DNA from: Moraxella ovis
Lineage (GTDB): Bacteria > Pseudomonadota > Gammaproteobacteria > Pseudomonadales > Moraxellaceae
DNA length: 64,000 nucleotides
NCBI RefSeq assembly: GCF_900453105.1
Contig: NZ_UGPW01000001.1
Location: 310,001-374,000, forward strand
Reading direction: 5' to 3'
Shown: positions 1 to 64,000 of the stretch, one piece after another
Position numbering within the stretch: the stretch's first letter is position 1
How the letters are laid out: the number at the start of each line of letters is the position of its first letter
Notes under the pieces: generated by a model
The model's database searches: none
What the model saw: the letters and a program-made list of their open reading frames with translations, nothing else
Told to the model about the DNA's origin: nothing
Translations under genes and position numbers: made by a program

Positions 1-1710
1 CCACGTTTCGCCAGCAAAGAAGAGCAGCTACGCTATTGGCAAAATCAAACCACTTACGCACTGATTAACATCACCCTAAACCAAGAAGATGATAAAGCCA
101 AGGATAAGGCATTTATTGATAATCCTGAACTGTCTCGTGGTCAGGATTTGGTTAAAGGTGAGAAGCGTACGCCGAACGAGATTTTATTAAATCGTATCAA
201 TCGTCAGCAGCAGCAGTTGGCGCGCCTAAAAGATGATGAAATCATGGAAGGTGTGCTAAATGCGGCGATGATGGCATACGATCCGCACAGCAACTACTAC
301 GCGCCAGTGCAGGCGAACGAGATGCAGATTCAGTCGAATCTACAGTTAGAGGGCATTGGTGTATCCATTCGCCCCGATCGTAAGAATCCTGATTACACGC
401 GCATCATCAGCTTGGTCGATGGTGGCCCTGCCCAAAAAACAGGTCAGATCCGTGCCAATGATCTCATCCTAGGCGTGGCTCAAGATGGTGAAGAGATGGT
501 GGATACCATTGGCTTTAGCACGCGTGAGATAGTGGCGCTCATCCGCGGCGCAAAAGGCACAACCGTCACCATTAAGGTCAAGCAGCCGAATACGCCTGAC
601 AGCTCAGCGCGTAACGTCACCATCGTGCGTGATGTCGTCAAGCAAGATGAATCAGGGGTGCATCATCGTATCGTTGAGATGCCGTATGAGGGCGGCATTA
701 AGCGCGTTGGCGTGTTAGAGATTCCAAGTTTTTATCTTAATTTTCAGGCGCGACGCAGTGGCCTAAGTGCTGATAATTATCGTTCGGTCAGCATCGATAC
801 CGAAAAAGCCCTAAAAGCCTTAAATCAAGAGAACATCGATGGGCTCGTGGTTGATCTGCGCAACAACCCTGGCGGTTCACTGGATGAAGTTGCCAAGATG
901 GTGGGCTTATTCATCAAAGAAGGCCCACTGGTGCAGATTCGAGATAACCGCGGTAACGTCCAGATCTACGCCGATAAAGACGGCGGTCGTCAGCTATATG
1001 CAGGCGATATGTCTGTGCTGATTAACCTAGGTTCAGCATCAGCGTCAGAGATTTTCTCCGCGGCGATCCAAGACTATGGACGCGGTCTGGTGGTGGGTAG
1101 CACCACCACAGGTAAGGGCTCAGCTCAGGCGCAGCGCGACGATCTGGCGCTTGGTACAGCAGTGATTACCCAGCGGAAATTCTACCGCATCAATGGCGGC
1201 AGTACTCAGAATAAAGGCGTCGTGCCAGACATTCCACTGGTGAATATCTATGAGGGCATTGAATTTGGCGAACGCGAATACAAGAACCCACTTGAGTGGG
1301 ATACCATTGCAACTACTCAATATACTCCTGAGGGTAAATACAGCCAAGCGTTAATTGAGCGCCTAACCAAAGAATCCAAGGTGCGCCAAGACCAAGACGT
1401 GCAGTTTAGATACCTAAGCGAGCTCAATGCCATCCGTGCACTTGATGATGACAAAAAATCTGTCGCTGTGAACATCGATAAGCGCCGAGCCAAAGCCAAA
1501 GAAATTGAAGCTTTGACATTAAGAGCTGAGAATGCGCGTCGTCAGGCAACGGGTGAGACGCCTTATACTGATTGGGCAACCTATCAAGCAAGCGTCGATG
1601 CCTTGGCTGAAGAGCGCGGCGCAATGAAAGAGCATGAGCGCCCAAAATTGCCTGAAGAAGAAGCTTATATCTTTGAGGCGGCGCGCTTAATGTTCGATGC
1701 CAAGAAATAA
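1..1710 (+). CDS. prc: Carboxy-terminal (tail-specific) processing protease, 5'-truncated
   Basis: This is a periplasmic S41-family serine protease that cleaves proteins from their C-terminus. The frame is open from base 1, so the start and signal peptide lie outside the window; 569 codons are present. In order one sees a PDZ domain (roughly bases 330-620, with GGPAQKTGQIRANDLIL), the S41 catalytic core with DLRNNPGGSLDE near base 850, the serine-bearing segment SASASEIF near base 1033 and the lysine segment TTGKGSAQ near base 1110, then the C-terminal helical extension typical of Prc (DUF3340 type). The Ser-Lys dyad segments are both intact. It is followed by a hairpin terminator shared with the convergent kinase gene. 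Confidence 0.93.
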   Translation, partial: PRFASKEEQLRYWQNQTTYALINITLNQEDDKAKDKAFIDNPELSRGQDLVKGEKRTPNEILLNRINRQQQQLARLKDDEIMEGVLNAAMMAYDPHSNYYAPVQANEMQIQSNLQLEGIGVSIRPDRKNPDYTRIISLVDGGPAQKTGQIRANDLILGVAQDGEEMVDTIGFSTREIVALIRGAKGTTVTIKVKQPNTPDSSARNVTIVRDVVKQDESGVHHRIVEMPYEGGIKRVGVLEIPSFYLNFQARRSGLSADNYRSVSIDTEKALKALNQENIDGLVVDLRNNPGGSLDEVAKMVGLFIKEGPLVQIRDNRGNVQIYADKDGGRQLYAGDMSVLINLGSASASEIFSAAIQDYGRGLVVGSTTTGKGSAQAQRDDLALGTAVITQRKFYRINGGSTQNKGVVPDIPLVNIYEGIEFGEREYKNPLEWDTIATTQYTPEGKYSQALIERLTKESKVRQDQDVQFRYLSELNAIRALDDDKKSVAVNIDKRRAKAKEIEALTLRAENARRQATGETPYTDWATYQASVDALAEERGAMKEHERPKLPEEEAYIFEAARLMFDAKK

Positions 1711-1726
1711 CACAAAGCAAAGAAAT

Positions 1727-1756
1727 AAAAAGCCATCATCGTGATGGCTTTTTATT
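1727..1756. terminator. Bidirectional Rho-independent terminator
   Basis: The stem AGCCATCA / TGATGGCT has a 3-base loop and is flanked by A-run and T-run. It lies between the converging protease and sensor kinase genes and can serve both strands. Confidence 0.85.
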
Positions 1757-1772
1757 TGGGCTTGCAAATGAT

Positions 1773-3317
1773 TTATGACCTGGTTGTGTTCTGAGCGTCT
1801 TTTGTGGCATCTTTGCCTTTGATGGGCAGCACAACTAAGAATCGAGTCTTGCCTTGCCATGTGTCTGTGCTAATGTGTCCGCCATGAGCTTCTACAATTT
1901 GGGACACTAGGGATAGACCAAGACCTGAACCTTTTTTCTCCTGCTTTAGGCGCACAAAGGGGCTAAAGATGTCTTTGCGCTTATCTTCTGGAATGCCACC
2001 ACCCTGATCGATAAAGGCAAGCACCGCAAAGTCTGCTTCTTTTGCTGGCGCGTCTTTTTGGCGAGAGAAACGCAGCAAAGGTTTCTTGGCTGGCTTGGTT
2101 GTTTCGCTATTAATCTCAGGAGTAATCTGGGTAAGATTATCCGGAATGTTCTGCGCGCTTGATAAATCTGCCGCTTCGTACAGATAGACTTCAATGGGCG
2201 GCACACCATGAATCATGGCGTTATTTAGAAGATTTCTTACCAGATGGGTGAGTAGCTTGGGCTGCGCTATGATGATCATGGCTTCGGCGGTCAGAGTCAC
2301 CTCGGGGTAATACTGACACTCTGTGCGCACCAGATCATACAGATCAACCTGTTCGGCAGCTTGCAGGGCGTGACCCGCATCAAGGCGCGACACCAACAGA
2401 ATGCTCTCGACCAGATCATTAAGCCCTGTCAGATCTCGATTGATGGCTGCGGCGCGTTTGTCAAACTTTGCCTTATCATTATCATTTAGCTTATGGGCGA
2501 GCATGTCCATCATCTCAATCTGCAATCGAATGCGCGTGATGGGCGTGCGAAATTCGTGCGATGCATGAGCAAGCAGAAGGTTATTGGCGTTGATGAGCTG
2601 TTCGATTTTTTTGGCGGATTGATTGAAACCGCGTGCCAATGCTGCAATCTCATCATTGCCGTCTTCATTCACGCGCACACTAAAATCGCCATTACCGAGC
2701 TTGTCCATCTCTTGGCTCATCTGATTGATTCGCTTTGTGATATTGCGTGCAATCCACCACAGCACCGCCGCCATCATGATGATCAATAGGAGTGTGCCTG
2801 TAAATAGGTTTAGCAGACGAGAGAATGGACGTTCTTTTGGTGGGATGCGGCTTTCATACCACACCTGATAGCCTGCGCTGTTCTTGATGGTGATGTGGTG
2901 GTGCGCAGGAGAGAATATCCCAGGGGCGACATTGTCAATCCATGTGCGTTCTCCGATAAGCTTTGGGGGTAGATCGCTGTTCTCGGTCTGCAGGATGAGC
3001 TCTCCCGTGGGGCTGTATAGACCGATTTTGGCATTTAGGCTTTCATCAAAGATGTCAAAGCTTTTTTTGACCACGGCTAAGATGAACCGTGCTTTTAGCA
3101 GTTCGTTTTCTTTGGTTAGGGCTTCAGCTTGGGTTACCAAAGGGTCAATCTGTGTGACGATCTGCTCGGCAATGGCGCGCGATCGTACGCTGTCGGAGTT
3201 GTTATGCACAAGCTGAGACAGGACAATCATGGCAATGGCAAAAGCCACAATCGCCAAAAAAACGCTAATAAATAAGCGAGCGAAAACAGAGTTTGGGGCG
3301 AATTGAAATTGCTTCAT
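1773..3317 (-). CDS. Sensor histidine kinase of a two-component system (RstB/BfmS-like architecture)
   Basis: Inner-membrane sensor kinase of 514 residues. TM1 is about residues 15-36, a periplasmic sensing domain about 37-168, TM2 about 170-190, then HAMP (about 191-245), HisKA with the SHEFRTP box (phospho-acceptor His254) and a HATPase with N box NLLNNAMIHG, G1 DQGGGIP and G2 GSGLGLSLV. The stretch between the N box and G1 is about 80 residues against about 35 in EnvZ, so there is an insert of about 45 mostly polar residues in the ATPase domain. It lies directly downstream of its presumed regulator gene, but a hairpin separates the two. The signal sensed cannot be read from the sequence. 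Confidence 0.88.
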   Translation of the reverse strand: MKQFQFAPNSVFARLFISVFLAIVAFAIAMIVLSQLVHNNSDSVRSRAIAEQIVTQIDPLVTQAEALTKENELLKARFILAVVKKSFDIFDESLNAKIGLYSPTGELILQTENSDLPPKLIGERTWIDNVAPGIFSPAHHHITIKNSAGYQVWYESRIPPKERPFSRLLNLFTGTLLLIIMMAAVLWWIARNITKRINQMSQEMDKLGNGDFSVRVNEDGNDEIAALARGFNQSAKKIEQLINANNLLLAHASHEFRTPITRIRLQIEMMDMLAHKLNDNDKAKFDKRAAAINRDLTGLNDLVESILLVSRLDAGHALQAAEQVDLYDLVRTECQYYPEVTLTAEAMIIIAQPKLLTHLVRNLLNNAMIHGVPPIEVYLYEAADLSSAQNIPDNLTQITPEINSETTKPAKKPLLRFSRQKDAPAKEADFAVLAFIDQGGGIPEDKRKDIFSPFVRLKQEKKGSGLGLSLVSQIVEAHGGHISTDTWQGKTRFLVVLPIKGKDATKDAQNTTRS

Positions 3318-3334
3318 AAACTTTAAAAATCACA

Positions 3335-3365
3335 TAAAAAAGACCATCATGGCGATGGTCTTTTA
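3335..3365 (-). terminator. Hairpin terminator between response regulator and kinase
   Basis: Stem AGACCATC / GATGGTCT with a 5-base loop, followed on the minus strand by a run of six T. It sits after the regulator stop codon and 18 bases before the kinase start, so it should attenuate read-through into the kinase. Confidence 0.75.
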
Positions 3366-3375
3366 TCAGACAGAC

Positions 3376-4098
3376 CTATACTTGGTCGGTCGCGAACTGG
3401 TAACCCACACCGCGCACGGTGATGATGCGTTTAGGCTGACGCGGGTTGTCTTCGATGAGTGCGCGCAGGCGTGAGATGTGCACGTCGATGGCACGATCTA
3501 TGTTCTCTGAGCTGTCATCGTTTGGCATGGCTTGCCAAAGTTGTTCGCGATTTAGCACTTTGCCAGCATGGGTTGCAAAGTAATGCAGTAGCTGGAATTG
3601 GTGCGTGGTCAGGCGTACGATCTTATCATCGATGGTTACTTCGTGGCTGTCAGGAAATACGGTTAGGCGACCAAATGTTAGACTGCCAGAGTGTAGGTCG
3701 GCTTGGTTTGGCGTCTCGTGACGGCGAAGTACCGCACGAATACGCGCAAGCAATTCACGCGGCTCAAATGGCTTAGAGATATAATCATCAGCACCCATCT
3801 CAAGGCCTAACACGCGGTCAGTGGTATCACCTTTGGCGGTGAGCATGACGATTGGAACTTTATTGATGTGTAGGTTCTTAGAGCCACGAACTTTTTGGCA
3901 GACTTGCATGCCATCCATGTCAGGCAGCATCAAGTCTAGCACGATTAAGCTGATGTCGCGCTCTTTAGCATCTAGTAGGTCAAGTCCGCCTTGACCTGTG
4001 GCGGCGTGATGCACCTCATAGTAGTTCATCGACAGGTAGTCGCTGATTAATTCTGCCAAATCTGGATCGTCTTCGATAAGTAAAATTTGTTTATTCAT
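3376..4098 (-). CDS. OmpR-family response regulator
   Basis: A 240-residue DNA-binding regulator. The receiver domain (about 1-120) carries the acidic pair Asp10/Asp11, phospho-acceptor Asp55 (LIVLDLMLP), Thr87 and Lys109 (YISKPF). The C-terminal winged helix (about 140-238) carries the OmpR-type recognition segment SENIDRAIDVHISRLR and ends in VRGVGYQF. It is upstream of, and co-oriented with, the histidine kinase, which is its likely partner. About 200 bases separate it from the upstream adaptor gene, enough for its own promoter. RstA, BfmR and related regulators share this architecture; the exact orthologue is not certain. Confidence 0.9.
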   Translation of the reverse strand: MNKQILLIEDDPDLAELISDYLSMNYYEVHHAATGQGGLDLLDAKERDISLIVLDLMLPDMDGMQVCQKVRGSKNLHINKVPIVMLTAKGDTTDRVLGLEMGADDYISKPFEPRELLARIRAVLRRHETPNQADLHSGSLTFGRLTVFPDSHEVTIDDKIVRLTTHQFQLLHYFATHAGKVLNREQLWQAMPNDDSSENIDRAIDVHISRLRALIEDNPRQPKRIITVRGVGYQFATDQV

Positions 4099-4298
4099 GG
4101 ATTATCCTAGTTGAGTAAGCTATTTCAAAAATGAAATTAAAATCTAATGTGTATATCTTGCCAATGTTTGCTTGGCTTGACAAGTGTTAATTTGTAGCAA
4201 ATAACACCTTTTTATGAAAATTTGCGTAAATCTTCCAAGAATCGCGTAAAACTAAGTGGCTTTTGAAAATTGTCAGTAACAATTCGCATTATCGTGTA

Positions 4299-5375
4299 TT
4301 AATCGACGACCACGCGCTTGCCATCGGCTTGCATCGGCAGTTCGACCAAGACAATTAAGCTGTCTTCGGTGATGCCTGATGCCAAGAATCTGCGCGATTC
4401 TGGCAGGTATTCGATGATGTGCACGCGCGACAGCGTAAGGCTGGCATCTTGCTTGATCACCCAGATATTCGCGGCGATGGGCGCTTGTGGCTTGTAGGGT
4501 GGGGCGTGGAGCTTAGTTAGATCAAGCGGTGATAAGTTGTTATCAACGATGGCGAACTCAGGCACGAGTGCGCCAACGCTAATCTGACCGTATTCCACGA
4601 TGCCTTTGGCGAATTGTCCCGAGGTGAGTCTGTTGGCGCTGTCTTTTTTTGGTGAGATTTCAACGCTGACATCAATCGTGCTGAATGATTCTGGGCTTTC
4701 GGTCACGTGAGCGATTTGTCCGCTAAATAGCGCATCATCAACGCTGATGTCGACGGTTTTTCCGATTTTTAGATGTGGTTTTAGGTAGGCGGGCAGACGG
4801 CTGATGAACTGATATTTTGATTCATCAACGAGGGTTAGTAGAGGTGTGTTGGCTTTGATGGTCATGCCAGTATTTAGGCGTAAATTATCCACCACCCCGC
4901 TAAAAGGCGCGGTCAGTGTGATGATTTGCTCATCTTTTGATGCGCTACTGTCTTGCTCTTGTTCCGCCTCTTCATTGATCGTATGTATTGGCGCTGGTTG
5001 AAGATGAGCGAGTATGTCGCCTTTTTTGATAGCGTCACCTGATTTGACAAGAACATCAACCACCGTGATGTCGATCGGCTGAACGAGATTGGTTCTTTGG
5101 ATGGGTGCGATGATGCCTTGTAAACCAAAACTGGGCTGATAGCGCGACATCTTGACCGAGGATAGATGTACGCCATTGAGAATAACCTCTTCACCGTCGA
5201 AGCGTACGGGGTGGGCGGTGATGTCATCTTGTAGGAGTTGGTCGCGCTTCTTGGCGGCGGATTCATCACGGTTGTCGATTTTATTGTCCAGATGTTCTGC
5301 CAAATCCGCGCCGCCCATGTCTTGGCAGCCGATGAGTAATGCAAAGAAATAAGGTAAACAATAAATAGCACGCAT
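4299..5375 (-). CDS. RND/HlyD-type periplasmic adaptor lipoprotein (membrane fusion protein), orphan
   Basis: A 358-residue protein with a lipoprotein signal (lipobox LIGC, acylated Cys17; +2 residue Gln, so no inner-membrane retention Asp). It has two half-lipoyl motifs, around VVDVLVKSGDAIKKGDILAHL and SGVVDNLRLNTGMTIKANTPLL, with a short charged linker between them in place of a long coiled coil, then beta-barrel and membrane-proximal domains. This is the architecture of adaptors that link an inner-membrane pump to an outer-membrane channel. No RND pump, ABC exporter or TolC-like gene lies beside it, so the partner must be encoded elsewhere. The substrate is unknown. Confidence 0.8.
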   Translation of the reverse strand: MRAIYCLPYFFALLIGCQDMGGADLAEHLDNKIDNRDESAAKKRDQLLQDDITAHPVRFDGEEVILNGVHLSSVKMSRYQPSFGLQGIIAPIQRTNLVQPIDITVVDVLVKSGDAIKKGDILAHLQPAPIHTINEEAEQEQDSSASKDEQIITLTAPFSGVVDNLRLNTGMTIKANTPLLTLVDESKYQFISRLPAYLKPHLKIGKTVDISVDDALFSGQIAHVTESPESFSTIDVSVEISPKKDSANRLTSGQFAKGIVEYGQISVGALVPEFAIVDNNLSPLDLTKLHAPPYKPQAPIAANIWVIKQDASLTLSRVHIIEYLPESRRFLASGITEDSLIVLVELPMQADGKRVVVD

Positions 5376-5541
5376 GATGATTGGTAAGACATGGAATTTT
5401 GGATTATCTTAGCATGTTTTTTATAAAAAATGAGATTTTTTGAAAATGAGAGATGACTGGCGAAATAATAAACAAAAAACTTATGGATTTTTTTGAATAA
5501 TCCGTTAGGCTATAAGGGTTTAATTTAACGTGGGAGATTTT

Positions 5542-6078
5542 ATGAGTTCTGCACATCACAAGCTTAACACCAGTTCTGTGGAACCTGTCCAAAAATATGC
5601 ACTTGCCGTGCGTATCTTTCATTGGGTGGGGGCGTTGCTGATCTTGGCGGCATTCATCACCATTAACCAAGGCGATGATTTTATTGGCGTGCATAAATCC
5701 ATCGGAGCTAGCTTCTTGATTTGGACGATTCTTCGCATCATTACTCGCTTTGTCACCAAAGCGCCAGCGCCCGTACCAACGCCTGCATTTCAGACGTTGG
5801 TTGCGCATTTGGTGCATCTGGCATTATATGTGGTGATGCTTGCCATGCCAATCACAGGCGCACTGATGTCAATGTATGGCGGTCGCGGCGTGAGTGTATT
5901 TGGGCTATTTGAGCTGCCGATGATCGTTGGCGTGGATCGTGATATGTCAAAACTCATGAACCTTTGGCATACTGAATTTATCTGGACGGCGATGTGGCTG
6001 CTAATCGTGGCGCATATCGGTGCGGCGTTGTATCATCAATTTCTCGTTAAGGATAATCTCATCGCCAGAATGCGCTGA
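5542..6078 (+). CDS. Cytochrome b561 family protein
   Basis: Inner-membrane di-heme cytochrome of about 178 residues with four predicted membrane segments. Histidines in VRIFHWVG, IGVHKSIG, HLVHLALY and IVAHIGAALYHQF are candidate heme ligands. CybB-type proteins pass electrons between quinol and periplasmic acceptors such as superoxide. The ATG at 5542 is chosen because GGGAG lies 5-9 bases before it; a GTG 12 bases upstream would overlap that ribosome site. It is transcribed divergently from the adaptor gene and ends at a strong terminator. Confidence 0.88.
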   Translation: MSSAHHKLNTSSVEPVQKYALAVRIFHWVGALLILAAFITINQGDDFIGVHKSIGASFLIWTILRIITRFVTKAPAPVPTPAFQTLVAHLVHLALYVVMLAMPITGALMSMYGGRGVSVFGLFELPMIVGVDRDMSKLMNLWHTEFIWTAMWLLIVAHIGAALYHQFLVKDNLIARMR

Positions 6079-6091
6079 TGTACCTTTAGGC

Positions 6092-6131
6092 AACAAAAAA
6101 CACCCAAATCAAATTTGGGTGTTTTTTGTTG
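6092..6131. terminator. Bidirectional terminator after cytochrome b561 and minE
   Basis: Long stem AACAAAAAACACCCAAAT / ATTTGGGTGTTTTTTGTT with a 3-base loop, between two convergent genes. Confidence 0.9.
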
Positions 6132-6138
6132 TGAGATA

Positions 6139-6414
6139 TTATTTGCGATCAGGTAGGCTAATGCTCATCTCAAGCATGTCAATATCATCTTCGTGGTGAT
6201 GGTTGATGTTAACATTGTCTAGTTGTACACCGTTGACGTATTTATTGACCACTTCTAAGATCTCGCGCTTCATCTGCTCGATGCGATCAGTTGTTAGGCG
6301 AGTGTTTAGCCGATCAGAGCTTGCCACGATGACCTTTAGGCGGTCTTTGGCGATGTCTGCGCTGCTAGGTGTGTCATTACCCCCAAATAGGGATGCCCAG
6401 AATCCTTTTTTCAT
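6139..6414 (-). CDS. minE: Cell division topological specificity factor MinE
   Basis: A 91-residue protein that binds membrane-bound MinD, stimulates its ATPase and drives pole-to-pole oscillation. The start is the ATG giving [12 protein letters not shown]; a GGAGG lies 8 bases before it, inside the end of minD. An upstream in-frame start would run back into minD and is rejected. The N-terminal segment (anti-MinCD, about 1-35, with [11 protein letters not shown]) and the C-terminal topological-specificity domain (about 36-90) are both present. It follows minD by one base, so the two are translationally coupled. Confidence 0.95.
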
Positions 6415-6415
6415 A

Positions 6416-7231
6416 TTAGCCTCCGAACAGTTTTGCAAAGAAGCCTTTTTTCTTCACGTCTAGGTGGCGCAGTGGGCGCTCTTCACCCAAGAAACGTGCA
6501 ATGATGTCATCATAGCACTGACCTGCCGCTGATTCAGGGTAGTGAATCACAGGCTGACCGTGGTTAGATGCTTCTAGCACAGCGTTACTCTCTGGGATTA
6601 CACCAATCAAAGGCACGCGTAGAATCTCGTTCGCGATGGTATCGATGTCCATCATCTCGCCTTGAGCGGCGCGCTCTGGGTTGTAGCGAGTGATCACCAA
6701 GTGTTCACGTACGCTACCACCTTCCTCGACTCTCTTGGTGCGAGACTGTAGGATGCCGATGATGCGGTCAGAGTCACGTACGCTAGATACTTCTGGATTG
6801 GTGACGATTAGGGCTTCGTCCGCATGATACATGGCAAGCTGTGCGCCACGCTCAATACCTGCTGGACTGTCACAGATGATGAAGTCAAATGCTAAGTCTT
6901 CTGACAGCTCTTTCATAACAGCAGCAACGCCTTCGTCAGTCAGTGCGTCTTTGTCACGAGTCTGTGAAGCAGGTAGAATGTACAGATTCTCTAATTGCTT
7001 GTCTTTAACCAATGCTTGGGTCAGTTTGGCATTGCCACTAATAACGTCAACAAAGTCATATACGATGCGGTTCTCACAGCCCATGATAAGGTCAAGATTA
7101 CGCAAGCCCACATCAAAGTCGATGATGACAGTCTTATAGCCACGCTTGGCCAGGCCTGCACCAAAAGATGCGCTCGTGGTGGTCTTGCCAACACCGCCTT
7201 TACCTGAAGTTACTACGATGATTTTTGCCAC
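6416..7231 (-). CDS. minD: Septum-site determining ATPase MinD
   Basis: A 271-residue ParA/MinD-type ATPase that recruits MinC to the membrane to block polar division. The deviant Walker A motif [10 protein letters not shown] is at residues 9-18, the second switch segment [11 protein letters not shown] around 120, and the C-terminus [12 protein letters not shown] is the amphipathic membrane-targeting helix. Its length matches the family. It lies between minC (205 bases upstream) and minE (coupled). The minC-minD gap is AT-rich and may hold a separate promoter. Confidence 0.97.
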
Positions 7232-7436
7232 AATGGCACTCCTTAGTTAAATATAATCATTTTATCTATTAAGTTATGCTAATAAATAAAACAAATGCAA
7301 AGTTATCAAAAAATTATCTAATAAGCATAACATATTTTACCAATTTATGAATAATTTTGCGAAAAATTATAAGTAATTTCATCAGTAAATTGATAAAAAA
7401 TAAACAGGTTTTTATCTTTTTAAATAAAAATGACAA
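7232..7436 (-). promoter_or_regulatory. AT-rich minC-minD intergenic region
   Basis: This 205-base gap contains no gene. It is very AT-rich and has the inverted octamer GTTATGCT (7273-7280) / AGCATAAC (7324-7331) 43 bases apart. A minD promoter here is likely but no clear -35/-10 pair can be fixed by eye. Confidence 0.35.
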
Positions 7437-8189
7437 TTAGGTATCAATTTTGGTAAATACCAAGCCTTCTTTTTCGTCATAACTGACTTGTACCGCCTCA
7501 TTGATCATCTCGTCTGGGATGTCTTCTGAGAGGCAGTAGGTGCCTGCGACAGACACCAATGTTGGGTTGAATTTCTGGCAGAAGATGCGAGCGTCTTTAT
7601 CGCCTGTCGCACCCGCCACCAATCGACCCAACCCGCGACCATAGATGTGCAGGTTGCTGTCAGTGATGGCTTCAGCGCCTTGATTCACCCCGCCGATGAT
7701 GGTGAGGTCGCCACCGAAGTGATGAATACTCTGACCTGAGCGCACCATCTGTGCATAGGTGCTGCTTGGCTGAGGCTGGTAGGCAGGTGCTTGTACTGGT
7801 GTGCTGACGACTGTGTTAGTATTGTTGTTAGAGTTGTTGTCAGGCTTATTAATCACCGCAGGCTTGACAGGGCGATCTTCTTTGGCTTGGATGCGTTCGA
7901 GTCGCTTGCCATCAGGAGGCAGGATGGCAAGGCGAAGTTGTTTGGCTTGGGTGTTGAGTGCGCCATCGACCACGCCAATCGGCTGCACGCCAAGCTGCCA
8001 CAAGGTGTCCAGCAGTGCTTCTAGGTCTAGATTGACATCGCTGTCGATCACGATGGGGATGTTCGCGGTTGCTGAATTACCTGACAATGCATCGGTCAAT
8101 TCAGCCTGAATGTCGCCTAGATTATCTGTGGTGATTTTGATTCGGCTGAAGGTCAGCATCTTGCCGAATAACTGAATGGCTTTACTCAT
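7437..8189 (-). CDS. minC: Septum site-determining protein MinC
   Basis: A 250-residue division inhibitor that blocks FtsZ assembly away from midcell when bound to MinD. The N-terminal domain (about 1-100) is followed by a Pro/Asn/Thr/Gln-rich linker (about 115-150) and the C-terminal beta-helix domain that binds MinD (GGDLTIIGGVNQGAEAI, LHIYGRGLGRLVAGATGD). The ATG giving MSKAIQLFG is chosen because typical MinC proteins begin near it; an ATG 18 bases upstream is possible. First gene of the minC-minD-minE group. Confidence 0.93.
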   Translation of the reverse strand: MSKAIQLFGKMLTFSRIKITTDNLGDIQAELTDALSGNSATANIPIVIDSDVNLDLEALLDTLWQLGVQPIGVVDGALNTQAKQLRLAILPPDGKRLERIQAKEDRPVKPAVINKPDNNSNNNTNTVVSTPVQAPAYQPQPSSTYAQMVRSGQSIHHFGGDLTIIGGVNQGAEAITDSNLHIYGRGLGRLVAGATGDKDARIFCQKFNPTLVSVAGTYCLSEDIPDEMINEAVQVSYDEKEGLVFTKIDT

Positions 8190-8316
8190 GATAATAAACC
8201 GTCTCAATGAAATAAAATAAAACGCTAAGATTGTAGCATTTTTTTGGCGTCGAAAGAATACCGCTTTTCTTTAATTGCTTGAATCTCCAACAATATCTAT
8301 CGCAGTTAGCCTTAGG

Positions 8317-9423
8317 CTATTGATGTTCTGATACCGCTGCTTTGATTTGTGCGCTGTGTTTCCATTGCTGAGCTTTAACTTGTTGCTCAAACGCACTCAG
8401 CGCATCTTCGACCACATTAGCAACGAGTTTTTGGAGTGCTGGGCGATTGGTGTCGATGCTTGCCACGCCTTTGGCGATCTGTACCATGAGCGTATCTAAC
8501 GTCTTATCATCGAACAGGTGCGAATTCACCGAAGTGGTGACATTCTCCCCGATGTTCTTGCCGATGGTGGTGATCTGATTCTCGATGAGATTGCCCGCGA
8601 TCGGGATGAGTTTTAGGTATTTTTTGAGCTCTGGGGTGTCAATGAGTGCGCGCTCAACCGCAGACCCGATGTCAGATGAAAGCTGTTCGCCAACTTGATT
8701 GTTAAAAGCTAAGCTTAGCTTTGGGCTAAGTTCTGCGCGTAGAAGCTCGAGTGTGGCATTTTCAAAGGCGTCACGGTTTTTGTCGATGGTGTCTTGGATG
8801 AGCTTGTCGTGAGTCTTGGAGCGTTTGATTTGTTCGCGGATGTTGTCGGTGGCGGTTAGAATCACTCGATCTGACAGTTCTTCTAGAATTACGCCATAGT
8901 AGAATCTGGCTGAATTGATCCAACGCTGTGGAATGACCTTGATGCCCACTTCGTGCAGGCGCTTAATGATGATGCCAGCGCGGAGCAGTCTGAGCGCACG
9001 CAAGGCAGGGAAACACGCCAACACTTCATACCAATGCACAAAAGGAAAGAAAAACCATCGATGATAAGTGTGGTTCACAATGGCAAGCACCCAGCGCACC
9101 GTAAGCTCTACCACCCACAGTAGCGTGAACATACCTCCAACTGCCGCAAGCGACTCATGATACTGGTCTTGGTACACCTGCAAAGGTGCGCCAAAGTTCA
9201 TCCATTCTGCGAGCTTCTCGACGAGCGCACTCATCAGAATTTTATCTATAAAGATTAGTGTCAAGTCTACCACGAGCAGACCGAGCATCAGGATGTCGTA
9301 GCCGATTTTAAGTTTGCTTAGCTGATGATCGTCTGAATCACTGCCAAATAAAGGCACGACGTCATTAGGTACTTCGTGAGATTGTGGGATGCTTAGGTCG
9401 TCTAGGTCGGGTGTTTGTCGCAT
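8317..9423 (-). CDS. Membrane protein with voltage-sensor-like N-terminus, no pore domain
   Basis: A 368-residue protein not matched to a named family here. An acidic N-terminus is followed by membrane segments at about 41-63, 93-117 and 122-138, then a segment at about 139-157 with arginines every third residue (RALRLLR, then KR), which resembles the S4 helix of voltage sensors. Segment two ends ELTVRW, also like an S2. No pore helix or selectivity filter follows; the last 210 residues are helical and soluble-looking. The start giving MRQTPDLDD is chosen because an upstream extension would run into the acyltransferase gene. Function unknown; the sensor resemblance is an inference from pattern. 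Confidence 0.6.
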   Translation of the reverse strand: MRQTPDLDDLSIPQSHEVPNDVVPLFGSDSDDHQLSKLKIGYDILMLGLLVVDLTLIFIDKILMSALVEKLAEWMNFGAPLQVYQDQYHESLAAVGGMFTLLWVVELTVRWVLAIVNHTYHRWFFFPFVHWYEVLACFPALRALRLLRAGIIIKRLHEVGIKVIPQRWINSARFYYGVILEELSDRVILTATDNIREQIKRSKTHDKLIQDTIDKNRDAFENATLELLRAELSPKLSLAFNNQVGEQLSSDIGSAVERALIDTPELKKYLKLIPIAGNLIENQITTIGKNIGENVTTSVNSHLFDDKTLDTLMVQIAKGVASIDTNRPALQKLVANVVEDALSAFEQQVKAQQWKHSAQIKAAVSEHQ

Positions 9424-9457
9424 AGAATTATTACAAATTAAAAGTATTGGGCTGTTA

Positions 9458-10420
9458 TTATGGTGCTGAGTCAAATTCAGCCAGCATCTCATCGATGCGA
9501 GCATCTTTGGCTTGCCAAATCTCATCCAGCCATGAGAACAGTTTGGCTTTTACGTCATCATTGCTGTCGTATTCGCCATTTTTTAGGGCGTTAAATAGGT
9601 CGTCTTCCATCTTGATGGGGCGAATGTCGACACCCAGACGGGTAAGTTTGCCCTGCCAAAGATCGCTGTATTCAGGCGCGCCATCAGGATAGACGAGCGT
9701 CATGTCTAAGATGCCATCTATCTGCTCACCAAGGCTGCTAATGGCAAGTGCAAAACCACCTGCTTTTGGTTTTAGTAGGTGCTTATAAGGTGATTTTTGG
9801 GCGGCGTGTTTGGCTTTGGTGAAGCGCGTGCCTTCTAGATAGTTGAGCAATACAAAAGGCTTGTCAGCGAGCAGTCCGCACGCGCGTCGTGCTTCGTCTA
9901 AGTCGCGTCTGGCAAGCTCTGGGTTTTTGGCGATTTGCTCTTTTGAATGGCGTTTCATCATCGGAAAGTCCAAAAAATAAAACGTCTGACCCACCACAGG
10001 GATGTATATCAGCTCATGCTTGGCAAAAAAACGCGTGATCGGCAGGCGACCTTCGCTGGCGTACTGAATGACGCTCGTGTCCACCCATGATTGATGGTTG
10101 CAGATGAGCAGATATTTGCCATTTGGGTTTAGGTTTTCAGGCAGGCTGATGCGCCAGTCTTTGGCAGGCAATACCTTATCAATCATGAAATTATTCGAGC
10201 GAATCCAATAATCTGCTATGCCGATGACCGCCTTGTCGGCGCGCTTTGATTTGCCGAACATCTTAGCAAGTCCGGCCGTGTAAAGTGGCGCTGACAATGC
10301 TAAGCTATTGGCTGCGATGCTGCCTGTGCCGATTGCAAAGGAGAGTTTTTGGGCAAGTTTCGGCTTGGTTTCGTGTAATTTTTGAAAAAAAGGCAGGGTC
10401 TTACGAGAATTTGCGCTCAT
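9458..10420 (-). CDS. PlsC-type lysophospholipid acyltransferase (YihG-like)
   Basis: A 320-residue acyltransferase of the 1-acylglycerol-3-phosphate acyltransferase superfamily. The catalytic HX4D motif is NHQSWVD (His109, Asp114) and the substrate-binding motif is LEGTR (196-199). The family transfers acyl chains onto lysophospholipids at the inner membrane. Length and the hydrophobic N-terminal part resemble E. coli YihG rather than the shorter PlsC. The start has AGGAT 6 bases upstream. It is 34 bases upstream of the voltage-sensor-like gene on the same strand, so the two may be cotranscribed. Confidence 0.85.
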   Translation of the reverse strand: MSANSRKTLPFFQKLHETKPKLAQKLSFAIGTGSIAANSLALSAPLYTAGLAKMFGKSKRADKAVIGIADYWIRSNNFMIDKVLPAKDWRISLPENLNPNGKYLLICNHQSWVDTSVIQYASEGRLPITRFFAKHELIYIPVVGQTFYFLDFPMMKRHSKEQIAKNPELARRDLDEARRACGLLADKPFVLLNYLEGTRFTKAKHAAQKSPYKHLLKPKAGGFALAISSLGEQIDGILDMTLVYPDGAPEYSDLWQGKLTRLGVDIRPIKMEDDLFNALKNGEYDSNDDVKAKLFSWLDEIWQAKDARIDEMLAEFDSAP

Positions 10421-10921
10421 GACTGATCCTAAAAATCTTATTTTTAATCAATAAAAGAGGCTCTAAATTGCGCAGGTGTTACAAATTGTGTAACAAAATA
10501 TGAAAAATTCTGCGAAATTCAAAAATTTAAACGCATTTTATCAAATTTTGATAAAAAAACGGTAAATTTGTCCGAAAAAATCCATTGAAATCTAATTTTT
10601 GAAAAATTTTGACACAATATTACTCAGCATTTGTTTCCAAACGAACAAAATTTGAAAGGTAGATTATTAATTCTGGTGAAAAATATTACGATTTTGGCTA
10701 CTTGTTGGGTAGTTTTTAGGGAATTTCGGTAAAAATCTCCTAAAATTATGGTGAATTTTTCAAGACAGATAATCAAAAGTACACTGATGAGATACACACT
10801 TACAACAGACAAGCAAGTTTTTTCATTCATAATGCAATCAAAGCAAGCGAATTAGGCATCTAATCTGCTTGAGATAACTTCAAAGATTTTAAATTTTATA
10901 AAAAGACTTAAGGAGTTTAAC
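10421..10921. promoter_or_regulatory. AT-rich intergenic region between acyltransferase and OmpA lipoprotein
   Basis: This 501-base gap between divergent genes holds no convincing gene; a 68-codon open frame on the minus strand (10624-10830) has no ribosome site. It contains a perfect 21-base palindrome at 10536-10556 (arms TTTTATCAAA / TTTGATAAAA) and must hold promoters for both flanking genes. An AAGGAG sits 7 bases before the lipoprotein start. Confidence 0.5.
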
Positions 10922-11581
10922 ATGAAAATGAAACTACTTGCTGTAACAGCATTGGCATCTAGCATGGTTATCACAGGCTGTGCGACTACTGGCGGTCCAG
11001 TTGTTAACGATCAAACCAAAAAAGCCGGTATCGGCGCATTGGCAGGCGCACTAGGTGGTGTTGCCATCTCTAAAGCGACTGGCGGTGAGAAGACTGGTCG
11101 TGACGCAGCGATCGGCGCAATATTGGGCGCAGGCGTTGGTGCGTACATGGGTCGCCAAGCTAAGCAAATCGAACAACAAATGGCAGGTACTGGCGTTGAA
11201 GTACGTCAAGACTCACAAGGTAACATCAACTTAGTAATGCCAGGCAACATCACGTTCGCTCATGATGATGCAACCATCAACTCATCATTCTACAACAGCC
11301 TAAACCAATTGGCACAAACAATGATCCAGTATGATCAAACCACCATCGTCGTGGCAGGTCACACTGACAGCACAGGTACTGCATCTTATAACCAAGCACT
11401 TTCACAACGTCGTGCGGCAGCAGTATCTAACTACCTCGTATCTCGTGGTGTACCAGCACACCGCATCAGAACAGTAGGCTATGGTCAAACTCAGCCTATC
11501 GCGAGCAACGCGAACGAGTCAGGTCGTTCTCAAAACCGCCGCGTAGAGCTAACCATCAACGCACCACAAGAACTTCGTTAA
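10922..11581 (+). CDS. OmpA-family outer-membrane lipoprotein with glycine zipper
   Basis: A 219-residue lipoprotein: signal peptide with lipobox ITGC (Cys20), a glycine-zipper region (about 35-80, GIGALAGALGGVAISKATGG, IGAILGAGVGAYMG), and a C-terminal OmpA/MotB peptidoglycan-binding domain (about 105-215) with GHTDSTGTASYN and NRRVELTI. It resembles YiaD/PalA-type proteins that tie the outer membrane to the wall. Strong ribosome site AAGGAG. The codon use looks biased like that of a highly expressed gene (for example many CGT and GGT codons). Single gene ending in a terminator. Confidence 0.9.
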   Translation: MKMKLLAVTALASSMVITGCATTGGPVVNDQTKKAGIGALAGALGGVAISKATGGEKTGRDAAIGAILGAGVGAYMGRQAKQIEQQMAGTGVEVRQDSQGNINLVMPGNITFAHDDATINSSFYNSLNQLAQTMIQYDQTTIVVAGHTDSTGTASYNQALSQRRAAAVSNYLVSRGVPAHRIRTVGYGQTQPIASNANESGRSQNRRVELTINAPQELR

Positions 11582-11600
11582 TTCTTGGCGTTGATCATTC

Positions 11601-11634
11601 AAAAACAGGTTGGATTATCCAGCCTGTTTTTTTG
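11601..11634 (+). terminator. Terminator of the OmpA-family lipoprotein gene
   Basis: Stem AAACAGG.TGGAT / ATCCAG.CCTGTTT followed by a run of seven or more T. Confidence 0.85.
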
Positions 11635-11673
11635 TGTTGATTTAATTTTTATGCGGATGATGAGACTGCTATA

Positions 11674-12327
11674 ATGACTTATTTATCCCAAAGAGTAAAT
11701 ACGCTCATGCGATCAGAGCAGTTATTAAGACTACACCAAGACTTTGCTGAGCAAGGAATCGTTCTAAGCATCACCAAAAAATCAGTAAAAAACATTAACT
11801 TTCGCATGAAAGCGGGCGAATGTCATGTCAGCGCGCCAAGATGGGCATCTGAGCGTGCTGTCATAGAGGCGGTTCGAGCGCGGTTGTCTTGGGCGTTTCA
11901 GACGCATCATAAACTACAACAAAAAGCGCATTTTCACCATGCTTATGAGCGAAGATTATGGGGTGAGAGTGTGGATTTGCCCGCTGATGAAAGTCAGATT
12001 TTACGAATTTATCGGCAGGCGTTATCTTCTCGGTTGCCTGATTTGATTACCAAATGGCAACCCATCGTTGGTAGGGTCGCCAGTGAAGTGCGCTTAAAGA
12101 AAATGAAAACTCGCTGGGGTACATGTAATACTTGTGAAGGTAGAGTGTGGCTGTCGGTATATTTGGCGGCATATCCCTATGAATGCACCGAATATGTGTT
12201 CGTGCATGAGCTTTGCCATCTCATTCATGCCAATCACAGCCCATTATTTTGGGCAGAAGTCAAAAAAGCCATGCCAGATTATAAAAAATGGCATGACCTT
12301 CTAAAAGCGCGTGATGAAAGCTTGTAA
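11674..12327 (+). CDS. YgjP-like (DUF45/M48-type) zinc metallopeptidase domain protein
   Basis: A 217-residue protein with the zinc-binding motif HELCH (His178, Glu179, His182) and a following His188, preceded by the family hallmark TRWGTCN near 147. This is the SprT/YgjP (WLM-related) group, whose substrates are mostly unknown. No signal peptide is visible, so it is probably cytoplasmic. The start is uncertain: the ATG at 11674 lacks a clear ribosome site and an in-frame ATG at 11707 is an alternative. It converges on oxyR with a gap of only 6 bases. Confidence 0.83.
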   Translation: MTYLSQRVNTLMRSEQLLRLHQDFAEQGIVLSITKKSVKNINFRMKAGECHVSAPRWASERAVIEAVRARLSWAFQTHHKLQQKAHFHHAYERRLWGESVDLPADESQILRIYRQALSSRLPDLITKWQPIVGRVASEVRLKKMKTRWGTCNTCEGRVWLSVYLAAYPYECTEYVFVHELCHLIHANHSPLFWAEVKKAMPDYKKWHDLLKARDESL

Positions 12328-12333
12328 GGGCGG

Positions 12334-13242
12334 TTATCCGTGCTTTTTGGCGTCTTCTGTCATGGATTGATGGAAGATCTCGCTTAGAATGCGCACATCA
12401 TCAACGCGTGCGTAGTTAAGGCGTGTGATGAATGCCAGTCGACGATGTGGACCGGGTTCTGACAGTGGTACAGAAGTTAGGTCGTGGATGGTCGATAGCT
12501 GATCAAGTGCCATCTTAGGCACGAGCGTCGTCCCCATGCCAGACAGCGCCATCTGAATGATGGTGTTGAGGCTGGCGTCAGAGAATCCTGACTTGATCTC
12601 GCTTTTGTTCATTTGGCATACAGACAGTACTTGATCGGTCAAGCAGTGACCTTCACCCAGTAATAGTAAGTTAGTCTTAGATAGCTCGCCACTGGTGATG
12701 TGCTTGGAGCTGGAGTGTTCGCCCCCTTTTGGGAAAATCGCAAAAAAATCTTCCGCCCAAAATTCAAAGGTATGCAGACCTTCTACAGGGTATGGCAGGG
12801 CGATGATGGCGGTATCAATGTGTCCGTAGCGTACCTGATCGATGAGGCGCTCGGTTTGTTTTTCGGTGATGGACAGCTCAAAGTTGGGATAGCTTTTCTT
12901 TAGGGTAGGTAGCACCTTAGGCAGTAGGTAGGGCGCGACAGTTGGGATGATGCCGATCGTCATCGGGTAGGCAAGTGGCGTCTGATGATTGTGCGCGCGT
13001 GTGACCAAATCGCTGATCTCGCTAAAAACGCGCTGCGCTCTGTCTAGAATCTCTTCGCCGATTGGGGTGATGAGTACTTGTTTGTTATTACGCTCAAAGA
13101 TCTGTGTGTCAAGCTGTTTCTCAAGCTCTGCGATGCCAAGGCTTAATGCAGACTGTGAGATATTGCATTCTTCGGCGGCACGCTTAAAGTGCTTGTGTTT
13201 GGCGACCGCCAGAGCGAATTCCAACTGACGTAAAGTAATCAT
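12334..13242 (-). CDS. oxyR: LysR-type peroxide sensor OxyR
   Basis: A 302-residue LysR regulator. The N-terminal helix-turn-helix (about 1-60) reads RRAAEE-type with QSALSLGIAELE; the C-terminal sensor domain carries the redox pair Cys200 (GEGHCL) and Cys209 (SVCQ) in the position of E. coli Cys199/Cys208. Peroxide forms this disulfide and switches on antioxidant genes. It is transcribed divergently from ahpC, its expected target, across a 194-base shared region. Weak ribosome site GGGG before the start. Confidence 0.95.
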   Translation of the reverse strand: MITLRQLEFALAVAKHKHFKRAAEECNISQSALSLGIAELEKQLDTQIFERNNKQVLITPIGEEILDRAQRVFSEISDLVTRAHNHQTPLAYPMTIGIIPTVAPYLLPKVLPTLKKSYPNFELSITEKQTERLIDQVRYGHIDTAIIALPYPVEGLHTFEFWAEDFFAIFPKGGEHSSSKHITSGELSKTNLLLLGEGHCLTDQVLSVCQMNKSEIKSGFSDASLNTIIQMALSGMGTTLVPKMALDQLSTIHDLTSVPLSEPGPHRRLAFITRLNYARVDDVRILSEIFHQSMTEDAKKHG

Positions 13243-13436
13243 AAAAGTTACCCCAATTCAAACATAAAATTATGACCCCTATTTTACACCTAAGTTTTAT
13301 AAAACAAAACAGGATAATTAAAAGTTTTAAATGTATAAAGGCGGTATTTTTGTTATGATAGACGGGTATGGCAGTTTTGGGCAAGGGTTTATCGTCCAGC
13401 TGTACAATTTTCATCCATTAACATATAGGTGTAATT
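13243..13436. promoter_or_regulatory. oxyR-ahpC divergent promoter region
   Basis: AT-rich 194-base gap. A TATGAT at 13354-13359 is a candidate -10 for ahpC. OxyR is expected to bind here from family knowledge, but the degenerate site cannot be assigned by eye. Confidence 0.45.
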
Positions 13437-14003
13437 ATGACCGCAATCATCAACCAGCAGATTCCTGAATTTACCACCGAAGCATTTGTAAACGGTGAGT
13501 TCAAAACCATCTCTTCAGAAGACACCAAAGGCAAATGGTCTATCTTCATGTTCTACCCACACGACTTCACTTTCGTGTGCCCAACTGAACTTGAAGACAT
13601 GGCTGACCACTACGAAGAGCTAAAAGGTCTTGGCGTAGAAGTATATGCAGTATCTACTGACAGTCACTTCGTACACAAAGCATGGCACGATTCATCTCCT
13701 GCAATCGGTAAAGTAAAATACCCAATGCTAGGTGATGGTACTGGTAAAATCACTCGTGGCTTTAACATCATGATTGAAGACGAGCACGCGGCACTACGTG
13801 GTACTTTCCTAGTAGATCCAGACGGCTTCATTAAAGTAGCTGAGATCCACGACCTAGGCATCGGCCGTTCTGCTAAAGACATGATCCGTAAAGTAAAAGC
13901 AGCTCAATACGTTCGTGAAAACGACGGTGAAGTTTGCCCAGCAGCATGGGAAGCAGGTCAAGAGACCTTGAAGCCAAGCCTAGACCTAGTTGGTAAAATC
14001 TAA
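13437..14003 (+). CDS. ahpC: Alkyl hydroperoxide reductase subunit C (typical 2-Cys peroxiredoxin)
   Basis: A 188-residue cytoplasmic peroxiredoxin that reduces hydrogen peroxide and organic hydroperoxides. Peroxidatic Cys48 lies in DFTFVCPTEL and resolving Cys167 in GEVCPAAW. It is reduced by AhpF, encoded 650 bases downstream. Codon use is strongly biased (GGT, CGT, AAA), as in highly expressed genes. It is divergent from oxyR and ends in its own terminator, so ahpC and ahpF are probably separate transcripts. Confidence 0.97.
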   Translation: MTAIINQQIPEFTTEAFVNGEFKTISSEDTKGKWSIFMFYPHDFTFVCPTELEDMADHYEELKGLGVEVYAVSTDSHFVHKAWHDSSPAIGKVKYPMLGDGTGKITRGFNIMIEDEHAALRGTFLVDPDGFIKVAEIHDLGIGRSAKDMIRKVKAAQYVRENDGEVCPAAWEAGQETLKPSLDLVGKI

Positions 14004-14018
14004 ACTCTAAGCTAATCT

Positions 14019-14050
14019 TAAAAAACCATCCAATCTTGGGTGGTTTTTTG
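14019..14050 (+). terminator. ahpC terminator
   Basis: Stem AAAAACCATCC / GGGTGGTTTTT with a 6-base loop and T-run. Confidence 0.85.
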
Positions 14051-14062
14051 TTTGCTAATATA

Positions 14063-14097
14063 TAAAAAACACAAGCCCAAAAGACTTGTGTTTTTAA
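14063..14097 (-). terminator. Terminator of the YdcH-like gene
   Basis: Stem AAAACACAAG / CTTGTGTTTT with a 9-base loop; the A-run on the plus strand gives the T-run for the minus-strand gene. Confidence 0.75.
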
Positions 14098-14114
14098 AGC
14101 GAATAATCTTACAA

Positions 14115-14336
14115 TTATGCTTTGGTCAGTAGATACTGATATAGTTCGTCTTTTAGGGCAAGTTTTTTGCGTTTTAGACCTTCGATTTCTTCAGCGCGGC
14201 TGGCTGCAGCAACTGGGTCGTTCTCTAGGTTGGTGATTTCTTCGTCAAGTTCATTGTGCTCGTTGAATAGTTTAACGAAATGTAGGTCGTTATCAGTTTT
14301 TAGTTTGGTGATTAGTTCGCGGTATTCTGGAAACAT
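14115..14336 (-). CDS. YdcH-like DUF465 small protein
   Basis: A 73-residue, highly charged, mostly helical protein of the DUF465 family (E. coli YdcH). MFPEYRELI at the start and the KKLALKDELY segment near the end are family hallmarks. GGAG lies 7 bases before this ATG; an upstream in-frame start is rejected because it lacks a ribosome site. Its function is unknown; the predicted coiled coil suggests self-association. It is set between ahpC and ahpF on the opposite strand. Confidence 0.9.
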   Translation of the reverse strand: MFPEYRELITKLKTDNDLHFVKLFNEHNELDEEITNLENDPVAAASRAEEIEGLKRKKLALKDELYQYLLTKA

Positions 14337-14651
14337 AGAATTCTCCTTTGAGTTTGGTGTCATAATGACGAAATTCACCACATAAGAATTATTCTGTGGT
14401 TAAGGTTATCTTACCAAGAATGATGAGTCTTAGCAAGCAATAAAAATAAGCGTCATTCACACAATTGCAATATAATAACAAGGCAGTGATATTGTCTGAT
14501 TTAAGTTGTTGAGCTTTAGCAATATGAATGTTTAAAATTCTCAAATTTGCATTATCCTGCCATCGGCTTATAATGACATCATACATTCCGATTTATTTAT
14601 TTTATTTAGTCTTAAGGTGATTATTTTTTATTTAGGTTTAAGGTGATTATT
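14337..14651. promoter_or_regulatory. ydcH-ahpF intergenic region with 26-base tandem duplication
   Basis: A 315-base gap between divergent genes; a 65-codon open frame on the minus strand has no ribosome site and is discounted. Directly before ahpF lies an imperfect tandem repeat: 14601-14625 and 14627-14651 match over 25 bases with two differences, each copy holding TTAAGGTGATTATT. Only the second copy is followed by the ahpF ATG. Confidence 0.6.
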
Positions 14652-16208
14652 ATGTTAGACCAATCATTATTAGATGCTGTTAAAACGTACAGCGCCAACA
14701 TGACTTGTCCGATTCAGATGATTCTGGGTCAAGGTGAGCACGCCAAACGTGCTGAGCTGATTGATTTTCTTGAAAAAATCGCCAGCACCTCTGATAAGAT
14801 CGGCTTTGATAAGAGTGTTGTGGATACCGACCTATCTGCGATGAGCTTTAAAATTGCCACCGATAATCGCGATACCGGTATTGTGTTTAGCGGTATCCCT
14901 GGTGGTCATGAATTCACGTCACTACTGCTTGCGATTTTGCATGCTGGTGGTCACACCATGAAGCTAGACGAAGGCATTCAAGACCTTGTTAAGCGAATCC
15001 AAAAACCATTAAAATTCCAAACTTTCGTGTCGCTGTCTTGCCATAACTGCCCAGATGTCGTACAGGCATTGAATCAGTTTGCCGTACTGAACGATGGCAT
15101 CGAAAACGAGATGATTGACGGTGGTGTGTTCCCAGAGCTTGTAGAAGCTAACAACATTCAAGGCGTGCCTGCGGTATTCCTAAATGGCAAACCATTCCTA
15201 AACGGTAAAGTGGACACCGCGCGTATCATCGATAAGCTACAAGCTGAATACCCTGATCTGCTGTCTGAGGGCGTGGCCGAAGAATTAGAAACCCAAGACG
15301 TGACCGTCATCGGTGGCGGTCCTGCAGGTTCGGCAGCTGCCATCTATACCGCTCGTAAGGGTCTGCGCGTGGCTCTAGTGGCTGATCGTATTGGCGGTCA
15401 GGTTAAAGACACTCAAGACATTGAGAATCTAATCTCAATCCCATTAACCAATGGTAATACGCTAGCTAGCAACCTATCCACGCACATCAAAGAATACAAC
15501 ATCACCGTCAAAGAGCACGTGAGCGTATCAAGTATTGAAGAAGTGAAGGGTGGCTATCAAGTTACCCTAAACACGGGTGCAAGCTGGACGTCACGCACAC
15601 TAATCATCGCAACAGGCGCCAAATGGCGTAAGCTTGGTGTTAAAGGCGAAGATGAGAACATCGGCAATGGCGTGGCGTACTGCCCACACTGTGATGGCCC
15701 ATTCTTCAAGGGTAAGCCTGTGGCGGTTATCGGCGGCGGCAACTCTGGTGTTGAAGCAGCGCTTGATTTGGCGGGTATCGTTGAGCATGTGACCGTACTA
15801 GAGTTTGGTGATAAGCTTCGTGCTGACCAAGTACTGATCGATAAAGCTGAAGCGCGTGATAATATCACTATCATCAAAAATGCCGCCACTCAAGAAATCA
15901 CCGCTAATAGTGGTAAAGTGGATAGCCTAATCTATCAAGACCGAGCGAGTGGCGAGAACGTGACGTTGCCATTGTCAGCGGTGTTTGTGCAGATTGGTCT
16001 GGTGCCAAACTCTGATGTGGTTAAGGACTTGGTGGATGTGACAGCTCATGGCGAGATTGAGATTGATGCCAAATGTCGCACCAATAAGCCAGGCATGTTC
16101 GCATGTGGTGACGTGACAACCGTACCATTTAAGCAAATCAACATCGCCATGGGCGAAGGTTCAAAAGCAGGCTTGGCAGCGTTTGAATATCTGATGATGA
16201 ATTCTTAA
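14652..16208 (+). CDS. ahpF: Alkyl hydroperoxide reductase subunit F
   Basis: A 518-residue flavoprotein that passes electrons from NADH to AhpC. The N-terminal double-thioredoxin domain carries Cys130/Cys133 (SCHNC); the thioredoxin-reductase part has an FAD motif [10 protein letters not shown] near 220, an NAD motif [10 protein letters not shown] and the redox pair Cys344/Cys347 (YCPHC). All redox centres are intact. The ATG at 14652 is chosen for its AAGGTGA ribosome site 5 bases upstream; a GTG nine bases earlier is less likely. Ends at a strong terminator. Confidence 0.97.
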
Positions 16209-16230
16209 TTTATTGTGATGTTCAATATCC

Positions 16231-16265
16231 AAAAAACACACTTTATGATAAAGTGTGTTTTTTAT
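16231..16265 (+). terminator. ahpF terminator
   Basis: Stem AACACACTTTA / TAAAGTGTGTT with a 3-base loop, A-run before and T-run after. Confidence 0.88.
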
Positions 16266-16287
16266 TGCGTATGTTGTGGGGACGGTT

Positions 16288-16743
16288 ATGTGGTATTTTT
16301 TGATGGCGTTTGGGATTGGCATAGGCATCGCTGTGCAGGCAGCGATTAATTCACGCCTTGCCATTGGTCTGGGCAGTCAGCCATTAGCGGCGGCATTTTT
16401 CTCTTTTGCTATTGGTACGCTGTGCTTGGGATTGGTTATGCTGTGGCAGGGCGACTGGCAAAGTGTCTCAGACAACATCACCGATCAGCCTTGGTGGCGC
16501 TGGGTTGGTGGGGCGATCGGTGCGGTATTTGTGTTTATTACGGCATTTTTGGCGCCGAAGATTGGGCTTGTAAACATGGCCTTTCTAATCATCTTAGGGC
16601 AGCTGATTGCAGGCATGGTGATTGATTACTTTGGGCTGATTGAGATGCCTGTTCGTTCGTTAGGCTTGCATAAATACATTGGTCTTGGCGTGATGCTGAT
16701 TGGACTGACCTTTTTTATGTTTGGCGACAAAGTTTTTAAATAA
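16288..16743 (+). CDS. DMT-superfamily inner-membrane protein (DUF606/YdcZ-like)
   Basis: A 151-residue hydrophobic protein with about five membrane segments, of the DUF606 group related to half-size drug/metabolite transporters. The family signature near the start, GIGIGIAVQAAINSRL, and the later SQPLAAAFFSFAIGT are clear. The ATG at 16288 has GGGACGG just upstream; an earlier in-frame start would lie inside the ahpF terminator. Such proteins often work as dimers. Substrate unknown. Confidence 0.8.
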   Translation: MWYFLMAFGIGIGIAVQAAINSRLAIGLGSQPLAAAFFSFAIGTLCLGLVMLWQGDWQSVSDNITDQPWWRWVGGAIGAVFVFITAFLAPKIGLVNMAFLIILGQLIAGMVIDYFGLIEMPVRSLGLHKYIGLGVMLIGLTFFMFGDKVFK

Positions 16744-16776
16744 AAAAACACGGCGCATTGCCGTGTTTTGTTTTAT
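16742..16776. terminator. Bidirectional terminator
   Basis: Stem ACACGGC / GCCGTGT with a 5-base loop, between the DUF606 gene and the convergent aminotransferase gene. Confidence 0.85.
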
Positions 16777-16778
16777 GT

Positions 16779-18014
16779 TTAGATGGACTGCACATATTCG
16801 TCAAGCAGCTCGAACAGTCGATGAATCTCATCTGCTGTCGAGTAGTGCAAAAATCCTACACGTAAGAATCCCGTCTCAACCAAATCTAAATGACGCGCCA
16901 CATCCAGCGCATAAAAATTACCCGATGGTAAGGCAACGTTGCGTTCGCCAAACCACTTAGCGATGTTGGCAGGATCTAGGACTTTGCCATCTTTGACAAG
17001 GTTAAAGGCGAACGTAGGTGTGCGCCCCTCGGTGGTGTTTTTGCCGTATAGGATAAAATAAGGTCGCTGGTTGGCGTATTCTAAGAATAACTTGGATAAC
17101 CCTTGCTCGTATTCTTGTACGATGGTGTATGCTTGCTGTAGTCGTTCATCTAGCGTGCCATCTATACCGCCTAGATTCGCCCAATACTCAATCAATGCAA
17201 TCATGCCTGCCTTTGCCTCGAATGACTGTGTGCCTTGTTCAAAGGCAAAAGGGCGAATCTCAGTGGCAGGCTCCACTTTATAAGCGGGTAAATCCAGCGC
17301 GCGATTAGAGGCGTAAGCCATGCCAAGGTGAGCACCGCCAAGTTTATAGCTGGAGGCGAAGAGTAGATCGCAGCCCATCTGAGTGGCATTGACTTTCTCG
17401 TGTACGATAGCGTGCACCGCATCAACAACCATGAATGCGCCGACAGCCTTGGTGCGCTCGATGATCGGGCTGATGTGAGTTCTTGTTCCTAGCACATTCG
17501 ACGCCAATGACACCGCCACCAGACGGGTGTTCTCATCGATGAGCATCTCTAATGACTGTAAGTCAAGCGTGCTACCATCGGCAGTTAAGGGGATGCGGCG
17601 GATCTCTACGCCTTTATCGATGCCGGCGGTTTGCCATGATGAGACGTTTGAGAAATGGTCAATCGAGCTTAGAACGATGTTGTCACCTGCTTGCCAATCG
17701 CGTGATAGAACTCGCGAGAACTGAAACATCAAGCTGGTGGAGTTTAACCCAAAAACCACCTGTTCGGCAGGACAGCCAAGCCAAGCGCCTGCCATCTTAC
17801 GTGCAGTGGCATTAATGGCACTGGTACGTCTGCCGGCATCTGCATGGCCGCCCATGTTGCTGTTGTAGCAGCCTAGATAATCACCCATCGCTTGGATGAC
17901 TGCCTTGGGCACCTGACTGCCGCCAGGACCATCAAAGAAAATCGGGGTCTGTCCCTGCTCATCCTTGCAAGAAAATGCCAAAAACTGCTCACGAATCTTG
18001 GTAACGTTGTACAT
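16779..18014 (-). CDS. Class V aminotransferase, cysteine desulfurase-like (VC1184 type)
   Basis: A 411-residue PLP enzyme of aminotransferase class V. The PLP lysine lies in FASSYKLGGAHLGMAY and the aspartate in VVDAVHAI. It resembles the 'cysteine desulfurase-like' group (TIGR01976) rather than IscS or SufS: no conserved catalytic cysteine loop is seen near the C-terminus, so cysteine desulfuration is doubtful. AGGA lies 6 bases before the start. It follows a 2OG-Fe oxygenase gene by 73 bases on the same strand; the pairing suggests the two act on the same amino-acid-like substrate. Confidence 0.8.
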   Translation of the reverse strand: MYNVTKIREQFLAFSCKDEQGQTPIFFDGPGGSQVPKAVIQAMGDYLGCYNSNMGGHADAGRRTSAINATARKMAGAWLGCPAEQVVFGLNSTSLMFQFSRVLSRDWQAGDNIVLSSIDHFSNVSSWQTAGIDKGVEIRRIPLTADGSTLDLQSLEMLIDENTRLVAVSLASNVLGTRTHISPIIERTKAVGAFMVVDAVHAIVHEKVNATQMGCDLLFASSYKLGGAHLGMAYASNRALDLPAYKVEPATEIRPFAFEQGTQSFEAKAGMIALIEYWANLGGIDGTLDERLQQAYTIVQEYEQGLSKLFLEYANQRPYFILYGKNTTEGRTPTFAFNLVKDGKVLDPANIAKWFGERNVALPSGNFYALDVARHLDLVETGFLRVGFLHYSTADEIHRLFELLDEYVQSI

Positions 18015-18087
18015 TATTTTTCCTAAATCTAATAACGGAAAATAACGCCAATCGATGAATTGGCGTTAAAAATATGCTTAAAATAGC

Positions 18088-18723
18088 TTACTGTAGATTG
18101 GCTGTCAATACGAACAGATCCCAAAAACCCGATTCGCCTGTGGTGCTAAGCTCGCTGGCATAGTGCCAAAGCTCGCTGTCATCCATCACGCAGTATACAC
18201 CCGTCTCGCTCGGCAGTCTGACCAGCATGCTGTCCGGATTATTCGTCTGATAAGCGCACAGATCGCCGCCTGCTACATCTTGACGGCTGACGGTGAACAT
18301 GCCAATGCGATCAAAGCCATCTTGGTGCAGACCTTCTGGCGTGGTGATGGTGGGCTTGGCAGGGTCTTTGGAGACGATGCGCATCTGATGGATTTCAATG
18401 GTGGCATCGTTAGGCAGTCCGCCTTGGTTGGCGAAGGTATCTACGATGGTTAAGAAACCCTCGGTCTGTAGTAGCTCATCACTCACGTCGTCATATTGGC
18501 GAACCACGTCACCTTGGAATTTATTTAATTCGCTACTTTGGACGAATTGGCTGCCACGAATCAGCTCGATGTCCTGGCTGTCTTGGTTGTAGGTGAATTT
18601 GGAATAGCGGCGCAGGCGATAACTGCCGTCCTTATATAGGCTGGGCGTTAAGCTGTCAAAATCACTACGAAGTGAGGCGATGATGTCGGTAGGCAGATTG
18701 CCTGTGTGAAGAAGTGCGCTCAT
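18088..18723 (-). CDS. 2-oxoglutarate/Fe(II)-dependent oxygenase (2OG-Fe_Oxy_2 type)
   Basis: A 211-residue protein of the pfam10014 type, which includes free amino-acid hydroxylases such as L-isoleucine dioxygenase. The iron-binding HxD is His133-x-Asp135 (LHQDGFD), the family segment VSRQDVAGGDL follows, and the distal histidine is probably in ELWHYASEL. No signal peptide. AGGA lies 8 bases upstream of the start. It is the first gene of a likely two-gene operon with the class V aminotransferase. The substrate cannot be read from the sequence. Confidence 0.85.
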   Translation of the reverse strand: MSALLHTGNLPTDIIASLRSDFDSLTPSLYKDGSYRLRRYSKFTYNQDSQDIELIRGSQFVQSSELNKFQGDVVRQYDDVSDELLQTEGFLTIVDTFANQGGLPNDATIEIHQMRIVSKDPAKPTITTPEGLHQDGFDRIGMFTVSRQDVAGGDLCAYQTNNPDSMLVRLPSETGVYCVMDDSELWHYASELSTTGESGFWDLFVLTANLQ

Positions 18724-18851
18724 GATATGTCCTTATATTGGCGTTAGGAGTCTGCATAATATAACAAAAAGTTATTTTGGTGACAAATAAATTTTATTTA
18801 TAAAAACCTAATGATAAAAAAACATATTATTATGATGGCTTAATCGGACAA

Positions 18852-18888
18852 TAAAAAAGCCAAACGCTTGATCGTTTGGCTTTTTGGG
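18852..18888. terminator. Terminator of ETF-ubiquinone oxidoreductase gene
   Basis: Stem AAAAAGCCAAACG / CGTTTGGCTTTTT with a short loop; T-run on both strands. Confidence 0.88.
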
Positions 18889-18898
18889 CTTGATAATA

Positions 18899-20569
<1,671 letters not shown>

Positions 20570-20827
20570 ATACATTCCTTAAATCGCTTGTGGGCAGGGG
20601 CTGCCAACTGGCTTTTATTGATTAAAAATAACAAAATACGGGAAATTTCATTATTTTACCAACATCAGATTTTTAAGCAAGTCAATTTATCCAATTAATC
20701 AGAGATTTGCGCGCATGCGATGATAATTTGTAAAAAATTGTGGCGAATGATTGTTGGGATGATTGATTTTTTGGGGTTAATTCAGATACAATTAATCCAA
20801 ATCTAGCCTAATGATTCAGGTGATATA

Positions 20828-21445
20828 ATGACAGATAATAATACACAAATTAATAATAAAAACAATGTCTTGCAGGACATTCTTAGTCATTCATCACCCC
20901 AAAATAACCGCAAAATTCCCCCGCTTGAGAAATGGTCACCCACGCGCATTCACGACTTTGATATTTTTATCGCGGATAATGCAGAATGGTATCATGAAGG
21001 CGATAAGATGACTCGTCAGTCATTGGTTGATTTATTTGCCAGCGTACTGTGGGGTCAGGTGGGTGATGATGGTGTGAAGTGTTATTTTTTGAAGACGTCC
21101 AGTGACATGTATCAGATTAAGGTGTTCGACGCGCCGCTACTGATCAACACCGTAGATCAAATCGAGCAAGATGGCGTGACGTGGATTGAATTTGGCACGA
21201 CCAACGGCGATAAGATTATTCTTAATGATAGTCCATTGTATTTTAAAGAATTTATCAAAGATGGCAAAGCAGAAGATCGTTTGTACATTGACACACGCCA
21301 TCAGTTGACGGCACGCGTGGGCGCTAATGTGCTCTATCACCTCATACAGATGGGCGAGCTGTCCGAAGAGGGTGGTCGGACGATGCTTACGCTCACAAGC
21401 GGTGGACGCACACACCGTGTGGTAACTGAGGTGAGCCATGATTAA
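20828..21445 (+). CDS. DUF1285 domain protein
   Basis: A 205-residue cytoplasmic protein of family DUF1285, recognised from PPLEKWSP near residue 38, IADNAEWYHEGDKMTRQSL and the FKTSSD/VFDAPL-like core. Structures of this family show two small beta-rich domains; the function is not established. It overlaps murI by 8 bases, so it is translationally coupled to peptidoglycan precursor synthesis. The first 30 residues are Asn-rich and probably disordered. Confidence 0.85.
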   Translation: MTDNNTQINNKNNVLQDILSHSSPQNNRKIPPLEKWSPTRIHDFDIFIADNAEWYHEGDKMTRQSLVDLFASVLWGQVGDDGVKCYFLKTSSDMYQIKVFDAPLLINTVDQIEQDGVTWIEFGTTNGDKIILNDSPLYFKEFIKDGKAEDRLYIDTRHQLTARVGANVLYHLIQMGELSEEGGRTMLTLTSGGRTHRVVTEVSHD

Positions 21446-22301
21446 TCAGCATCCTGATTATGTTAATGATCCAGAGAATGCGCCGATTGGCATGTTTGAT
21501 TCAGGGGTTGGCGGGCTGTCGGTCTATCGACATCTAAAGGCGCTACTGCCTAATGAGAGGTTCATCTATTATGCTGATACAGCAAATGTCCCGTATGGCA
21601 ATAAGTCTGCCGATGAGATTCTATTGCTAACCTTGCAAGCAGTGGCAAGACTATGTAAACGCGGCTGTAAGCTCATCGTCATCGCGTGCAACAGCGCATC
21701 AGCGAACGCACTGCCCACCATCAGAAAGCGATGCAGTGTGCCCATCGTAGGTCTGGTGCCTGCTGTGAAGCCTGCATGCGCCAAGACCCAAACAAACAAA
21801 ATCGCTGTACTGGCGACGCGCGCCACATTGTCGGGGCATCTGCTTAATGACGTTATCGATGAAGTGGCGACCCCCAATGGCATCACGGTACAAAAACACT
21901 TCGAACCGATGCTCGTGCCATGGGTGGAAGGCGGCATGCCCATCGACAGCCATGTGGCAGACCTACTCATCGAGCAGATGCGCCTGTGGTCAGCTAATGG
22001 TGTGGATGTGGTGGTGCTAGGATGTACGCACTATCCATTTTTTCGAGAGTTTTTACAAGCCTATATCGACAAAAATAACCTTAGCATGCATCTGATTGAT
22101 TCGGGCGCTGCCATCGCCCAGCGTGTCAAATCGCTGCTGAGTGCTTATCAGATTAGTGCCAGTTCACCCAAGAATCTACCGCTGACTTTGTACGCCAGTC
22201 ATTTCGATGAGCAGCTGGCCAGAACCGTGGGTGGTCTGATTGATGATCAGGTGAAATTCGTAGGTTATGATTTTTTGCCGTTGGCTGATGATGTGCTGTA
22301 A
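21438..22301 (+). CDS. murI: Glutamate racemase
   Basis: A 287-residue cofactor-independent racemase that makes D-glutamate for peptidoglycan. The N-terminal GMFDSGVGGLSVYRHL, the catalytic cysteine motifs ACNSASANALP and GCTHYPF, and the VPYGNKS segment are all present. Length is normal. Its ATG lies within the end of the DUF1285 gene. No terminator hairpin follows before the next small gene, 102 bases downstream. Confidence 0.96.
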   Translation: MINQHPDYVNDPENAPIGMFDSGVGGLSVYRHLKALLPNERFIYYADTANVPYGNKSADEILLLTLQAVARLCKRGCKLIVIACNSASANALPTIRKRCSVPIVGLVPAVKPACAKTQTNKIAVLATRATLSGHLLNDVIDEVATPNGITVQKHFEPMLVPWVEGGMPIDSHVADLLIEQMRLWSANGVDVVVLGCTHYPFFREFLQAYIDKNNLSMHLIDSGAAIAQRVKSLLSAYQISASSPKNLPLTLYASHFDEQLARTVGGLIDDQVKFVGYDFLPLADDVL

Positions 22302-22403
22302 GCCAAATGTAGAAAAATGTAAATATGCATGGATTGGCATTGTCAAAGCGTTCAAAATTTGGTCTAATGGTATCAGACCAAAACAACCAAAAAGGAGATG
22401 ACC

Positions 22404-22577
22404 ATGTCAGAATCAAAGCTAAATGAACAAATCAAGAAATTCGATGAGCTGCAAGACAGCATGCACGAAGCTGAAAAAAACCGCACGCTAGAAGAGCAAG
22501 TGGCCTACCTAAAATCACAAGGCATTGACCCATCGAAATCCTATGCTAAATGGGACGACGACCAAGAAGAGGAGTGA
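22404..22577 (+). CDS. Small charged helical protein, 57 residues
   Basis: A short open frame starting MSESKLNEQIKKFDELQ and ending WDDDQEEE, with an excellent ribosome site AAGGAG 8 bases before the ATG and a terminator 47 bases after the stop. The middle (about 5-38) is a heptad-like amphipathic helix likely to form a coiled coil; the C-terminus is strongly acidic. I do not recognise the family. The ribosome site, codon use and following terminator argue that it is real. It lies after murI on the same strand. Confidence 0.72.
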   Translation: MSESKLNEQIKKFDELQDSMHEAEKNRTLEEQVAYLKSQGIDPSKSYAKWDDDQEEE

Positions 22578-22623
22578 TGGCTTACCGTCTGATGCAATGA
22601 GTGCATAATTCTAAATTCGATAT

Positions 22624-22654
22624 AAAAAGCCCAATCGTAGTGATTGGGCTTTTG
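22624..22654. terminator. Bidirectional terminator
   Basis: Stem AAAAGCCCAATC / GATTGGGCTTTT with a 5-base loop, between the small gene and the convergent transglycosylase gene. Confidence 0.87.
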
Positions 22655-22667
22655 TCTGTTTTTTAGA

Positions 22668-24110
22668 TTAGTTTGGTACTAATGAAATGGTGCCATCAGC
22701 ATTCAACACACGGCGATACGTCTTAGGTGCAACCGTCTGAGCTGGTACTTGAATGGTGCGTACCGGCGCATAAGTCGGCTGAGCTGGACGCGGCTGAGCT
22801 TGTGCAGGCGCGACCGATGGTGCTTGTTGTACGACAGGGCGTACTACTTGAGCAGGCTGGGCGACTGGATTGACTTGAGCTGAGTTAGGGTTAGTGCTGA
22901 CGCGGCTTGTGATTAAGCGATGGAATTTTTGACCTGCGCGACCATCTGGACTAACACCCGCTTGTCTTTGATAATCCATGATGGCGCGGCGTGTATTATC
23001 GCCAATGATGCCATCGACTTTACCGATGTCGTAGCCTGCATTTAGCAGTGCTTGCTGAATTTCTTTGGCTTCACGGCGGCTGATGCCAGGATCGTCAGTT
23101 GGCCAAGGGGTGACAAAATTGGTATTCGTATCAGAATTCTCAATCAACGTCGATAGATGAGCGATGGCAAGTGCATAGCTCTCTGATGCGTTATAAGAAT
23201 AGAAGGTATCGAAGTTCTTACCAACCAAGAACGCAGGACCTTGGCGACCTGCAGGCAGTAGCAGTCCTGCCGATGCCATGTTATTCGGTAATGGGCGACC
23301 ATCTGGTAGGGTGATGCCTTGATTCTGCCAGTGGCTGATGGATTTTTTGGCAGTGCGTCCGCTTGAACCTGTGTAGCCGTTTAGGCGGACTTCATAGCCC
23401 CATGGCTCGCCTGTACGGTAGCCACGTTTGGTTAGGAAATTGGCGGTACTGGCAAGCGCGTCTGCCTTAGAATTCACCAAGTCCTTACGTCCATCGCCGT
23501 CAAAATCCACCGCCAATTCCAAAAAGGTGCTCGGCATGAACTGCGTCTGTCCGAATGCACCTGCCCATGAACCTGTCATGTCAGATGGGCGGATGTCGCC
23601 GTTTTGGACGATTTTGAGTGCGCTGGCAAATTCACCGCGAAAATAGCTCTGACGACGATCAAAGCAAGACAACGTCGCTAGGCTGGTAAATAGGTTCTTG
23701 CCACCTAAGGTCTGACCAAAATTACTCTCAACGCCCCACACGCCAAGCACGTGTTCAGGCTTCACACCATAGCGCGACTCGATGCGTCGCAGCACGTCGG
23801 CCTGCTCAGCACGAGCTGCCAGACCATCTGCCACACGCTCACTGTCAACAAGTGATGCGTGATAATCCCACGGGTCTTTTTTAAATTCGGGTTGATAGTT
23901 TAGTGAGCGGATAACGCTTGGGTCAGGTTCGCTAGGTCGATACATCTCAAAGGTGCTGCTAGAGATGCTGCGAAAGGCAGATGAATGCTTTAGATTATCT
24001 AGGCACTGCTGGAACTGTGCATTTGACAGATAAGGCAGATCATTGGCCTGCACGCTCGAGAATGCGCCGATGCTTGCTAAGGTAAGGCTGATTTTGGTTA
24101 AGGTTTTCAT
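22668..24110 (-). CDS. Lytic murein transglycosylase (MltB family) with peptidoglycan-binding domain
   Basis: A 480-residue secreted enzyme that cleaves glycan strands to 1,6-anhydro products. A signal peptide (about 1-22, ending SVQA) is followed by the SLT_2/MltB catalytic domain (about 40-330) with the catalytic glutamate in GVWGVESNFG, then a PG_binding_1 domain (about 340-400, DIGKVDGIIGDNTRRA) and a Pro/Gln/Val-rich low-complexity tail. No lipobox, so it is soluble periplasmic rather than a lipoprotein. AGGA lies 6 bases before the chosen ATG; an upstream in-frame start lacks a ribosome site and spoils the signal peptide. Confidence 0.9.
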   Translation of the reverse strand: MKTLTKISLTLASIGAFSSVQANDLPYLSNAQFQQCLDNLKHSSAFRSISSSTFEMYRPSEPDPSVIRSLNYQPEFKKDPWDYHASLVDSERVADGLAARAEQADVLRRIESRYGVKPEHVLGVWGVESNFGQTLGGKNLFTSLATLSCFDRRQSYFRGEFASALKIVQNGDIRPSDMTGSWAGAFGQTQFMPSTFLELAVDFDGDGRKDLVNSKADALASTANFLTKRGYRTGEPWGYEVRLNGYTGSSGRTAKKSISHWQNQGITLPDGRPLPNNMASAGLLLPAGRQGPAFLVGKNFDTFYSYNASESYALAIAHLSTLIENSDTNTNFVTPWPTDDPGISRREAKEIQQALLNAGYDIGKVDGIIGDNTRRAIMDYQRQAGVSPDGRAGQKFHRLITSRVSTNPNSAQVNPVAQPAQVVRPVVQQAPSVAPAQAQPRPAQPTYAPVRTIQVPAQTVAPKTYRRVLNADGTISLVPN

Positions 24111-24235
24111 AATTGTCCTAAAAATGGCAAAAGTAGCTATAAAGTACAAAATTTTTGCCCATTAAAAAAGTAAAATTGATAAAATCAACCGATGGGCAAG
24201 ATTTGAGTAAGGTATCGGCTGATTTTTGAGCTTGT

Positions 24236-25612
24236 TTAGAGATTTTGTGCGATTTTTTGGCTGTGGCGTTCAAGATACCACAACAAGAAAACCGCCGCCA
24301 CCGCCAGAGAAATCACAAGCGCCATCCAGAATCCATAGATGCCCATGTCATAATGAAATGCCAAAAAATACCCTGGAATCAGGCCACAGCCCCAGAATGC
24401 GATGAGATGAATCACCATCGGAACGTTTGTGACCTTGTAGCCGCGCAGGGCATAGCTTGCCACGCATTGAATGGCATCGACCAGCTGGAATGCCGCAGCG
24501 AATAAAATCACGGTCGCAGCGATACCAATCACCGTCAGATCGTCGGTATACATGTCCGCCAATGGATAACGCAGAACAATCAAAAACGCCGCCGTGACGA
24601 ATGAGACAACGATGGCAGATGAGATGGCGACACCTGAGACGTAGCGTGCGCGTTTTGGTTTTTGTTGCCCTAGATAGTAGCCGGTGCGTACGGTCGAGGC
24701 GATGCCCATGCTCTGAGGCAGCATAAAGATAAGACTGGTCAGGCTAATCACGATCTGCTGGGCAGCGACATAGTTCTCCGTATCGCCACTAAGACGCGCC
24801 ACCAAGAACATGATGCAGGTAAATAAGCTAACTTCAATAAAAAAAGACAAACCAATTGGTGCGCCTAGGCGGGTAATCTCGATGAAGGTTTTTAGGTTGG
24901 GCGCGGTGATTTTATCTGTTAGACCAAACGGCTTAAAATACACGTCTTTGGCGATATAAATAGCCAAAACGATGGCATTCACCCAAAATACGACCGCAGT
25001 CGCCAAGCCGCAGCCAGCACCGCCAAGCGCAGGCATGCCAAATTTACCATACACAAAAATCCAATTCAAAGGAATGTTAAGCGCAAAGCAAATCCAGCTG
25101 ACGATCATGATTGCACGAGGGCGATTAAGACTAGATGCATAAGCATGTAGCGCACGATGCACCATGGCGGCAGGCATGGCAAGCCCAATAAACCAAATAT
25201 AGCTCTCGGTAATGGCAAGCGTCTCTTGGCTTAAATCAAAAAACGCCTTAAATGGCGCGATCGCTACCCACATCGCCAGCATCCCAATGATGCCCATCAG
25301 TAGCCCATACCACAGACCTTGACGTCCCATCTCACCAATCTCATGAGTGGCTTTGGCGCCGTGCTGCTGAGCGATCATGGGGTTAAGCGCGCTCATCACG
25401 CCCATCAAGGTCACATAGACAGTAATGAACAGGCTGCTGCCCAGCGCTACCGCTGCTAAGTCTCCCTTGCCTGCACCACCTGCCATGACGGTATCGACGA
25501 AACTCGTGCCGACTTGGGCAACCTGAGCCAGCAGCATGGGCAGGGCGAGCGCGATGAGGGTTTTTAGTTCTTTTTTGTAGGTGTTGATAGAATAGGCAGT
25601 GACGTCTAGCAT
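24236..25612 (-). CDS. MATE-family multidrug efflux transporter (NorM-like)
   Basis: A 458-residue inner-membrane protein with twelve predicted membrane segments, in two homologous halves typical of MATE exporters (LALPMLLAQVAQVGTSFVDTVMAG in the first). The family extrudes cationic drugs in exchange for sodium or protons. The ATG giving MLDVTAYS is chosen as the closest to family N-termini; no clear ribosome site supports it and an in-frame ATG 48 bases upstream exists. Single gene, and the last gene before the GATC-free block. Confidence 0.9.
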   Translation of the reverse strand: MLDVTAYSINTYKKELKTLIALALPMLLAQVAQVGTSFVDTVMAGGAGKGDLAAVALGSSLFITVYVTLMGVMSALNPMIAQQHGAKATHEIGEMGRQGLWYGLLMGIIGMLAMWVAIAPFKAFFDLSQETLAITESYIWFIGLAMPAAMVHRALHAYASSLNRPRAIMIVSWICFALNIPLNWIFVYGKFGMPALGGAGCGLATAVVFWVNAIVLAIYIAKDVYFKPFGLTDKITAPNLKTFIEITRLGAPIGLSFFIEVSLFTCIMFLVARLSGDTENYVAAQQIVISLTSLIFMLPQSMGIASTVRTGYYLGQQKPKRARYVSGVAISSAIVVSFVTAAFLIVLRYPLADMYTDDLTVIGIAATVILFAAAFQLVDAIQCVASYALRGYKVTNVPMVIHLIAFWGCGLIPGYFLAFHYDMGIYGFWMALVISLAVAAVFLLWYLERHSQKIAQNL

Positions 25613-25949
25613 GATGAGCCGAATGTGATGAATGGGGTGAATTTCGCCAATGCAGATCAAAAAACAGATGAAATTCGTTGGTGTGTAGTATAAAGAAAAT
25701 CGCTCAAAAAGTCCACGTAAAGCCCAATCGAATCTATGATAAATAAATACAAAAACAGGACAGTATATCCACCTTAAATGTGAGCACTAACACAACGGAC
25801 GCGAATAAAGAAAAAATTCGGATTGATTATTGTCAATTTATACTTCTAAAGTAGTATGCCGCGCCCTATTAGATGGATGACGATTGCTGTTTGTTTTGTT
25901 AGACTTAGATTACACCCATAGCCGAGGCAACGCCCAGCCGATTAACATG
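25613..25949. promoter_or_regulatory. MATE-moaA intergenic region
   Basis: A 337-base divergent region with no gene. It holds an FNR-type box at 25823-25836 and a TAGTAT (25852-25857) that could be a -10 for moaA. The last GATC before the GATC-free block is at 25655. Confidence 0.5.
25823..25836 (+). promoter_or_regulatory. FNR/Anr-type box upstream of moaA
   Basis: TTGATTATTGTCAA matches TTGAT-N4-ATCAA with one mismatch. With TAGTAT as -10 it would lie about 40 bases upstream of transcription start, the class II activating position. Confidence 0.6.
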
Positions 25950-26999
25950 AAAACGTCCGTCCCCACCTTCCACGCCAAAGCCCTCTTCGCTGACATGGGC
26001 GGGCAAGGCTCACACACCCAACTTACCCCCACCCCACTTGTGGACGGATTTAACAGACAGCTGACCTACCTACGCCTATCGGTTACCGACTTTTGTAACT
26101 TTCGCTGTGATTACTGCTTGCCGAACGGCTATCAAGGCAAACGAGTTGATGACGAGCTGACACTTGCCGAGATTGACACGCTTTTTAACGGCTTTGTCAG
26201 TCTTGGTACAAAAAAAGTACGTCTGACAGGCGGAGAGCCATCCGTTCGCCGTGATTTGGCGGACATCATCGCCCTTGCCAAACAGCATGGCATTGCCAAA
26301 ATCGCCATCTCATCAAACGGCTACAAACTTGCCAAACACCTATCATCTTGGCAAAACGCTGGGCTTAATCAATTAAATCTTAGCATTGACAGTTTTGATA
26401 AAGACGTATTCAAAAAAATCACAGGCTTTGATATATTGCCTACGCTCTTAAATGACGTGGATAAATTATTACAAACGACCGACATTAAATTGAAAATGAA
26501 CGGTATTTTAATGCACGATACCGCTTATGATAATTTATTATCCGCCCTTGATTTTGTCAAAGAGCGTCCTGTTACTTATCGCTTTATTGAATTTATGCAA
26601 ACCAGTGATAATGCCGATTTGTTTTTTGCTCAAAATCAAACCGCCCAGTTTATCAAAGACTACCTTGTTACACATGGCTGGCAACCCAAAACTAAAGCCC
26701 AAGACGATGGACCTGCCATTGAATACATCCACCCTGATTATATAGGCAGTATTGGCATTATTGAGCCGTATGCCAAAAACTTTTGTGATAGTTGCAATCG
26801 CTTAAGAGTCAGCAGTCTTGGCAAAGTGCATTTGTGCTTATTTGATTCTCAAAATTATGACATTCGCCCTTATCTTGCCACACAAGATAAAAAAGGGCTA
26901 ATGACAGCACTAAAAGGCTTAATGCCAATCAAGCCTGAACACCATTATTTAGATAGTCATAGCGGTATGATGAATAATTTATCGCTGGTGGGTGGTTAG
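25950..26999 (+). CDS. moaA: GTP 3',8-cyclase MoaA (molybdenum cofactor step 1)
   Basis: A 349-residue radical-SAM enzyme that, with MoaC, turns GTP into cyclic pyranopterin. The N-terminal cluster cysteines are Cys50, Cys54 and Cys57 (CNFRCDYC); the C-terminal cluster is in FCDSCNRLRVSSLG...HLCLF. The first 30 residues extend past the usual N-terminus. The C-terminus ends LSLVGG, close to the GG tail typical of MoaA and needed for activity. The ATG at 25950 is chosen; a TTG at 25884 would add 22 residues without support. First gene of a tight ten-gene run. Confidence 0.94.
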   Translation, partial: KTSVPTFHAKALFADMGGQGSHTQLTPTPLVDGFNRQLTYLRLSVTDFCNFRCDYCLPNGYQGKRVDDELTLAEIDTLFNGFVSLGTKKVRLTGGEPSVRRDLADIIALAKQHGIAKIAISSNGYKLAKHLSSWQNAGLNQLNLSIDSFDKDVFKKITGFDILPTLLNDVDKLLQTTDIKLKMNGILMHDTAYDNLLSALDFVKERPVTYRFIEFMQTSDNADLFFAQNQTAQFIKDYLVTHGWQPKTKAQDDGPAIEYIHPDYIGSIGIIEPYAKNFCDSCNRLRVSSLGKVHLCLFDSQNYDIRPYLATQDKKGLMTALKGLMPIKPEHHYLDSHSGMMNNLSLVGG

Positions 27000-27046
27000 T
27001 TATATCTTATGATATGATATGGCTTTTAATGTAAAGGTGTTCAATC

Positions 27047-27748
27047 ATGACCGCAGAGACAATCACACAAGCAGATGATTTGCCTAGACTTGTTGGCACA
27101 TTAACCGATGTACGAGCAGGCAAGGTAGAGCCGTTCGTGCGTGGCGTGAGTGCCATTAACAAAATAGCGATTGACGGTAGCATGACGGTAAATCTGCTGG
27201 GTCTGTCCGAGGATGAGCAGGCAGAACATAAATTTCATGGCGGACATCTAAAAGCCCTGCATCAAATGCCCATCACGACCTATGACGCCATCAATCAAGA
27301 ATTTAATTTAAACGCACCCATCGGCTCATTGGGCGAGAACCTAACCGTGATGACATCAGGCGAACCGATGTGCGAGGATAATGTCTGCATTGGCGACATT
27401 TATCAGTTTGGCGAGGGCGATGATAGCGTACAGGTGCGTCTGATACAGCCACGTCGCCCCTGCTATAAGATTAATGACAAGCTTGGCAACGCAGGCGTGT
27501 CCTATTTCGTGGCACGAGAGGGCATTGCAGGGTGGTATTATCAGGTGGTGCGAACAGGGGTGCTTCATGCGGGCATGCCTGTTTATCTTATTGACCGCCC
27601 TTATCCGTTTGCTAATTTGACGGCGCTGTGGTCATTGATTAACCAAAAATCTGGCATTGAGGCACAGATGGCGGATAAATGGCTTGGTATTGACTGTCTA
27701 GAAATCAGCTGGAAAAAGAAAATCCACAACAAACGTAAAGCTCATTGA
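27047..27748 (+). CDS. MOSC-domain protein (YiiM-like)
   Basis: A 233-residue protein with a MOSC domain, a beta-rich fold that carries molybdenum cofactor sulfur chemistry. The conserved cysteine lies in QPRRPCYKIND, as in E. coli YiiM, whose role is reduction or detoxification of N-hydroxylated bases using Moco. KFHGGHLKALH and GSLGENLTV are also family segments. Its position second in a Moco operon fits a Moco-dependent function. Whether it works as an enzyme or in cofactor maturation is not decided by sequence. Confidence 0.85.
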   Translation: MTAETITQADDLPRLVGTLTDVRAGKVEPFVRGVSAINKIAIDGSMTVNLLGLSEDEQAEHKFHGGHLKALHQMPITTYDAINQEFNLNAPIGSLGENLTVMTSGEPMCEDNVCIGDIYQFGEGDDSVQVRLIQPRRPCYKINDKLGNAGVSYFVAREGIAGWYYQVVRTGVLHAGMPVYLIDRPYPFANLTALWSLINQKSGIEAQMADKWLGIDCLEISWKKKIHNKRKAH

Positions 27749-27782
27749 TATTTTATTTATTTTAATTTAAAAGGGTAATCCT

Positions 27783-28349
27783 ATGTGCAAGCTTTGCAAT
27801 AACCCCAATCACATCGCTCCACCAAAAGCGGACAAGCCATTTATCCCGCTAAACATCGCCGTGCTGACCGTCTCGGACACTCGCACGCTGGACGAAGACA
27901 CATCAGGGCAGTATCTGGCAGACAGTATCGTCAAAGCAGGGCATACGCTCATTGACCGCAAGCTCACTACAGATGACATCTATCAAATCCGTGCCGTGAT
28001 GAGTGCGTGGATTGCTGACCCCAATGTTCATGCCGTCATCAGCACGGGCGGTACGGGCTTTTATCATCGGGACAATATGCCAGAGGCGGTGTCGGTGCTG
28101 TTTGACAAAGAAGTGGCAGGCTTTGGCGAGATGTTTCGCCTACTCTCCAAAGATGACATCGGTATGTCCACCTTGCAATCTCGGGCGGTGGCAGGTATGG
28201 CGAACAGCACGGCGATTTTTTGCTTGCCGGGTTCGACAGGGGCGTGCCGTACGGGCTGGGAAGGCATTTTGTTAGAACAGCTTGATAACCGCACACGCCC
28301 ATGCAACTTTGTGCCACATCTTATGCGTCAAAATCCCACGCACGGCTAA
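27783..28349 (+). CDS. moaB: Molybdenum cofactor biosynthesis protein MoaB
   Basis: A 188-residue MoaB/Mog-fold protein, probably molybdopterin adenylyltransferase. The signatures VSDTRTLDEDTSGQYL, ISTGGTGFYHRDNMPEA and CLPGSTGACRTGWE match MoaB, and the C-terminus QLDNRTRPCNFVPHL is close to E. coli MoaB. An N-terminal addition beginning MCKLCNN carries a CxxC pair not needed for the fold. Ribosome site AAGGG. The gene is 4 bases before mobA. Confidence 0.9.
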   Translation: MCKLCNNPNHIAPPKADKPFIPLNIAVLTVSDTRTLDEDTSGQYLADSIVKAGHTLIDRKLTTDDIYQIRAVMSAWIADPNVHAVISTGGTGFYHRDNMPEAVSVLFDKEVAGFGEMFRLLSKDDIGMSTLQSRAVAGMANSTAIFCLPGSTGACRTGWEGILLEQLDNRTRPCNFVPHLMRQNPTHG

Positions 28350-28352
28350 GCG

Positions 28353-29045
28353 ATGGGCAAAGACATGAGCGTGATTGGTCTATTGATTTTGGCAGGGGGC
28401 AATTCTCGCCGTATGGGTTCGCCCAAGGCATTATTACCTTTGCCAAATCATCAGACATTGCTTAATTTTCACATCAATAATGCCAATATGTTAAATCTGC
28501 CGATATTGCTTGGCGATAATGATAAAGGGTTTTTGGATAAGTGTTTTTCAAACAATACCAATTCAATCAATTCATCTGTTGTTATCATTGATGACTATAT
28601 CAAAAATGCAGGGGCGTTATCGTGTCTTTTATCGGCTTTTCATTATTGTCAAACTCATTTTGTTAATCAAGATAAAACAACGGACAATCATTTATCCGAT
28701 AAATTTTTGATGGTGATTAGCTGTGATAATTTGATTGATGTTGGTGAGATTTTTAATTTATTAAAAAAGGCTAATTTAAAAAATCATCATGGAGCATGTT
28801 TAAAAGACGTATCGGGCGATAAAGATTATCCGTTATTAGGCCGTTATTCGTTGTCTTTATATGATGAATTAAAAATATATTTGGATAAGGGCGAGCGGTC
28901 TGTGATGAAATTTTTAAAGGATAAAGATATTTGCCAAATATCCATGCCAACAGATTGGCGAAATCTTGCCAATTTTAATACGCCCGATGAATTTAAATTG
29001 GCATTGTCGTATTTTCAAAACAACCCACAAAAAGAGCAATCATGA
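28353..29045 (+). CDS. mobA: MobA-like molybdenum cofactor nucleotidyltransferase
   Basis: A 230-residue NTP-transferase-fold protein with the nucleotide-binding signature LILAGGNSRRMGSPKALL near the N-terminus, the metal-binding Asp in VISCDN, and the family segment DYPLLGRYS. It probably adds GMP to Mo-molybdopterin; a MocA-type cytidylyl role cannot be excluded. The gene is clearly more AT-rich than its neighbours in the same operon. It overlaps moaC by four bases (ATGA). The start is uncertain between 28353 and 28365. Confidence 0.8.
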   Translation: MGKDMSVIGLLILAGGNSRRMGSPKALLPLPNHQTLLNFHINNANMLNLPILLGDNDKGFLDKCFSNNTNSINSSVVIIDDYIKNAGALSCLLSAFHYCQTHFVNQDKTTDNHLSDKFLMVISCDNLIDVGEIFNLLKKANLKNHHGACLKDVSGDKDYPLLGRYSLSLYDELKIYLDKGERSVMKFLKDKDICQISMPTDWRNLANFNTPDEFKLALSYFQNNPQKEQS

Positions 29046-29515
29046 ATCTTACCCATTTAGACAAAGACGGCAACATCACCATGGTAGACGTGGGCGACAA
29101 AATCGCCACCGCACGCACCGCGAGTGCACAGGGCAAGGTGGTGTTCGCCCCTGACGTGTACCGCCACATCAAAGACACAGACGGCATGACCAAAAAGGGC
29201 AGTATCATTCAAACCGCCCACATCGCAGGGATTATGGCAGGCAAAAAAACGCATGAGCTGATACCCTTATGCCACGCCTTGCCCCTTGACACCATCAAGA
29301 TGAGCTTTCGTTATGCCGATGATGAGTGTGCCATCGTGGTGGGGGCGACCGCCAAAGTTACCCATAAGACAGGCGTTGAAATGGAAGCCCTGACCGCCGT
29401 GTCGGTGGCGTGCCTTACCATCTATGACATGACCAAGGCAATCAGCCACGACATCACGATAACTGATATTCATCTTATCCAAAAAACAGGGGGAAAATCC
29501 GATTATGACAAATAA
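29042..29515 (+). CDS. moaC: Cyclic pyranopterin monophosphate synthase MoaC
   Basis: A 157-residue enzyme that acts with MoaA to form cyclic pyranopterin monophosphate. The active-site segments LIPLCHALPLD and KTGVEMEALTAVSVACLTIYDM are intact, including the lysine of IHLIQKTGGKS. Normal length. Start codon overlaps the mobA stop, and its own end overlaps moaD by 11 bases. Confidence 0.96.
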   Translation: MNLTHLDKDGNITMVDVGDKIATARTASAQGKVVFAPDVYRHIKDTDGMTKKGSIIQTAHIAGIMAGKKTHELIPLCHALPLDTIKMSFRYADDECAIVVGATAKVTHKTGVEMEALTAVSVACLTIYDMTKAISHDITITDIHLIQKTGGKSDYDK

Positions 29516-29774
29516 CAATCAACCATTTGATACGATAAGCCTTACCGTGCTGTACTTTGCCAGCCTTGCCGAGCAGGCAGGTAAGGATAGCGAGACTGTG
29601 CAGACTGATAGTGATGACTTGACGGTAATTTATGCCAAATTGTCCACCAAATACGGCTTTGATTTGCCCCAAGACAAGGTAGCAGTTGCCATCAATCACG
29701 AGTTTGGCAGTTGGGGCGATGGCGTGTCATCGGGCGATACAATTGCCTTCATTCCGCCTGTGGCAGGGGGCTGA
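29505..29774 (+). CDS. moaD: Molybdopterin synthase small subunit MoaD
   Basis: An 89-residue ubiquitin-like sulfur carrier ending PPVAGG; the C-terminal glycine is adenylated by MoeB and then thiocarboxylated. FASLAEQAGKDS and SGDTIAFIPP are typical. The start lies within the end of moaC and moaE begins one base after its stop, so the three genes are translationally coupled. The MoeB-type activating enzyme is not in the window. Confidence 0.92.
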   Translation: MTNNNQPFDTISLTVLYFASLAEQAGKDSETVQTDSDDLTVIYAKLSTKYGFDLPQDKVAVAINHEFGSWGDGVSSGDTIAFIPPVAGG

Positions 29775-29775
29775 T

Positions 29776-30264
29776 ATGAAAACGGTTCATGATAATGCGT
29801 TAATCACAAGCCTGCCCAAGGATGAAGCCTATGAGCTTGCCCGAGTGGACGGTTTTGCTTTGTCGGATTGCCCCATTGATGATAGATTGTTAAAATCGTA
29901 TCTACTAAACGACACGGCAGGGGCGCTCGTCACGTTTGAAGGGTGGGTGCGTAACCATAATAATAATCGAGCGGTGAGCCGTCTGACTTATTATGGCTAT
30001 GAACAGCTTGCCATCAACCACGGAGCGAAGCTCATCCGTGAAGCCAAAGCCAAATTTGACATCACACACGCAGTCGCCATTCATCGCATTGGCGAGCTTG
30101 GCATTGGCGATATGGCGGTGTGGATTGGGGTGTGTGCGTCTCATCGCACGCCTGCTTTTCACGCTTGTGAATGGTTACTGAACGCCATCAAAGCCGACAT
30201 TCCTGTGTGGAAGCAGGAATTTTATGATGACGACAGCAGTTTGTGGTTGTCTAATAATGGTTAG
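29776..30264 (+). CDS. moaE: Molybdopterin synthase large subunit MoaE
   Basis: A 162-residue catalytic subunit that inserts two sulfurs into the cyclic pyranopterin. Family segments FEGWVRNHNNNR, HRIGELGIGDMAVWIGV, SHRTPAFHACEWLL and IPVWKQEFY (with the catalytic lysine) are present. The ATG at 29776 is chosen because an earlier in-frame start would lie inside moaD. Gap to modA is about 17 bases. Confidence 0.94.
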   Translation: MKTVHDNALITSLPKDEAYELARVDGFALSDCPIDDRLLKSYLLNDTAGALVTFEGWVRNHNNNRAVSRLTYYGYEQLAINHGAKLIREAKAKFDITHAVAIHRIGELGIGDMAVWIGVCASHRTPAFHACEWLLNAIKADIPVWKQEFYDDDSSLWLSNNG

Positions 30265-30281
30265 GGGTAGTTGGGGTGAAT

Positions 30282-31043
30282 ATGACAAAATTTAGCCTAA
30301 TGGCGTGTGGTGTGCTATTTTTGACAGCTTGCCATGACGACAAACATGCCACGCCTGCCCCGACCAATACCATCACACTCTACGCCGCCGCTAGCGTGAG
30401 CGATGTGATGAATGAGCTTATCAAAGACTATGAAGCCACCCATCACGTCAAAGTCAACGTCTCTTATGCAGGGTCATCAACCTTAGCCAAGCAGATTGAG
30501 CAGGGGGCAAGGGCAGATGTCTTTGTATCAGCAGACATGGACTGGGCGGAATATCTTGTTAAAGCCGACAAAGCACAAGCAAGCACACCACTCCTAAACA
30601 ACCGCCTTGTGCTTATCTATCCCAAAAATACGCCCATCACAATTGACATGACTGCACAGACATTGGGTGGGCAGTTTGATGGCAAGCTCTGCACAGGGCA
30701 GACCGACAGCGTGCCTGTGGGCAAATACGCCAAGCAAGCCCTAATCGCCAAAAACTGGTGGCAAGGCATACAAGGCAGATTGGTGGAGACATCGGATGTA
30801 CGCACCGCCCTAAACTTTGTCGCTCGGGGCGAATGCATGCTTGGGATTGTCTATGCCACCGATGCCAAGATGAGCGATGATGTGGACATTGCTGGCGAAT
30901 TTGCCACGACCGACCACGCCCCCATCGTCTATCCTGTGGTACAACTCTCCCAAAGTGCTAACGCTTATGCTTTTTATGATTACCTACAAAGCCCCACCGC
31001 CAAAACGGTGTATCAAAAATACGGCTTTGGTGTGGTAGAATAG
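30282..31043 (+). CDS. modA: Molybdate-binding protein ModA (lipoprotein)
   Basis: A 253-residue substrate-binding protein of the molybdate ABC importer. It carries a lipobox LTAC near residue 18, so it is lipid-anchored rather than free in the periplasm. Binding segments YAAASVSDVMNEL, YAGSSTLAKQIEQGARADVFVSA and a later TSDVRTAL are intact. The ATG at 30282 has GGGG 6 bases upstream; a GTG six bases earlier is less likely. It precedes modB by 25 bases. Confidence 0.93.
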   Translation: MTKFSLMACGVLFLTACHDDKHATPAPTNTITLYAAASVSDVMNELIKDYEATHHVKVNVSYAGSSTLAKQIEQGARADVFVSADMDWAEYLVKADKAQASTPLLNNRLVLIYPKNTPITIDMTAQTLGGQFDGKLCTGQTDSVPVGKYAKQALIAKNWWQGIQGRLVETSDVRTALNFVARGECMLGIVYATDAKMSDDVDIAGEFATTDHAPIVYPVVQLSQSANAYAFYDYLQSPTAKTVYQKYGFGVVE

Positions 31044-31068
31044 AGCCTTTGATTAACCGCCATTATCC

Positions 31069-31752
31069 ATGCTAACCCCTGATGAAATCGCCATTTTAAC
31101 CTTATCATTCAAGGTTGCTTTTTGTTGTTTGCTTATCAACATCGTGCCTGCCGTATTGGTGGGCTATTGGCTTGCTCGTAAGGAATTTTGGGGCAAGTCG
31201 CTTGTTGAGACGGTAATTTTTTTGCCCCTTGTGTTGCCCCCTGTCGTGCCAGGGTATCTTTTGCTTGCTGTATTTGGTAATCAAGGGCTGATTGGTAAGC
31301 ACCTATCAGCTTTGGGGCTAGAATTTGCTTTTAATTGGAAAGGGGCGGTGCTGGCAAGTGCGGTGATGGGCTTTCCGCTTATGGTGCAGTCGGTACGCCT
31401 TGCCATGCAGATGGTGGATGAGCGACTTGAAATGACCGCTCGCACGCTTGGGGCGTCTGATATGGCGGTATTTTTTGGGATAACGTTGCCCCTTGCGTGG
31501 GGTGGGATTTTGGTGGGGGCAATACTGTCATTTTGTCGCAGTCTTGGCGAATTTGGGGCGACCATCACCTTTGTGGGCAATGTGGCAGGCGAGACTCGCA
31601 CGTTGCCCCTTGCCATTTATAGCCTACTCCAACAAGCCGATAGCGACCATGCCATCATGCGACTTTTGATTATGTCGGTGGCGGTGGCGTTTTGTGCGTT
31701 GTGGTTTTCGCAGTGGTATACCCGCCATCAGTCCGCCAAATTACAAGGATAA
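31069..31752 (+). CDS. modB: Molybdate ABC transporter permease ModB
   Basis: A 227-residue inner-membrane permease with five or six membrane segments and the ABC-coupling EAA loop ARTLGASDMAVFFGITLPLAWGG. FCRSLGEFGATITFVGNVAGETRTLPLAIY is characteristic of ModB, split here into the two conserved parts GEFGATI and TRTLPLAIY. It ends three bases before modC. Confidence 0.94.
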   Translation: MLTPDEIAILTLSFKVAFCCLLINIVPAVLVGYWLARKEFWGKSLVETVIFLPLVLPPVVPGYLLLAVFGNQGLIGKHLSALGLEFAFNWKGAVLASAVMGFPLMVQSVRLAMQMVDERLEMTARTLGASDMAVFFGITLPLAWGGILVGAILSFCRSLGEFGATITFVGNVAGETRTLPLAIYSLLQQADSDHAIMRLLIMSVAVAFCALWFSQWYTRHQSAKLQG

Positions 31753-31755
31753 GCC

Positions 31756-32367
31756 ATGTTTCATTGTCAATTTCGCCTAAGTCTTGGCAAAAAAACGCTT
31801 GATGCCCACCTTGTCAAATCCTCCCCTGTGGTGGGCATTTTTGGACGGTCGGGAGCGGGCAAAAGTAGCATTTTGCACGCTTTGGCAGGGATTATCACGC
31901 CCACAGAGGGATATATTATCATTGATGGGCAGGTGTGGTTTAATGATAAGACCAATCTGTCACCCCAAAGTCGGCGTGTGGGGCTTGTCTTTCAAGACGC
32001 CCAGCTGTTTCCGCATAAATCGGTCATGGATAATCTGCTGTTTGGCTACAACAACATCACGCCAAGTGATAGGCGATTTAGCCCTGATGAGATTATTGAA
32101 TTACTAAAACTTGATACCCTAACCCACCGCCACCCAAAAAACCTATCAGGGGGTGAAAAACAACGTGTCGCCTTGGGGCGTGCATTGCTATACTCGCCAA
32201 AGCTCCTGTTACTCGATGAGCCATTATCCGCCTTAGACCGTGAGCATAAGGATGAGATTTTGCCGTTTTTTGAACATATTCGTGATACGCTGGCAATCCC
32301 TATGCTGTACGTTAGCCACGACAAAAGCGAGATTGAGCGATTGACAGATGAGTTGCTTTATTTATAA
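31756..32367 (+). CDS. modC: Molybdate ABC transporter ATPase ModC, short form
   Basis: A 203-residue ATPase powering the importer. Walker A is GRSGAGKSS (about 30-38), the signature LSGGEKQR, Walker B LLLLDEPLSALD and the switch histidine in YVSHDKSE. It ends at the ATPase domain: E. coli ModC is about 350 residues and carries a C-terminal molybdate-binding (TOBE/MOP) domain, which is absent. The stop is a clean TAA, with no remnant of the missing domain in the next 13 bases before the convergent gene. Confidence 0.92.
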   Translation: MFHCQFRLSLGKKTLDAHLVKSSPVVGIFGRSGAGKSSILHALAGIITPTEGYIIIDGQVWFNDKTNLSPQSRRVGLVFQDAQLFPHKSVMDNLLFGYNNITPSDRRFSPDEIIELLKLDTLTHRHPKNLSGGEKQRVALGRALLYSPKLLLLDEPLSALDREHKDEILPFFEHIRDTLAIPMLYVSHDKSEIERLTDELLYL

Positions 32368-32380
32368 AATTTTTGGTCAA

Positions 32381-33004
32381 TTACATCTCATACACAAACG
32401 CATCTGCCAGTTTATCAAAGCCATTGACGCTGACCTTTAGGTCGTGAATCAGCCCATCTTCAAGCCCATAAATCCAGCCGTGAATGGACAATTTTTGTCC
32501 CCTGTGCCATGCGTTTTGGACGATGGTGGTGTGGCAGACGTTGGTAACTTGGCGTTTGACATTGAGCTCACAGAGCAGGTCAGTCTGCTCATCAAGGGTG
32601 AGATTGGTAAATTTATCCAAATACTGATAATGAATGCCTTTGAGTGAGCGTAGCCAATTGTCAATCAGCCCAAACTCTTGGTGCGACAGTGCCGACCGCA
32701 CCCCACCGCAGCCATAATGCCCACAGACGATGATGTGTTCAACCTTTAGCATATCCACCGCATATTGTAGGGCGGATAGTAGATTCATGTCGGTGGCGAC
32801 GACCATGTTCGCCACGTTGCGATGGACAAACAGCTCCCCTGGCATCAGTCCCACCACTTCATTGGCAGGCACACGACTGTCAGAACAGCCAATCCAAAAA
32901 TACTTGGGCGACTGCTGGCGGGCAAGGCGTGGAAAATAATCAGGGTCTCGGGCAGACAGACTCTCTGCCCAGAAACGGTTGGATTCTAATAGGTCGGATA
33001 ACAT
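32381..33004 (-). CDS. can: Beta-class carbonic anhydrase
   Basis: A 207-residue zinc enzyme interconverting carbon dioxide and bicarbonate. Zinc ligands Cys40, His96 and Cys99 (with Asp42 of CSDSRVPANE and GHYGCGG) are present. Normal length for E. coli Can-type enzymes. The ATG giving MLSDLLESN is chosen; one 12 bases upstream is possible and neither has a clear ribosome site. It converges on modC with no terminator between, and is divergent from the CRP/FNR gene across a palindrome. Confidence 0.93.
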   Translation of the reverse strand: MLSDLLESNRFWAESLSARDPDYFPRLARQQSPKYFWIGCSDSRVPANEVVGLMPGELFVHRNVANMVVATDMNLLSALQYAVDMLKVEHIIVCGHYGCGGVRSALSHQEFGLIDNWLRSLKGIHYQYLDKFTNLTLDEQTDLLCELNVKRQVTNVCHTTIVQNAWHRGQKLSIHGWIYGLEDGLIHDLKVSVNGFDKLADAFVYEM

Positions 33005-33017
33005 GATGAATGCCAAA

Positions 33018-33038
33018 TAAAGTCAAATTATGACTTTA
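33018..33038. promoter_or_regulatory. 21-base perfect palindrome between can and the CRP/FNR gene
   Basis: TAAAGTCA / TGACTTTA arms around AATTA form a perfect inverted repeat just upstream of the carbonic anhydrase start and about 75 bases before the regulator gene. It looks like an operator; it is not an FNR box (no TTGAT half-sites). Confidence 0.55.
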
Positions 33039-33111
33039 AAATAGCACACCCGCCCAAATCTACCATACCAAATACAGGCAGGATGGCTTAGCCAAAGGGG
33101 GTAGTTTCGGT

Positions 33112-33987
33112 GTGGGGATCAGCACTTTTGGGGAATGTGGTTTTTGGGATGATTTGGCTAAGATGGCACAAAATAGCCATACCAATAACAGCATGAAATT
33201 AAACGACATATCTCATCAGGCGCATCTATTGGCGCTAGAAAGCCATCCCATCTTTGCGCTGCTGCCAAATACCCAGCAGGGCATCGATATCAAAAAATCC
33301 CTATTGTCGATGGTGTCTATCCACGAATACACCAAAGGTGAGATCGTGTTCTTGCAGCATAGCCCTGTGGTGAATTTATATTTTTTATTGGATGGGCGAG
33401 TGGATTGTCATCGGCAGCTGCCCAGCGGCCAAGAATCGCTCATCGCGCAGTATGACAGCATCGGACTTATTAACGAAAGCGTGCTTTGGGATTGGCAAAA
33501 GACCGATCGTGAAGACTTATCTGCACTTCAAAACAAAGAAACCATCGCTGCTAAGCATTCGGCGCTGCTTAGCACCAAAGGCGGTATCCATCAGCTCACT
33601 GCCACCAGTCGCGGTACGTCACTCGTGGCAAGCCTGTGTGTGGAGAGTTATTTTAAGACGCTTGATGAGTTTGAGCTTGGCGGGCTGTTAAAATGGTTCT
33701 GCGAATGCATCAGCAAGCGACTGCATCGTCACATTGTCAGCAGTGATTTGCTGGCTTTCGTGCAGGCAAAATCTAAGCTGAGCTATTATTTTATCACGCA
33801 TTATCCGATTGATAAGCCTTTTAAGATGCTATGCACCCAAAAGCAATTGGCGGGACAAATTGGTCTGCGCCCAGAGACTTTATCGCGCACCTTAAAAGAA
33901 ATGATGGCAGCAAACCTCATCAAAAAAGAAGGCGCTACCTATCAAATCATCGACATCGAAGGGCTGCTGGCTCTTGTTAGCGAATAA
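33112..33987 (+). CDS. CRP/FNR-family transcription regulator (DNR/Anr-like, no N-terminal cysteine cluster)
   Basis: About 290 residues: an N-terminal cyclic-nucleotide-binding-like beta domain (HEYTKGEIVFLQHS, YFLLDGRVDCHRQLPSGQES), a long dimer helix, and a C-terminal helix-turn-helix whose recognition helix reads RPETLSRTLKEM. Glu, Ser and Arg in ETLSR match the FNR residues that read TTGAT. The cysteine cluster that binds 4Fe-4S in FNR is missing, as in DNR- and NNR-type nitrogen-oxide regulators. FNR-type boxes occur before moaA and narK1. The start is uncertain: the GTG used here, or ATGs at 33163 or 33193. Ends 1 base from convergent narL. Confidence 0.85.
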   Translation: MGISTFGECGFWDDLAKMAQNSHTNNSMKLNDISHQAHLLALESHPIFALLPNTQQGIDIKKSLLSMVSIHEYTKGEIVFLQHSPVVNLYFLLDGRVDCHRQLPSGQESLIAQYDSIGLINESVLWDWQKTDREDLSALQNKETIAAKHSALLSTKGGIHQLTATSRGTSLVASLCVESYFKTLDEFELGGLLKWFCECISKRLHRHIVSSDLLAFVQAKSKLSYYFITHYPIDKPFKMLCTQKQLAGQIGLRPETLSRTLKEMMAANLIKKEGATYQIIDIEGLLALVSE

Positions 33988-33988
33988 G

Positions 33989-34648
33989 CTAGCTTGGTAA
34001 ATGATTAACCGCCCACACGGCAGCTTCCACGCGCGTGCGAAGTCCGATTTTTGCCAATATGTGCTTAACGTGTACTTTGACGGTGGATTCGGCAATGCCT
34101 AGCTTATTACCGATCATCTTATTGCTCATGCCGTCTTTGATCATGTGAAGCACTTGTAATTCTCTGTCGGTAAGGTCTAGCGTGGCTTCTGATTGATTGG
34201 GCTTTCGCATGGCAGCCGCTAGAATGGGCGCAAGTGCAGGGCTGATCACCAGCTCACCGCGCAGGATTCGGCGAATATTGCCGATGATTTCCTCTGGCTC
34301 CATGTCCTTTAATAGATAGCCATCAGCACCCAGCTCTAGCGCGTCTTGCACATCTTTTAGATTGTCTGACACTGTGAATAATAGCACCTTTACGTCAATC
34401 TCGCGTTCGCGCACGGCTTTTAGTGTCTCAATGCCATTCATGATGGGCATGTTGTGATCTAATACGATAAGATTGACATCGTGCTGGGCTAAGAAGTCAA
34501 GCGCTTCACCACCATGATTGGCTTGTCCTATGACACTAACGTCAATCTCTAGATTTAGTAAATCAGACAGTCCGCGTCTTAGCATCGGATGATCATCGAC
34601 GAGCAGTAGTTTGGCGGGATTTTCGGCGGTGTATATCTTTTGACTCAT
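33989..34648 (-). CDS. narL: Nitrate/nitrite response regulator NarL
   Basis: A 219-residue regulator: receiver domain (about 10-130) with VDDHPMLRRGL, the phospho-Asp in LIVLDHNMPIMNG and Lys in YLLKDMEPEE, then a LuxR-type helix-turn-helix (about 150-215) with LTDRELQVLHMIKDGMSNK and AESTVKVHVKHI. It is close to E. coli NarL and cotranscribed with narX, 42 bases upstream. It should activate nitrate respiration genes when NarX sees nitrate. Confidence 0.93.
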   Translation of the reverse strand: MSQKIYTAENPAKLLLVDDHPMLRRGLSDLLNLEIDVSVIGQANHGGEALDFLAQHDVNLIVLDHNMPIMNGIETLKAVREREIDVKVLLFTVSDNLKDVQDALELGADGYLLKDMEPEEIIGNIRRILRGELVISPALAPILAAAMRKPNQSEATLDLTDRELQVLHMIKDGMSNKMIGNKLGIAESTVKVHVKHILAKIGLRTRVEAAVWAVNHLPS

Positions 34649-34690
34649 GAGTTACCTTTTGGCTGATATTGCAATATTGGCTTTATTAAT

Positions 34691-36706
34691 TTAATTGGTC
34701 ACTTGATGATTTAATTCGTCATCGAGTGCCTGAGTTAGGGTGTTGATTTCGTCATCGCTCCAGCTGTTTAGTTTGGGTTCTTGGCGTGGTGATTTGGATT
34801 GTTTTAAGAAAAACTGCGGCATGAATCGTACCGAGACTTGTGTGCCGTGCGGTACGGCGTTAGAGATATTAATCATGCCGCCAAGGTTTACGGCGCGCTC
34901 ACCCATGGTACTAAGCCCGTAATGCCCTTGTTTTTGTTTGTCGCTTTGTTCGATGCCGATGCCATCGTCTTTGATTATCATGACGACATCTTGGCTGGCG
35001 CTGTCTTGGTATAGTGCTAGGCTTACGTGACTGGCCTTGGCGTGTTTTAGGATGTTGGAGAGTGCCTCGCGCATGATCTGTAGTAGGTCAATCTGCTCTG
35101 AAGCGGACAGATGCACGGTCAGAATCCGATTGTCAAACGCGGTGCTGAATCCGCCTTTTTGGGCAAATTCATCCATCGTCGCAGACAGGATCTCATTAAA
35201 ATCCCCGCCATCGATGCGCAGGCGGAATGTGGTCAATAGATCGCGCAGCTGTCCATAGGCGGCATTTAGCCCTTCGGTCATCTGAGTGAGTAGCTGAGCC
35301 TGTTTGGCATGTGATTCTGATAGAAGGGCACGAGTCTCATCATCGAGCGAGTTTTGGCTTTGCTGCATGAGTGTTTTTAGCATGCTTAGCTGTATCTTTA
35401 GATATGATAATGATTGAGCGATGGAGTCGTGCAGTTCACGCGCTAGGGTGTTGCGTTCTTCTGACAGTATCAGCTCTTGTTCTTGTTTCTTCTTTTCTTT
35501 TGAGACGAGTGCCAGCGCAACCAAGTTGGCCAGTGCAATCAATAAATCTTCTTGAGGTAAGAATTGATTGTCGTCCAGATTCACCACATCGATTTTTAGT
35601 TGGCTTTCTTTGGCGTTATTGACGAGCAGCTCACCCCAGCGTCTGCCCGATGCTTCGATAGGGATGATGCGTGTGTTGTTGTTCGCTTTTAATTGGCATT
35701 CATCGCAATCCTCAGGAGTACAAAACTCAGGAATCTCTTTATCCGACAGCGATAGGATGATGTTGTTCTGATTGTCTTCTTCGTGTAGGCATAATGACAT
35801 CTCGCTGTTGGGGAGCAGAGTGGAGAATTCTTTAACTAGAGATTGAAGTTGTAGGCTAGATAGGTTGCCTGTGACGATTTTTTGAGCGAAGTTATACAGC
35901 GCATAGATCGCCTGATTGGCCTGCGTAAGATGTGCGGTAGTGCGGCGAACCTCGCTTTTTAATTGGCTTTGATGCGTGTTAATAGTGCCAAGCATCGCAC
36001 TCATCGCATCGGAGAGCTGATTGATTTCTCGGTAGCCCTTGACTGACAGATTGCTACTGGCAAGCTTTAGACTGCCTTGCTTGTAGGAGTTGGTGGCCTC
36101 GGTGAGTCGTTTTAGGGGGATTAGGGCGTTTTTATTTAGCTCGTGCATGCCGATGATCATGGCGGTCAAGATCAGCAGTAGCGTACCGATGTGCAGGTAT
36201 TGCTGCTGCTGGCTACGCACTTCGCTGCGTTTTTGAATGTCTAGCACGAAGTTATTAACTTCGGTCAGATAAGCCAGCGACGATTCATAAAAGCCGATAT
36301 TATCTTCTGATAGCAGGCGTGGTTGTAGATTGTCATGCCATAGATTTTCTATTTTTATTAAGGATTGATCGATGTTGTCGTGTTGGTTGCCGGCTAGGGA
36401 TTGGTAATTGCGCAGCTGTGACAGGCGCATCAGCATGTCTTCGTTCAATGCCTGAATGTCAATGGGTGTGCCTTTGGCATCGATGCTTAGGGCGTGACTG
36501 ATGCGGTAGGTTGCCATGCGAATGGCACCGGCTTGGTTGATGGCTTGGGCGTCCATCTTGGCGACTTTAGATAAAGAAAAACTCATCGCGCCTAAGATTG
36601 CGATGATCAGCGTAATAAACATCACCATCGTCCACGCACGCTTGACAAAGGAATGATGAACATCAAATCGCTTCAAGATACCGCTCATCGTGTCATTATT
36701 CGCCAT
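34691..36706 (-). CDS. narX: Nitrate/nitrite sensor histidine kinase NarX
   Basis: A 671-residue inner-membrane sensor. TM1 (about 25-45), periplasmic helical domain with the P-box AGAIRMATYR (about 59-70) that binds nitrate, TM2 (about 170-190), HAMP, a central module with the cysteine group CTPEDCDEC, HisKA_3 with ARELHDSIAQSLSYLK and a HATPase (REALSNILKHAKAS, YGLSTMGERA). The ATG with AGGGG 6 bases upstream is chosen. First gene of a narX-narL operon, divergent from narK1. Confidence 0.94.
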   Translation of the reverse strand: MANNDTMSGILKRFDVHHSFVKRAWTMVMFITLIIAILGAMSFSLSKVAKMDAQAINQAGAIRMATYRISHALSIDAKGTPIDIQALNEDMLMRLSQLRNYQSLAGNQHDNIDQSLIKIENLWHDNLQPRLLSEDNIGFYESSLAYLTEVNNFVLDIQKRSEVRSQQQQYLHIGTLLLILTAMIIGMHELNKNALIPLKRLTEATNSYKQGSLKLASSNLSVKGYREINQLSDAMSAMLGTINTHQSQLKSEVRRTTAHLTQANQAIYALYNFAQKIVTGNLSSLQLQSLVKEFSTLLPNSEMSLCLHEEDNQNNIILSLSDKEIPEFCTPEDCDECQLKANNNTRIIPIEASGRRWGELLVNNAKESQLKIDVVNLDDNQFLPQEDLLIALANLVALALVSKEKKKQEQELILSEERNTLARELHDSIAQSLSYLKIQLSMLKTLMQQSQNSLDDETRALLSESHAKQAQLLTQMTEGLNAAYGQLRDLLTTFRLRIDGGDFNEILSATMDEFAQKGGFSTAFDNRILTVHLSASEQIDLLQIMREALSNILKHAKASHVSLALYQDSASQDVVMIIKDDGIGIEQSDKQKQGHYGLSTMGERAVNLGGMINISNAVPHGTQVSVRFMPQFFLKQSKSPRQEPKLNSWSDDEINTLTQALDDELNHQVTN

Positions 36707-37017
36707 GATACCCCTAAAGAATTGCCATGATGAATTGGTGTTGATTTTTAGCAATTATTCCAAAAATCCTGCCAGAATTCATCTTTTAAATCCATGAAAA
36801 ATATGGTGTTTTTATAATATAATTCCGTATTTTTTTCCATACCACTAAAGTATTAAGCATGCATCATAACAAAAAATAACCAAAGGAAAAATTGATTAGA
36901 ATCAATTTTTTTAGAATAAATATTTTTTATCATAAGACTAATAAATGTGCAAAGTTTGTAAGGCTTTGGCAATAATTTTCTTAATCTTAATAACGCCAAC
37001 CTTCTGATAAGGAGAAG
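36707..37017. promoter_or_regulatory. narX-narK1 divergent regulatory region
   Basis: About 310 AT-rich bases without a gene. It holds a perfect FNR-type box (36892-36905). Candidate NarL heptamers are TACCCCT at 36709-36715, next to the narX start, and a near match TACCACT near 36841. Confidence 0.6.
36892..36905 (+). promoter_or_regulatory. Perfect FNR/Anr box upstream of narK1
   Basis: TTGATTAGAATCAA matches TTGAT-N4-ATCAA exactly. Its centre is about 120 bases before the narK1 ATG, so a start near 36940 would place it at the class II position. Confidence 0.8.
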
Positions 37018-38283
37018 ATGATGGCAACAGAAGCAACCAAACAAAATCTCGTGCTGGCGTCGTCCACGATCGCATTTACTGTATGCTTTATGATTTGGAT
37101 GATGTTTGCGGTCCTGGGGATTCCCATCCAAGAAGCGCTTGGATTAAATGAAACTGAATTCGGTCTGCTGGCGGCGACACCAGTATTGACAGGCTCTCTC
37201 ATTCGTCTGCCGCTGGGCATGATGACGGATAAATACGGCGGACGCATTGTGTTTTTTGTGCTGATGATGGCGACCGTTGTGCCGATTTTCTTGATGAGTT
37301 ACGCCACGCAGTATTGGCAGTTTTTGATCTTGGGTCTGTTTGCAGGTCTGGCAGGCGGTTCGTTCTCGGTGGGTATCGCTTATGTCGCCAAATGGTTCAA
37401 GCAGGAGCGTCAAGGCTTTGCCATGGGTGTGTTTGGTGCGGGTAATGCAGGTTCAGCACTGACTAAGATGGTAGGCCCTGCGATCATCGCGTATGGTGGC
37501 TGGCAGTTCTTACCAAAAGTCTATGCAGGCATCATGCTGGTCACTGCCATTGGTTTTTGGTTCTTATCATTTGACAAAAAAGAACACCACACCGCAAGCA
37601 ATGTCAGCGTAGCTAGCCAATTGGCGGTGCTAAAAGACCCGAACGTATGGCGTTATAGTCAGTACTATTCTATCGTGTTCGGTGGTTATGTCGCCCTTGC
37701 TCTGTGGATGACCAAATACTATGTCAATGAGTATGGATTTACACTTCAAACAGCGGCATTCCTAGCAGCGTGCTTTAGTTTGCCTGGTGGCGTACTGCGG
37801 GCGCTGGGTGGCTGGCTGTCGGACAAATACTCAGCCCATACTGTAACATGGTGGGTACTGTGGGCGTCATTCTTGTTCTTGTTCATTCTGTCTTATCCGC
37901 AAACAAGCCTTATCGTACAAACCGTTGATGGTGAGCGCGCCTTTAACATCGGCCTAAATTCTACTGTCTTTACTGTCTTGATTTTCCTGTTAGGCATTGC
38001 CTTTGCTGTCGGTAAAGCGTCCGTGTTCAAATACCTATCGGACGAATATAAAGACAACATGGGTGCGGTCTCTGGCGTGGTCGGTCTGGCAGGGGGCTTG
38101 GGCGGATTCATCTTGCCCATCATGTTCGGCGCGGCGGTGGACATTACAGGCGTGCGTTCATCAGCGTTTATGATCATGTTTGGCGTGGTGTGGGTGAGCT
38201 TGATCTGGATCTACATCTCGGAAGTTAAGCCTAAGATGGAAGAAGGTCATCAAGCTATTCTAAAAATGAAAAACCAAAAATAA
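37018..38283 (+). CDS. narK1: Nitrate/nitrite MFS transporter NarK1
   Basis: A 421-residue, twelve-segment major facilitator of the nitrate-nitrite porter family. The first nitrate signature region (FAGLAGGSFSVGIAYVAKWF, in TM5) and the second (GVVGLAGGLGGFILP, in TM11) are both present, as is the TM2-3 loop RLPLGMMTDKYGGR. It is the NarK1 type, thought to import nitrate with protons. AAGGAG lies just before two consecutive ATGs; the second (37021) has the better spacing. A terminator separates it from narK2. Confidence 0.93.
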   Translation: MMATEATKQNLVLASSTIAFTVCFMIWMMFAVLGIPIQEALGLNETEFGLLAATPVLTGSLIRLPLGMMTDKYGGRIVFFVLMMATVVPIFLMSYATQYWQFLILGLFAGLAGGSFSVGIAYVAKWFKQERQGFAMGVFGAGNAGSALTKMVGPAIIAYGGWQFLPKVYAGIMLVTAIGFWFLSFDKKEHHTASNVSVASQLAVLKDPNVWRYSQYYSIVFGGYVALALWMTKYYVNEYGFTLQTAAFLAACFSLPGGVLRALGGWLSDKYSAHTVTWWVLWASFLFLFILSYPQTSLIVQTVDGERAFNIGLNSTVFTVLIFLLGIAFAVGKASVFKYLSDEYKDNMGAVSGVVGLAGGLGGFILPIMFGAAVDITGVRSSAFMIMFGVVWVSLIWIYISEVKPKMEEGHQAILKMKNQK

Positions 38284-38297
38284 GCATGACTGATATA

Positions 38298-38331
38298 GGC
38301 AGACAATCTTTATGGGTTGTCTGTTTTTTTA
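38298..38331 (+). terminator. narK1 terminator
   Basis: Stem CAGACAA / TTGTCTG with a 10-base loop and a run of seven T. Confidence 0.8.
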
Positions 38332-38506
38332 TTGTCTAAATAAATTCATCTACCCCCAAAGTATCATAGTTGGCTGGGTTTGTCAGTCATTAGGATAAGC
38401 GAAATTTTGCGCAAATCTGTCTACAATGTCAATCATCAAAAATCCTTAACTTTAATCAATCCAAGTGAGTGATCTGCAGATCGCATCATTCCCAAAAGGG
38501 GGAAAT

Positions 38507-39853
38507 ATGACAAATAAAGAACTAAAAGGCGGGGGCGTGATTCACGACTGGCGACCCGAAGATGAACAGTTTTGGGAAAATGGCGGTAAGCAGACCGCCA
38601 GTCGCAACCTATGGATTTCTATTCCTGCTCTACTGCTAGGCTTTGCGGTGTGGGTGATTTGGTCGGTGGTGGTCGTGCGTATGCCTGACGCTGGCTTTAA
38701 TTTTACCAAAGATCAACTGTTTTGGCTTACCGCCTTGCCTGCCTTATCAGGGGCGACTTTGCGGATTTTTTATTCGTTTATGGTGCCTGTGTTTGGTGGA
38801 CGGCGGTGGACGGCTCTGTCCACGGCAAGCCTGCTTGTTCCCATGCTGTGGATGGGCTTTGCTCTACAAAACCCCAATACGCCATTTAGTGTCTTTGTCA
38901 TCATCGCCCTGCTTTGCGGATTGGGTGGTGGTAACTTCTCGTCTAGTATGTCCAACATCTCGTTTTTTTATCCCAAATCCAAGCAAGGCACGGCTTTGGG
39001 GCTAAATGCAGGGCTTGGCAACTTAGGCGTCTCTACCGTGCAGTTTGTCGTGCCTGCGGTCATCGGCTTGTCAATCATTGGCACGGGTGTTACGCTTGAT
39101 AACGGCAAGACCCTGTATCTGCACAACGCTGCCTTTGTATGGGTGCCGTTTATCGCTTTGATGGCGATACTTGCGTGGTTTTTTATGAATGACTTATCGT
39201 CCGCCAAAGCGTCTTTTAAAGACCAGTCTGTCATTTTCAAACGCTATCACAACTGGGTTATGTGCATCCTATATCTTGGCACGTTTGGCTCGTTCATCGG
39301 CTTTTCGGCGGCGTTTCCCATGCTTATCAAGCAGTCTTTTGCCGATGTTGACCCGCTAAAAGTCGCTTTTTTGGGACCGTTAGTGGGGGCGATGTTCCGT
39401 CCTGTTGGGGGTTGGCTCGCTGACAAGATGGGCGGGGCTAGGGTGACGTTTCTTAACTTCATTGTCATGGCGGCAGCGACCGTTGGCGTGATTGTCTTTT
39501 TGCCAAAAGATGGCACAGGCGGTAGTTTTGCAGGGTATTTTGCGTGCTTTATGGTGCTATTTATTACCACGGGTATCGGCAACGGCTCGACGTTTCGCAT
39601 GATTCCTGTCATCTTTCGCACCCTGCACGAACGCAAAAACTCGCCCGACCTTATCAATGTCGCCAGAAAAGAATCGGCGGCGGTGGTCGGCTTTACAGGG
39701 GCGTTCGCTGCTTATGGTGGGTTCTTCATCCCTAAGATGTTCGGCTGGTTCGGGGCGAACAGCACGCTTATCATGCTTATTGTCTTTTATGTGATTTGCC
39801 TTGTGGTTACATGGTGGTATTATAGCCGTAAAGGGGCCCAATATCCGTGCTAA
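38507..39853 (+). CDS. narK2: Nitrate/nitrite antiporter NarK2
   Basis: A 448-residue, twelve-segment member of the same family, NarK2 type, expected to exchange nitrate for nitrite. The polar N-terminus (GGGVIHDWRPEDEQFWENGG) is the NarK2 hallmark. Signature segments GLGGGNFSSSMSNISFFYP and FTGAFAAYGGFFIP are present. AGGGGG lies 5 bases before the chosen ATG; 14 further upstream in-frame codons lack support. The coding style differs from narK1: more GGGG/CCCC runs and only one GATC in the whole gene. Confidence 0.93.
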   Translation: MTNKELKGGGVIHDWRPEDEQFWENGGKQTASRNLWISIPALLLGFAVWVIWSVVVVRMPDAGFNFTKDQLFWLTALPALSGATLRIFYSFMVPVFGGRRWTALSTASLLVPMLWMGFALQNPNTPFSVFVIIALLCGLGGGNFSSSMSNISFFYPKSKQGTALGLNAGLGNLGVSTVQFVVPAVIGLSIIGTGVTLDNGKTLYLHNAAFVWVPFIALMAILAWFFMNDLSSAKASFKDQSVIFKRYHNWVMCILYLGTFGSFIGFSAAFPMLIKQSFADVDPLKVAFLGPLVGAMFRPVGGWLADKMGGARVTFLNFIVMAAATVGVIVFLPKDGTGGSFAGYFACFMVLFITTGIGNGSTFRMIPVIFRTLHERKNSPDLINVARKESAAVVGFTGAFAAYGGFFIPKMFGWFGANSTLIMLIVFYVICLVVTWWYYSRKGAQYPC

Positions 39854-39870
39854 TCGCACCATAAAGACGT

Positions 39871-39901
39871 CAAAAACAGCTCTCCATGGGCTGTTTTTTG
39901 T
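39871..39901 (+). terminator. narK2 terminator
   Basis: Stem AAAACAGC / GCTGTTTT with a 9-base loop and T-run. Confidence 0.82.
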
Positions 39902-39971
39902 TGCATTAAAGATACAAAACAAATCTTAAAAAGATTTATAATATCGTCATTCAATCTATAAGGTATCTGGT

Positions 39972-40547
39972 ATGACCGAGATTATTTTGGGCATTTGTTT
40001 GGGTATTGGGCTTGCGGCAAGTACGGGCTTTCGTGTGTTTGTGCCGTTATTTGCCATGTCTTTGGCGGCGTATTTTGGGATTTTGCCGTTAGGGGAGAAT
40101 TGGCTGTGGCTTGGTAGCATGACCGCGCTGATTATTCTAGGCGTGGCGAGCGTCGTGGAGTCGCTAAGCTACCTTGTGCCTGTCGTGGATAACCTGCTAG
40201 ATACCATCGCTGTGCCACTGGCAGGCGTGGCTGGCACCATCGTCATGGCGTCTAGCTTGACCGACCTAAGTCCTGCGGTGACGTGGGCGCTTGCCATCGT
40301 GGCAGGTGGTGGTGCAGCGACAGCCGTTAAAACCACATCAGCTGCGACTCGTGCTGTATCGACCGCCACGACCGCAGGCACTGCCAATCCTGTCATCGGA
40401 CTGGCTGAGACGGGTACGGCGATTGGACTGTCAGCATTGTCCATCTTTGAGCCTGTGGTAGCAGCGGCTGTAGCGGTGATTGGGTTGATCGTATTCATCT
40501 GGGTGATGATGAAGCTAAAAAACCGCCTATCGGATGACACCAAATAA
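39972..40547 (+). CDS. DUF4126 family membrane protein
   Basis: A 191-residue hydrophobic protein of family DUF4126, recognised from the N-terminal GIGLAASTGFRVFVPLFAM and SLSYLVPVVDNLLD. About four to five membrane segments, with an Ala/Thr-rich stretch (about 110-150) that may be a glycine/alanine-packed hairpin. The function is unknown. It starts 118 bases after narK2, beyond a terminator, so it is probably independent of nitrate genes. AAGGTATC lies before the ATG. Confidence 0.83.
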   Translation: MTEIILGICLGIGLAASTGFRVFVPLFAMSLAAYFGILPLGENWLWLGSMTALIILGVASVVESLSYLVPVVDNLLDTIAVPLAGVAGTIVMASSLTDLSPAVTWALAIVAGGGAATAVKTTSAATRAVSTATTAGTANPVIGLAETGTAIGLSALSIFEPVVAAAVAVIGLIVFIWVMMKLKNRLSDDTK

Positions 40548-40557
40548 TAATCACAAA

Positions 40558-40592
40558 ACTAAAAAAGCGCTCACTTCCGAGCACTTTTTTAT
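40558..40592. terminator. Bidirectional terminator
   Basis: Stem AAAAAGCGCTC / GAGCACTTTTT with one mismatch, between the DUF4126 gene and convergent ygiC. Confidence 0.75.
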
Positions 40593-40607
40593 TATTTAAA
40601 ATACCGA

Positions 40608-41750
40608 TCATCTAAACACATGTGGCACGAACAGGCTCGTGTCCTTGGTGATGGCGGTATAATCTTCGCGCACGCCGATGCCTGCGGCACTATGTCCGAC
40701 GATCCAGCTGCCGATGAGCGTATGCATGGTCTGACCTCTGGCGTTGACGAAAGTCGGTAGAGTATGCGCCTGCTGATAGACGTGACCTTCTTTGCCGTAG
40801 ATGCCATCGGTGGTCTCGATGCCTGCTGAGGTGTGCAGGCTGACGTTTGCGCCTTCACGAGAGAAGAAAGGTTTTTTGACAAAATCCCCGGATAAGCGAC
40901 TCTCATCCAGATAGGCAGGCAGTAGATTTGGGTGGTTTGGGAACAGCTCCCACAGCACCGCAAGCAAGGCTTTATTGCTAAATAACAGCTTGTAAGCAGG
41001 CTCGATAAACTGTGTGCCACTGTCTAGAATGTGCTTGCCAAAGTCTTCTTCAACCAGCCATTCCCACGGGTACAGCTTGAACAGCTGACGAATTGGCGCA
41101 TCATGCAAATCGACGAATTTACCATCTGATGTGCGATGACCGATGTCATGAATGTCAATAAAACGCGTATCAAGACCAGCTTGTACCGCCACGTCCTGTA
41201 GGTAGCGCGTGGTGATGTAGTCCTCTTCGTTGCTTGCGACAGCGGTGAAGTATAGAGGGCTGTCGCCTTTTAGCGCCTTGAATTCGACCATTAGCCTTTC
41301 GTGGATGCTGTTAAACTGATCAGCATCGGCAAGCTCGCCACTTCTGGCTTGTAGCCAGTACCACTGCGCGACACTGCCCTCAAAGAGAGAAGTTGGCGTA
41401 TCGGCATTATACTCGTACATCTTGGGCGTGTTCGTGCCATCATAGCACAAGTCAAAACGCCCGTATAAATTCGGCTCTTGTGCCTTAAAACTCGACTCAA
41501 TCAATGCGGCCGCGACATCATTTACGCCGAGACGAGCATAATCGCCTGTCTGCACGACGTGTCTGGTCGCGGCAAAATACATCTGATGCAGCTCTTCGGT
41601 AACGCGCTCAATCTCATCAATCTGCGCTTCGCTAAAGACATAACAGGCATCTTCTTGCCAGTAGTTGCCATCGACACTGTGATAATCAAAGCCGATGCGA
41701 AGCATCTCATCTTGCCAATTCGGACGTGGGGCGATATTAATTCGCTTCAC
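40608..41750 (-). CDS. ygiC: Glutathionylspermidine synthase-like ATP-grasp protein (YgiC)
   Basis: A 380-residue protein of the GSP_synth family (pfam03738), an ATP-grasp amide ligase fold. FDLCYDGTNTPKMYEYNADTPTSL (split: FDLCYDG and YEYNADTPTSL) and KPFFSREGANV are conserved. It lacks the N-terminal amidase domain of true glutathionylspermidine synthetase and its substrate is not established. It overlaps the upstream ygiB-like gene by four bases, the same gene pair as in E. coli. Confidence 0.88.
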   Translation of the reverse strand: MKRINIAPRPNWQDEMLRIGFDYHSVDGNYWQEDACYVFSEAQIDEIERVTEELHQMYFAATRHVVQTGDYARLGVNDVAAALIESSFKAQEPNLYGRFDLCYDGTNTPKMYEYNADTPTSLFEGSVAQWYWLQARSGELADADQFNSIHERLMVEFKALKGDSPLYFTAVASNEEDYITTRYLQDVAVQAGLDTRFIDIHDIGHRTSDGKFVDLHDAPIRQLFKLYPWEWLVEEDFGKHILDSGTQFIEPAYKLLFSNKALLAVLWELFPNHPNLLPAYLDESRLSGDFVKKPFFSREGANVSLHTSAGIETTDGIYGKEGHVYQQAHTLPTFVNARGQTMHTLIGSWIVGHSAAGIGVREDYTAITKDTSLFVPHVFR

Positions 41751-42352
41751 GAAGTCGCTCCCACGCTTGATGATTTGGCTGTGCTGCCAAAACCACTGCG
41801 GTTGGTGGTTTGGTTTTGATTTTGTGCTTGATTGCTTTGATAGTTTTGGGTGCTTTGGGCGGCACTTTGACGCGCGCCAGCTGCTTGACCACTCTGAGCA
41901 GATTGCGCTTGGTTGGTGGCGGCTGGCTGCTGTGTCATGGTGGGGGTTTGCGCGTTTTGTGATGCATTTGCCACGCGGTTATTGGCAGCCTTGGTGGCAA
42001 GATAACCCGCCGCTGCACCTGCTGCTGCACCCGCTAAGAGTGCGCCACCTGCGCCCATACCACCCTCAGCGCTCGCTTCACCTTCGGCGGCTGCTTGCTC
42101 ATCTAGTACGGCAGTCGCATCGCCTTCAAGCTGTGCAGCGGCGTTGTTGAGCTGTTCTGCTTCTGCTTTGGCTTGTGCGGCGGCCAGACGTTCTTGGGCA
42201 GCGATAAGTTCACGCTCAGCATCTGCCAAGGACTGCTCGCTGGTCTTAGGTGCTTCACTTGGTGCAGGCGCACAGGCGGACAGACCTAGCGCGCCAACAC
42301 CTAGAAGCACCAGTGAGATATTTTTGGATGATTTACGAGTTTTGTGGTTCAT
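41747..42352 (-). CDS. YgiB-like (DUF1190-type) low-complexity lipoprotein
   Basis: A 201-residue secreted lipoprotein with lipobox LSAC (Cys27). A helical Ala/Glu/Gln-rich segment (about 40-95) is followed by a glycine/alanine stretch (about 95-120) and a long Gln/Ala/Ser/Asn-rich tail ending in RSGFGSTAKSS, like the RGGFG end of E. coli YgiB. Overall similarity to YgiB is weak outside these features, so identity rests mainly on the coupling with ygiC. Function unknown. Confidence 0.7.
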   Translation of the reverse strand: MNHKTRKSSKNISLVLLGVGALGLSACAPAPSEAPKTSEQSLADAERELIAAQERLAAAQAKAEAEQLNNAAAQLEGDATAVLDEQAAAEGEASAEGGMGAGGALLAGAAAGAAAGYLATKAANNRVANASQNAQTPTMTQQPAATNQAQSAQSGQAAGARQSAAQSTQNYQSNQAQNQNQTTNRSGFGSTAKSSSVGATS

Positions 42353-42562
42353 TGAAATAGACTGCCTTAGTTACCAGAATTTAAAAAGGGTGATCAAATC
42401 GCACCGATAATGATTATTATGCGGATAAATGAGTGATTTTACAAGGAATTTTTGGCATAAATGCTGTCTGTTGATTGCCAATATATTCCCCAAAACGCCA
42501 AGTCATGCTATAATCTGGCTGATTTATGTTTTTAATTTAACCCCTTGATGCGGTAATATCTC

Positions 42563-43363
42563 ATGCCTGATACTCATTCCAAAAATGTCGCCAAAGTAGG
42601 TTTTTTTGGTCGTCTATGGCAAGGTTTTTTGACGACGGTCGGCACAGAGCGTTTTTTTAATATTTTCTCCCCATGGGTGAAATGGCTTGCGCTTATCGCT
42701 GCGGTACTGCTTGGCATCGGTACGGTATGGGGTTTGGGATTTGCACCACCTGATTATCTGCAGGGCAACAGCTATCGTATTATTTTTATTCATGTGCCGG
42801 CAGCCAGCCTTGCCATGAGTATTTATTTTGCGCTCGCGGTGCTTGGGGTGATTTTTTTGGTGTGGAAAATTAAGACTGCCAACATCGTCGCTCAGGCGAT
42901 CGCCCCGATCGGCTTTGTGTTTTGTATACTTAGTCTTTTGACAGGTTCGATTTGGGCGAAGCCAACTTGGGGAACGTACTGGGTGTGGGATGCGCGACTG
43001 ACCTCCATGCTGATTTTGGCGTTTTTGTATGTTGGGGTGATGGCGCTGTTTTCTGCCTTTGAGCACAGTCAGAATCGCGGCAAGGCAGCAGCGATTCTAT
43101 CGATCGTGGGTGCGGTGAATCTGCCCATCATCAAGCACTCGGTGGAATGGTGGAATACGCTACATCAAGGCGCGACTTTCACCGTGACGAATGCGCCAAA
43201 GATGTCAGCGAGTATGTGGGTGCCATTGCTTATCATGCTGCTTGGCATGTACTTCTTGGTGGCGGCACTTGCCATCTATCGTACCAATTCACTGATCTTG
43301 GCTCGTGATTATAATAAATCATGGGTGCAAAAACTCATTAACAAGCCAGCCAACCCAAACTAA
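42563..43363 (+). CDS. ccmC: Heme exporter protein CcmC
   Basis: A 266-residue inner-membrane protein with six membrane segments that loads heme onto CcmE for cytochrome c maturation. The tryptophan-rich periplasmic motif WGTYWVWDARLTS and flanking histidines (IFIHVPAA, IIKHSVEWW) are intact. An ATG is preceded by a weak ribosome site. The usual upstream neighbours ccmA and ccmB are not here; upstream lies the divergent ygiB-like gene. Confidence 0.95.
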   Translation: MPDTHSKNVAKVGFFGRLWQGFLTTVGTERFFNIFSPWVKWLALIAAVLLGIGTVWGLGFAPPDYLQGNSYRIIFIHVPAASLAMSIYFALAVLGVIFLVWKIKTANIVAQAIAPIGFVFCILSLLTGSIWAKPTWGTYWVWDARLTSMLILAFLYVGVMALFSAFEHSQNRGKAAAILSIVGAVNLPIIKHSVEWWNTLHQGATFTVTNAPKMSASMWVPLLIMLLGMYFLVAALAIYRTNSLILARDYNKSWVQKLINKPANPN

Positions 43364-43381
43364 ACAACAGGGGAGCAAGCG

Positions 43382-43615
43382 ATGAAACCATATTTTTCTA
43401 ATGTCAGCGACTTTGTGCAGATGGGTGGTCATGGCGCGTTCGTATGGGCGTGCTACAGCATTACCTTTGTGGTGATTGCTGTGTTGATTTGGCATGCGAT
43501 CTCTGAACGTACGTCAACCATCGTTCGACTGCAGCGCCAAGCCAATACCACCAAAAAAACCGATCGCCTAACCAATAAACAGCGCAAAGAATTAGGCACT
43601 GGTGCACCACGCTAA
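43382..43615 (+). CDS. ccmD: Heme exporter subunit CcmD
   Basis: A 77-residue protein with one membrane segment (about 18-42) preceded by FVQMGGHGAFVWACY, the CcmD hallmark, and a basic cytoplasmic tail. CcmD stabilises the CcmC-CcmE complex and helps release holo-CcmE. GGGGAG lies upstream of the ATG. It sits between ccmC (18 bases) and ccmE (35 bases). Confidence 0.92.
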   Translation: MKPYFSNVSDFVQMGGHGAFVWACYSITFVVIAVLIWHAISERTSTIVRLQRQANTTKKTDRLTNKQRKELGTGAPR

Positions 43616-43650
43616 CCACCTTTTAAATACACTTATAAAGACAAAGAATC

Positions 43651-44160
43651 ATGAATAAAGTTCGACAAAAAAAGCTCATGTGGGTCATCTCCATGCTCGT
43701 TGGCGCGGTGATTGCCGTTGGTTTGATTCTATACGCCATTCGCCAGCAGACGGATTATTATTTTGACCCGACAGCCATCGCAGCAGGTAAAGCCCCTGAA
43801 GAAAAGCGCATCCGCGCCGGCGGTATGGTCGTTGCAGGCAGCGTTAAGCGCGATCCTAGCGACCAGCTTAACGTTCAATTTGAGATCACGGACTACAAAG
43901 AAGTCGTGCCTGTGACTTATCGCGGCGTATTGCCTGATTTATTCGCTGAGAATTCAGGCATTGTGGCGACTGGCGAGCTAAAAGATGGCGTGTTCGTTGC
44001 ATCTGAAGTACTTGCTAAGCATGATGAGAATTACATGCCGCCAGAAGTCGCCAAATCGCTCAAACAAGAACACGCCGAACGTGGTGCAGATGTGAGCGGT
44101 GAACAGTTCACGCCTGCTGTGCCGATGTCGGAGATTGATGAGCGTAACGCTCAAAAATAA
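43651..44160 (+). CDS. ccmE: Heme chaperone CcmE
   Basis: A 169-residue protein with an N-terminal membrane anchor (about 10-30) and a periplasmic OB-fold domain ([24 protein letters not shown]). The histidine that binds heme covalently lies in [13 protein letters not shown], the family motif. It carries heme from CcmC to the CcmF/H lyase, which is not encoded nearby. A terminator follows. Confidence 0.95.
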
Positions 44161-44207
44161 TGCACTTAAAAATCGTAATGATATTAGTTGTGAAGATTTA
44201 ACCATAC

Positions 44208-44246
44208 CAACAAAAAACCCTTTGATGACCAAAGGGTTTTTTGTTG
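44208..44246. terminator. Bidirectional terminator between ccmE and metQ
   Basis: Stem AACAAAAAACCCTTTG / CAAAGGGTTTTTTGTT with a 5-base loop. Confidence 0.9.
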
Positions 44247-44264
44247 TGATTAAAGCTTGGAGAA

Positions 44265-45104
44265 TTACCAGCCTTTAACCACACCGTCTTTAAATTGTTT
44301 CTTAGCTTCGGCTTCTACTTCGTCAGTTTGGTATGCTTTGACGAAGTTTTGGACGGCTTCTGAGTCCTTGTTGTCGCTGCGTGCTACGATGATGTTCACA
44401 TACGGCGAGTCTTTAGCTTCAACGAATACGCCATCTTCAGCGGTCAGACCTACTTGACCTGCGTAGTTGTTATTCACAACCGCCAGATCCACATCGTCCA
44501 GTGCACGCGCGGCCACAGAGGTATCAACTTCTTTGATAACAAGGTTTTTTGGGTTTTCAACGATGTCAAGCGAGGTTGAGAATAGATTGTTGATGTCTTT
44601 TAGCTTAATTAGACCTTGTTTTTCAAGCAAAATCAACGCACGAGCTAGGTTTGATGGGTCATTTGGCACAGCGATGGTAGCGCCATCTTTTAGCTCATCT
44701 AGAGATTTGATTTTCTTGGAGTAGCCTGCCAATGGGTACACGAAAGTATTACCCACGATGACCAGATTGTCCAGCTTCTTCTCAGAGCTGTCTTTGTCAA
44801 GATAAGGCTTGTGCTGCATGGCGTTCGCGTCTAGATCTCCATTTGATACCGCGGTGTTCGGTAGGGCGTAGTCGTTGAATTCTACATATTCAACGGTCAG
44901 ACCGTATTTTTCTTTGGCGACTTTGGCGGCAACTTCTGCCACTGCGTGCTCAGGGCCGCTCATGACGCCTACTTTGATGGTTTGTGCGACTTGGTCAGTG
45001 TCAGCAGGCGCTGTTGTTTGCTCTGCTTTTTTGTCGCCGCCACAGCCTGCAATTGCGATGCTAGAGGCTAGAACGCATAGACCGAAAAATTTATTTAATT
45101 TCAT
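44265..45104 (-). CDS. metQ: Methionine-binding lipoprotein MetQ
   Basis: A 279-residue substrate-binding lipoprotein (lipobox IAGC, Cys21) of the D/L-methionine ABC importer. NlpA/MetQ family segments VEYVEFNDYALPNTAVSNGD (the part FNDYALPN), NAMQHKPYL and NNYAGQVGL are clear. AGAG lies 8 bases before the ATG. It lies 166 bases after metI on the same strand. Confidence 0.92.
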   Translation of the reverse strand: MKLNKFFGLCVLASSIAIAGCGGDKKAEQTTAPADTDQVAQTIKVGVMSGPEHAVAEVAAKVAKEKYGLTVEYVEFNDYALPNTAVSNGDLDANAMQHKPYLDKDSSEKKLDNLVIVGNTFVYPLAGYSKKIKSLDELKDGATIAVPNDPSNLARALILLEKQGLIKLKDINNLFSTSLDIVENPKNLVIKEVDTSVAARALDDVDLAVVNNNYAGQVGLTAEDGVFVEAKDSPYVNIIVARSDNKDSEAVQNFVKAYQTDEVEAEAKKQFKDGVVKGW

Positions 45105-45270
45105 GATGATGCTCTTTAATTCACGATGGATCGGTTAAACTGAGGTTGAATGAAATAAGGTTGCATATACAACTGTGTGCATATTAAACCATAAATTCGC
45201 TTAATAATTCAATATGCACCGATAGCTTAATTTAGAAATTTATTATTCAATTTTGGAAAATAGTCAGCAT

Positions 45271-45960
45271 TTATCGATGATCGACTTTCTCAGCCAATAC
45301 ATCGCCAGCTTTTTGGCAAATCATCACAATCGCTACGATGATGATGGTAGCGATCCATTTAACATAAATCATGCCACGATGTTCGCCGTAGCTGATGGCG
45401 AGATTACCAAGACCACCGCCGCCGACCACGCCTGCCATCGCCGAATAACCGATGAGCGAGACGAGCGTGAGCGTGATGGCATTGATGATCATCGGCAGGC
45501 TCTCTGGCAAGTAGTATTTGCTGACGACTTGCCAATGCGTCGCTCCCATGGATTTGGCAGCTTCAGTAAGCCCTGTAGGGATCTCAGTAAGCGCATTGGC
45601 GGTAAGCCGCGCAAAGAATGGTATCGCCGCCACGCTCAATGGAACGATCGCTGCAGTCGTGCCAAGGGTCGTACCCACGAGTAGGCGCGTCACAGGTAGT
45701 AGGATGATCAGCAGAATGATAAATGGCACAGAGCGACCGATGTTAATGATGACATCTAGAATGCGAAATAAAGTCGTGTTCTGTAGAATGCGACCTTTGC
45801 CTGTCAAAAACGCCAAAAATCCCAACGGTAAGCCCACAACCACAGCAATCAACGTCGCGGCTAGCCCCATATAGATGGTCTCATAGGTCGATTTGGCGAC
45901 CATCTCCCACATCTTAGGATGTAGTTCGGTCATAAAATCCGTATAAATCTTATCCCACAT
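45271..45960 (-). CDS. metI: Methionine ABC transporter permease MetI
   Basis: A 229-residue inner-membrane permease with five membrane segments. The ABC-coupling loop [25 protein letters not shown] is represented by EAAKSMGAT and YYLPESLP, and [18 protein letters not shown] is typical of MetI. The start overlaps the end of metN by 11 bases, so the two are translationally coupled. Confidence 0.95.
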
Positions 45961-47011
45961 AACCCAATACCTCCAGATTCACGCCGTGCGCCGCTAAAAA
46001 TTCATTCGCCTGCATGATGGCGGTGGGACTGCCCATCACCTCGCAGATGGTAAAGCCAAACTTGACACCGCCCACATAATCCATCTGCGACGTAAGAATG
46101 CTAAATTCCACGCCATAAGATTTGCTGGCTTGTGAGAATAGTGGTAAATCGACCGAGTTGCCGCTGAACTCATACTTGACCACAGGGTAAGATTCTTCGT
46201 GGGTAGGTGTATCGGTGAGCGTTGCCATGAATTCATCTGGCAGGCCGATATGAAAAGTAGAATTGATGAATGCTTTAGCAAGCTCAGTCTTGGGATTGGC
46301 AAAAATTTCACTCACTTGACCTTGCTCGACCAACACACCGCCATCAATGACAGCCACCCTATCACAGATGCGTTTAACCACGTCCATCTCATGTGTAATC
46401 AGTAAGATGGTGATGCCAAGCGTTCTGTTGATCTGTTTTAGCAGTGCTAAGATGGCCTGTGTGGTGGCGGGATCCAGCGCGCTCGTCGCTTCATCGCACA
46501 GCAGAACCTTAGGGTCTGATGCTAGTGCGCGTGCGATCGCAACGCGCTGTTTTTGACCGCCTGATAGATTGGCAGGATAGACATCGTGCTTATCCGACAG
46601 CCCCACAAGTGCGGTCAATTCATTTACCTTCTTATGTATGTCGGCCTTGGGTGCGCCTGATAGCTCAAGCGGTAGAGCGATGTTATCGAACACCGTGCGC
46701 GAGTGCAGCAGATTAAAATGCTGAAAAATCATGCCGATATTACGACGCGCTTTGATGAGTTCGTGCTCGGATAATGCCGTCAAATCCTGTCCGTCTAGTA
46801 GAACTGTACCTGTGGTGGGGCGCTCTAGTAGGTTTACACAGCGGATCAGCGTGCTCTTGCCTGCGCCAGATGAACCAATAATCCCAAAAATCTCCCCTTG
46901 GTTGATGGTGAGATCTGTGGGTTGCACGGCGGTGAATTCGATGTTCTTGCCGTCTTTTTGGGTGTGAAATACTTTACTGACTTGGGTCAGATGTATCATG
47001 GGTGTTGTCAT
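45950..47011 (-). CDS. metN: Methionine ABC transporter ATPase MetN
   Basis: A 353-residue ATPase with Walker [10 protein letters not shown], signature LSGGQKQR, Walker [12 protein letters not shown] and a C-terminal NIL/ACT-like regulatory domain (about 270-350) that senses methionine in E. coli MetN. The start may instead be four codons later (MIHLTQVSK), which is the usual family N-terminus; neither has a clear ribosome site. First gene of metN-metI-metQ, preceded by a 34-base inverted repeat. Confidence 0.95.
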
Positions 47012-47036
47012 GTGAATGCGATGGTTAAAATAATAT

Positions 47037-47070
47037 AAAATGTGTTAAACATTGTATTTTAACACATTTT
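47037..47070. promoter_or_regulatory. 13-base inverted repeat upstream of metN
   Basis: Perfect arms AAAATGTGTTAAA / TTTAACACATTTT around 8 bases lie 26 bases before the metN start and 33 bases after the upstream dehydrogenase stop. It could be an operator for the methionine operon or a weak AT-rich terminator; it lacks a GC-rich stem, which favours an operator. Confidence 0.5.
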
Positions 47071-47102
47071 ATAAAGGGAATTTATGAAATCATCAATCTA
47101 AG

Positions 47103-48050
47103 CTAGTTGGTGTAATTTTGGATAAAATCATCTATCTGATCGCTTAGAATTTGCCAAAGTTTGCTTTGCGCGTACAAACTGCCCCAAGCGTTGTGCGGTG
47201 TAAAAAACACCCGCGGATGGTCTTTTAGGGTTAATAAAGGATCGTCAGCGGAGAATGGTTCGGCCTCGAAGACATCTGAGCCATAGCCTGACAGACTGCC
47301 ATTGGCGATGGCATGGGCGATGGCATGACTGTCCACCACCGCACCGCGAGCGACGTTAACGATGATGGGGTTTTTTGTCATTTTGGCGATGGTATCTGCA
47401 TTAATGAGGTGGGCGGTCTCCTCGGTTAGTGGACAATGCAGGCTGATCACATCGGAGGTGGCTAGAACTTCATCAAAATCAGTATAACTGTCATCTCGCG
47501 GTGCTCTGCCTTGACGTTCAGCGAGCAGTACCTTCATGCCAAACGCACGCGCGATGTGAGCGACGCTTTGCCCGATGTTGCCTGCACCAATGATGCCCAA
47601 GGTCTTACCATGTAAATCAAAAATCGGCTCACTCAACAGACAAAACCGCCCATCTGCCTGCCACGTGCCGTCAGTCGCCTGTGTGTGATAAAAAGCAGCG
47701 GCGCGCATGACATTAAGCATGAGCATAAAAGTATGCTCTGGCACGCTTACGGTTGAGTAGCCTGCCACATTCATGAGTGTGACGCCGCGCTCCTTGCACG
47801 CGTCGGCATCGATGTTGTTGATGCCTGTGGCGGTGACGTGGATGAGCTTGAGATTCGGTAGGTGTTCGATGACATCACGGCTGATGATGACTTTATTGGT
47901 GATGATGATATCAGCATCACGGCAGCGTGCGACGATGACATCGGCGCCATTGGGCGTGCTGTCATGGCGTTCATAATGGCTGACACTGTCAGGTAGGGAA
48001 AGGTCGGTTTGACTTGAAAAGGTGTTGGCGTCTAAGAATACGGCTTTCAT
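47103..48050 (-). CDS. D-2-hydroxyacid dehydrogenase (glycerate/hydroxypyruvate type)
   Basis: A 315-residue NAD-dependent dehydrogenase. NAD motif LGIIGAGNIGQSVA near 150, catalytic Arg in VNVARGAVVD, Glu in SDVFEAEPF and His in FFTPHNAWGS are all present. Closest in layout to hydroxypyruvate reductase/glycerate dehydrogenase (HprA), but substrate cannot be fixed. The ATG giving MKAVFLDAN is chosen over one 42 bases upstream. It is co-oriented with metNIQ but separated by the inverted repeat. Confidence 0.87.
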   Translation of the reverse strand: MKAVFLDANTFSSQTDLSLPDSVSHYERHDSTPNGADVIVARCRDADIIITNKVIISRDVIEHLPNLKLIHVTATGINNIDADACKERGVTLMNVAGYSTVSVPEHTFMLMLNVMRAAAFYHTQATDGTWQADGRFCLLSEPIFDLHGKTLGIIGAGNIGQSVAHIARAFGMKVLLAERQGRAPRDDSYTDFDEVLATSDVISLHCPLTEETAHLINADTIAKMTKNPIIVNVARGAVVDSHAIAHAIANGSLSGYGSDVFEAEPFSADDPLLTLKDHPRVFFTPHNAWGSLYAQSKLWQILSDQIDDFIQNYTN

Positions 48051-48311
48051 TGTGTTGTCATGCTGATAAATATTTGCCTTAATATAGCACAATTACCACA
48101 CCCATGAAGTGCAAATCCTTATCTGAACACAAAATTATCTTATCAATATTGGTTGATGTCGCCCAAATAATGCTTGGCAAAATTGACCACCTTGAAAAGT
48201 GCCAACATAGCCATCATCAAAAAGAAGGTGCGAAAATTAAGTTTTTTTAGTAGAATAATAGGTTTTTATTAAAAGTATTAAATCCATCTTTGGATAAATT
48301 AAGAGTGTTTT

Positions 48312-51173
48312 ATGAGTCAATTTGCCATTGGTCAGCGTTATTTGTCCGATTCTGAAAGTAATCTTGGGCTTGGGGTTGTCATTGGTATGGATGATCGCTG
48401 TGTCTCGGTGTTGTTCCCGCAGTTCGAGGAGACGCGAGTGTATGCCAAAGCATCTGCCACGCTATCTCGTGTGGTGTTCTGCGTCGGGGATACGGTAAGT
48501 GACCAAGATGGCAATCAGTATATCGTGGCGCGCTGCGAAGAGGTGTCGGGCGTGATGCGCTATCATCTGACGTGTGGCAAGTCACTTATGGAGACGCGTC
48601 TGGCGGCGAATATCACACTTGCCAAGCCATTAGAGCGTCTATTGGCGGGGCGCATCGAGAATAATGAACGCTATGATCTGCGCCAAGACGCTCTAAAGCT
48701 ACAAGCCATGCTGTCTCACCATCCCTTGCGCGGTCTGATCGGACCGAGGGTGGACATTATTCGCCATCAGTTGTATATCGCTCATGAAGTAGGCAAACGC
48801 CTTGCGCCACGTGTTCTGTTGGCGGATGAAGTGGGGCTTGGTAAGACCATTGAGGCGGGGCTGATTATTCACCAGCAGATCATCACTGGTAAGGCGAATC
48901 GCGTGCTGATCTTGGTGCCGGACAGCCTGCAGTATCAGTGGATGATCGAATTGAGACGTCGATTTAATTTGGATTTTGCGATTTTTGATTTGGTGCGTAC
49001 GGCATCCATCAAAGAGCACAACCCTGACCAAGATGTCTTTGCAACCGAGCAATACATCATCGCGGGCATTGACTTGCTGCTTGACCATCATGACCTATAT
49101 GAGCAGGCATTCGCGGCGGGCTTTGACCTGCTCGTGGTGGATGAGGCGCATCATCTACAATGGGATGAAGAACAAGGCGGCAATGATAAATACGAATTGG
49201 TGGCAGATTTTGCAGCGCACACCCAAGGTGTGTTATTACTGACTGCAACGCCAGAACAGCTTGGCGTGGAGAGTCATTTTGCACGTCTAAGACTGCTTGA
49301 TCCACATCGTTTTGATGATTTGGATGATTTTATTGTAGCTCAAGAGGCCTTTGGGGATGTGGCGATGGTAGCGACTTTGCTTATCGAGGGCAAGGCATTA
49401 TCTGATAAGCAAATCAATGCCGTGGCAGGATTGCTTGGCTTTGGCGTGGATCAGATCGTAGATATTAATGATAATGACAAACTTCGCACCCACGTCATTA
49501 ATGAGCTGCTAGATCGACATGGTACGGGTCGTGTGCTGTTTCGTAATACGCGTGACAGCGTGGATGGATTCTATGGGCGTACCAGCATCCCTTATCCGCT
49601 GCCGCTGCCGAGCGCATGGCAAGGCACGCATTATATGCATGGTAAGCTACGCGAACAGCTGTGGGGTGAGGAGAATTATCCCGATGGTTCTTGGCTTGAG
49701 ACCGATCCTAGGGTTAATTGGCTCATCAACCTATTAAAAGAACCCTTAAAGCACAAAAAAGTACTGCTCATCGCCAGAAGTGGCGCGACTATTGAGAGTC
49801 TTGAGGCGGTATTAAGATTGCATGCTGGGATTCGCACGGCTATCTTTACCGAGCAAATGAGTCTGCTTGAGCGAGATCAGGCGGCGGCGTACTTTGCTGA
49901 TATTAATGGCGCGCAGATTCTGCTGTGTTCTGAGATTGGCTCGGAGGGGCGTAATTTCCAGTTCGCTCAGGATTTGGTGCTATTCGATCTGCCTGCCAAC
50001 CCCGATACGTTGGAGCAGCGCATCGGTCGCCTTGATCGCATTGGGCAGATTGCCAAGATTCAGTTGCACGTGCCATTCGTGGTGGGGACTGCCCAAGAGC
50101 GTCTTTATAATTGGTATGATGGTGCGCTGAATATCTTTAATCAAATCAGCCCAACCGCGCAGAATGTCCAAGAGCATTTCATCGCTGACCTAAAACCACT
50201 ACTAGAAGGTGAGAACAGCGAAGAGAATCGTGAGGCTTTGGTGAATCTTATCGCCCAAGGGTCGCTGCTGCGCGCCGAACTAGAAGAAGAGCTGCAGGCG
50301 GGACGAGATAGGCTGCTTGAATATAATTCCTGCCGTCCGAATGTCGCCAGTCGTATCGCTCAAGCCATGAGAGAGCTTGATGATGGTAAGATTCTGCCGA
50401 TGTTCCTTGATCGCTACTTTGAGGCGGTGAGCATTGATTATGATGTTCAGCGTGATTATTCTTGGGTGGTGCACCCTATCGATGTGCAAGAGGTGGACAT
50501 CGAGGGCATTGAATCTTTGCCTTTTGATGAAGATGGCATGACATTAACCTTCGATCGCGCTCAGGCGTTGGCTCGTGAAGACATGGATTACATGACTTAT
50601 GAGCATCCGCTCATCACCAGCATTCTTGAGATGGTGACGTCTGGCACTTTTGGCAATACGCAAGTTGCCATGTTAAAGTCATCCGCCATGCCTCAGGGTA
50701 TGATTTTGGTAGAGAGTCATTTTCGCGTGGAGGCGATTGCACCCAAGCATTTGAATTTGGCTGCTTATCTGCCGCAGCAGGTATTAAGAGTGCTCCTAAC
50801 CGAGCGTGGCGATGATCTGACTAAGGTCGCCACCAGTGATAAGATCATGCCGCTCATTGAGCGACTTGATAAAGCTCGAGCCAGACAGGTGGTTAAGGCG
50901 CGTGCAGCACTTATTGAGGCGCAGGCTCATAAGGCCAAAGACATCGCACAGGCTCAGCTGTCTGACATAAGTGCTCAGGCGATGACACAGTTTGGTGATT
51001 ATCTTAATAAAGAAATCAGTCGTCTAAAACGCCTACAGACCATCAATCCGAACGTAAGAGACGATGAGATCTTAGCGCTACAGAAGATGCTTGACCAAGG
51101 TATTTTGGCATTGGGCAACTTATCGCTCGTCCCTGACAGCATTCGCGTGCTGGTCTGCGTCAAGCCAAATTAA
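48312..51173 (+). CDS. rapA: RNA polymerase-associated ATPase RapA (HepA)
   Basis: A 953-residue Swi2/Snf2-type translocase that recycles RNA polymerase after transcription. N-terminal Tudor-like domains (about 1-110), helicase core with ADEVGLGKTIEAG (about 172-185), VVDEAHHLQW (about 275), LLTATPEQLG, then the second RecA domain with IGSEGRNFQFA and QRIGRLDRIGQ, and the RapA C-terminal domain. Length equals the E. coli protein (968). AAGAG precedes the ATG. Single gene. Confidence 0.96.
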   Translation: MSQFAIGQRYLSDSESNLGLGVVIGMDDRCVSVLFPQFEETRVYAKASATLSRVVFCVGDTVSDQDGNQYIVARCEEVSGVMRYHLTCGKSLMETRLAANITLAKPLERLLAGRIENNERYDLRQDALKLQAMLSHHPLRGLIGPRVDIIRHQLYIAHEVGKRLAPRVLLADEVGLGKTIEAGLIIHQQIITGKANRVLILVPDSLQYQWMIELRRRFNLDFAIFDLVRTASIKEHNPDQDVFATEQYIIAGIDLLLDHHDLYEQAFAAGFDLLVVDEAHHLQWDEEQGGNDKYELVADFAAHTQGVLLLTATPEQLGVESHFARLRLLDPHRFDDLDDFIVAQEAFGDVAMVATLLIEGKALSDKQINAVAGLLGFGVDQIVDINDNDKLRTHVINELLDRHGTGRVLFRNTRDSVDGFYGRTSIPYPLPLPSAWQGTHYMHGKLREQLWGEENYPDGSWLETDPRVNWLINLLKEPLKHKKVLLIARSGATIESLEAVLRLHAGIRTAIFTEQMSLLERDQAAAYFADINGAQILLCSEIGSEGRNFQFAQDLVLFDLPANPDTLEQRIGRLDRIGQIAKIQLHVPFVVGTAQERLYNWYDGALNIFNQISPTAQNVQEHFIADLKPLLEGENSEENREALVNLIAQGSLLRAELEEELQAGRDRLLEYNSCRPNVASRIAQAMRELDDGKILPMFLDRYFEAVSIDYDVQRDYSWVVHPIDVQEVDIEGIESLPFDEDGMTLTFDRAQALAREDMDYMTYEHPLITSILEMVTSGTFGNTQVAMLKSSAMPQGMILVESHFRVEAIAPKHLNLAAYLPQQVLRVLLTERGDDLTKVATSDKIMPLIERLDKARARQVVKARAALIEAQAHKAKDIAQAQLSDISAQAMTQFGDYLNKEISRLKRLQTINPNVRDDEILALQKMLDQGILALGNLSLVPDSIRVLVCVKPN

Positions 51174-51206
51174 CTTAAGCATTTTGAATATTTATAAGGA
51201 AAAATC

Positions 51207-51560
51207 ATGCCGCACATCACCGTAGAGCTTAGTCAAGGTGTTAATATTGATGAGACTGAGCTTCTGTCTAAGCTGAATCATGCCTTATTCGCCACAGGCC
51301 AATTCAAAGAAAGTCGAGACATCAAGGGGCGCGTTCATCGCAGTGATGCCAGCTTGATTGGACTTGGTGCAGAAGATGGTGAGCATTTCGTGATTGCGCA
51401 TCTTGCCATCATGCAAGGGCGCACCGATGAGATTAAGTCGGATTTGGTCTCGGTGGTGATGAACGTGCTACAGCAAGTGGTTAGCCCTAAGCTAACGGGC
51501 GTTCAATATGCCGTGAACCTGACTGAGCTGTCTTACGCCTATCAAAAGGCGCTGGTCTGA
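51207..51560 (+). CDS. 5-carboxymethyl-2-hydroxymuconate isomerase-like protein
   Basis: A 117-residue tautomerase-superfamily protein of the CHMI group, with the catalytic Pro2 exposed after removal of Met (MPHITVELSQGV). The enzyme acts in homoprotocatechuate degradation, but no other gene of that pathway is nearby, so its role here is uncertain. AAGGA lies 8 bases before the ATG. It is 33 bases after rapA and may be cotranscribed. Confidence 0.85.
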   Translation: MPHITVELSQGVNIDETELLSKLNHALFATGQFKESRDIKGRVHRSDASLIGLGAEDGEHFVIAHLAIMQGRTDEIKSDLVSVVMNVLQQVVSPKLTGVQYAVNLTELSYAYQKALV

Positions 51561-51568
51561 TCGATGTT

Positions 51569-51602
51569 CAAGAACCGATATTTGTCGGTTCTTGTTTTTA
51601 TT
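51569..51602 (+). terminator. Terminator after the isomerase gene
   Basis: Stem AAGAACCGA / TCGGTTCTT with a 6-base loop and T-rich tail. Confidence 0.85.
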
Positions 51603-51722
51603 ACGATGTCAAAGATAAGTGCGGTTAAATTTAAAATGGCGCATCACTTTTAATCTGTGTTATAAAGACATCACGCACTCTATGTCATTATCCAAAATGA
51701 TTAAAAACCAAAAAGGATTTCC

Positions 51723-53222
51723 ATGTCATTTGCCAAGATTTTTACTCGCTCTGTGGTTGGCTTGCACGCGCCATCGGTGTTGGTGGAGGTGCATTTATCA
51801 CAAGGCATGCCGTCTTTGACCATCGTTGGCTTGCCCGAGGCGGCAGTTCGAGAGAGTAAAGATCGCGTCCGCTCAGCGCTCATTAACAGTGATTATGACT
51901 TTCCCAGTCGCCGTCTGACCATTAACCTTGCGCCTGCCGATCTGCCAAAAGACGGTTCGCGGTTGGATTTGCCGATAGCGATGGGTATCTTGGCAGCGAG
52001 CGGTCAAGTAGACGAAAGTGCGCTTGATGGGTTTGAATTCGTCGGCGAACTGGCGTTAAATGGCGATCTGCGTCCCGTCTCAGGCGCGTTGTCAGTTGCT
52101 CGCGCTGTCAAGGCAACAGGGCGAACGCTTATCTTACCCAAAGAGAATGCAGCAGAAGCGGCGCGTGTGGCAGGGGTGAAAGTCATCGGTGCGGACAGCT
52201 TGACTGCGGTATGTCGCCATTTAGATGTGGTAAGCGGTGTTAGCAATAATCAAGCGGATTTAATTGCGCTTAGCGAATCAGTATCCACGACAGCACAGAC
52301 AAGCTATAAGCTTGATTTGTCCGATGTGAAAGGACAGTATCACGCAAGACGCGCGCTTGAGATCGCTGCGGCGGGCGGGCATTCGATGTTATTCAAGGGA
52401 TCTCCGGGTTCAGGCAAGACGTTGATGGCAAGCCGTCTGCCGAGCATCTTGCCGCCATTGACCGACGATGAGGCCTTAGAGGTGGCAAGTATCTATTCGG
52501 TGGCGGGTATAGCTTATGAATTTGGTGTGCGTCCATATAGACAATGTCATCACACCATGAGTGCGATAGCCTTGTCTGGAGGGGGTTCACGCCCAAAACC
52601 TGGTGAGATTAGCCTTGCCCATAAAGGCGTTCTCTTCTTAGATGAATTACCCGAGTTCGACCGTAAGACATTGGAGGTTATGCGTCAGCCGATCGAGTCA
52701 AACGAAATAGTCATCAGCCGTGCTAATGCACAAGTGACCTATCCAGCAGAGTTCCAATTGATTGCTGCGATGAACCCCTGTCCATGTGGATATCATGGCG
52801 ACCCATCCAATCGTTGCCGCTGTAAGCCTGACCAAGTACGCCGTTATCAAGATAAGATATCAGGACCATTGCTTGATCGCATTGACTTACATATCCATGT
52901 CCCTGCCATGCCACTAGAAGACTTGCAGAACGCACCACAAGGCGAATCATCGGATGTTGTGCGTGAGCGTGTGATCGGGGCGCGTAATTTTGCGCTAAGG
53001 CGTCAAGGCAAGGCCAATAACGAGCTAAGCCCTAGCGAGATTGATACACATATCCCGCTAGGTGCGACAGAGAAGCAACTGTTTACCACTGCTCAGTCGC
53101 GCCTTAACCTATCGGCACGTAGCTATCACCGAGTGTTAAGAGTGGCACGCACCATCGCTGATCTGTCAGGTGCAGAGCGGGTAGGAACATCGCACCTAGC
53201 AGAAGCGCTAAGCTATCGCTAA
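51723..53222 (+). CDS. comM: YifB/ComM-type Mg-chelatase-like AAA+ ATPase
   Basis: A 499-residue protein: N-terminal Lon-like/ChlI fold (about 1-180), Mg-chelatase AAA+ core with Walker A GSPGSGKT (about 222-229), Walker B LFLDELPEF, the insert HHTMSAIALSGGGSRPKPGEISLAH (part HHTMSAIA), a zinc-like cysteine group NPCPCGYHGD...CRC, and a C-terminal sensor domain. ComM is a branch-migration helicase that promotes integration of transforming DNA in naturally competent bacteria. AGGA precedes the ATG. Confidence 0.94.
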   Translation: MSFAKIFTRSVVGLHAPSVLVEVHLSQGMPSLTIVGLPEAAVRESKDRVRSALINSDYDFPSRRLTINLAPADLPKDGSRLDLPIAMGILAASGQVDESALDGFEFVGELALNGDLRPVSGALSVARAVKATGRTLILPKENAAEAARVAGVKVIGADSLTAVCRHLDVVSGVSNNQADLIALSESVSTTAQTSYKLDLSDVKGQYHARRALEIAAAGGHSMLFKGSPGSGKTLMASRLPSILPPLTDDEALEVASIYSVAGIAYEFGVRPYRQCHHTMSAIALSGGGSRPKPGEISLAHKGVLFLDELPEFDRKTLEVMRQPIESNEIVISRANAQVTYPAEFQLIAAMNPCPCGYHGDPSNRCRCKPDQVRRYQDKISGPLLDRIDLHIHVPAMPLEDLQNAPQGESSDVVRERVIGARNFALRRQGKANNELSPSEIDTHIPLGATEKQLFTTAQSRLNLSARSYHRVLRVARTIADLSGAERVGTSHLAEALSYR

Positions 53223-53253
53223 TAGCAAGTCCATCAACGATAGGATCCAGAGC

Positions 53254-53928
53254 TCAATCTTTGATAATAAACGCGACCAAATCTCTAAACTCATCAAACA
53301 CCGCATCAGGATTGTGATTGGTGATCGGTTCGCCATAATTATAACCATAGCTTAGGGCAAGGGTGGTCATGCCTGCATTCTTGCCTGCTAGGATGTCGTT
53401 CTTTGAGTCGCCAACCATGATTGCCTGTGATGGATGAACGCCTAATTTCTCGCAGATGTGCAGTAGTGGCGCAGGGTCTGGTTTTTTGACAGGTAGGCTG
53501 TCGCCACCAATGACGCAGATGAATTTATCTGCCCACCCCATCTTTTGTAGTATCTCAGGTAGGAATTGACTTGGCTTATTCGTACAGATGGCAATCTCAA
53601 ACCCGCGGCTAATTAATCGCTCCAGTCCTTCACTCACGCCATTATAGGCGACCGTACCATCGTGACAATCGGCATACTCTCTTAAAAATACTTCATGCGT
53701 TTCATTTAACTTATCATTATCTAGTCCCGCCCACTCGATCGCACGCGCCACGAGCTTCAAAGAGCCATTGCCAATCCAAGTACGTACATGATCAACTCCT
53801 GCAGGCGGCTTGCTAAAGTGCGCCAAAGTCTTATCAATCGCGGCTGCCAAGTCTGGCACGCTATCGATGAGTGTACCGTCTAAATCAAAAATAATCAGTG
53901 ATTTGGCCAATGCGTCTGAATTTTGCAT
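53254..53928 (-). CDS. gph: Phosphoglycolate phosphatase
   Basis: A 224-residue HAD hydrolase. Motif I FDLDGTLIDSVPDL, motif II CTNKPS, the lysine in KKPDPAPL and motif IV MVGDSKNDILAGKNAG are present, and the cap domain is of the Gph type. It salvages 2-phosphoglycolate from DNA-repair or oxygenation products. AGGA lies 7 bases before the ATG. Converges on comM, with no clear terminator in the 31-base gap. Confidence 0.9.
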   Translation of the reverse strand: MQNSDALAKSLIIFDLDGTLIDSVPDLAAAIDKTLAHFSKPPAGVDHVRTWIGNGSLKLVARAIEWAGLDNDKLNETHEVFLREYADCHDGTVAYNGVSEGLERLISRGFEIAICTNKPSQFLPEILQKMGWADKFICVIGGDSLPVKKPDPAPLLHICEKLGVHPSQAIMVGDSKNDILAGKNAGMTTLALSYGYNYGEPITNHNPDAVFDEFRDLVAFIIKD

Positions 53929-54444
53929 GAATTTTCCTTATTTTCATTTAAATTGAGCAAAAATTTTCTAAAAAAGATTGTAACACAGCCCCAAGATTTT
54001 AGGATAATTTCTAGAAACTGTAACAAATTATGAATTTATGCCAAAATATTGCCTTAAATCGCTGTTAGGATAAAATATTTTTGGCTGTTTTTATTGCTAA
54101 TTTAAAAAATTATCGAAAAAATCAGCACTTTTTAAGATTTTCAAAGAATCTTTAAAAGATCTCTCTGATTTGATGGTGCAAAATTTTGCCAGATTTGACT
54201 TTTTAGATAAAAAATAGCGCAGTTTTTGAAAATACCAACAAAAAATTGCAAAAATGAGACGAATGTTTCTAGAGGCGGACAGATTTTTGCAAAACTTTAC
54301 ATTTCACTCTACAAACACGTACAGTCATTAAGAAATATTTTGTTACTATAACTTCAACGTAAAGAGCAAAGCAAACAAAAACTCTTTGGGTCATTAAACA
54401 AACAACAAAGCAAGCGGTGCTTAACCGCATTTTAGGAGAAGTAT
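53929..54444. promoter_or_regulatory. Long AT-rich upstream region of the outer-membrane barrel gene
   Basis: A 516-base gap between divergent genes with no credible gene; a minus-strand open frame overlapping the barrel gene start is a shadow. It holds the palindrome GCAAAATTTTGC (54178-54189), a candidate -10 TATAAC (54347-54352), and a leader with the complementary hexamers AAAGAG (54361-54366) and CTCTTT (about 54381-54386). Confidence 0.45.
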
Positions 54445-54984
54445 ATGAAAACTCTAAACAAAGCAATCCTAGCTCTAGGCGCATCATCAGTACTAGCAAT
54501 GAGCGCAAACGCTGCCATCACTTATGGTTCAGCAGCAGCTGGTCAGCCATACGTAGGTGTTAAAGTTGGTCAAATCGACGCCGACAAAGCAAAAAATGCA
54601 ACTGCCTATGGCGTGTACGCGGGTTATAACTTTGACCAAAACTTCGGTGCTGAAGTAGAGTACGTGGGTTCTAAAGATAAGAGCTACACAACTAACGGCG
54701 TAAACCGTGAGTTTGATGCCAAGACTTATGGCGCATACGGTACTTATCGTTATAACTTCAACAACACCCCAGTTTATGTAAAAGGTAAACTAGGTATTGC
54801 AAAAACTAAAGTAGAAGATCGCCGCGTTAACGGTAACTCTATCATCAAATCAGACAAAACCAGTCTAGCGGCCGGTGCAGCTGTTGGCTTCAATGCAACA
54901 CCAAACGTAGGTTTTGAAGCTGGTTATAACTACCTAAACAGCGACGCTACCATGTGGGGCGTGGGTGCACACCTAAAATTCTAA
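54445..54984 (+). CDS. Outer-membrane beta-barrel protein (opacity/OmpX-like porin family)
   Basis: A 179-residue protein with a signal peptide (about 1-23, ending ANAA) and about eight alternating beta strands (YVGVKVGQID, YGVYAGYNF, NFGAEVEYVG, YGAYGTYRYNF, PVYVKGKLGIA, VGFEAGYNYL), ending in Phe, the barrel-assembly signal. Strong ribosome site AGGAGAAG. Codon use is like highly expressed genes. Related small barrels mediate adhesion or membrane stability; the exact role here is unknown. A terminator follows. Confidence 0.87.
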   Translation: MKTLNKAILALGASSVLAMSANAAITYGSAAAGQPYVGVKVGQIDADKAKNATAYGVYAGYNFDQNFGAEVEYVGSKDKSYTTNGVNREFDAKTYGAYGTYRYNFNNTPVYVKGKLGIAKTKVEDRRVNGNSIIKSDKTSLAAGAAVGFNATPNVGFEAGYNYLNSDATMWGVGAHLKF

Positions 54985-55013
54985 TCTAGCTTAAAGTTGG
55001 TAGAACAACACAT

Positions 55014-55050
55014 AGAACAACCGTCCATTTGGGCGGTTGTTTTTTTGTTT
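55014..55050 (+). terminator. Terminator of the outer-membrane barrel gene
   Basis: Stem ACAACCGTCC / GGGCGGTTGT (one G-T pair) with a 4-base loop and a run of eight T. Confidence 0.87.
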
Positions 55051-55067
55051 AAAATACATCTCAGCAA

Positions 55068-55101
55068 ATAAAAAACACCCAACCGAAGTTGAGTGTTCTT
55101 A
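55068..55101 (-). terminator. tRNA-Phe terminator
   Basis: On the minus strand, stem AACACTCAAC / GTTGGGTGTT with a TTCG loop and T-run, starting 5 bases after the tRNA CCA end. Confidence 0.8.
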
Positions 55102-55105
55102 AATA

Positions 55106-55181
55106 TGGTGGCGTGGGGCAGGATCGAACTGCCGACACACGGATTTTCAATCCGTTGCTCTACCGACTGAGCTACCGCGCC
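55106..55181 (-). tRNA. tRNA-Phe (GAA)
   Basis: A 76-base cloverleaf with encoded CCA. The D arm reads AGCTCAGTCGGTAGAGC, the anticodon stem-loop ACGGA-TTGAAAA-TCCGT gives anticodon GAA, and the T arm reads GGCAG-TTCGATC-CTGCC. The acceptor stem is GGCGCGG against CCACGCC, which leaves one C-A mismatch at pair 5-68. All other stems pair fully. Confidence 0.96.
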
Positions 55182-55361
55182 AAAGTTTTGATTAGCTTTA
55201 TTGGCTAAGTGGTGCGTATTATATATGATTTTAAAAACTTTGCAAGCACTTTTTGCACAAATTTCCAAAATTTTAAAAATTTTTCTATTTTGGGGCAAAA
55301 GTACTGATTTTACGATTTTTTTTGGGTATGATAGAGTGTTTTGAATGGCATGAGACATAAG

Positions 55362-56303
55362 ATGAATCAGTTGAGCGTGAATTTTAATAAATTAGATGCA
55401 AATAGTTTGGCGAGTGCGCGTGATTTTGTTTCGGATTGCTTAGCGGCAGATTTTGAGCTGGTCTTTGAACAGGTACGACTGCCAAATCCGTTGGGAGGGG
55501 CGTCTGTTTATGCCTTATCAAACGGTGGCAAGCGAGTGCGTCCGCTGCTTGTATTGGCGACTTTTTTGACAGTATGCGACGAAGGGTTGGATTTGGCAGG
55601 TGGAGCGGATTTTAATATGGTGCGCCGTGCCATGCTTGCCATTGAGATGATTCACAGCTATTCTCTGGTTCATGATGACCTGCCGTGCATGGATGATGAT
55701 GACCTACGCCGTGGCAAACCAACCTGCCATGTGGTCTATGGTGAGGCTACCGCGATGCTGGTAGGGGATGTGCTACAGTCGCTTGCCTTTGATGTGCTGG
55801 GCGGCGATTATTGGGGTGATACGGATGATGTCAAATTCGCCAAACTCACCAAAATTCTAGCAGCCAATGCCAGACGAATGGTGGCAGGGCAGCAGGCGGA
55901 TTTGAATGGTGAACAAAAACAGCTAAGCCAAAACGAGCTAAAAGCCATCCATAAGGACAAAACAGGGGCGTTAATCGTGGCAAGCGTCCTAATGGGGGCG
56001 GTGTGTGGCGGTGCGTCTGATGAACGCATGGCAAGTCTTGGCGAGTATGCACGGCTTATCGGGCTTGCCTATCAAGTGCAGGACGATGTGCTTGATGTCG
56101 TGGCGGACACCCAAACGCTGGGCAAAATGGCAGGCAGTGATGAAAAACTGGACAAATCCACCTACGTCAAACTGCTTGGCGTGGACAATGCTCGTGCCTA
56201 TGCTGATGAGCTCTTTGATAAGGCAAGAGAGCAAGTGGCAGATTTGGGCGATGGCAATCTACTTTTGCAAATGGTGGATTGGCTACAAAAAAGAGATTAT
56301 TAA
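55362..56303 (+). CDS. ispA: Farnesyl diphosphate synthase (IspA-type polyprenyl synthetase)
   Basis: A 313-residue prenyl chain elongase that condenses isopentenyl diphosphate with allylic diphosphates. The first aspartate-rich motif is HDDLPCMDDDDLRRG and the second QVQDDVLDV; GGKRVRPLL and the KTGALI segment are present. The likely product is farnesyl diphosphate, as in proteobacterial IspA, but chain length is inferred. The ATG at 55362 is chosen; an ATG at 55350 is possible. It lies wholly in a GATC-free block together with mutY. Confidence 0.92.
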   Translation: MNQLSVNFNKLDANSLASARDFVSDCLAADFELVFEQVRLPNPLGGASVYALSNGGKRVRPLLVLATFLTVCDEGLDLAGGADFNMVRRAMLAIEMIHSYSLVHDDLPCMDDDDLRRGKPTCHVVYGEATAMLVGDVLQSLAFDVLGGDYWGDTDDVKFAKLTKILAANARRMVAGQQADLNGEQKQLSQNELKAIHKDKTGALIVASVLMGAVCGGASDERMASLGEYARLIGLAYQVQDDVLDVVADTQTLGKMAGSDEKLDKSTYVKLLGVDNARAYADELFDKAREQVADLGDGNLLLQMVDWLQKRDY

Positions 56304-56374
56304 AAACAGGATTTTGATGTTTGGAAAATGTCAAATTTTTAGTTTTGCGATTTAAATTAATAACTTTTTCAGGC

Positions 56375-57520
56375 CTACCCCACCAATTTCCCCATCGCCT
56401 TTGGCACGCCCAGCCCATCACACCCTTTTTGCCAAACAAAATCGGCATGCACGGCGGTTAGGGCGTGGTTGATTTTATCATAAAGCGTTTTATCAATATT
56501 TATATCAACCAATGACAAATGCCAATGAAAATGCGTGAGCGTGTGTTTGATGGTTTTGGCGTTATTGATAGGGATGTTTGGCAGATTATCCAAAATTTGA
56601 CGCTCGGCAAGGCTTGGGCGTTGGGCGTGGGTGTATTTATCGTGCATGGTTTTGGCGTGATGTAAATCATGGAGTACATTGCCTTGTTTGTCATTTATCA
56701 TCAGCATGGGCAAGGCATACAGTCCGTCCCAAATGCCTGTCCCTGTGTCGCTTTGGCGTTTTATCCATAACAGTTTATCATCATATATCAGAGCAAACAC
56801 GAGCGAATGGCGGTGGGGTTTGTCCGCCTTTTTGGTTTTGACAGGATAGGCGGTGGGATTGCCATCCTTATGGGCGGTGCAGTCGTCCGATAGTGGGCAA
56901 GAGATGCAAGCAGGGCGAGTGCGAGTACAGACAGTCGCCCCCAAATCCATCATCGCTTGGGCAAACTTACCGCTATCGTGGGTGGGCGTGAGCGTGTCGG
57001 CAAGCTCCCACAGTGCCTTGTCGGTGGCGGATTTGGTGATGTCGCCATCTATGCCTGCCCAGCGTGTCAGCACCCGTTTGACGTTGCCATCACATATCAC
57101 GCCACGCCCACGCACGCCCATCGCCACAATCGCCCCTGCGGTGGAGCGTCCCACGCCACGCACGTTTTGCCATTCGTCCACCGTCTTTGGAAAATGCCCA
57201 TGCGTGGCGATATAATCCGCCACTTGCTTTGCCCCTTGATGTAGATTTCTTGCCCGAGCATAGTAGCCAAGCCCTGCCCATAGGTTTGCCACATCGTCCC
57301 AGTCGGCAGCTGCCAAATCTTGTACAGTGGGGAATGTATCCATAAACCGCCCAAAATAACCCAAAACAGTGGCGACTTGGGTTTGTTGAAGCATGATTTC
57401 AGACAGCCAAACGGCATAAATGTCAGACGTGTCGGCATGATGATATTGCCAAGGCAAGTCATGGCGACCGTGCGTGGCAAACCAAGTAAGCAGGCGTGGG
57501 GCAAAAGTAGTGTGGTTCAT
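56375..57520 (-). CDS. mutY: Adenine DNA glycosylase MutY
   Basis: A 381-residue base-excision enzyme that removes adenine opposite 8-oxoguanine. The catalytic glutamate lies in LSEIMLQQTQV, the helix-hairpin-helix in VRGVGRSTAGAI, the catalytic Asp in VICDGNVKR, and the 4Fe-4S ligands in C-x6-C-x2-C-x5-C (CTRTRPACISCPLSDDC). The C-terminal NUDIX-like domain that checks 8-oxoG is present (about 235-375). Ribosome site weak. Converges with ispA; coding style matches ispA, not the genes further right. Confidence 0.94.
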   Translation of the reverse strand: MNHTTFAPRLLTWFATHGRHDLPWQYHHADTSDIYAVWLSEIMLQQTQVATVLGYFGRFMDTFPTVQDLAAADWDDVANLWAGLGYYARARNLHQGAKQVADYIATHGHFPKTVDEWQNVRGVGRSTAGAIVAMGVRGRGVICDGNVKRVLTRWAGIDGDITKSATDKALWELADTLTPTHDSGKFAQAMMDLGATVCTRTRPACISCPLSDDCTAHKDGNPTAYPVKTKKADKPHRHSLVFALIYDDKLLWIKRQSDTGTGIWDGLYALPMLMINDKQGNVLHDLHHAKTMHDKYTHAQRPSLAERQILDNLPNIPINNAKTIKHTLTHFHWHLSLVDINIDKTLYDKINHALTAVHADFVWQKGCDGLGVPKAMGKLVG

Positions 57521-57652
57521 GAGATGATCTTTTTATCAAAAAAAACCTTCATGGGGATGGTGCGCCAATTTTCATCAGGTAAATGAAAAATTTTTGAAAT
57601 TTCAATCAGATAAGTTCCATGTTTAGGTGTGAACTTTGGTATAATATCAGGC

Positions 57653-58588
57653 ATGAGACATGTATTTTTTGTGATTGTATTTTTGTTGTTGTCAAGTCAT
57701 GCGCTGGCGAATGTGGCAAGTGTGCAGGCGAGTGGGTTTGTGCAGGGCTTTAATGATGTTTTTGGCGAGTGTCGTGGGCATTTTTATGATGGTCAGGCAC
57801 CCATGCTGACCGGCACACGTGGTCAGAACTTGAATAGGGAGTTGGATGCGCTGTGCTTTGAAGGTTTTGCGGTGCTGCATTCTGGCGTGTCGCGTACGCC
57901 GCTTTGGTCGGCAGAACGCTTGACTAGAGAGCGTATTCAGAATGCCAGAACCTTGGCGCGGACGGACAGTTTTCGCAGTGAGAGCCGTTTGCCGCATGGT
58001 AGACGTGCCGAACTTTCTGATTATAATCGCTCTGGGTTCGATCGCGGGCATCTGTCACCTAATGGTGATATGGCAAATGCTAATACACAGTACGAGAGTT
58101 TTAGCTTGGCTAACATCGCGCCGCAAAATGGCACGCACAACCGCAATGTGTGGCGGCACATCGAGACCACCACGCGCAACCTAACCACCAAATATGGCGA
58201 CGTGTATGTGGTGACGGGCGTGGTTTTTGCCACCAATAAAGTTGAGCGTATCGGCGGACGCGTGCTGGTGCCGAGTCATTTTTTTAAGGCGGTGTATTTG
58301 CCAAGTCTGAATCAGGCTGCGGTGTATTATTCTCCCAATGCCGAAAGCTCAAGCTATGAAGTCATCAGTCTAAGTGAGCTGACACGGCGCACTGGCATGA
58401 ATGTATTCCCTGCTTTGCCGGTCCCTGTGCAGGATTATGCTTACGATCTGCCACGCCCGAACGAAAAAGGCGAGATCGCACCAACTGGCATTGATATGGA
58501 TAAGATTGATCTGACGACTGGCAGTGGCTGGCTGTTGCTTGGGCTTGAGATTTTTAAATATTTTATTAGTAGCATCAACCAAGCTTAG
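57653..58588 (+). CDS. Secreted DNA/RNA non-specific endonuclease (NucA type)
   Basis: A 311-residue beta-beta-alpha-metal nuclease. A signal peptide (about 1-19, ending HALA) is followed by the domain with the DRGH motif at 130-133 (FDRGHLSPNGDM) and the metal-binding Asn in NIAPQN...NRNVW. It should be exported and cleave DNA and RNA in the periplasm or outside. The ATG at 57653 is chosen because it gives a clean signal peptide; a GTG 24 bases upstream does not. Its stop overlaps the ribosome site of the next small gene. Confidence 0.92.
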   Translation: MRHVFFVIVFLLLSSHALANVASVQASGFVQGFNDVFGECRGHFYDGQAPMLTGTRGQNLNRELDALCFEGFAVLHSGVSRTPLWSAERLTRERIQNARTLARTDSFRSESRLPHGRRAELSDYNRSGFDRGHLSPNGDMANANTQYESFSLANIAPQNGTHNRNVWRHIETTTRNLTTKYGDVYVVTGVVFATNKVERIGGRVLVPSHFFKAVYLPSLNQAAVYYSPNAESSSYEVISLSELTRRTGMNVFPALPVPVQDYAYDLPRPNEKGEIAPTGIDMDKIDLTTGSGWLLLGLEIFKYFISSINQA

Positions 58589-58596
58589 GAGGATTG

Positions 58597-58851
58597 ATGG
58601 ATATTTTTAATAATGATCATGAGGTGCTAAGCGTGGGCGGTCTGACCATCGAGAACCACGTTGGACAAATCACCATTTATGGCGATCTAAACATCGCTCC
58701 CAATGAGACAGGACGCAAGCAGGCTAAGTTGCTTGCGGATTTTTTTGGTAAGCTTGCTCAGGCGACCAAAGATTTTGATCGTGACGACAGCTCAAATTCT
58801 AATCTGACCGCTCAATCCACCGAGAAAGTCGATAATCCTTTCATGAGCTGA
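58597..58851 (+). CDS. Small acidic protein translationally coupled to the nuclease
   Basis: An 84-residue protein I do not recognise. It begins MDIFNNDHEVLSVGG, has a beta-like first half (LTIENHVGQITIYGDLNI), a helical middle (RKQAKLLADFFGKLAQATKDF) and a disordered, Ser/Asn-rich acidic tail. There is no signal peptide, so it is cytoplasmic. Its ribosome site AGGAGG overlaps the nuclease stop codon, so translation of the two is linked. A protective inhibitor of the nuclease is one possibility, but nothing in the sequence proves it. Confidence 0.75.
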   Translation: MDIFNNDHEVLSVGGLTIENHVGQITIYGDLNIAPNETGRKQAKLLADFFGKLAQATKDFDRDDSSNSNLTAQSTEKVDNPFMS

Positions 58852-58980
58852 TGGCATAACAGTTATAAAAAACCAACAAAAAACGCCAATTGCCTACAGA
58901 CTTAGTGTTTGCTTTTGATTTTTGGCTTGGTTATAATGGATTTACACTTGTACTTTACTGTGTTTTAAAGGAGAATTCTT

Positions 58981-59352
58981 ATGAGACTAATAACTAAATT
59001 CATCGCAGCGACCGCAGGTCTGACCCTAGCGAGCATGGCTTTTGCCGCTGATCCTATCGTTGGTAATTGGCAAATGAGTGAGAACGGTCAGCCAAAAGCC
59101 GTCGTAAAAATCACCGAATCGGGCGGTAAGTTCTCAGGCGTGGTCATCTCAGGTCAAACTGAAAAAGCCAAACAATATGTTGGCAAAACTGTCATCCTAA
59201 ATGCCGAAAACCTTGGCGGTGGCAAATACAAAGGCAAAGCCAAAGACCCACGTTGGGGCATAATTCCTGCTGTTAACGCGGACATCACTCTAAATGGCAA
59301 CAAGCTAACTCTAAAAACACTAAAAGGCTCTCAAGTCCTAACGCGCAAATAA
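58981..59352 (+). CDS. DUF2147-family periplasmic protein
   Basis: A 123-residue protein with a signal peptide (about 1-22, ending AFAA) and a lipocalin-like beta domain of family DUF2147 (PIVGNWQM, AVVKITESGGKFSGVV, GGGKYKGKAKDP). Basic overall. AAGGAG lies 8 bases before the ATG. Function unknown. Single gene ending in a bidirectional terminator. Confidence 0.88.
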   Translation: MRLITKFIAATAGLTLASMAFAADPIVGNWQMSENGQPKAVVKITESGGKFSGVVISGQTEKAKQYVGKTVILNAENLGGGKYKGKAKDPRWGIIPAVNADITLNGNKLTLKTLKGSQVLTRK

Positions 59353-59365
59353 TAGCTTTCGCCCA

Positions 59366-59399
59366 TAAAAAACGCACTTAACTCAAGTGCGTTTTTTGT

Positions 59400-59401
<2 letters not shown>
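59366..59401. terminator. Bidirectional terminator between DUF2147 gene and glnB
   Basis: Stem AAAAAACGCACTT / AAGTGCGTTTTTT with a 5-base loop. Confidence 0.9.
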
Positions 59402-59765
<364 letters not shown>

Positions 59766-59877
59766 TTAGTAAATGATGGGTGAATTATAACGCCAAATTT
59801 CATAAAAATCCAATGTTCATCGCGCCAATTTCTGCTACAATAAGGGATAATTTGGACTATCAAATAGAGATGTTGTG

Positions 59878-61278
59878 ATGCAACAAGCGAATTCTTTAGA
59901 TGTGATTATCGGGCTTGGCGGTTCGGGTTTGTCCGCGGTGAATTTTTTGTGTGCCGAGGGGCGACGTGTGGCGGTGATGGATGAGCAGCCCGCCCCAAGC
60001 CTCGCTCCAAAGTTGCCCGAAGACGTCCAGACAGCATTCGGTGGCATCGATGAGGCGTTGTTGTTATCTGCAAATCGCATCATCATTAGCCCAGGGGTCG
60101 ATCCTCGCCATCCTGCCATCCAATCGGCAAAATCTGCAGACATTCCTGTGCTAAGCGACATTCAACTGTTCTGTGATGCATTACATGCGCGTGATGAACG
60201 TACGGGCAAGCGTACGCCAATCGTCGCCATCACAGGCTCGAACGCCAAATCAACAGTAACCACCCTAGTCGGCGAGATGGCCAAACAGGTCGGTAAAGTC
60301 GTTGGCGTAGGCGGCAATATCGGCACACCGGCACTTGACTTGCTTGCCATTGACGGCATGGATCTGGTGGTGCTTGAGCTGTCTAGTTTCCAGCTAGAGC
60401 ACGTCAGCCATCTGGGTGCATCTGTGGCAACCATCTTAAACATCTCTCCAGATCACTTAGATCGTCACGGCGACATGACGGGTTATTTGGCTCAGAAATT
60501 GCGAATTTTTGACGATGCTCGTGCGGCGGTCATCTGCCTAGACGATACAGAATTACAGGCGTCTTGCCAGCAAGTATTGAGCGATCATGGTGTATCTGAG
60601 GCAGCTGTGATTACCACGAGCGGCGTTATCGATTGTGACTGTCATGCTGATTTTTGTTTGGTGAAATCAGAGGGGCGGATTTATCTGTGCTGCCGAGGCG
60701 AACATTTGCTGTCTGCTGATGAGCTATTCATCAAAGGTAAGCATAACCTGCTAAATGCGCTGTCAGCACTGGCACTAGGTCAAGCGGTAGGTCTTGATAT
60801 GCCAAGCATGATCGCAGCATTGAAGGCATTCAAAGGACTGCCTCATCGCTGTGAGTATGTCGATGAGGTGGCAGGTCGAGCTTATTTTAATGATTCAAAA
60901 GGCACTAACATCGGTTCAACGCTGGCCGCCATTGATGGCTTGGGTGCGGTCTATGGCGAGCGTTCATTAGCGATTATCTTGGGTGGTCTGGGTAAGGGTC
61001 AGGACTTTAGTGAGCTTGGCGCAGATATTGATAAATACGCGCATTCGGTCTATCTGATCGGCGCGGATGCAGGCGTGATCGAAAAGGATCTGTCAGCGAC
61101 GTCAGGCTTATCTAAGCGCATTCAGCAACTTGGTACATTGCAGGCAGCGGTGGATCTAGCAAGCCAAAGCTCGGCCAAGGCAGTGCTGTTATCTCCAGCT
61201 TGTGCAAGTTTTGACCAATTCAAAAGCTATGGCGATCGCGGTGATAAGTTCGTCTCGATGGTTAAGGCTTTGGCATAA
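59878..61278 (+). CDS. murD: UDP-N-acetylmuramoylalanine-D-glutamate ligase
   Basis: A 466-residue Mur ligase that adds D-glutamate to UDP-MurNAc-L-alanine. N-terminal Rossmann domain (IIGLGGSGLSAVNFL), ATP-binding GSNAKSTVTTL (Ala in place of the usual Gly of GSNGKST), VLELSSFQLE, NISPDHLDRHG and FNDSKGTNIGSTLAAI are present. It uses the D-glutamate made by MurI, encoded 38 kb to the left. A terminator after it separates it from ftsW, unlike a continuous dcw operon. Confidence 0.96.
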   Translation: MQQANSLDVIIGLGGSGLSAVNFLCAEGRRVAVMDEQPAPSLAPKLPEDVQTAFGGIDEALLLSANRIIISPGVDPRHPAIQSAKSADIPVLSDIQLFCDALHARDERTGKRTPIVAITGSNAKSTVTTLVGEMAKQVGKVVGVGGNIGTPALDLLAIDGMDLVVLELSSFQLEHVSHLGASVATILNISPDHLDRHGDMTGYLAQKLRIFDDARAAVICLDDTELQASCQQVLSDHGVSEAAVITTSGVIDCDCHADFCLVKSEGRIYLCCRGEHLLSADELFIKGKHNLLNALSALALGQAVGLDMPSMIAALKAFKGLPHRCEYVDEVAGRAYFNDSKGTNIGSTLAAIDGLGAVYGERSLAIILGGLGKGQDFSELGADIDKYAHSVYLIGADAGVIEKDLSATSGLSKRIQQLGTLQAAVDLASQSSAKAVLLSPACASFDQFKSYGDRGDKFVSMVKALA

Positions 61279-61291
61279 CCAGTATTGTCGG

Positions 61292-61322
61292 TACAGCCAT
61301 CCTTCGGGGTGGCTTTTTTATT
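61292..61322 (+). terminator. murD terminator with UUCG tetraloop
   Basis: Stem AGCCATCC / GGGTGGCT closed by TTCG and followed by seven T. Confidence 0.87.
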
Positions 61323-61372
61323 TTTCATGACTTGCAGCTTGTAATTTTAGAACTTTTGTAACAATTCATAAA

Positions 61373-61415
61373 TTTGATGAAATTTTCTTTGATTCATCAA
61401 AAAGTGGTTTATAAT
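61373..61415 (+). promoter_or_regulatory. ftsW promoter with overlapping inverted repeat
   Basis: TATAAT at 61410-61415 is a perfect -10, with TTTGAT (61388-61393) a weak -35 at 16 bases. A perfect 9-base inverted repeat TTTGATGAA (61373-61381) / TTCATCAAA (61393-61401) spans the -35 region. Confidence 0.6.
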
Positions 61416-61457
61416 AATACGTTTAATTTTTAGATTTAAAATCACAAAGTAGCCGCC

Positions 61458-62621
61458 ATGCCCCAATATGTCCAAAAACTACTGTCACTCAACCTACCAT
61501 CAGCGCGCACGACGCTACTGGTCAGTCTAGGATTGTTATTAACGCTGTCCTTGTTGATGATTGCTTCAGCTTCCATTCCTTTTGCGCTTGCCAAAGATCT
61601 GTATCCGATGCGATTCTTTTGGTCGCAGCTTTTGTATATCGGTCTTGGTGTGGCGGCGGCTTATGTGGTGTATAATCTGCCTTTGCGGATTTATTGTAAG
61701 TTTAGCAATGTTTTGGCGCTTTGGCTTGGGGTGGTGGCGCTCCTGATATTGACGGCAATATTTGCGGTGCCGATCAACGGCTCTAAGCGCTGGCTGAACA
61801 TTGCCGGCTTTAGTCTGCAGTCGGCAGAACTTGCCAAGATGGTGATGGTCATGGTGGCGGCTGAATACGTGGTTCGGCGTTCGGCGGACATGCGAGGCAG
61901 CCTATGGGGTGGCTGGCGACTTCTTTTGTGGTATTTACCCATTGTGACTTTATTGGTTCTGCAGCCAGACTTTGGTTCGACAGCGGTGATTGTGGCGACA
62001 TTATTGGTAATTGCCTTTATTAGTGGTGCTCCATTAAGGGATTATGCGTTTATCACGACAGTTATTGGTGTAACGATGGCTGTTGGAATGGCTTTTGCAG
62101 ACTATCGACGTGAGCGATTGATGTCTTTTTGGGATCCGTTTGATGACATTCAGGATACTGATTATCAGTTGTCTAGAAGTTTGATTGCCTTTGGTCGAGG
62201 TGAATTTAGCGGTGTGGGCTATGGCGACAGTGTTCAGAAGTTATCGCATCTACCCGAGGCGCATACGGACTTTATCTTAGCGATTACCGGTGAGGAATTG
62301 GGCTTTATTGGTGTGTCATTCGTACTGTTGCTAGGAGCGCTCATGGTCGCTGCAATCATGCACATCAGTTATGTCACCTTGAAGCGCCGTCAGTTGCGTC
62401 TAAGCTATATGGTGTTTGGATTCGCTACAGTAATTTTTGGTCAGATTTTTATTAATGCCGGCATGAACATGGGCATTCTACCAACGAAGGGCTTGACGCT
62501 ACCGTTTTATAGTTTTGGTGGTTCGGCACTGCTTGTGAACATGATGATGATTGGCTTTATTCTTAAAGTTGATAAAGAGAGCGAAGGCATCGACCGTATG
62601 GGGTTAAGCCGTAATTTCTAA
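61458..62621 (+). CDS. ftsW: Cell division SEDS protein FtsW
   Basis: A 387-residue, ten-segment inner-membrane glycosyltransferase of the SEDS family that makes septal peptidoglycan with its partner PBP3. Family segments GSKRWLNIAGFSLQSAELAK, LQPDFGSTAVI, GVGYGDSVQKLSHLPEAHTDFIL (part LPEAHTDFI) and PTKGLTLPFYSFGGS are present. FtsW is favoured over RodA because of its position next to murD. It has its own promoter. Confidence 0.94.
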   Translation: MPQYVQKLLSLNLPSARTTLLVSLGLLLTLSLLMIASASIPFALAKDLYPMRFFWSQLLYIGLGVAAAYVVYNLPLRIYCKFSNVLALWLGVVALLILTAIFAVPINGSKRWLNIAGFSLQSAELAKMVMVMVAAEYVVRRSADMRGSLWGGWRLLLWYLPIVTLLVLQPDFGSTAVIVATLLVIAFISGAPLRDYAFITTVIGVTMAVGMAFADYRRERLMSFWDPFDDIQDTDYQLSRSLIAFGRGEFSGVGYGDSVQKLSHLPEAHTDFILAITGEELGFIGVSFVLLLGALMVAAIMHISYVTLKRRQLRLSYMVFGFATVIFGQIFINAGMNMGILPTKGLTLPFYSFGGSALLVNMMMIGFILKVDKESEGIDRMGLSRNF

Positions 62622-62637
62622 GATTTGTGGATTAAAA

Positions 62638-62669
62638 GTAAAAAGTCAGCCAAAGCGCTGGCTTTTTTA
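62638..62669. terminator. Bidirectional terminator between ftsW and gluQRS
   Basis: Stem AGTCAGC / GCTGGCT with a 6-base loop, A-run before and T-run after. Confidence 0.82.
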
Positions 62670-63656
62670 TTGGTTGTCTGATGCGATACCAAGGCTGTTT
62701 TGGTGCATGAGTGGTGCGTTATTCCAGTGTTTGATGGCAAATGTTAGGATGTCGTCGACGGTGCCGTCCTGCATGTCGTCAGCGATGGGTTGTCTTAATA
62801 AACGCAGCGCATGAATAAGTAATTCGCTTGGGTATTCATTTTTGATGGGCTTGGCAAGGTTTTGCTTGGATAGCTTTTGACCGTCATTATTGTGTAGTAG
62901 TGGCAGATGATAAAAATAATCGGCATGCGGCAGTTGGCAGGCTTTATTGATGAATAGCTGTGCGGCTGTCATCGGCATGATGTCAAGCCCACGCATGATG
63001 TGGCTGATGTTCTGTAGCCCGTCATCAATGGCGCAGGCAAGGATGTAATTAATCATGCCATTTTGGCGTTTGATAACGACATCGCCAAGACTCTTGGCAG
63101 GATTATCCCAAATAACCCCTTGGATACCATCATAAAAAGCCGTCGCCACGTCAGGCAGGCATAGGCGAATCTTACTGTCAGGATGCTGGCCGTCATGCGA
63201 CTGATGCAGGCATAAGCGCGGATAGATGGGAGGAGCATTAAGATCTTGGGTTTGGTTTGGGTTTTGTAGGGTGTGGCTTAGGGTAATGGGCGGTGTTGCC
63301 TTATTGGGATGTGTGCGAAAATATTCACTAAGCTGCTTTCTTGAACATTGGCACGCATAGCTGATGGCTGATAGATGGTCGTTGATGAACTCATCATAGA
63401 TGGGCTGTCTGTGCGACTGATAGATAATCTCGCCATCCCAATGCAAGCCCAGTCGGGTTAGATCGTCCAGTATTGAGTGACTGTATGCTTGTTTACAGCG
63501 TTCAAAATCAACATCTTCGATGCGCAATAGCCACTGCCCGCCCAACGCCTTAATATGACAAAAGCTCGCCACAGCAGTCGTGAGCGAGCCTAAGTGTAAG
63601 TGTCCCGTCGATGATGGTGCGAACCGTCCGATGATGGGGCGTTTGGAGTCTGACAC
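62667..63656 (-). CDS. gluQRS: Glutamyl-Q tRNA(Asp) synthetase
   Basis: A 329-residue class I synthetase paralogue without anticodon-binding domain; it attaches glutamate to queuosine of tRNA-Asp. HIGH-like TGHLHLGSL near residue 18, the zinc-site cysteines around YACQCSRKQL and KMSKS-like GQKLSKQN are present. It starts with GTG, preceded by AGGATAAGG, which overlaps the dksA stop; the two genes are three bases apart, the classical dksA-gluQRS operon. Confidence 0.95.
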   Translation of the reverse strand: MSDSKRPIIGRFAPSSTGHLHLGSLTTAVASFCHIKALGGQWLLRIEDVDFERCKQAYSHSILDDLTRLGLHWDGEIIYQSHRQPIYDEFINDHLSAISYACQCSRKQLSEYFRTHPNKATPPITLSHTLQNPNQTQDLNAPPIYPRLCLHQSHDGQHPDSKIRLCLPDVATAFYDGIQGVIWDNPAKSLGDVVIKRQNGMINYILACAIDDGLQNISHIMRGLDIMPMTAAQLFINKACQLPHADYFYHLPLLHNNDGQKLSKQNLAKPIKNEYPSELLIHALRLLRQPIADDMQDGTVDDILTFAIKHWNNAPLMHQNSLGIASDNQ

Positions 63657-63659
63657 ACC

Positions 63660-64000
63660 TTATCCTAGGTTTTGCTTTTCTTTCATTTCTGATAAGGTTT
63701 TGCAGTCGATGCACTGCGTGGCGGTCGGTCTTGCCTCTAGGCGTTTTAGTCCGATTTCGGTGCCACAGGTCTTGCAGTAACCATAATCGCCCGTGTCGAT
63801 CTCAGCGATGGATTTGTCGATTTTGCGAGTCAGCTTGCGCTCACGGTCTCGAGTGCGTAGGGCGAGCGCGAACTCTTCTTCTTGAGTGGCGCGGTCGTTG
63901 ATGTCTGCCATCGCGCTCGTTTCTTCGTTGATGTAATCTTTGGTGCGCTCAGCTTCAGACATTAGTTCGCCTTTCCATGCCAACAAGAGCGAACGAAAGT
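63660..64000 (-). CDS. dksA: RNA polymerase-binding transcription factor DksA, N-terminus beyond window
   Basis: The C-terminal 112 or so residues of DksA, which works with ppGpp at RNA polymerase in the stringent response. The frame stays open to base 64000 and reads FRSLLAWKGELMSEAERT at the edge, matching the first coiled-coil helix, so the real start is outside. The tip region DINDRATQEEE, with Asp and Ala in place as in E. coli DRAAQEEE, and the zinc finger CKTC...CIDC are present. First gene of the dksA-gluQRS operon. Confidence 0.95.
   Translation of the reverse strand, partial: FRSLLLAWKGELMSEAERTKDYINEETSAMADINDRATQEEEFALALRTRDRERKLTRKIDKSIAEIDTGDYGYCKTCGTEIGLKRLEARPTATQCIDCKTLSEMKEKQNLG

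Follow-up and report, generated by a model that had tools for sequence, protein, structure and literature searches.

The window analysed here, a 64-kb stretch of the chromosome of Moraxella ovis or a very close relative of it (the host, whose sister is M. bovoculi), contains a 7458-base block (25659-33116) without GATC, which very probably came into the host lineage by homologous recombination from the GATC-avoiding group of M. caprae, M. lacunata and M. bovis. This group would have supplied moaA-moaE, possibly in repeated exchanges, and modABC-can would derive from an unsampled GATC-avoiding lineage, perhaps at an earlier time. The lack of GATC would thus be explained, at least in the first part of the block, by an origin in related species nearly devoid of this word.

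Composition and gene content of the block

An exact count over the window gave no GATC within the block and 215 outside it, in agreement with the preliminary description; elsewhere in the window, the longest gaps between GATC sites measure 2404 and 1776 bases. The rate in the rest of the window predicts 28.4 GATC in the block (P of zero, 5e-13) and a Markov model of its own trinucleotides 39.9, the earlier estimate being about 29. The reported six GATC in the MATE gene (norM) and many in rapA (19) were likewise confirmed. The features of the locus are as follows.

24236-25660, minus strand: norM, left flank; 6 GATC, native
25655-25658: last GATC before the block on the left side, from the GATC count
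25661-25892: native-looking spacer; AAAGTAGTATGC from 25848, common to the region upstream of moaA in the donors
25884-26999, plus strand: moaA (GTP 3',8-cyclase); TIGR02666, 282.5 bits, slightly below cut-off
27047-27748, plus strand: YiiM-like protein, presumably of MOSC type; NF008577, below cut-off
27783-28349, plus strand: moaB; TIGR02667
28353-29045, plus strand: mobA-like NTP transferase; PF12804
29042-29515, plus strand: presumed moaC, whose product is 97-99% identical in G001, G002, G005, G011 and G013
29505-29774, plus strand: moaD; TIGR01682, slightly below cut-off
29686-30264, plus strand: moaE; NF007959, below cut-off; start codon uncertain, ORF overlapping moaD
30266-30267: where the M. 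caprae-like tract ends on its right side, immediately 3' of the moaE stop codon
30276-31043, plus strand: modA; profile match
31069-31752, plus strand: modB; profile match
31756-32367, plus strand: modC, 203 aa; TIGR02142, below cut-off
32381-33016, minus strand: can (carbonic anhydrase); profile match
33117-33120: first GATC past the block on the right side, from the GATC count
33112-36754: right flank with a crp-like regulator and ORFs presumed to be narL and narX; 16 GATC over the three ORFs, native

GATC is one among several words missing from the block. GCGC occurs 3 times against 47.7 expected, CGCG 3 times against 31.9, TCGA 4 times against 22.9 and CTAG 4 times against 16.2; GGCC and CCGG are found once each, and GCWGC stands at 0.13 per kb compared with 2.72 per kb in a 400-kb sample of the same chromosome. 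GGGG/CCCC, on the other hand, is enriched (59 versus 19.7 expected), so that the shift in word use noted before (GGGG up, GCGC down) is borne out, and CCCTTGCC is present three times in the block and three times in the whole remainder of the window. The modABC-can part is as poor in the avoided words as the moa part, so that the word profile is uniform from moa through mod to can, and by word counts this foreign composition matches that of the donor group. GAAGA (MboII), considered as a second mark of M. bovis, was unconvincing, since its 3 copies fall below the 13.6 expected from the window remainder but not below the 3.8 expected from the block's own words.

The boundaries of the block were described as intergenic, which holds if later start codons are assumed; in the ORFs as called, both edge GATC fall within the opening codons, the left one in norM (called from TTG) and the right one in the crp-like ORF (33112-33987, called from GTG). 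The alignable import begins at 25893, about 235 bases to the right of the GATC edge; the spacer at 25661-25883 contains one GCGC and two CGCG. The sequence AAAGTAGTATGC also precedes moaA in M. caprae, M. lacunata and G011. It was considered as a DNA-uptake word at the junction and rejected, as it occurs nowhere else in the window nor in the 400-kb sample; a leader element of moaA seems more likely.

The genes of the block make and feed the molybdenum cofactor required by nitrate reductase, and moaC and narG are present in the same 9 of 22 genomes. The modC product covers just positions 3-204 of the 353-position ModC model. No integrase or transposase gene was detected among the 12 ORFs scanned in 24236-33987 (moaC left out).

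Relationships of the moa, mod and can genes

The comparison drew on 22 Moraxella genomes, with one genome per species for the identities and quartet site counts; they include M. caprae (G002), M. lacunata (G005), G011, which is probably M. bovis, and the MAG G013, which together with M. bovoculi forms the sister lineage of the host. The host Moraxella is sheep- or cattle-associated. Over the tract 25893-30266 (moaA-moaE), identity amounts to 96.6% with M. caprae, 92.6% with M. lacunata and 91.9% with G011; single genes reach 93.8-99.1% in M. caprae (99.1% for moaE), and the homologous tract has no GATC in any of these three. The moaA-moaE genes share 66-79% with G010, G012, G018 and M. boevrei, short local matches excepted. 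The left-flank genes show 67-80% identity to genomes outside the host clade (matches under 100 bases excepted), and both flanks are close to the sister lineage only, their identity to other relatives being about 64-83%. M. caprae is closer to the host than M. bovoculi in 5 of the 7 moa-tract genes. Since moaA-moaE are 92-97% identical to the donor group and about 70% to others, and are thus much closer to a distant taxon than the flanks are, they were imported.

The reverse direction, with the host lineage as the giver of the tract and M. caprae, M. lacunata and M. bovis as its recipients, is scarcely conceivable: high identity by itself carries no direction, but the words of the tract match the stretches of M. 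caprae, M. lacunata and G011 and not those of the host, and these three, at 3-8% divergence from the host along the tract, form a group with its own depth.

In the case of modABC, identity to sampled genomes outside the host clade does not exceed 74% (matches under 100 bases excepted), and can is 87% identical to M. lacunata and M. caprae (83-87% over the donor group), which barely exceeds native-looking narK1 at 83%. A search of 5.8 billion proteins with ModA, in which scoring covered the 8000 candidates with the most shared words, gave no donor among the best 120; these are at most 65% identical, save two at 90-91% that were taken for the host clade's own copies. The nearest sequences to modABC and can belong to M. 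bovoculi, then G013, just as in the flanks; hence word composition alone argues for import there, from which we infer that modABC-can was imported too. The import proposed in the preliminary description is largely borne out: it has good support in moaA-moaE, but modABC-can have no sampled donor and are nearest the same sister taxa as the flanks.

That modABC and can are most closely related to copies within the host clade would also agree with an origin without import, the genes being native and either locally selected against GATC or unusual in codon use. This explanation is very unlikely for the block as a whole, considering that several unrelated palindromes vanish jointly as GGGG/CCCC rises, that moaA-moaE are so similar to another species group, and that the moa genes of G012 sit in a 20-kb stretch with 6.95 GATC per kb. 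It is refuted for moaA-moaE and possible for modABC-can.

The imported tract is itself a mosaic. With G011 as the outgroup, 51 sites of the moa tract join the host with M. caprae, 39 the host with M. bovoculi and 11 M. bovoculi with M. caprae. After the last 11 were dropped, the first two kinds proved clustered (26 runs versus 45 in shuffles, none of 5000 shuffles giving as few): the host agrees with M. bovoculi at all 17 sites of 25899-26145 and with M. caprae at 21 of 23 sites of 29618-30261. The M. bovoculi copy of the block is also GATC-free, yet more diverged than its flanks, its divergence from the host per kb being 3.1-7.4% at 25.3-31.3 kb and 1.4-3.7% in the remaining bins; at 31.3-33.3 kb it is at flank level (2.7 and 2.5%), so the excess ends before the block does. 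Substitutions between host and M. bovoculi would be expected to create 10.5 one-sided GATC in three flank stretches, where 10 were seen, and 11.6 in the block, where none was seen. The same test against the MAG G013, which is rougher, gave 21.6 expected and 11 seen in two flank stretches, and 21.4 expected and 2 seen in the block pieces. The mosaic signal and the GATC-free, more diverged M. bovoculi copy suggest that moaA-moaE were exchanged more than once, and their import is best read as several events rather than one.

It was initially proposed that the whole 7.46 kb represents one transfer from one M. bovis-like strain with MboI. The unbroken GATC-free stretch with its uniform word profile and the MboI-like pair of G011 are in line with this, but the proposal is strained and appears unlikely, as the identity to the donor group drops from the moa level to that of mod and can, the three loci lie apart in M. 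caprae (draft), M. lacunata and G011, the moa tract is mosaic, and M. caprae, for all its closeness to the host, has no DpnII-family nuclease.

GATC avoidance and GATC-related enzymes in Moraxella

Sampled stretches of M. caprae, M. lacunata and G011 contain 0.20, 0.15 and 0.33 GATC per kb, respectively (G007, both stretches of which read N, was left out), and the pooled donor rate of 0.23 per kb gives P = 0.18 for zero in 7.46 kb. The absence of GATC is a compositional property of the donors, and the function of the block does not require it. Avoidance of GATC is common in the genus and accompanies that of CCGG and GGCC, mostly of GCGC and CGCG too, so that MboI alone is an insufficient explanation.

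G011 has an adjacent MboI-like pair, consisting of a DpnII-family nuclease (PF04556, 320 bits) and a Dam-family methylase (PF02086, 253 bits), whose predicted target, judging by the families, is GATC. PF04556 was found in 2 of the 22 genomes only (G011 and G003), and no MutH-family gene in any. M. lacunata has no DpnII- or DpnI-family match, and M. caprae none to the DpnII, DpnI or MutH families, just a weak D12 methylase match; a present-day MboI system is therefore not needed. An MboI-like system, as first suggested, thus exists in one member of the donor group, G011, but was not found in the nearest sampled donor, M. caprae. The host carries a predicted DpnI-type gene (PF06044, catalytic, 262 bits; PF17726, winged helix, 117 bits) where G011 has its pair, downstream of valS, and M. 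bovoculi 237 and G008 show a third arrangement, a methylase accompanied by two ORFs on the opposite strand, of which one bears a weak resemblance to MutH (in M. bovoculi, the ORF beside the methylase weakly matches MutH models).

PMC4687349 names Moraxella among the genera with both DpnI and DpnII kinds, and cites a 1986 Cell paper on a cassette mechanism. As in those systems, the DpnI-type gene and the MboI-like pair share one place across Moraxella; unlike in them, the alternation is between species and includes the third arrangement. In the model outlined there, restriction-site avoidance outlasts the restriction system, as it seems to in M. caprae and M. lacunata; the difference is that avoidance serves here as a marker of imported tracts. 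The same paper supposes that strains differing in GATC methylation exchange DNA more easily when GATC is avoided. The DpnI-type gene of the host and the many apparent imports from a GATC-poor group would make a natural case of this: donors with methylated GATC could give a DpnI-carrying host only, or mainly, GATC-free stretches. That GATC-free tracts pass freely between MboI-type and DpnI-type Moraxella, with avoidance channelling introgression, is nevertheless rather improbable. DpnI selection was rejected as a required cause of zero GATC, given the P value above and donor alleles that are GATC-free already, and the GATC counts of the identity-verified imports (moa 0; in the L011 stretch described below, 1 over 1-2636 and 0 over 9416-12895) are too weak against the donor rate to test the idea. 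Related Moraxella with opposite palindrome use offer a natural setting for asking whether restriction-site avoidance eases gene exchange.

Other donor-like patches

Among the open-access papers listed, no title or abstract opening mentions the moa-mod-can tract, and 'nitrate', 'molybd' and 'GATC' are absent from the main text of PMC4752781 and PMC9585708. Mosaics between the species M. bovoculi and M. bovis are described, in PMC6296526, at rRNA and RTX loci. These too are homologous imports of short length, in that case received by M. bovoculi from M. bovis or one of its close relatives; they concern single strains and two loci, whereas the present cofactor-synthesis tract is common to the host, M. 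bovoculi 237 and the MAG, and is accompanied by many word-marked patches, several over housekeeping genes.

The block is indeed not the single import it was first taken for. A two-state word model marked two further patches in the window:

38501-40000, plus strand: second donor-like patch, over an MFS gene, presumably narK2; word model, no donor identified
56001-57250, minus strand: third donor-like patch, over a mutY-like gene; word model

In the 400-kb sample the model called 21 patches (16.6% of the sequence), and the 1326 GATC gaps there include gaps of 7156, 5715, 4408 and 4335 bases. Roughly one sixth of the host chromosome, core genes included, may therefore come from other Moraxella, a possibility that matters for species delimitation and typing among bacteria associated with pinkeye. 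Opposite palindrome use in related genomes lets introgressed tracts be recognised by words, without need of the donor sequence. A forward test covered one 16-kb stretch (L011) with 2 of the 21 patches, marked at 1-2750 and 9001-13000 before identities were searched. M. caprae was 95% identical over 1-2636 and 97% over 9419-12895, and genomes outside the donor group and host clade 69-77% in long matches. Between and beyond these patches the donor group shares 68-86% in matches of at least 700 bases; between them, 4291-5008 is 85-86% identical in G011 and M. lacunata and 82% in G018, and 4334-5007 is 80% identical in G010.

Composition and gene content of the GATC-free block

Two consecutive GATC sites lie at positions 25655 and 33117 of the window, and the 7458 bases between them contain none, exactly as the preliminary description had it, whereas the GATC rate elsewhere in the window predicts 28.4 and the trinucleotides of the block itself predict 39.9. 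Also scarce are GCGC (3 observed, 47.7 expected), CGCG (3, 31.9), TCGA (4, 22.9) and CTAG (4, 16.2); GGCC and CCGG occur once each, and GGGG/CCCC is in excess (59 versus 19.7 expected). In 20 stretches of 20 kb from the same host chromosome (400 kb in total) GATC density was 3.36 per kb, and the largest of the 1326 gaps measured 7156, 5715, 4408 and 4335 bases. The block gap is the longest within the 464 kb inspected, but others of a similar kind exist.

Genes of the block and its flanks
Left flank: norM
Block, 25659-33116: moaA, YiiM-like gene, moaB, mobA, moaC, moaD, moaE, modABC, in this order; carbonic anhydrase gene (can) on the opposite strand
Right flank: Crp-like regulator gene, two ORFs, two MFS genes

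Several of the NCBIfam matches behind the block gene names score under the curated cut-offs, and the name moaC is our assumption. The right-flank profile matches are to a Crp-like HTH and to MFS; we take the two ORFs to be narL and narX and the two MFS genes to be narK. Matches to MoaC and NarG were found in an identical set of nine of the 22 genus genomes, so the moa tract probably serves nitrate respiration. The modC gene (31756-32367) encodes just 203 amino acids and has no counterpart to the C-terminal portion of the ModC model, which is 353 positions long. Upstream of moaA, AAAGTAGTATGC at 25848-25859 is common to the host and the donors, the DNA further upstream being without a match, and is possibly a leader or regulator site of moaA.

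Origin of moaA-moaE and of modABC-can

Import from a GATC-avoiding Moraxella, as originally proposed for the whole block, holds for moaA-moaE (92-97% identity to a donor group with 0.15-0.33 GATC per kb); for modABC-can no close donor was found. Over 25893-30266, single alignments gave 96.6% identity to M. caprae, 92.6% to M. lacunata and 91.9% to G011 (probably M. bovis), with 93.8-99.1% per gene in the case of M. caprae, and the donor alignments stop directly past the moaE stop codon. With short local matches set aside, the same genes are 66-79% identical in G010 (Moraxella sp. VT-16-12), G012, the MAG G018 and M. boevrei, and the flank genes norM, crp, narL, narX and narK1 exceed 84% in M. 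bovoculi 237 (G001; 97.1-98.3%) and the MAG G013 (91.9-93.6%, narK1 not covered) only. The host itself is probably M. ovis or a near strain: within the first 20 kb of its second contig, 12.65 kb show 100% identity to the M. ovis plasmid NZ_CP011159.1.

GATC density was surveyed in 20 of the 22 genomes including the host (6-40 kb per non-host genome), leaving out G007, which reads N, and G013. In the sampled stretches it was 0.15 per kb in M. lacunata (G005), 0.20 in M. caprae (G002) and 0.33 in G011; G008 and G014-G019 are likewise poor (0.15-0.45), G003 and G004 have about 1 per kb, and the host, G001, G006, G009, G010, G012, G020 and G021 are rich (1.95-6.12). Since the donor group is GATC-poor and the moa tract alleles of all three donors contain no GATC, the absence in this tract is explained by donor composition. 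G012 (stretches L193 and L036) represents the opposite extreme of the genus, with observed/expected ratios for GATC, GCGC and CGCG of 1.57, 2.46 and 1.81.

Such interspecies import is ordinary in kind yet unusually clear here. Recombination between M. bovoculi and M. bovis, the same kind of event in the same group, is already known at loci other than the moa tract (PMC6296526).

Site patterns in the moa tract, with G011 as outgroup, united the host with M. caprae at 51 sites, the host with M. bovoculi at 39 and M. bovoculi with M. caprae at 11. With the 11 set aside, the remaining sites are clustered, forming 26 runs versus 45 in shuffles (none of 5000 gave as few): all 17 sites at 25899-26145 unite the host with M. 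bovoculi, and 21 of 23 at 29618-30261 unite it with M. caprae. Host-M. bovoculi divergence per kb is 3.1-7.4% over 25.3-31.3 kb and 1.4-3.7% elsewhere; over the last stretch of the block, 31.3-33.3 kb, it is no higher than in the flanks (2.5-2.7%). We read this as suggesting that the moa tract was exchanged in more than one event.

One-sided GATC sites were compared with an expectation derived from the observed substitutions between the host and its relative. Against M. bovoculi, 11.6 were expected in the block and none was seen; in the flanks (20300-25660, 33112-36000 and 36000-39800) 10 were seen with 10.5 expected. Against G013, the block pieces 25893-29015 and 28939-33111 gave 2 with 21.4 expected and two flank stretches 11 with 21.6 expected, the latter indicating that the yardstick is rougher with this genome. 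The pattern points to exchange with GATC-free alleles and not to mutation in place.

The words of modABC-can are as foreign as those of moa (observed/expected for mod: GATC 0/7.2, GCGC 0/10.2, CGCG 0/6.1). Outside the clade of the host, M. bovoculi and G013, the closest DNA reaches at most 74% for mod and 87% for can; among the best 120 ModA proteins listed, two are at 90-91%, taken as the clade's own copies, and the remainder at most 65%. In G010, G012 and G018 modABC matches follow moaE in the same arrangement as in the host. The moa, mod and can loci of M. caprae, M. lacunata and G011 are separate from one another. We infer import of modABC-can from an unsampled GATC-poor lineage, though a native origin is possible; mod of G013, with two GATC and one GCGC, looks as if it had been resident for longer.

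Donor-like segments along the host chromosome

A word model with two states, whose rates were taken from five stretches of the donor group and from the host sample, marked 26001-33000, 38501-40000 and 56001-57250 in the window and 21 segments of the 400-kb sample, 16.6% of it, a figure that estimates donor-like composition and not proven import, as GATC is among the words used. Identity was assessed forward in one stretch, L011:1-16000 of the host, against ten genomes; it had been picked for two strong patches before any donor match was known. M. caprae is 95% identical over 1-2636 (predicted patch 1-2750) and 97% over 9419-12895 (predicted 9001-13000), G005 89-95% and G011 91-94%; long matches in G006, G010, G012, G018 and G021 reach 69-77%. 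Outside the two patches, matches of at least 700 bases to the donor group have 68-86% identity, the top value being at 4291-5008. The word profile of these patches is likewise present in M. bovoculi and, where covered, G013. The word-marked mosaic appears worth a whole-genome study.

Leaving the block aside, there are 23 patches; 14 of them supplied 20 longer proteins for profile scanning, which revealed mostly housekeeping or transport functions: RNase R, Obg, Mfd, a class II tRNA synthetase, coaBC-like and mutY-like proteins, an amino-acid kinase, symporters, ABC proteins and nitrate reductase beta. One of the 20 is an IS605-type transposase, one carries a beta-lactamase domain and two gave no profile match. 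The 7156-base GATC gap, at 10549-17705 of host stretch L018, is almost block-sized; the word model gives only a weak signal in parts of it, and a beta-lactamase domain is encoded by one of its genes. Host narG lies outside the window (C1:1838020-1841721). In host stretch L019 a donor-like patch (15501-20000) spans the nitrate reductase beta subunit gene and part of narG, so this user of the cofactor may also be imported.

Putative GATC-specific genes downstream of valS

L001:1483-2643 (downstream of valS on host chromosome contig C1): DpnI-type gene preceded by a truncated Dam-family methylase, at the site of the MboI-like pair in G011

In G011, the region downstream of valS encodes a methylase of the Dam family next to a nuclease of the DpnII family. 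M. bovoculi 237 has a methylase 83% identical to that of G011, and G008 one of 80%, about 1 kb farther from valS, each accompanied by two ORFs on the opposite strand, one of which weakly resembles MutH. In the host, G009 and G021 the methylase is reduced to its first 70-72 residues and is followed by a DpnI-type gene, whose protein in G009 and G021 is 98.5-99.6% identical to the host's. The remaining 14 of 20 valS stretches gave no match to the methylase or nuclease proteins (that of G019 is short, at a contig end). The host arrangement resembles one already reported in PMC11037411 for M. ovis CP011158.1, namely a DpnI-like fusion nuclease adjoining a frame-shifted methylase.

The MboI-like donor system envisaged earlier has a counterpart in the G011 pair, but neither DpnII- nor DpnI-family nucleases were found in M. 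caprae and M. lacunata, whose GATC avoidance may hence be left over from a system since lost. That Moraxella has complementary GATC systems is on record in PMC4687349, which also supposes that exchange becomes easier through GATC avoidance. Among the 22 genomes, DpnII-type genes occur in two (G003, G011) and DpnI-type genes in four (the host, G009, G019, G021). GATC density does not simply follow the presence of the DpnI-type gene, being 0.30 per kb in G019 and 2.45-4.25 in the other three carriers.
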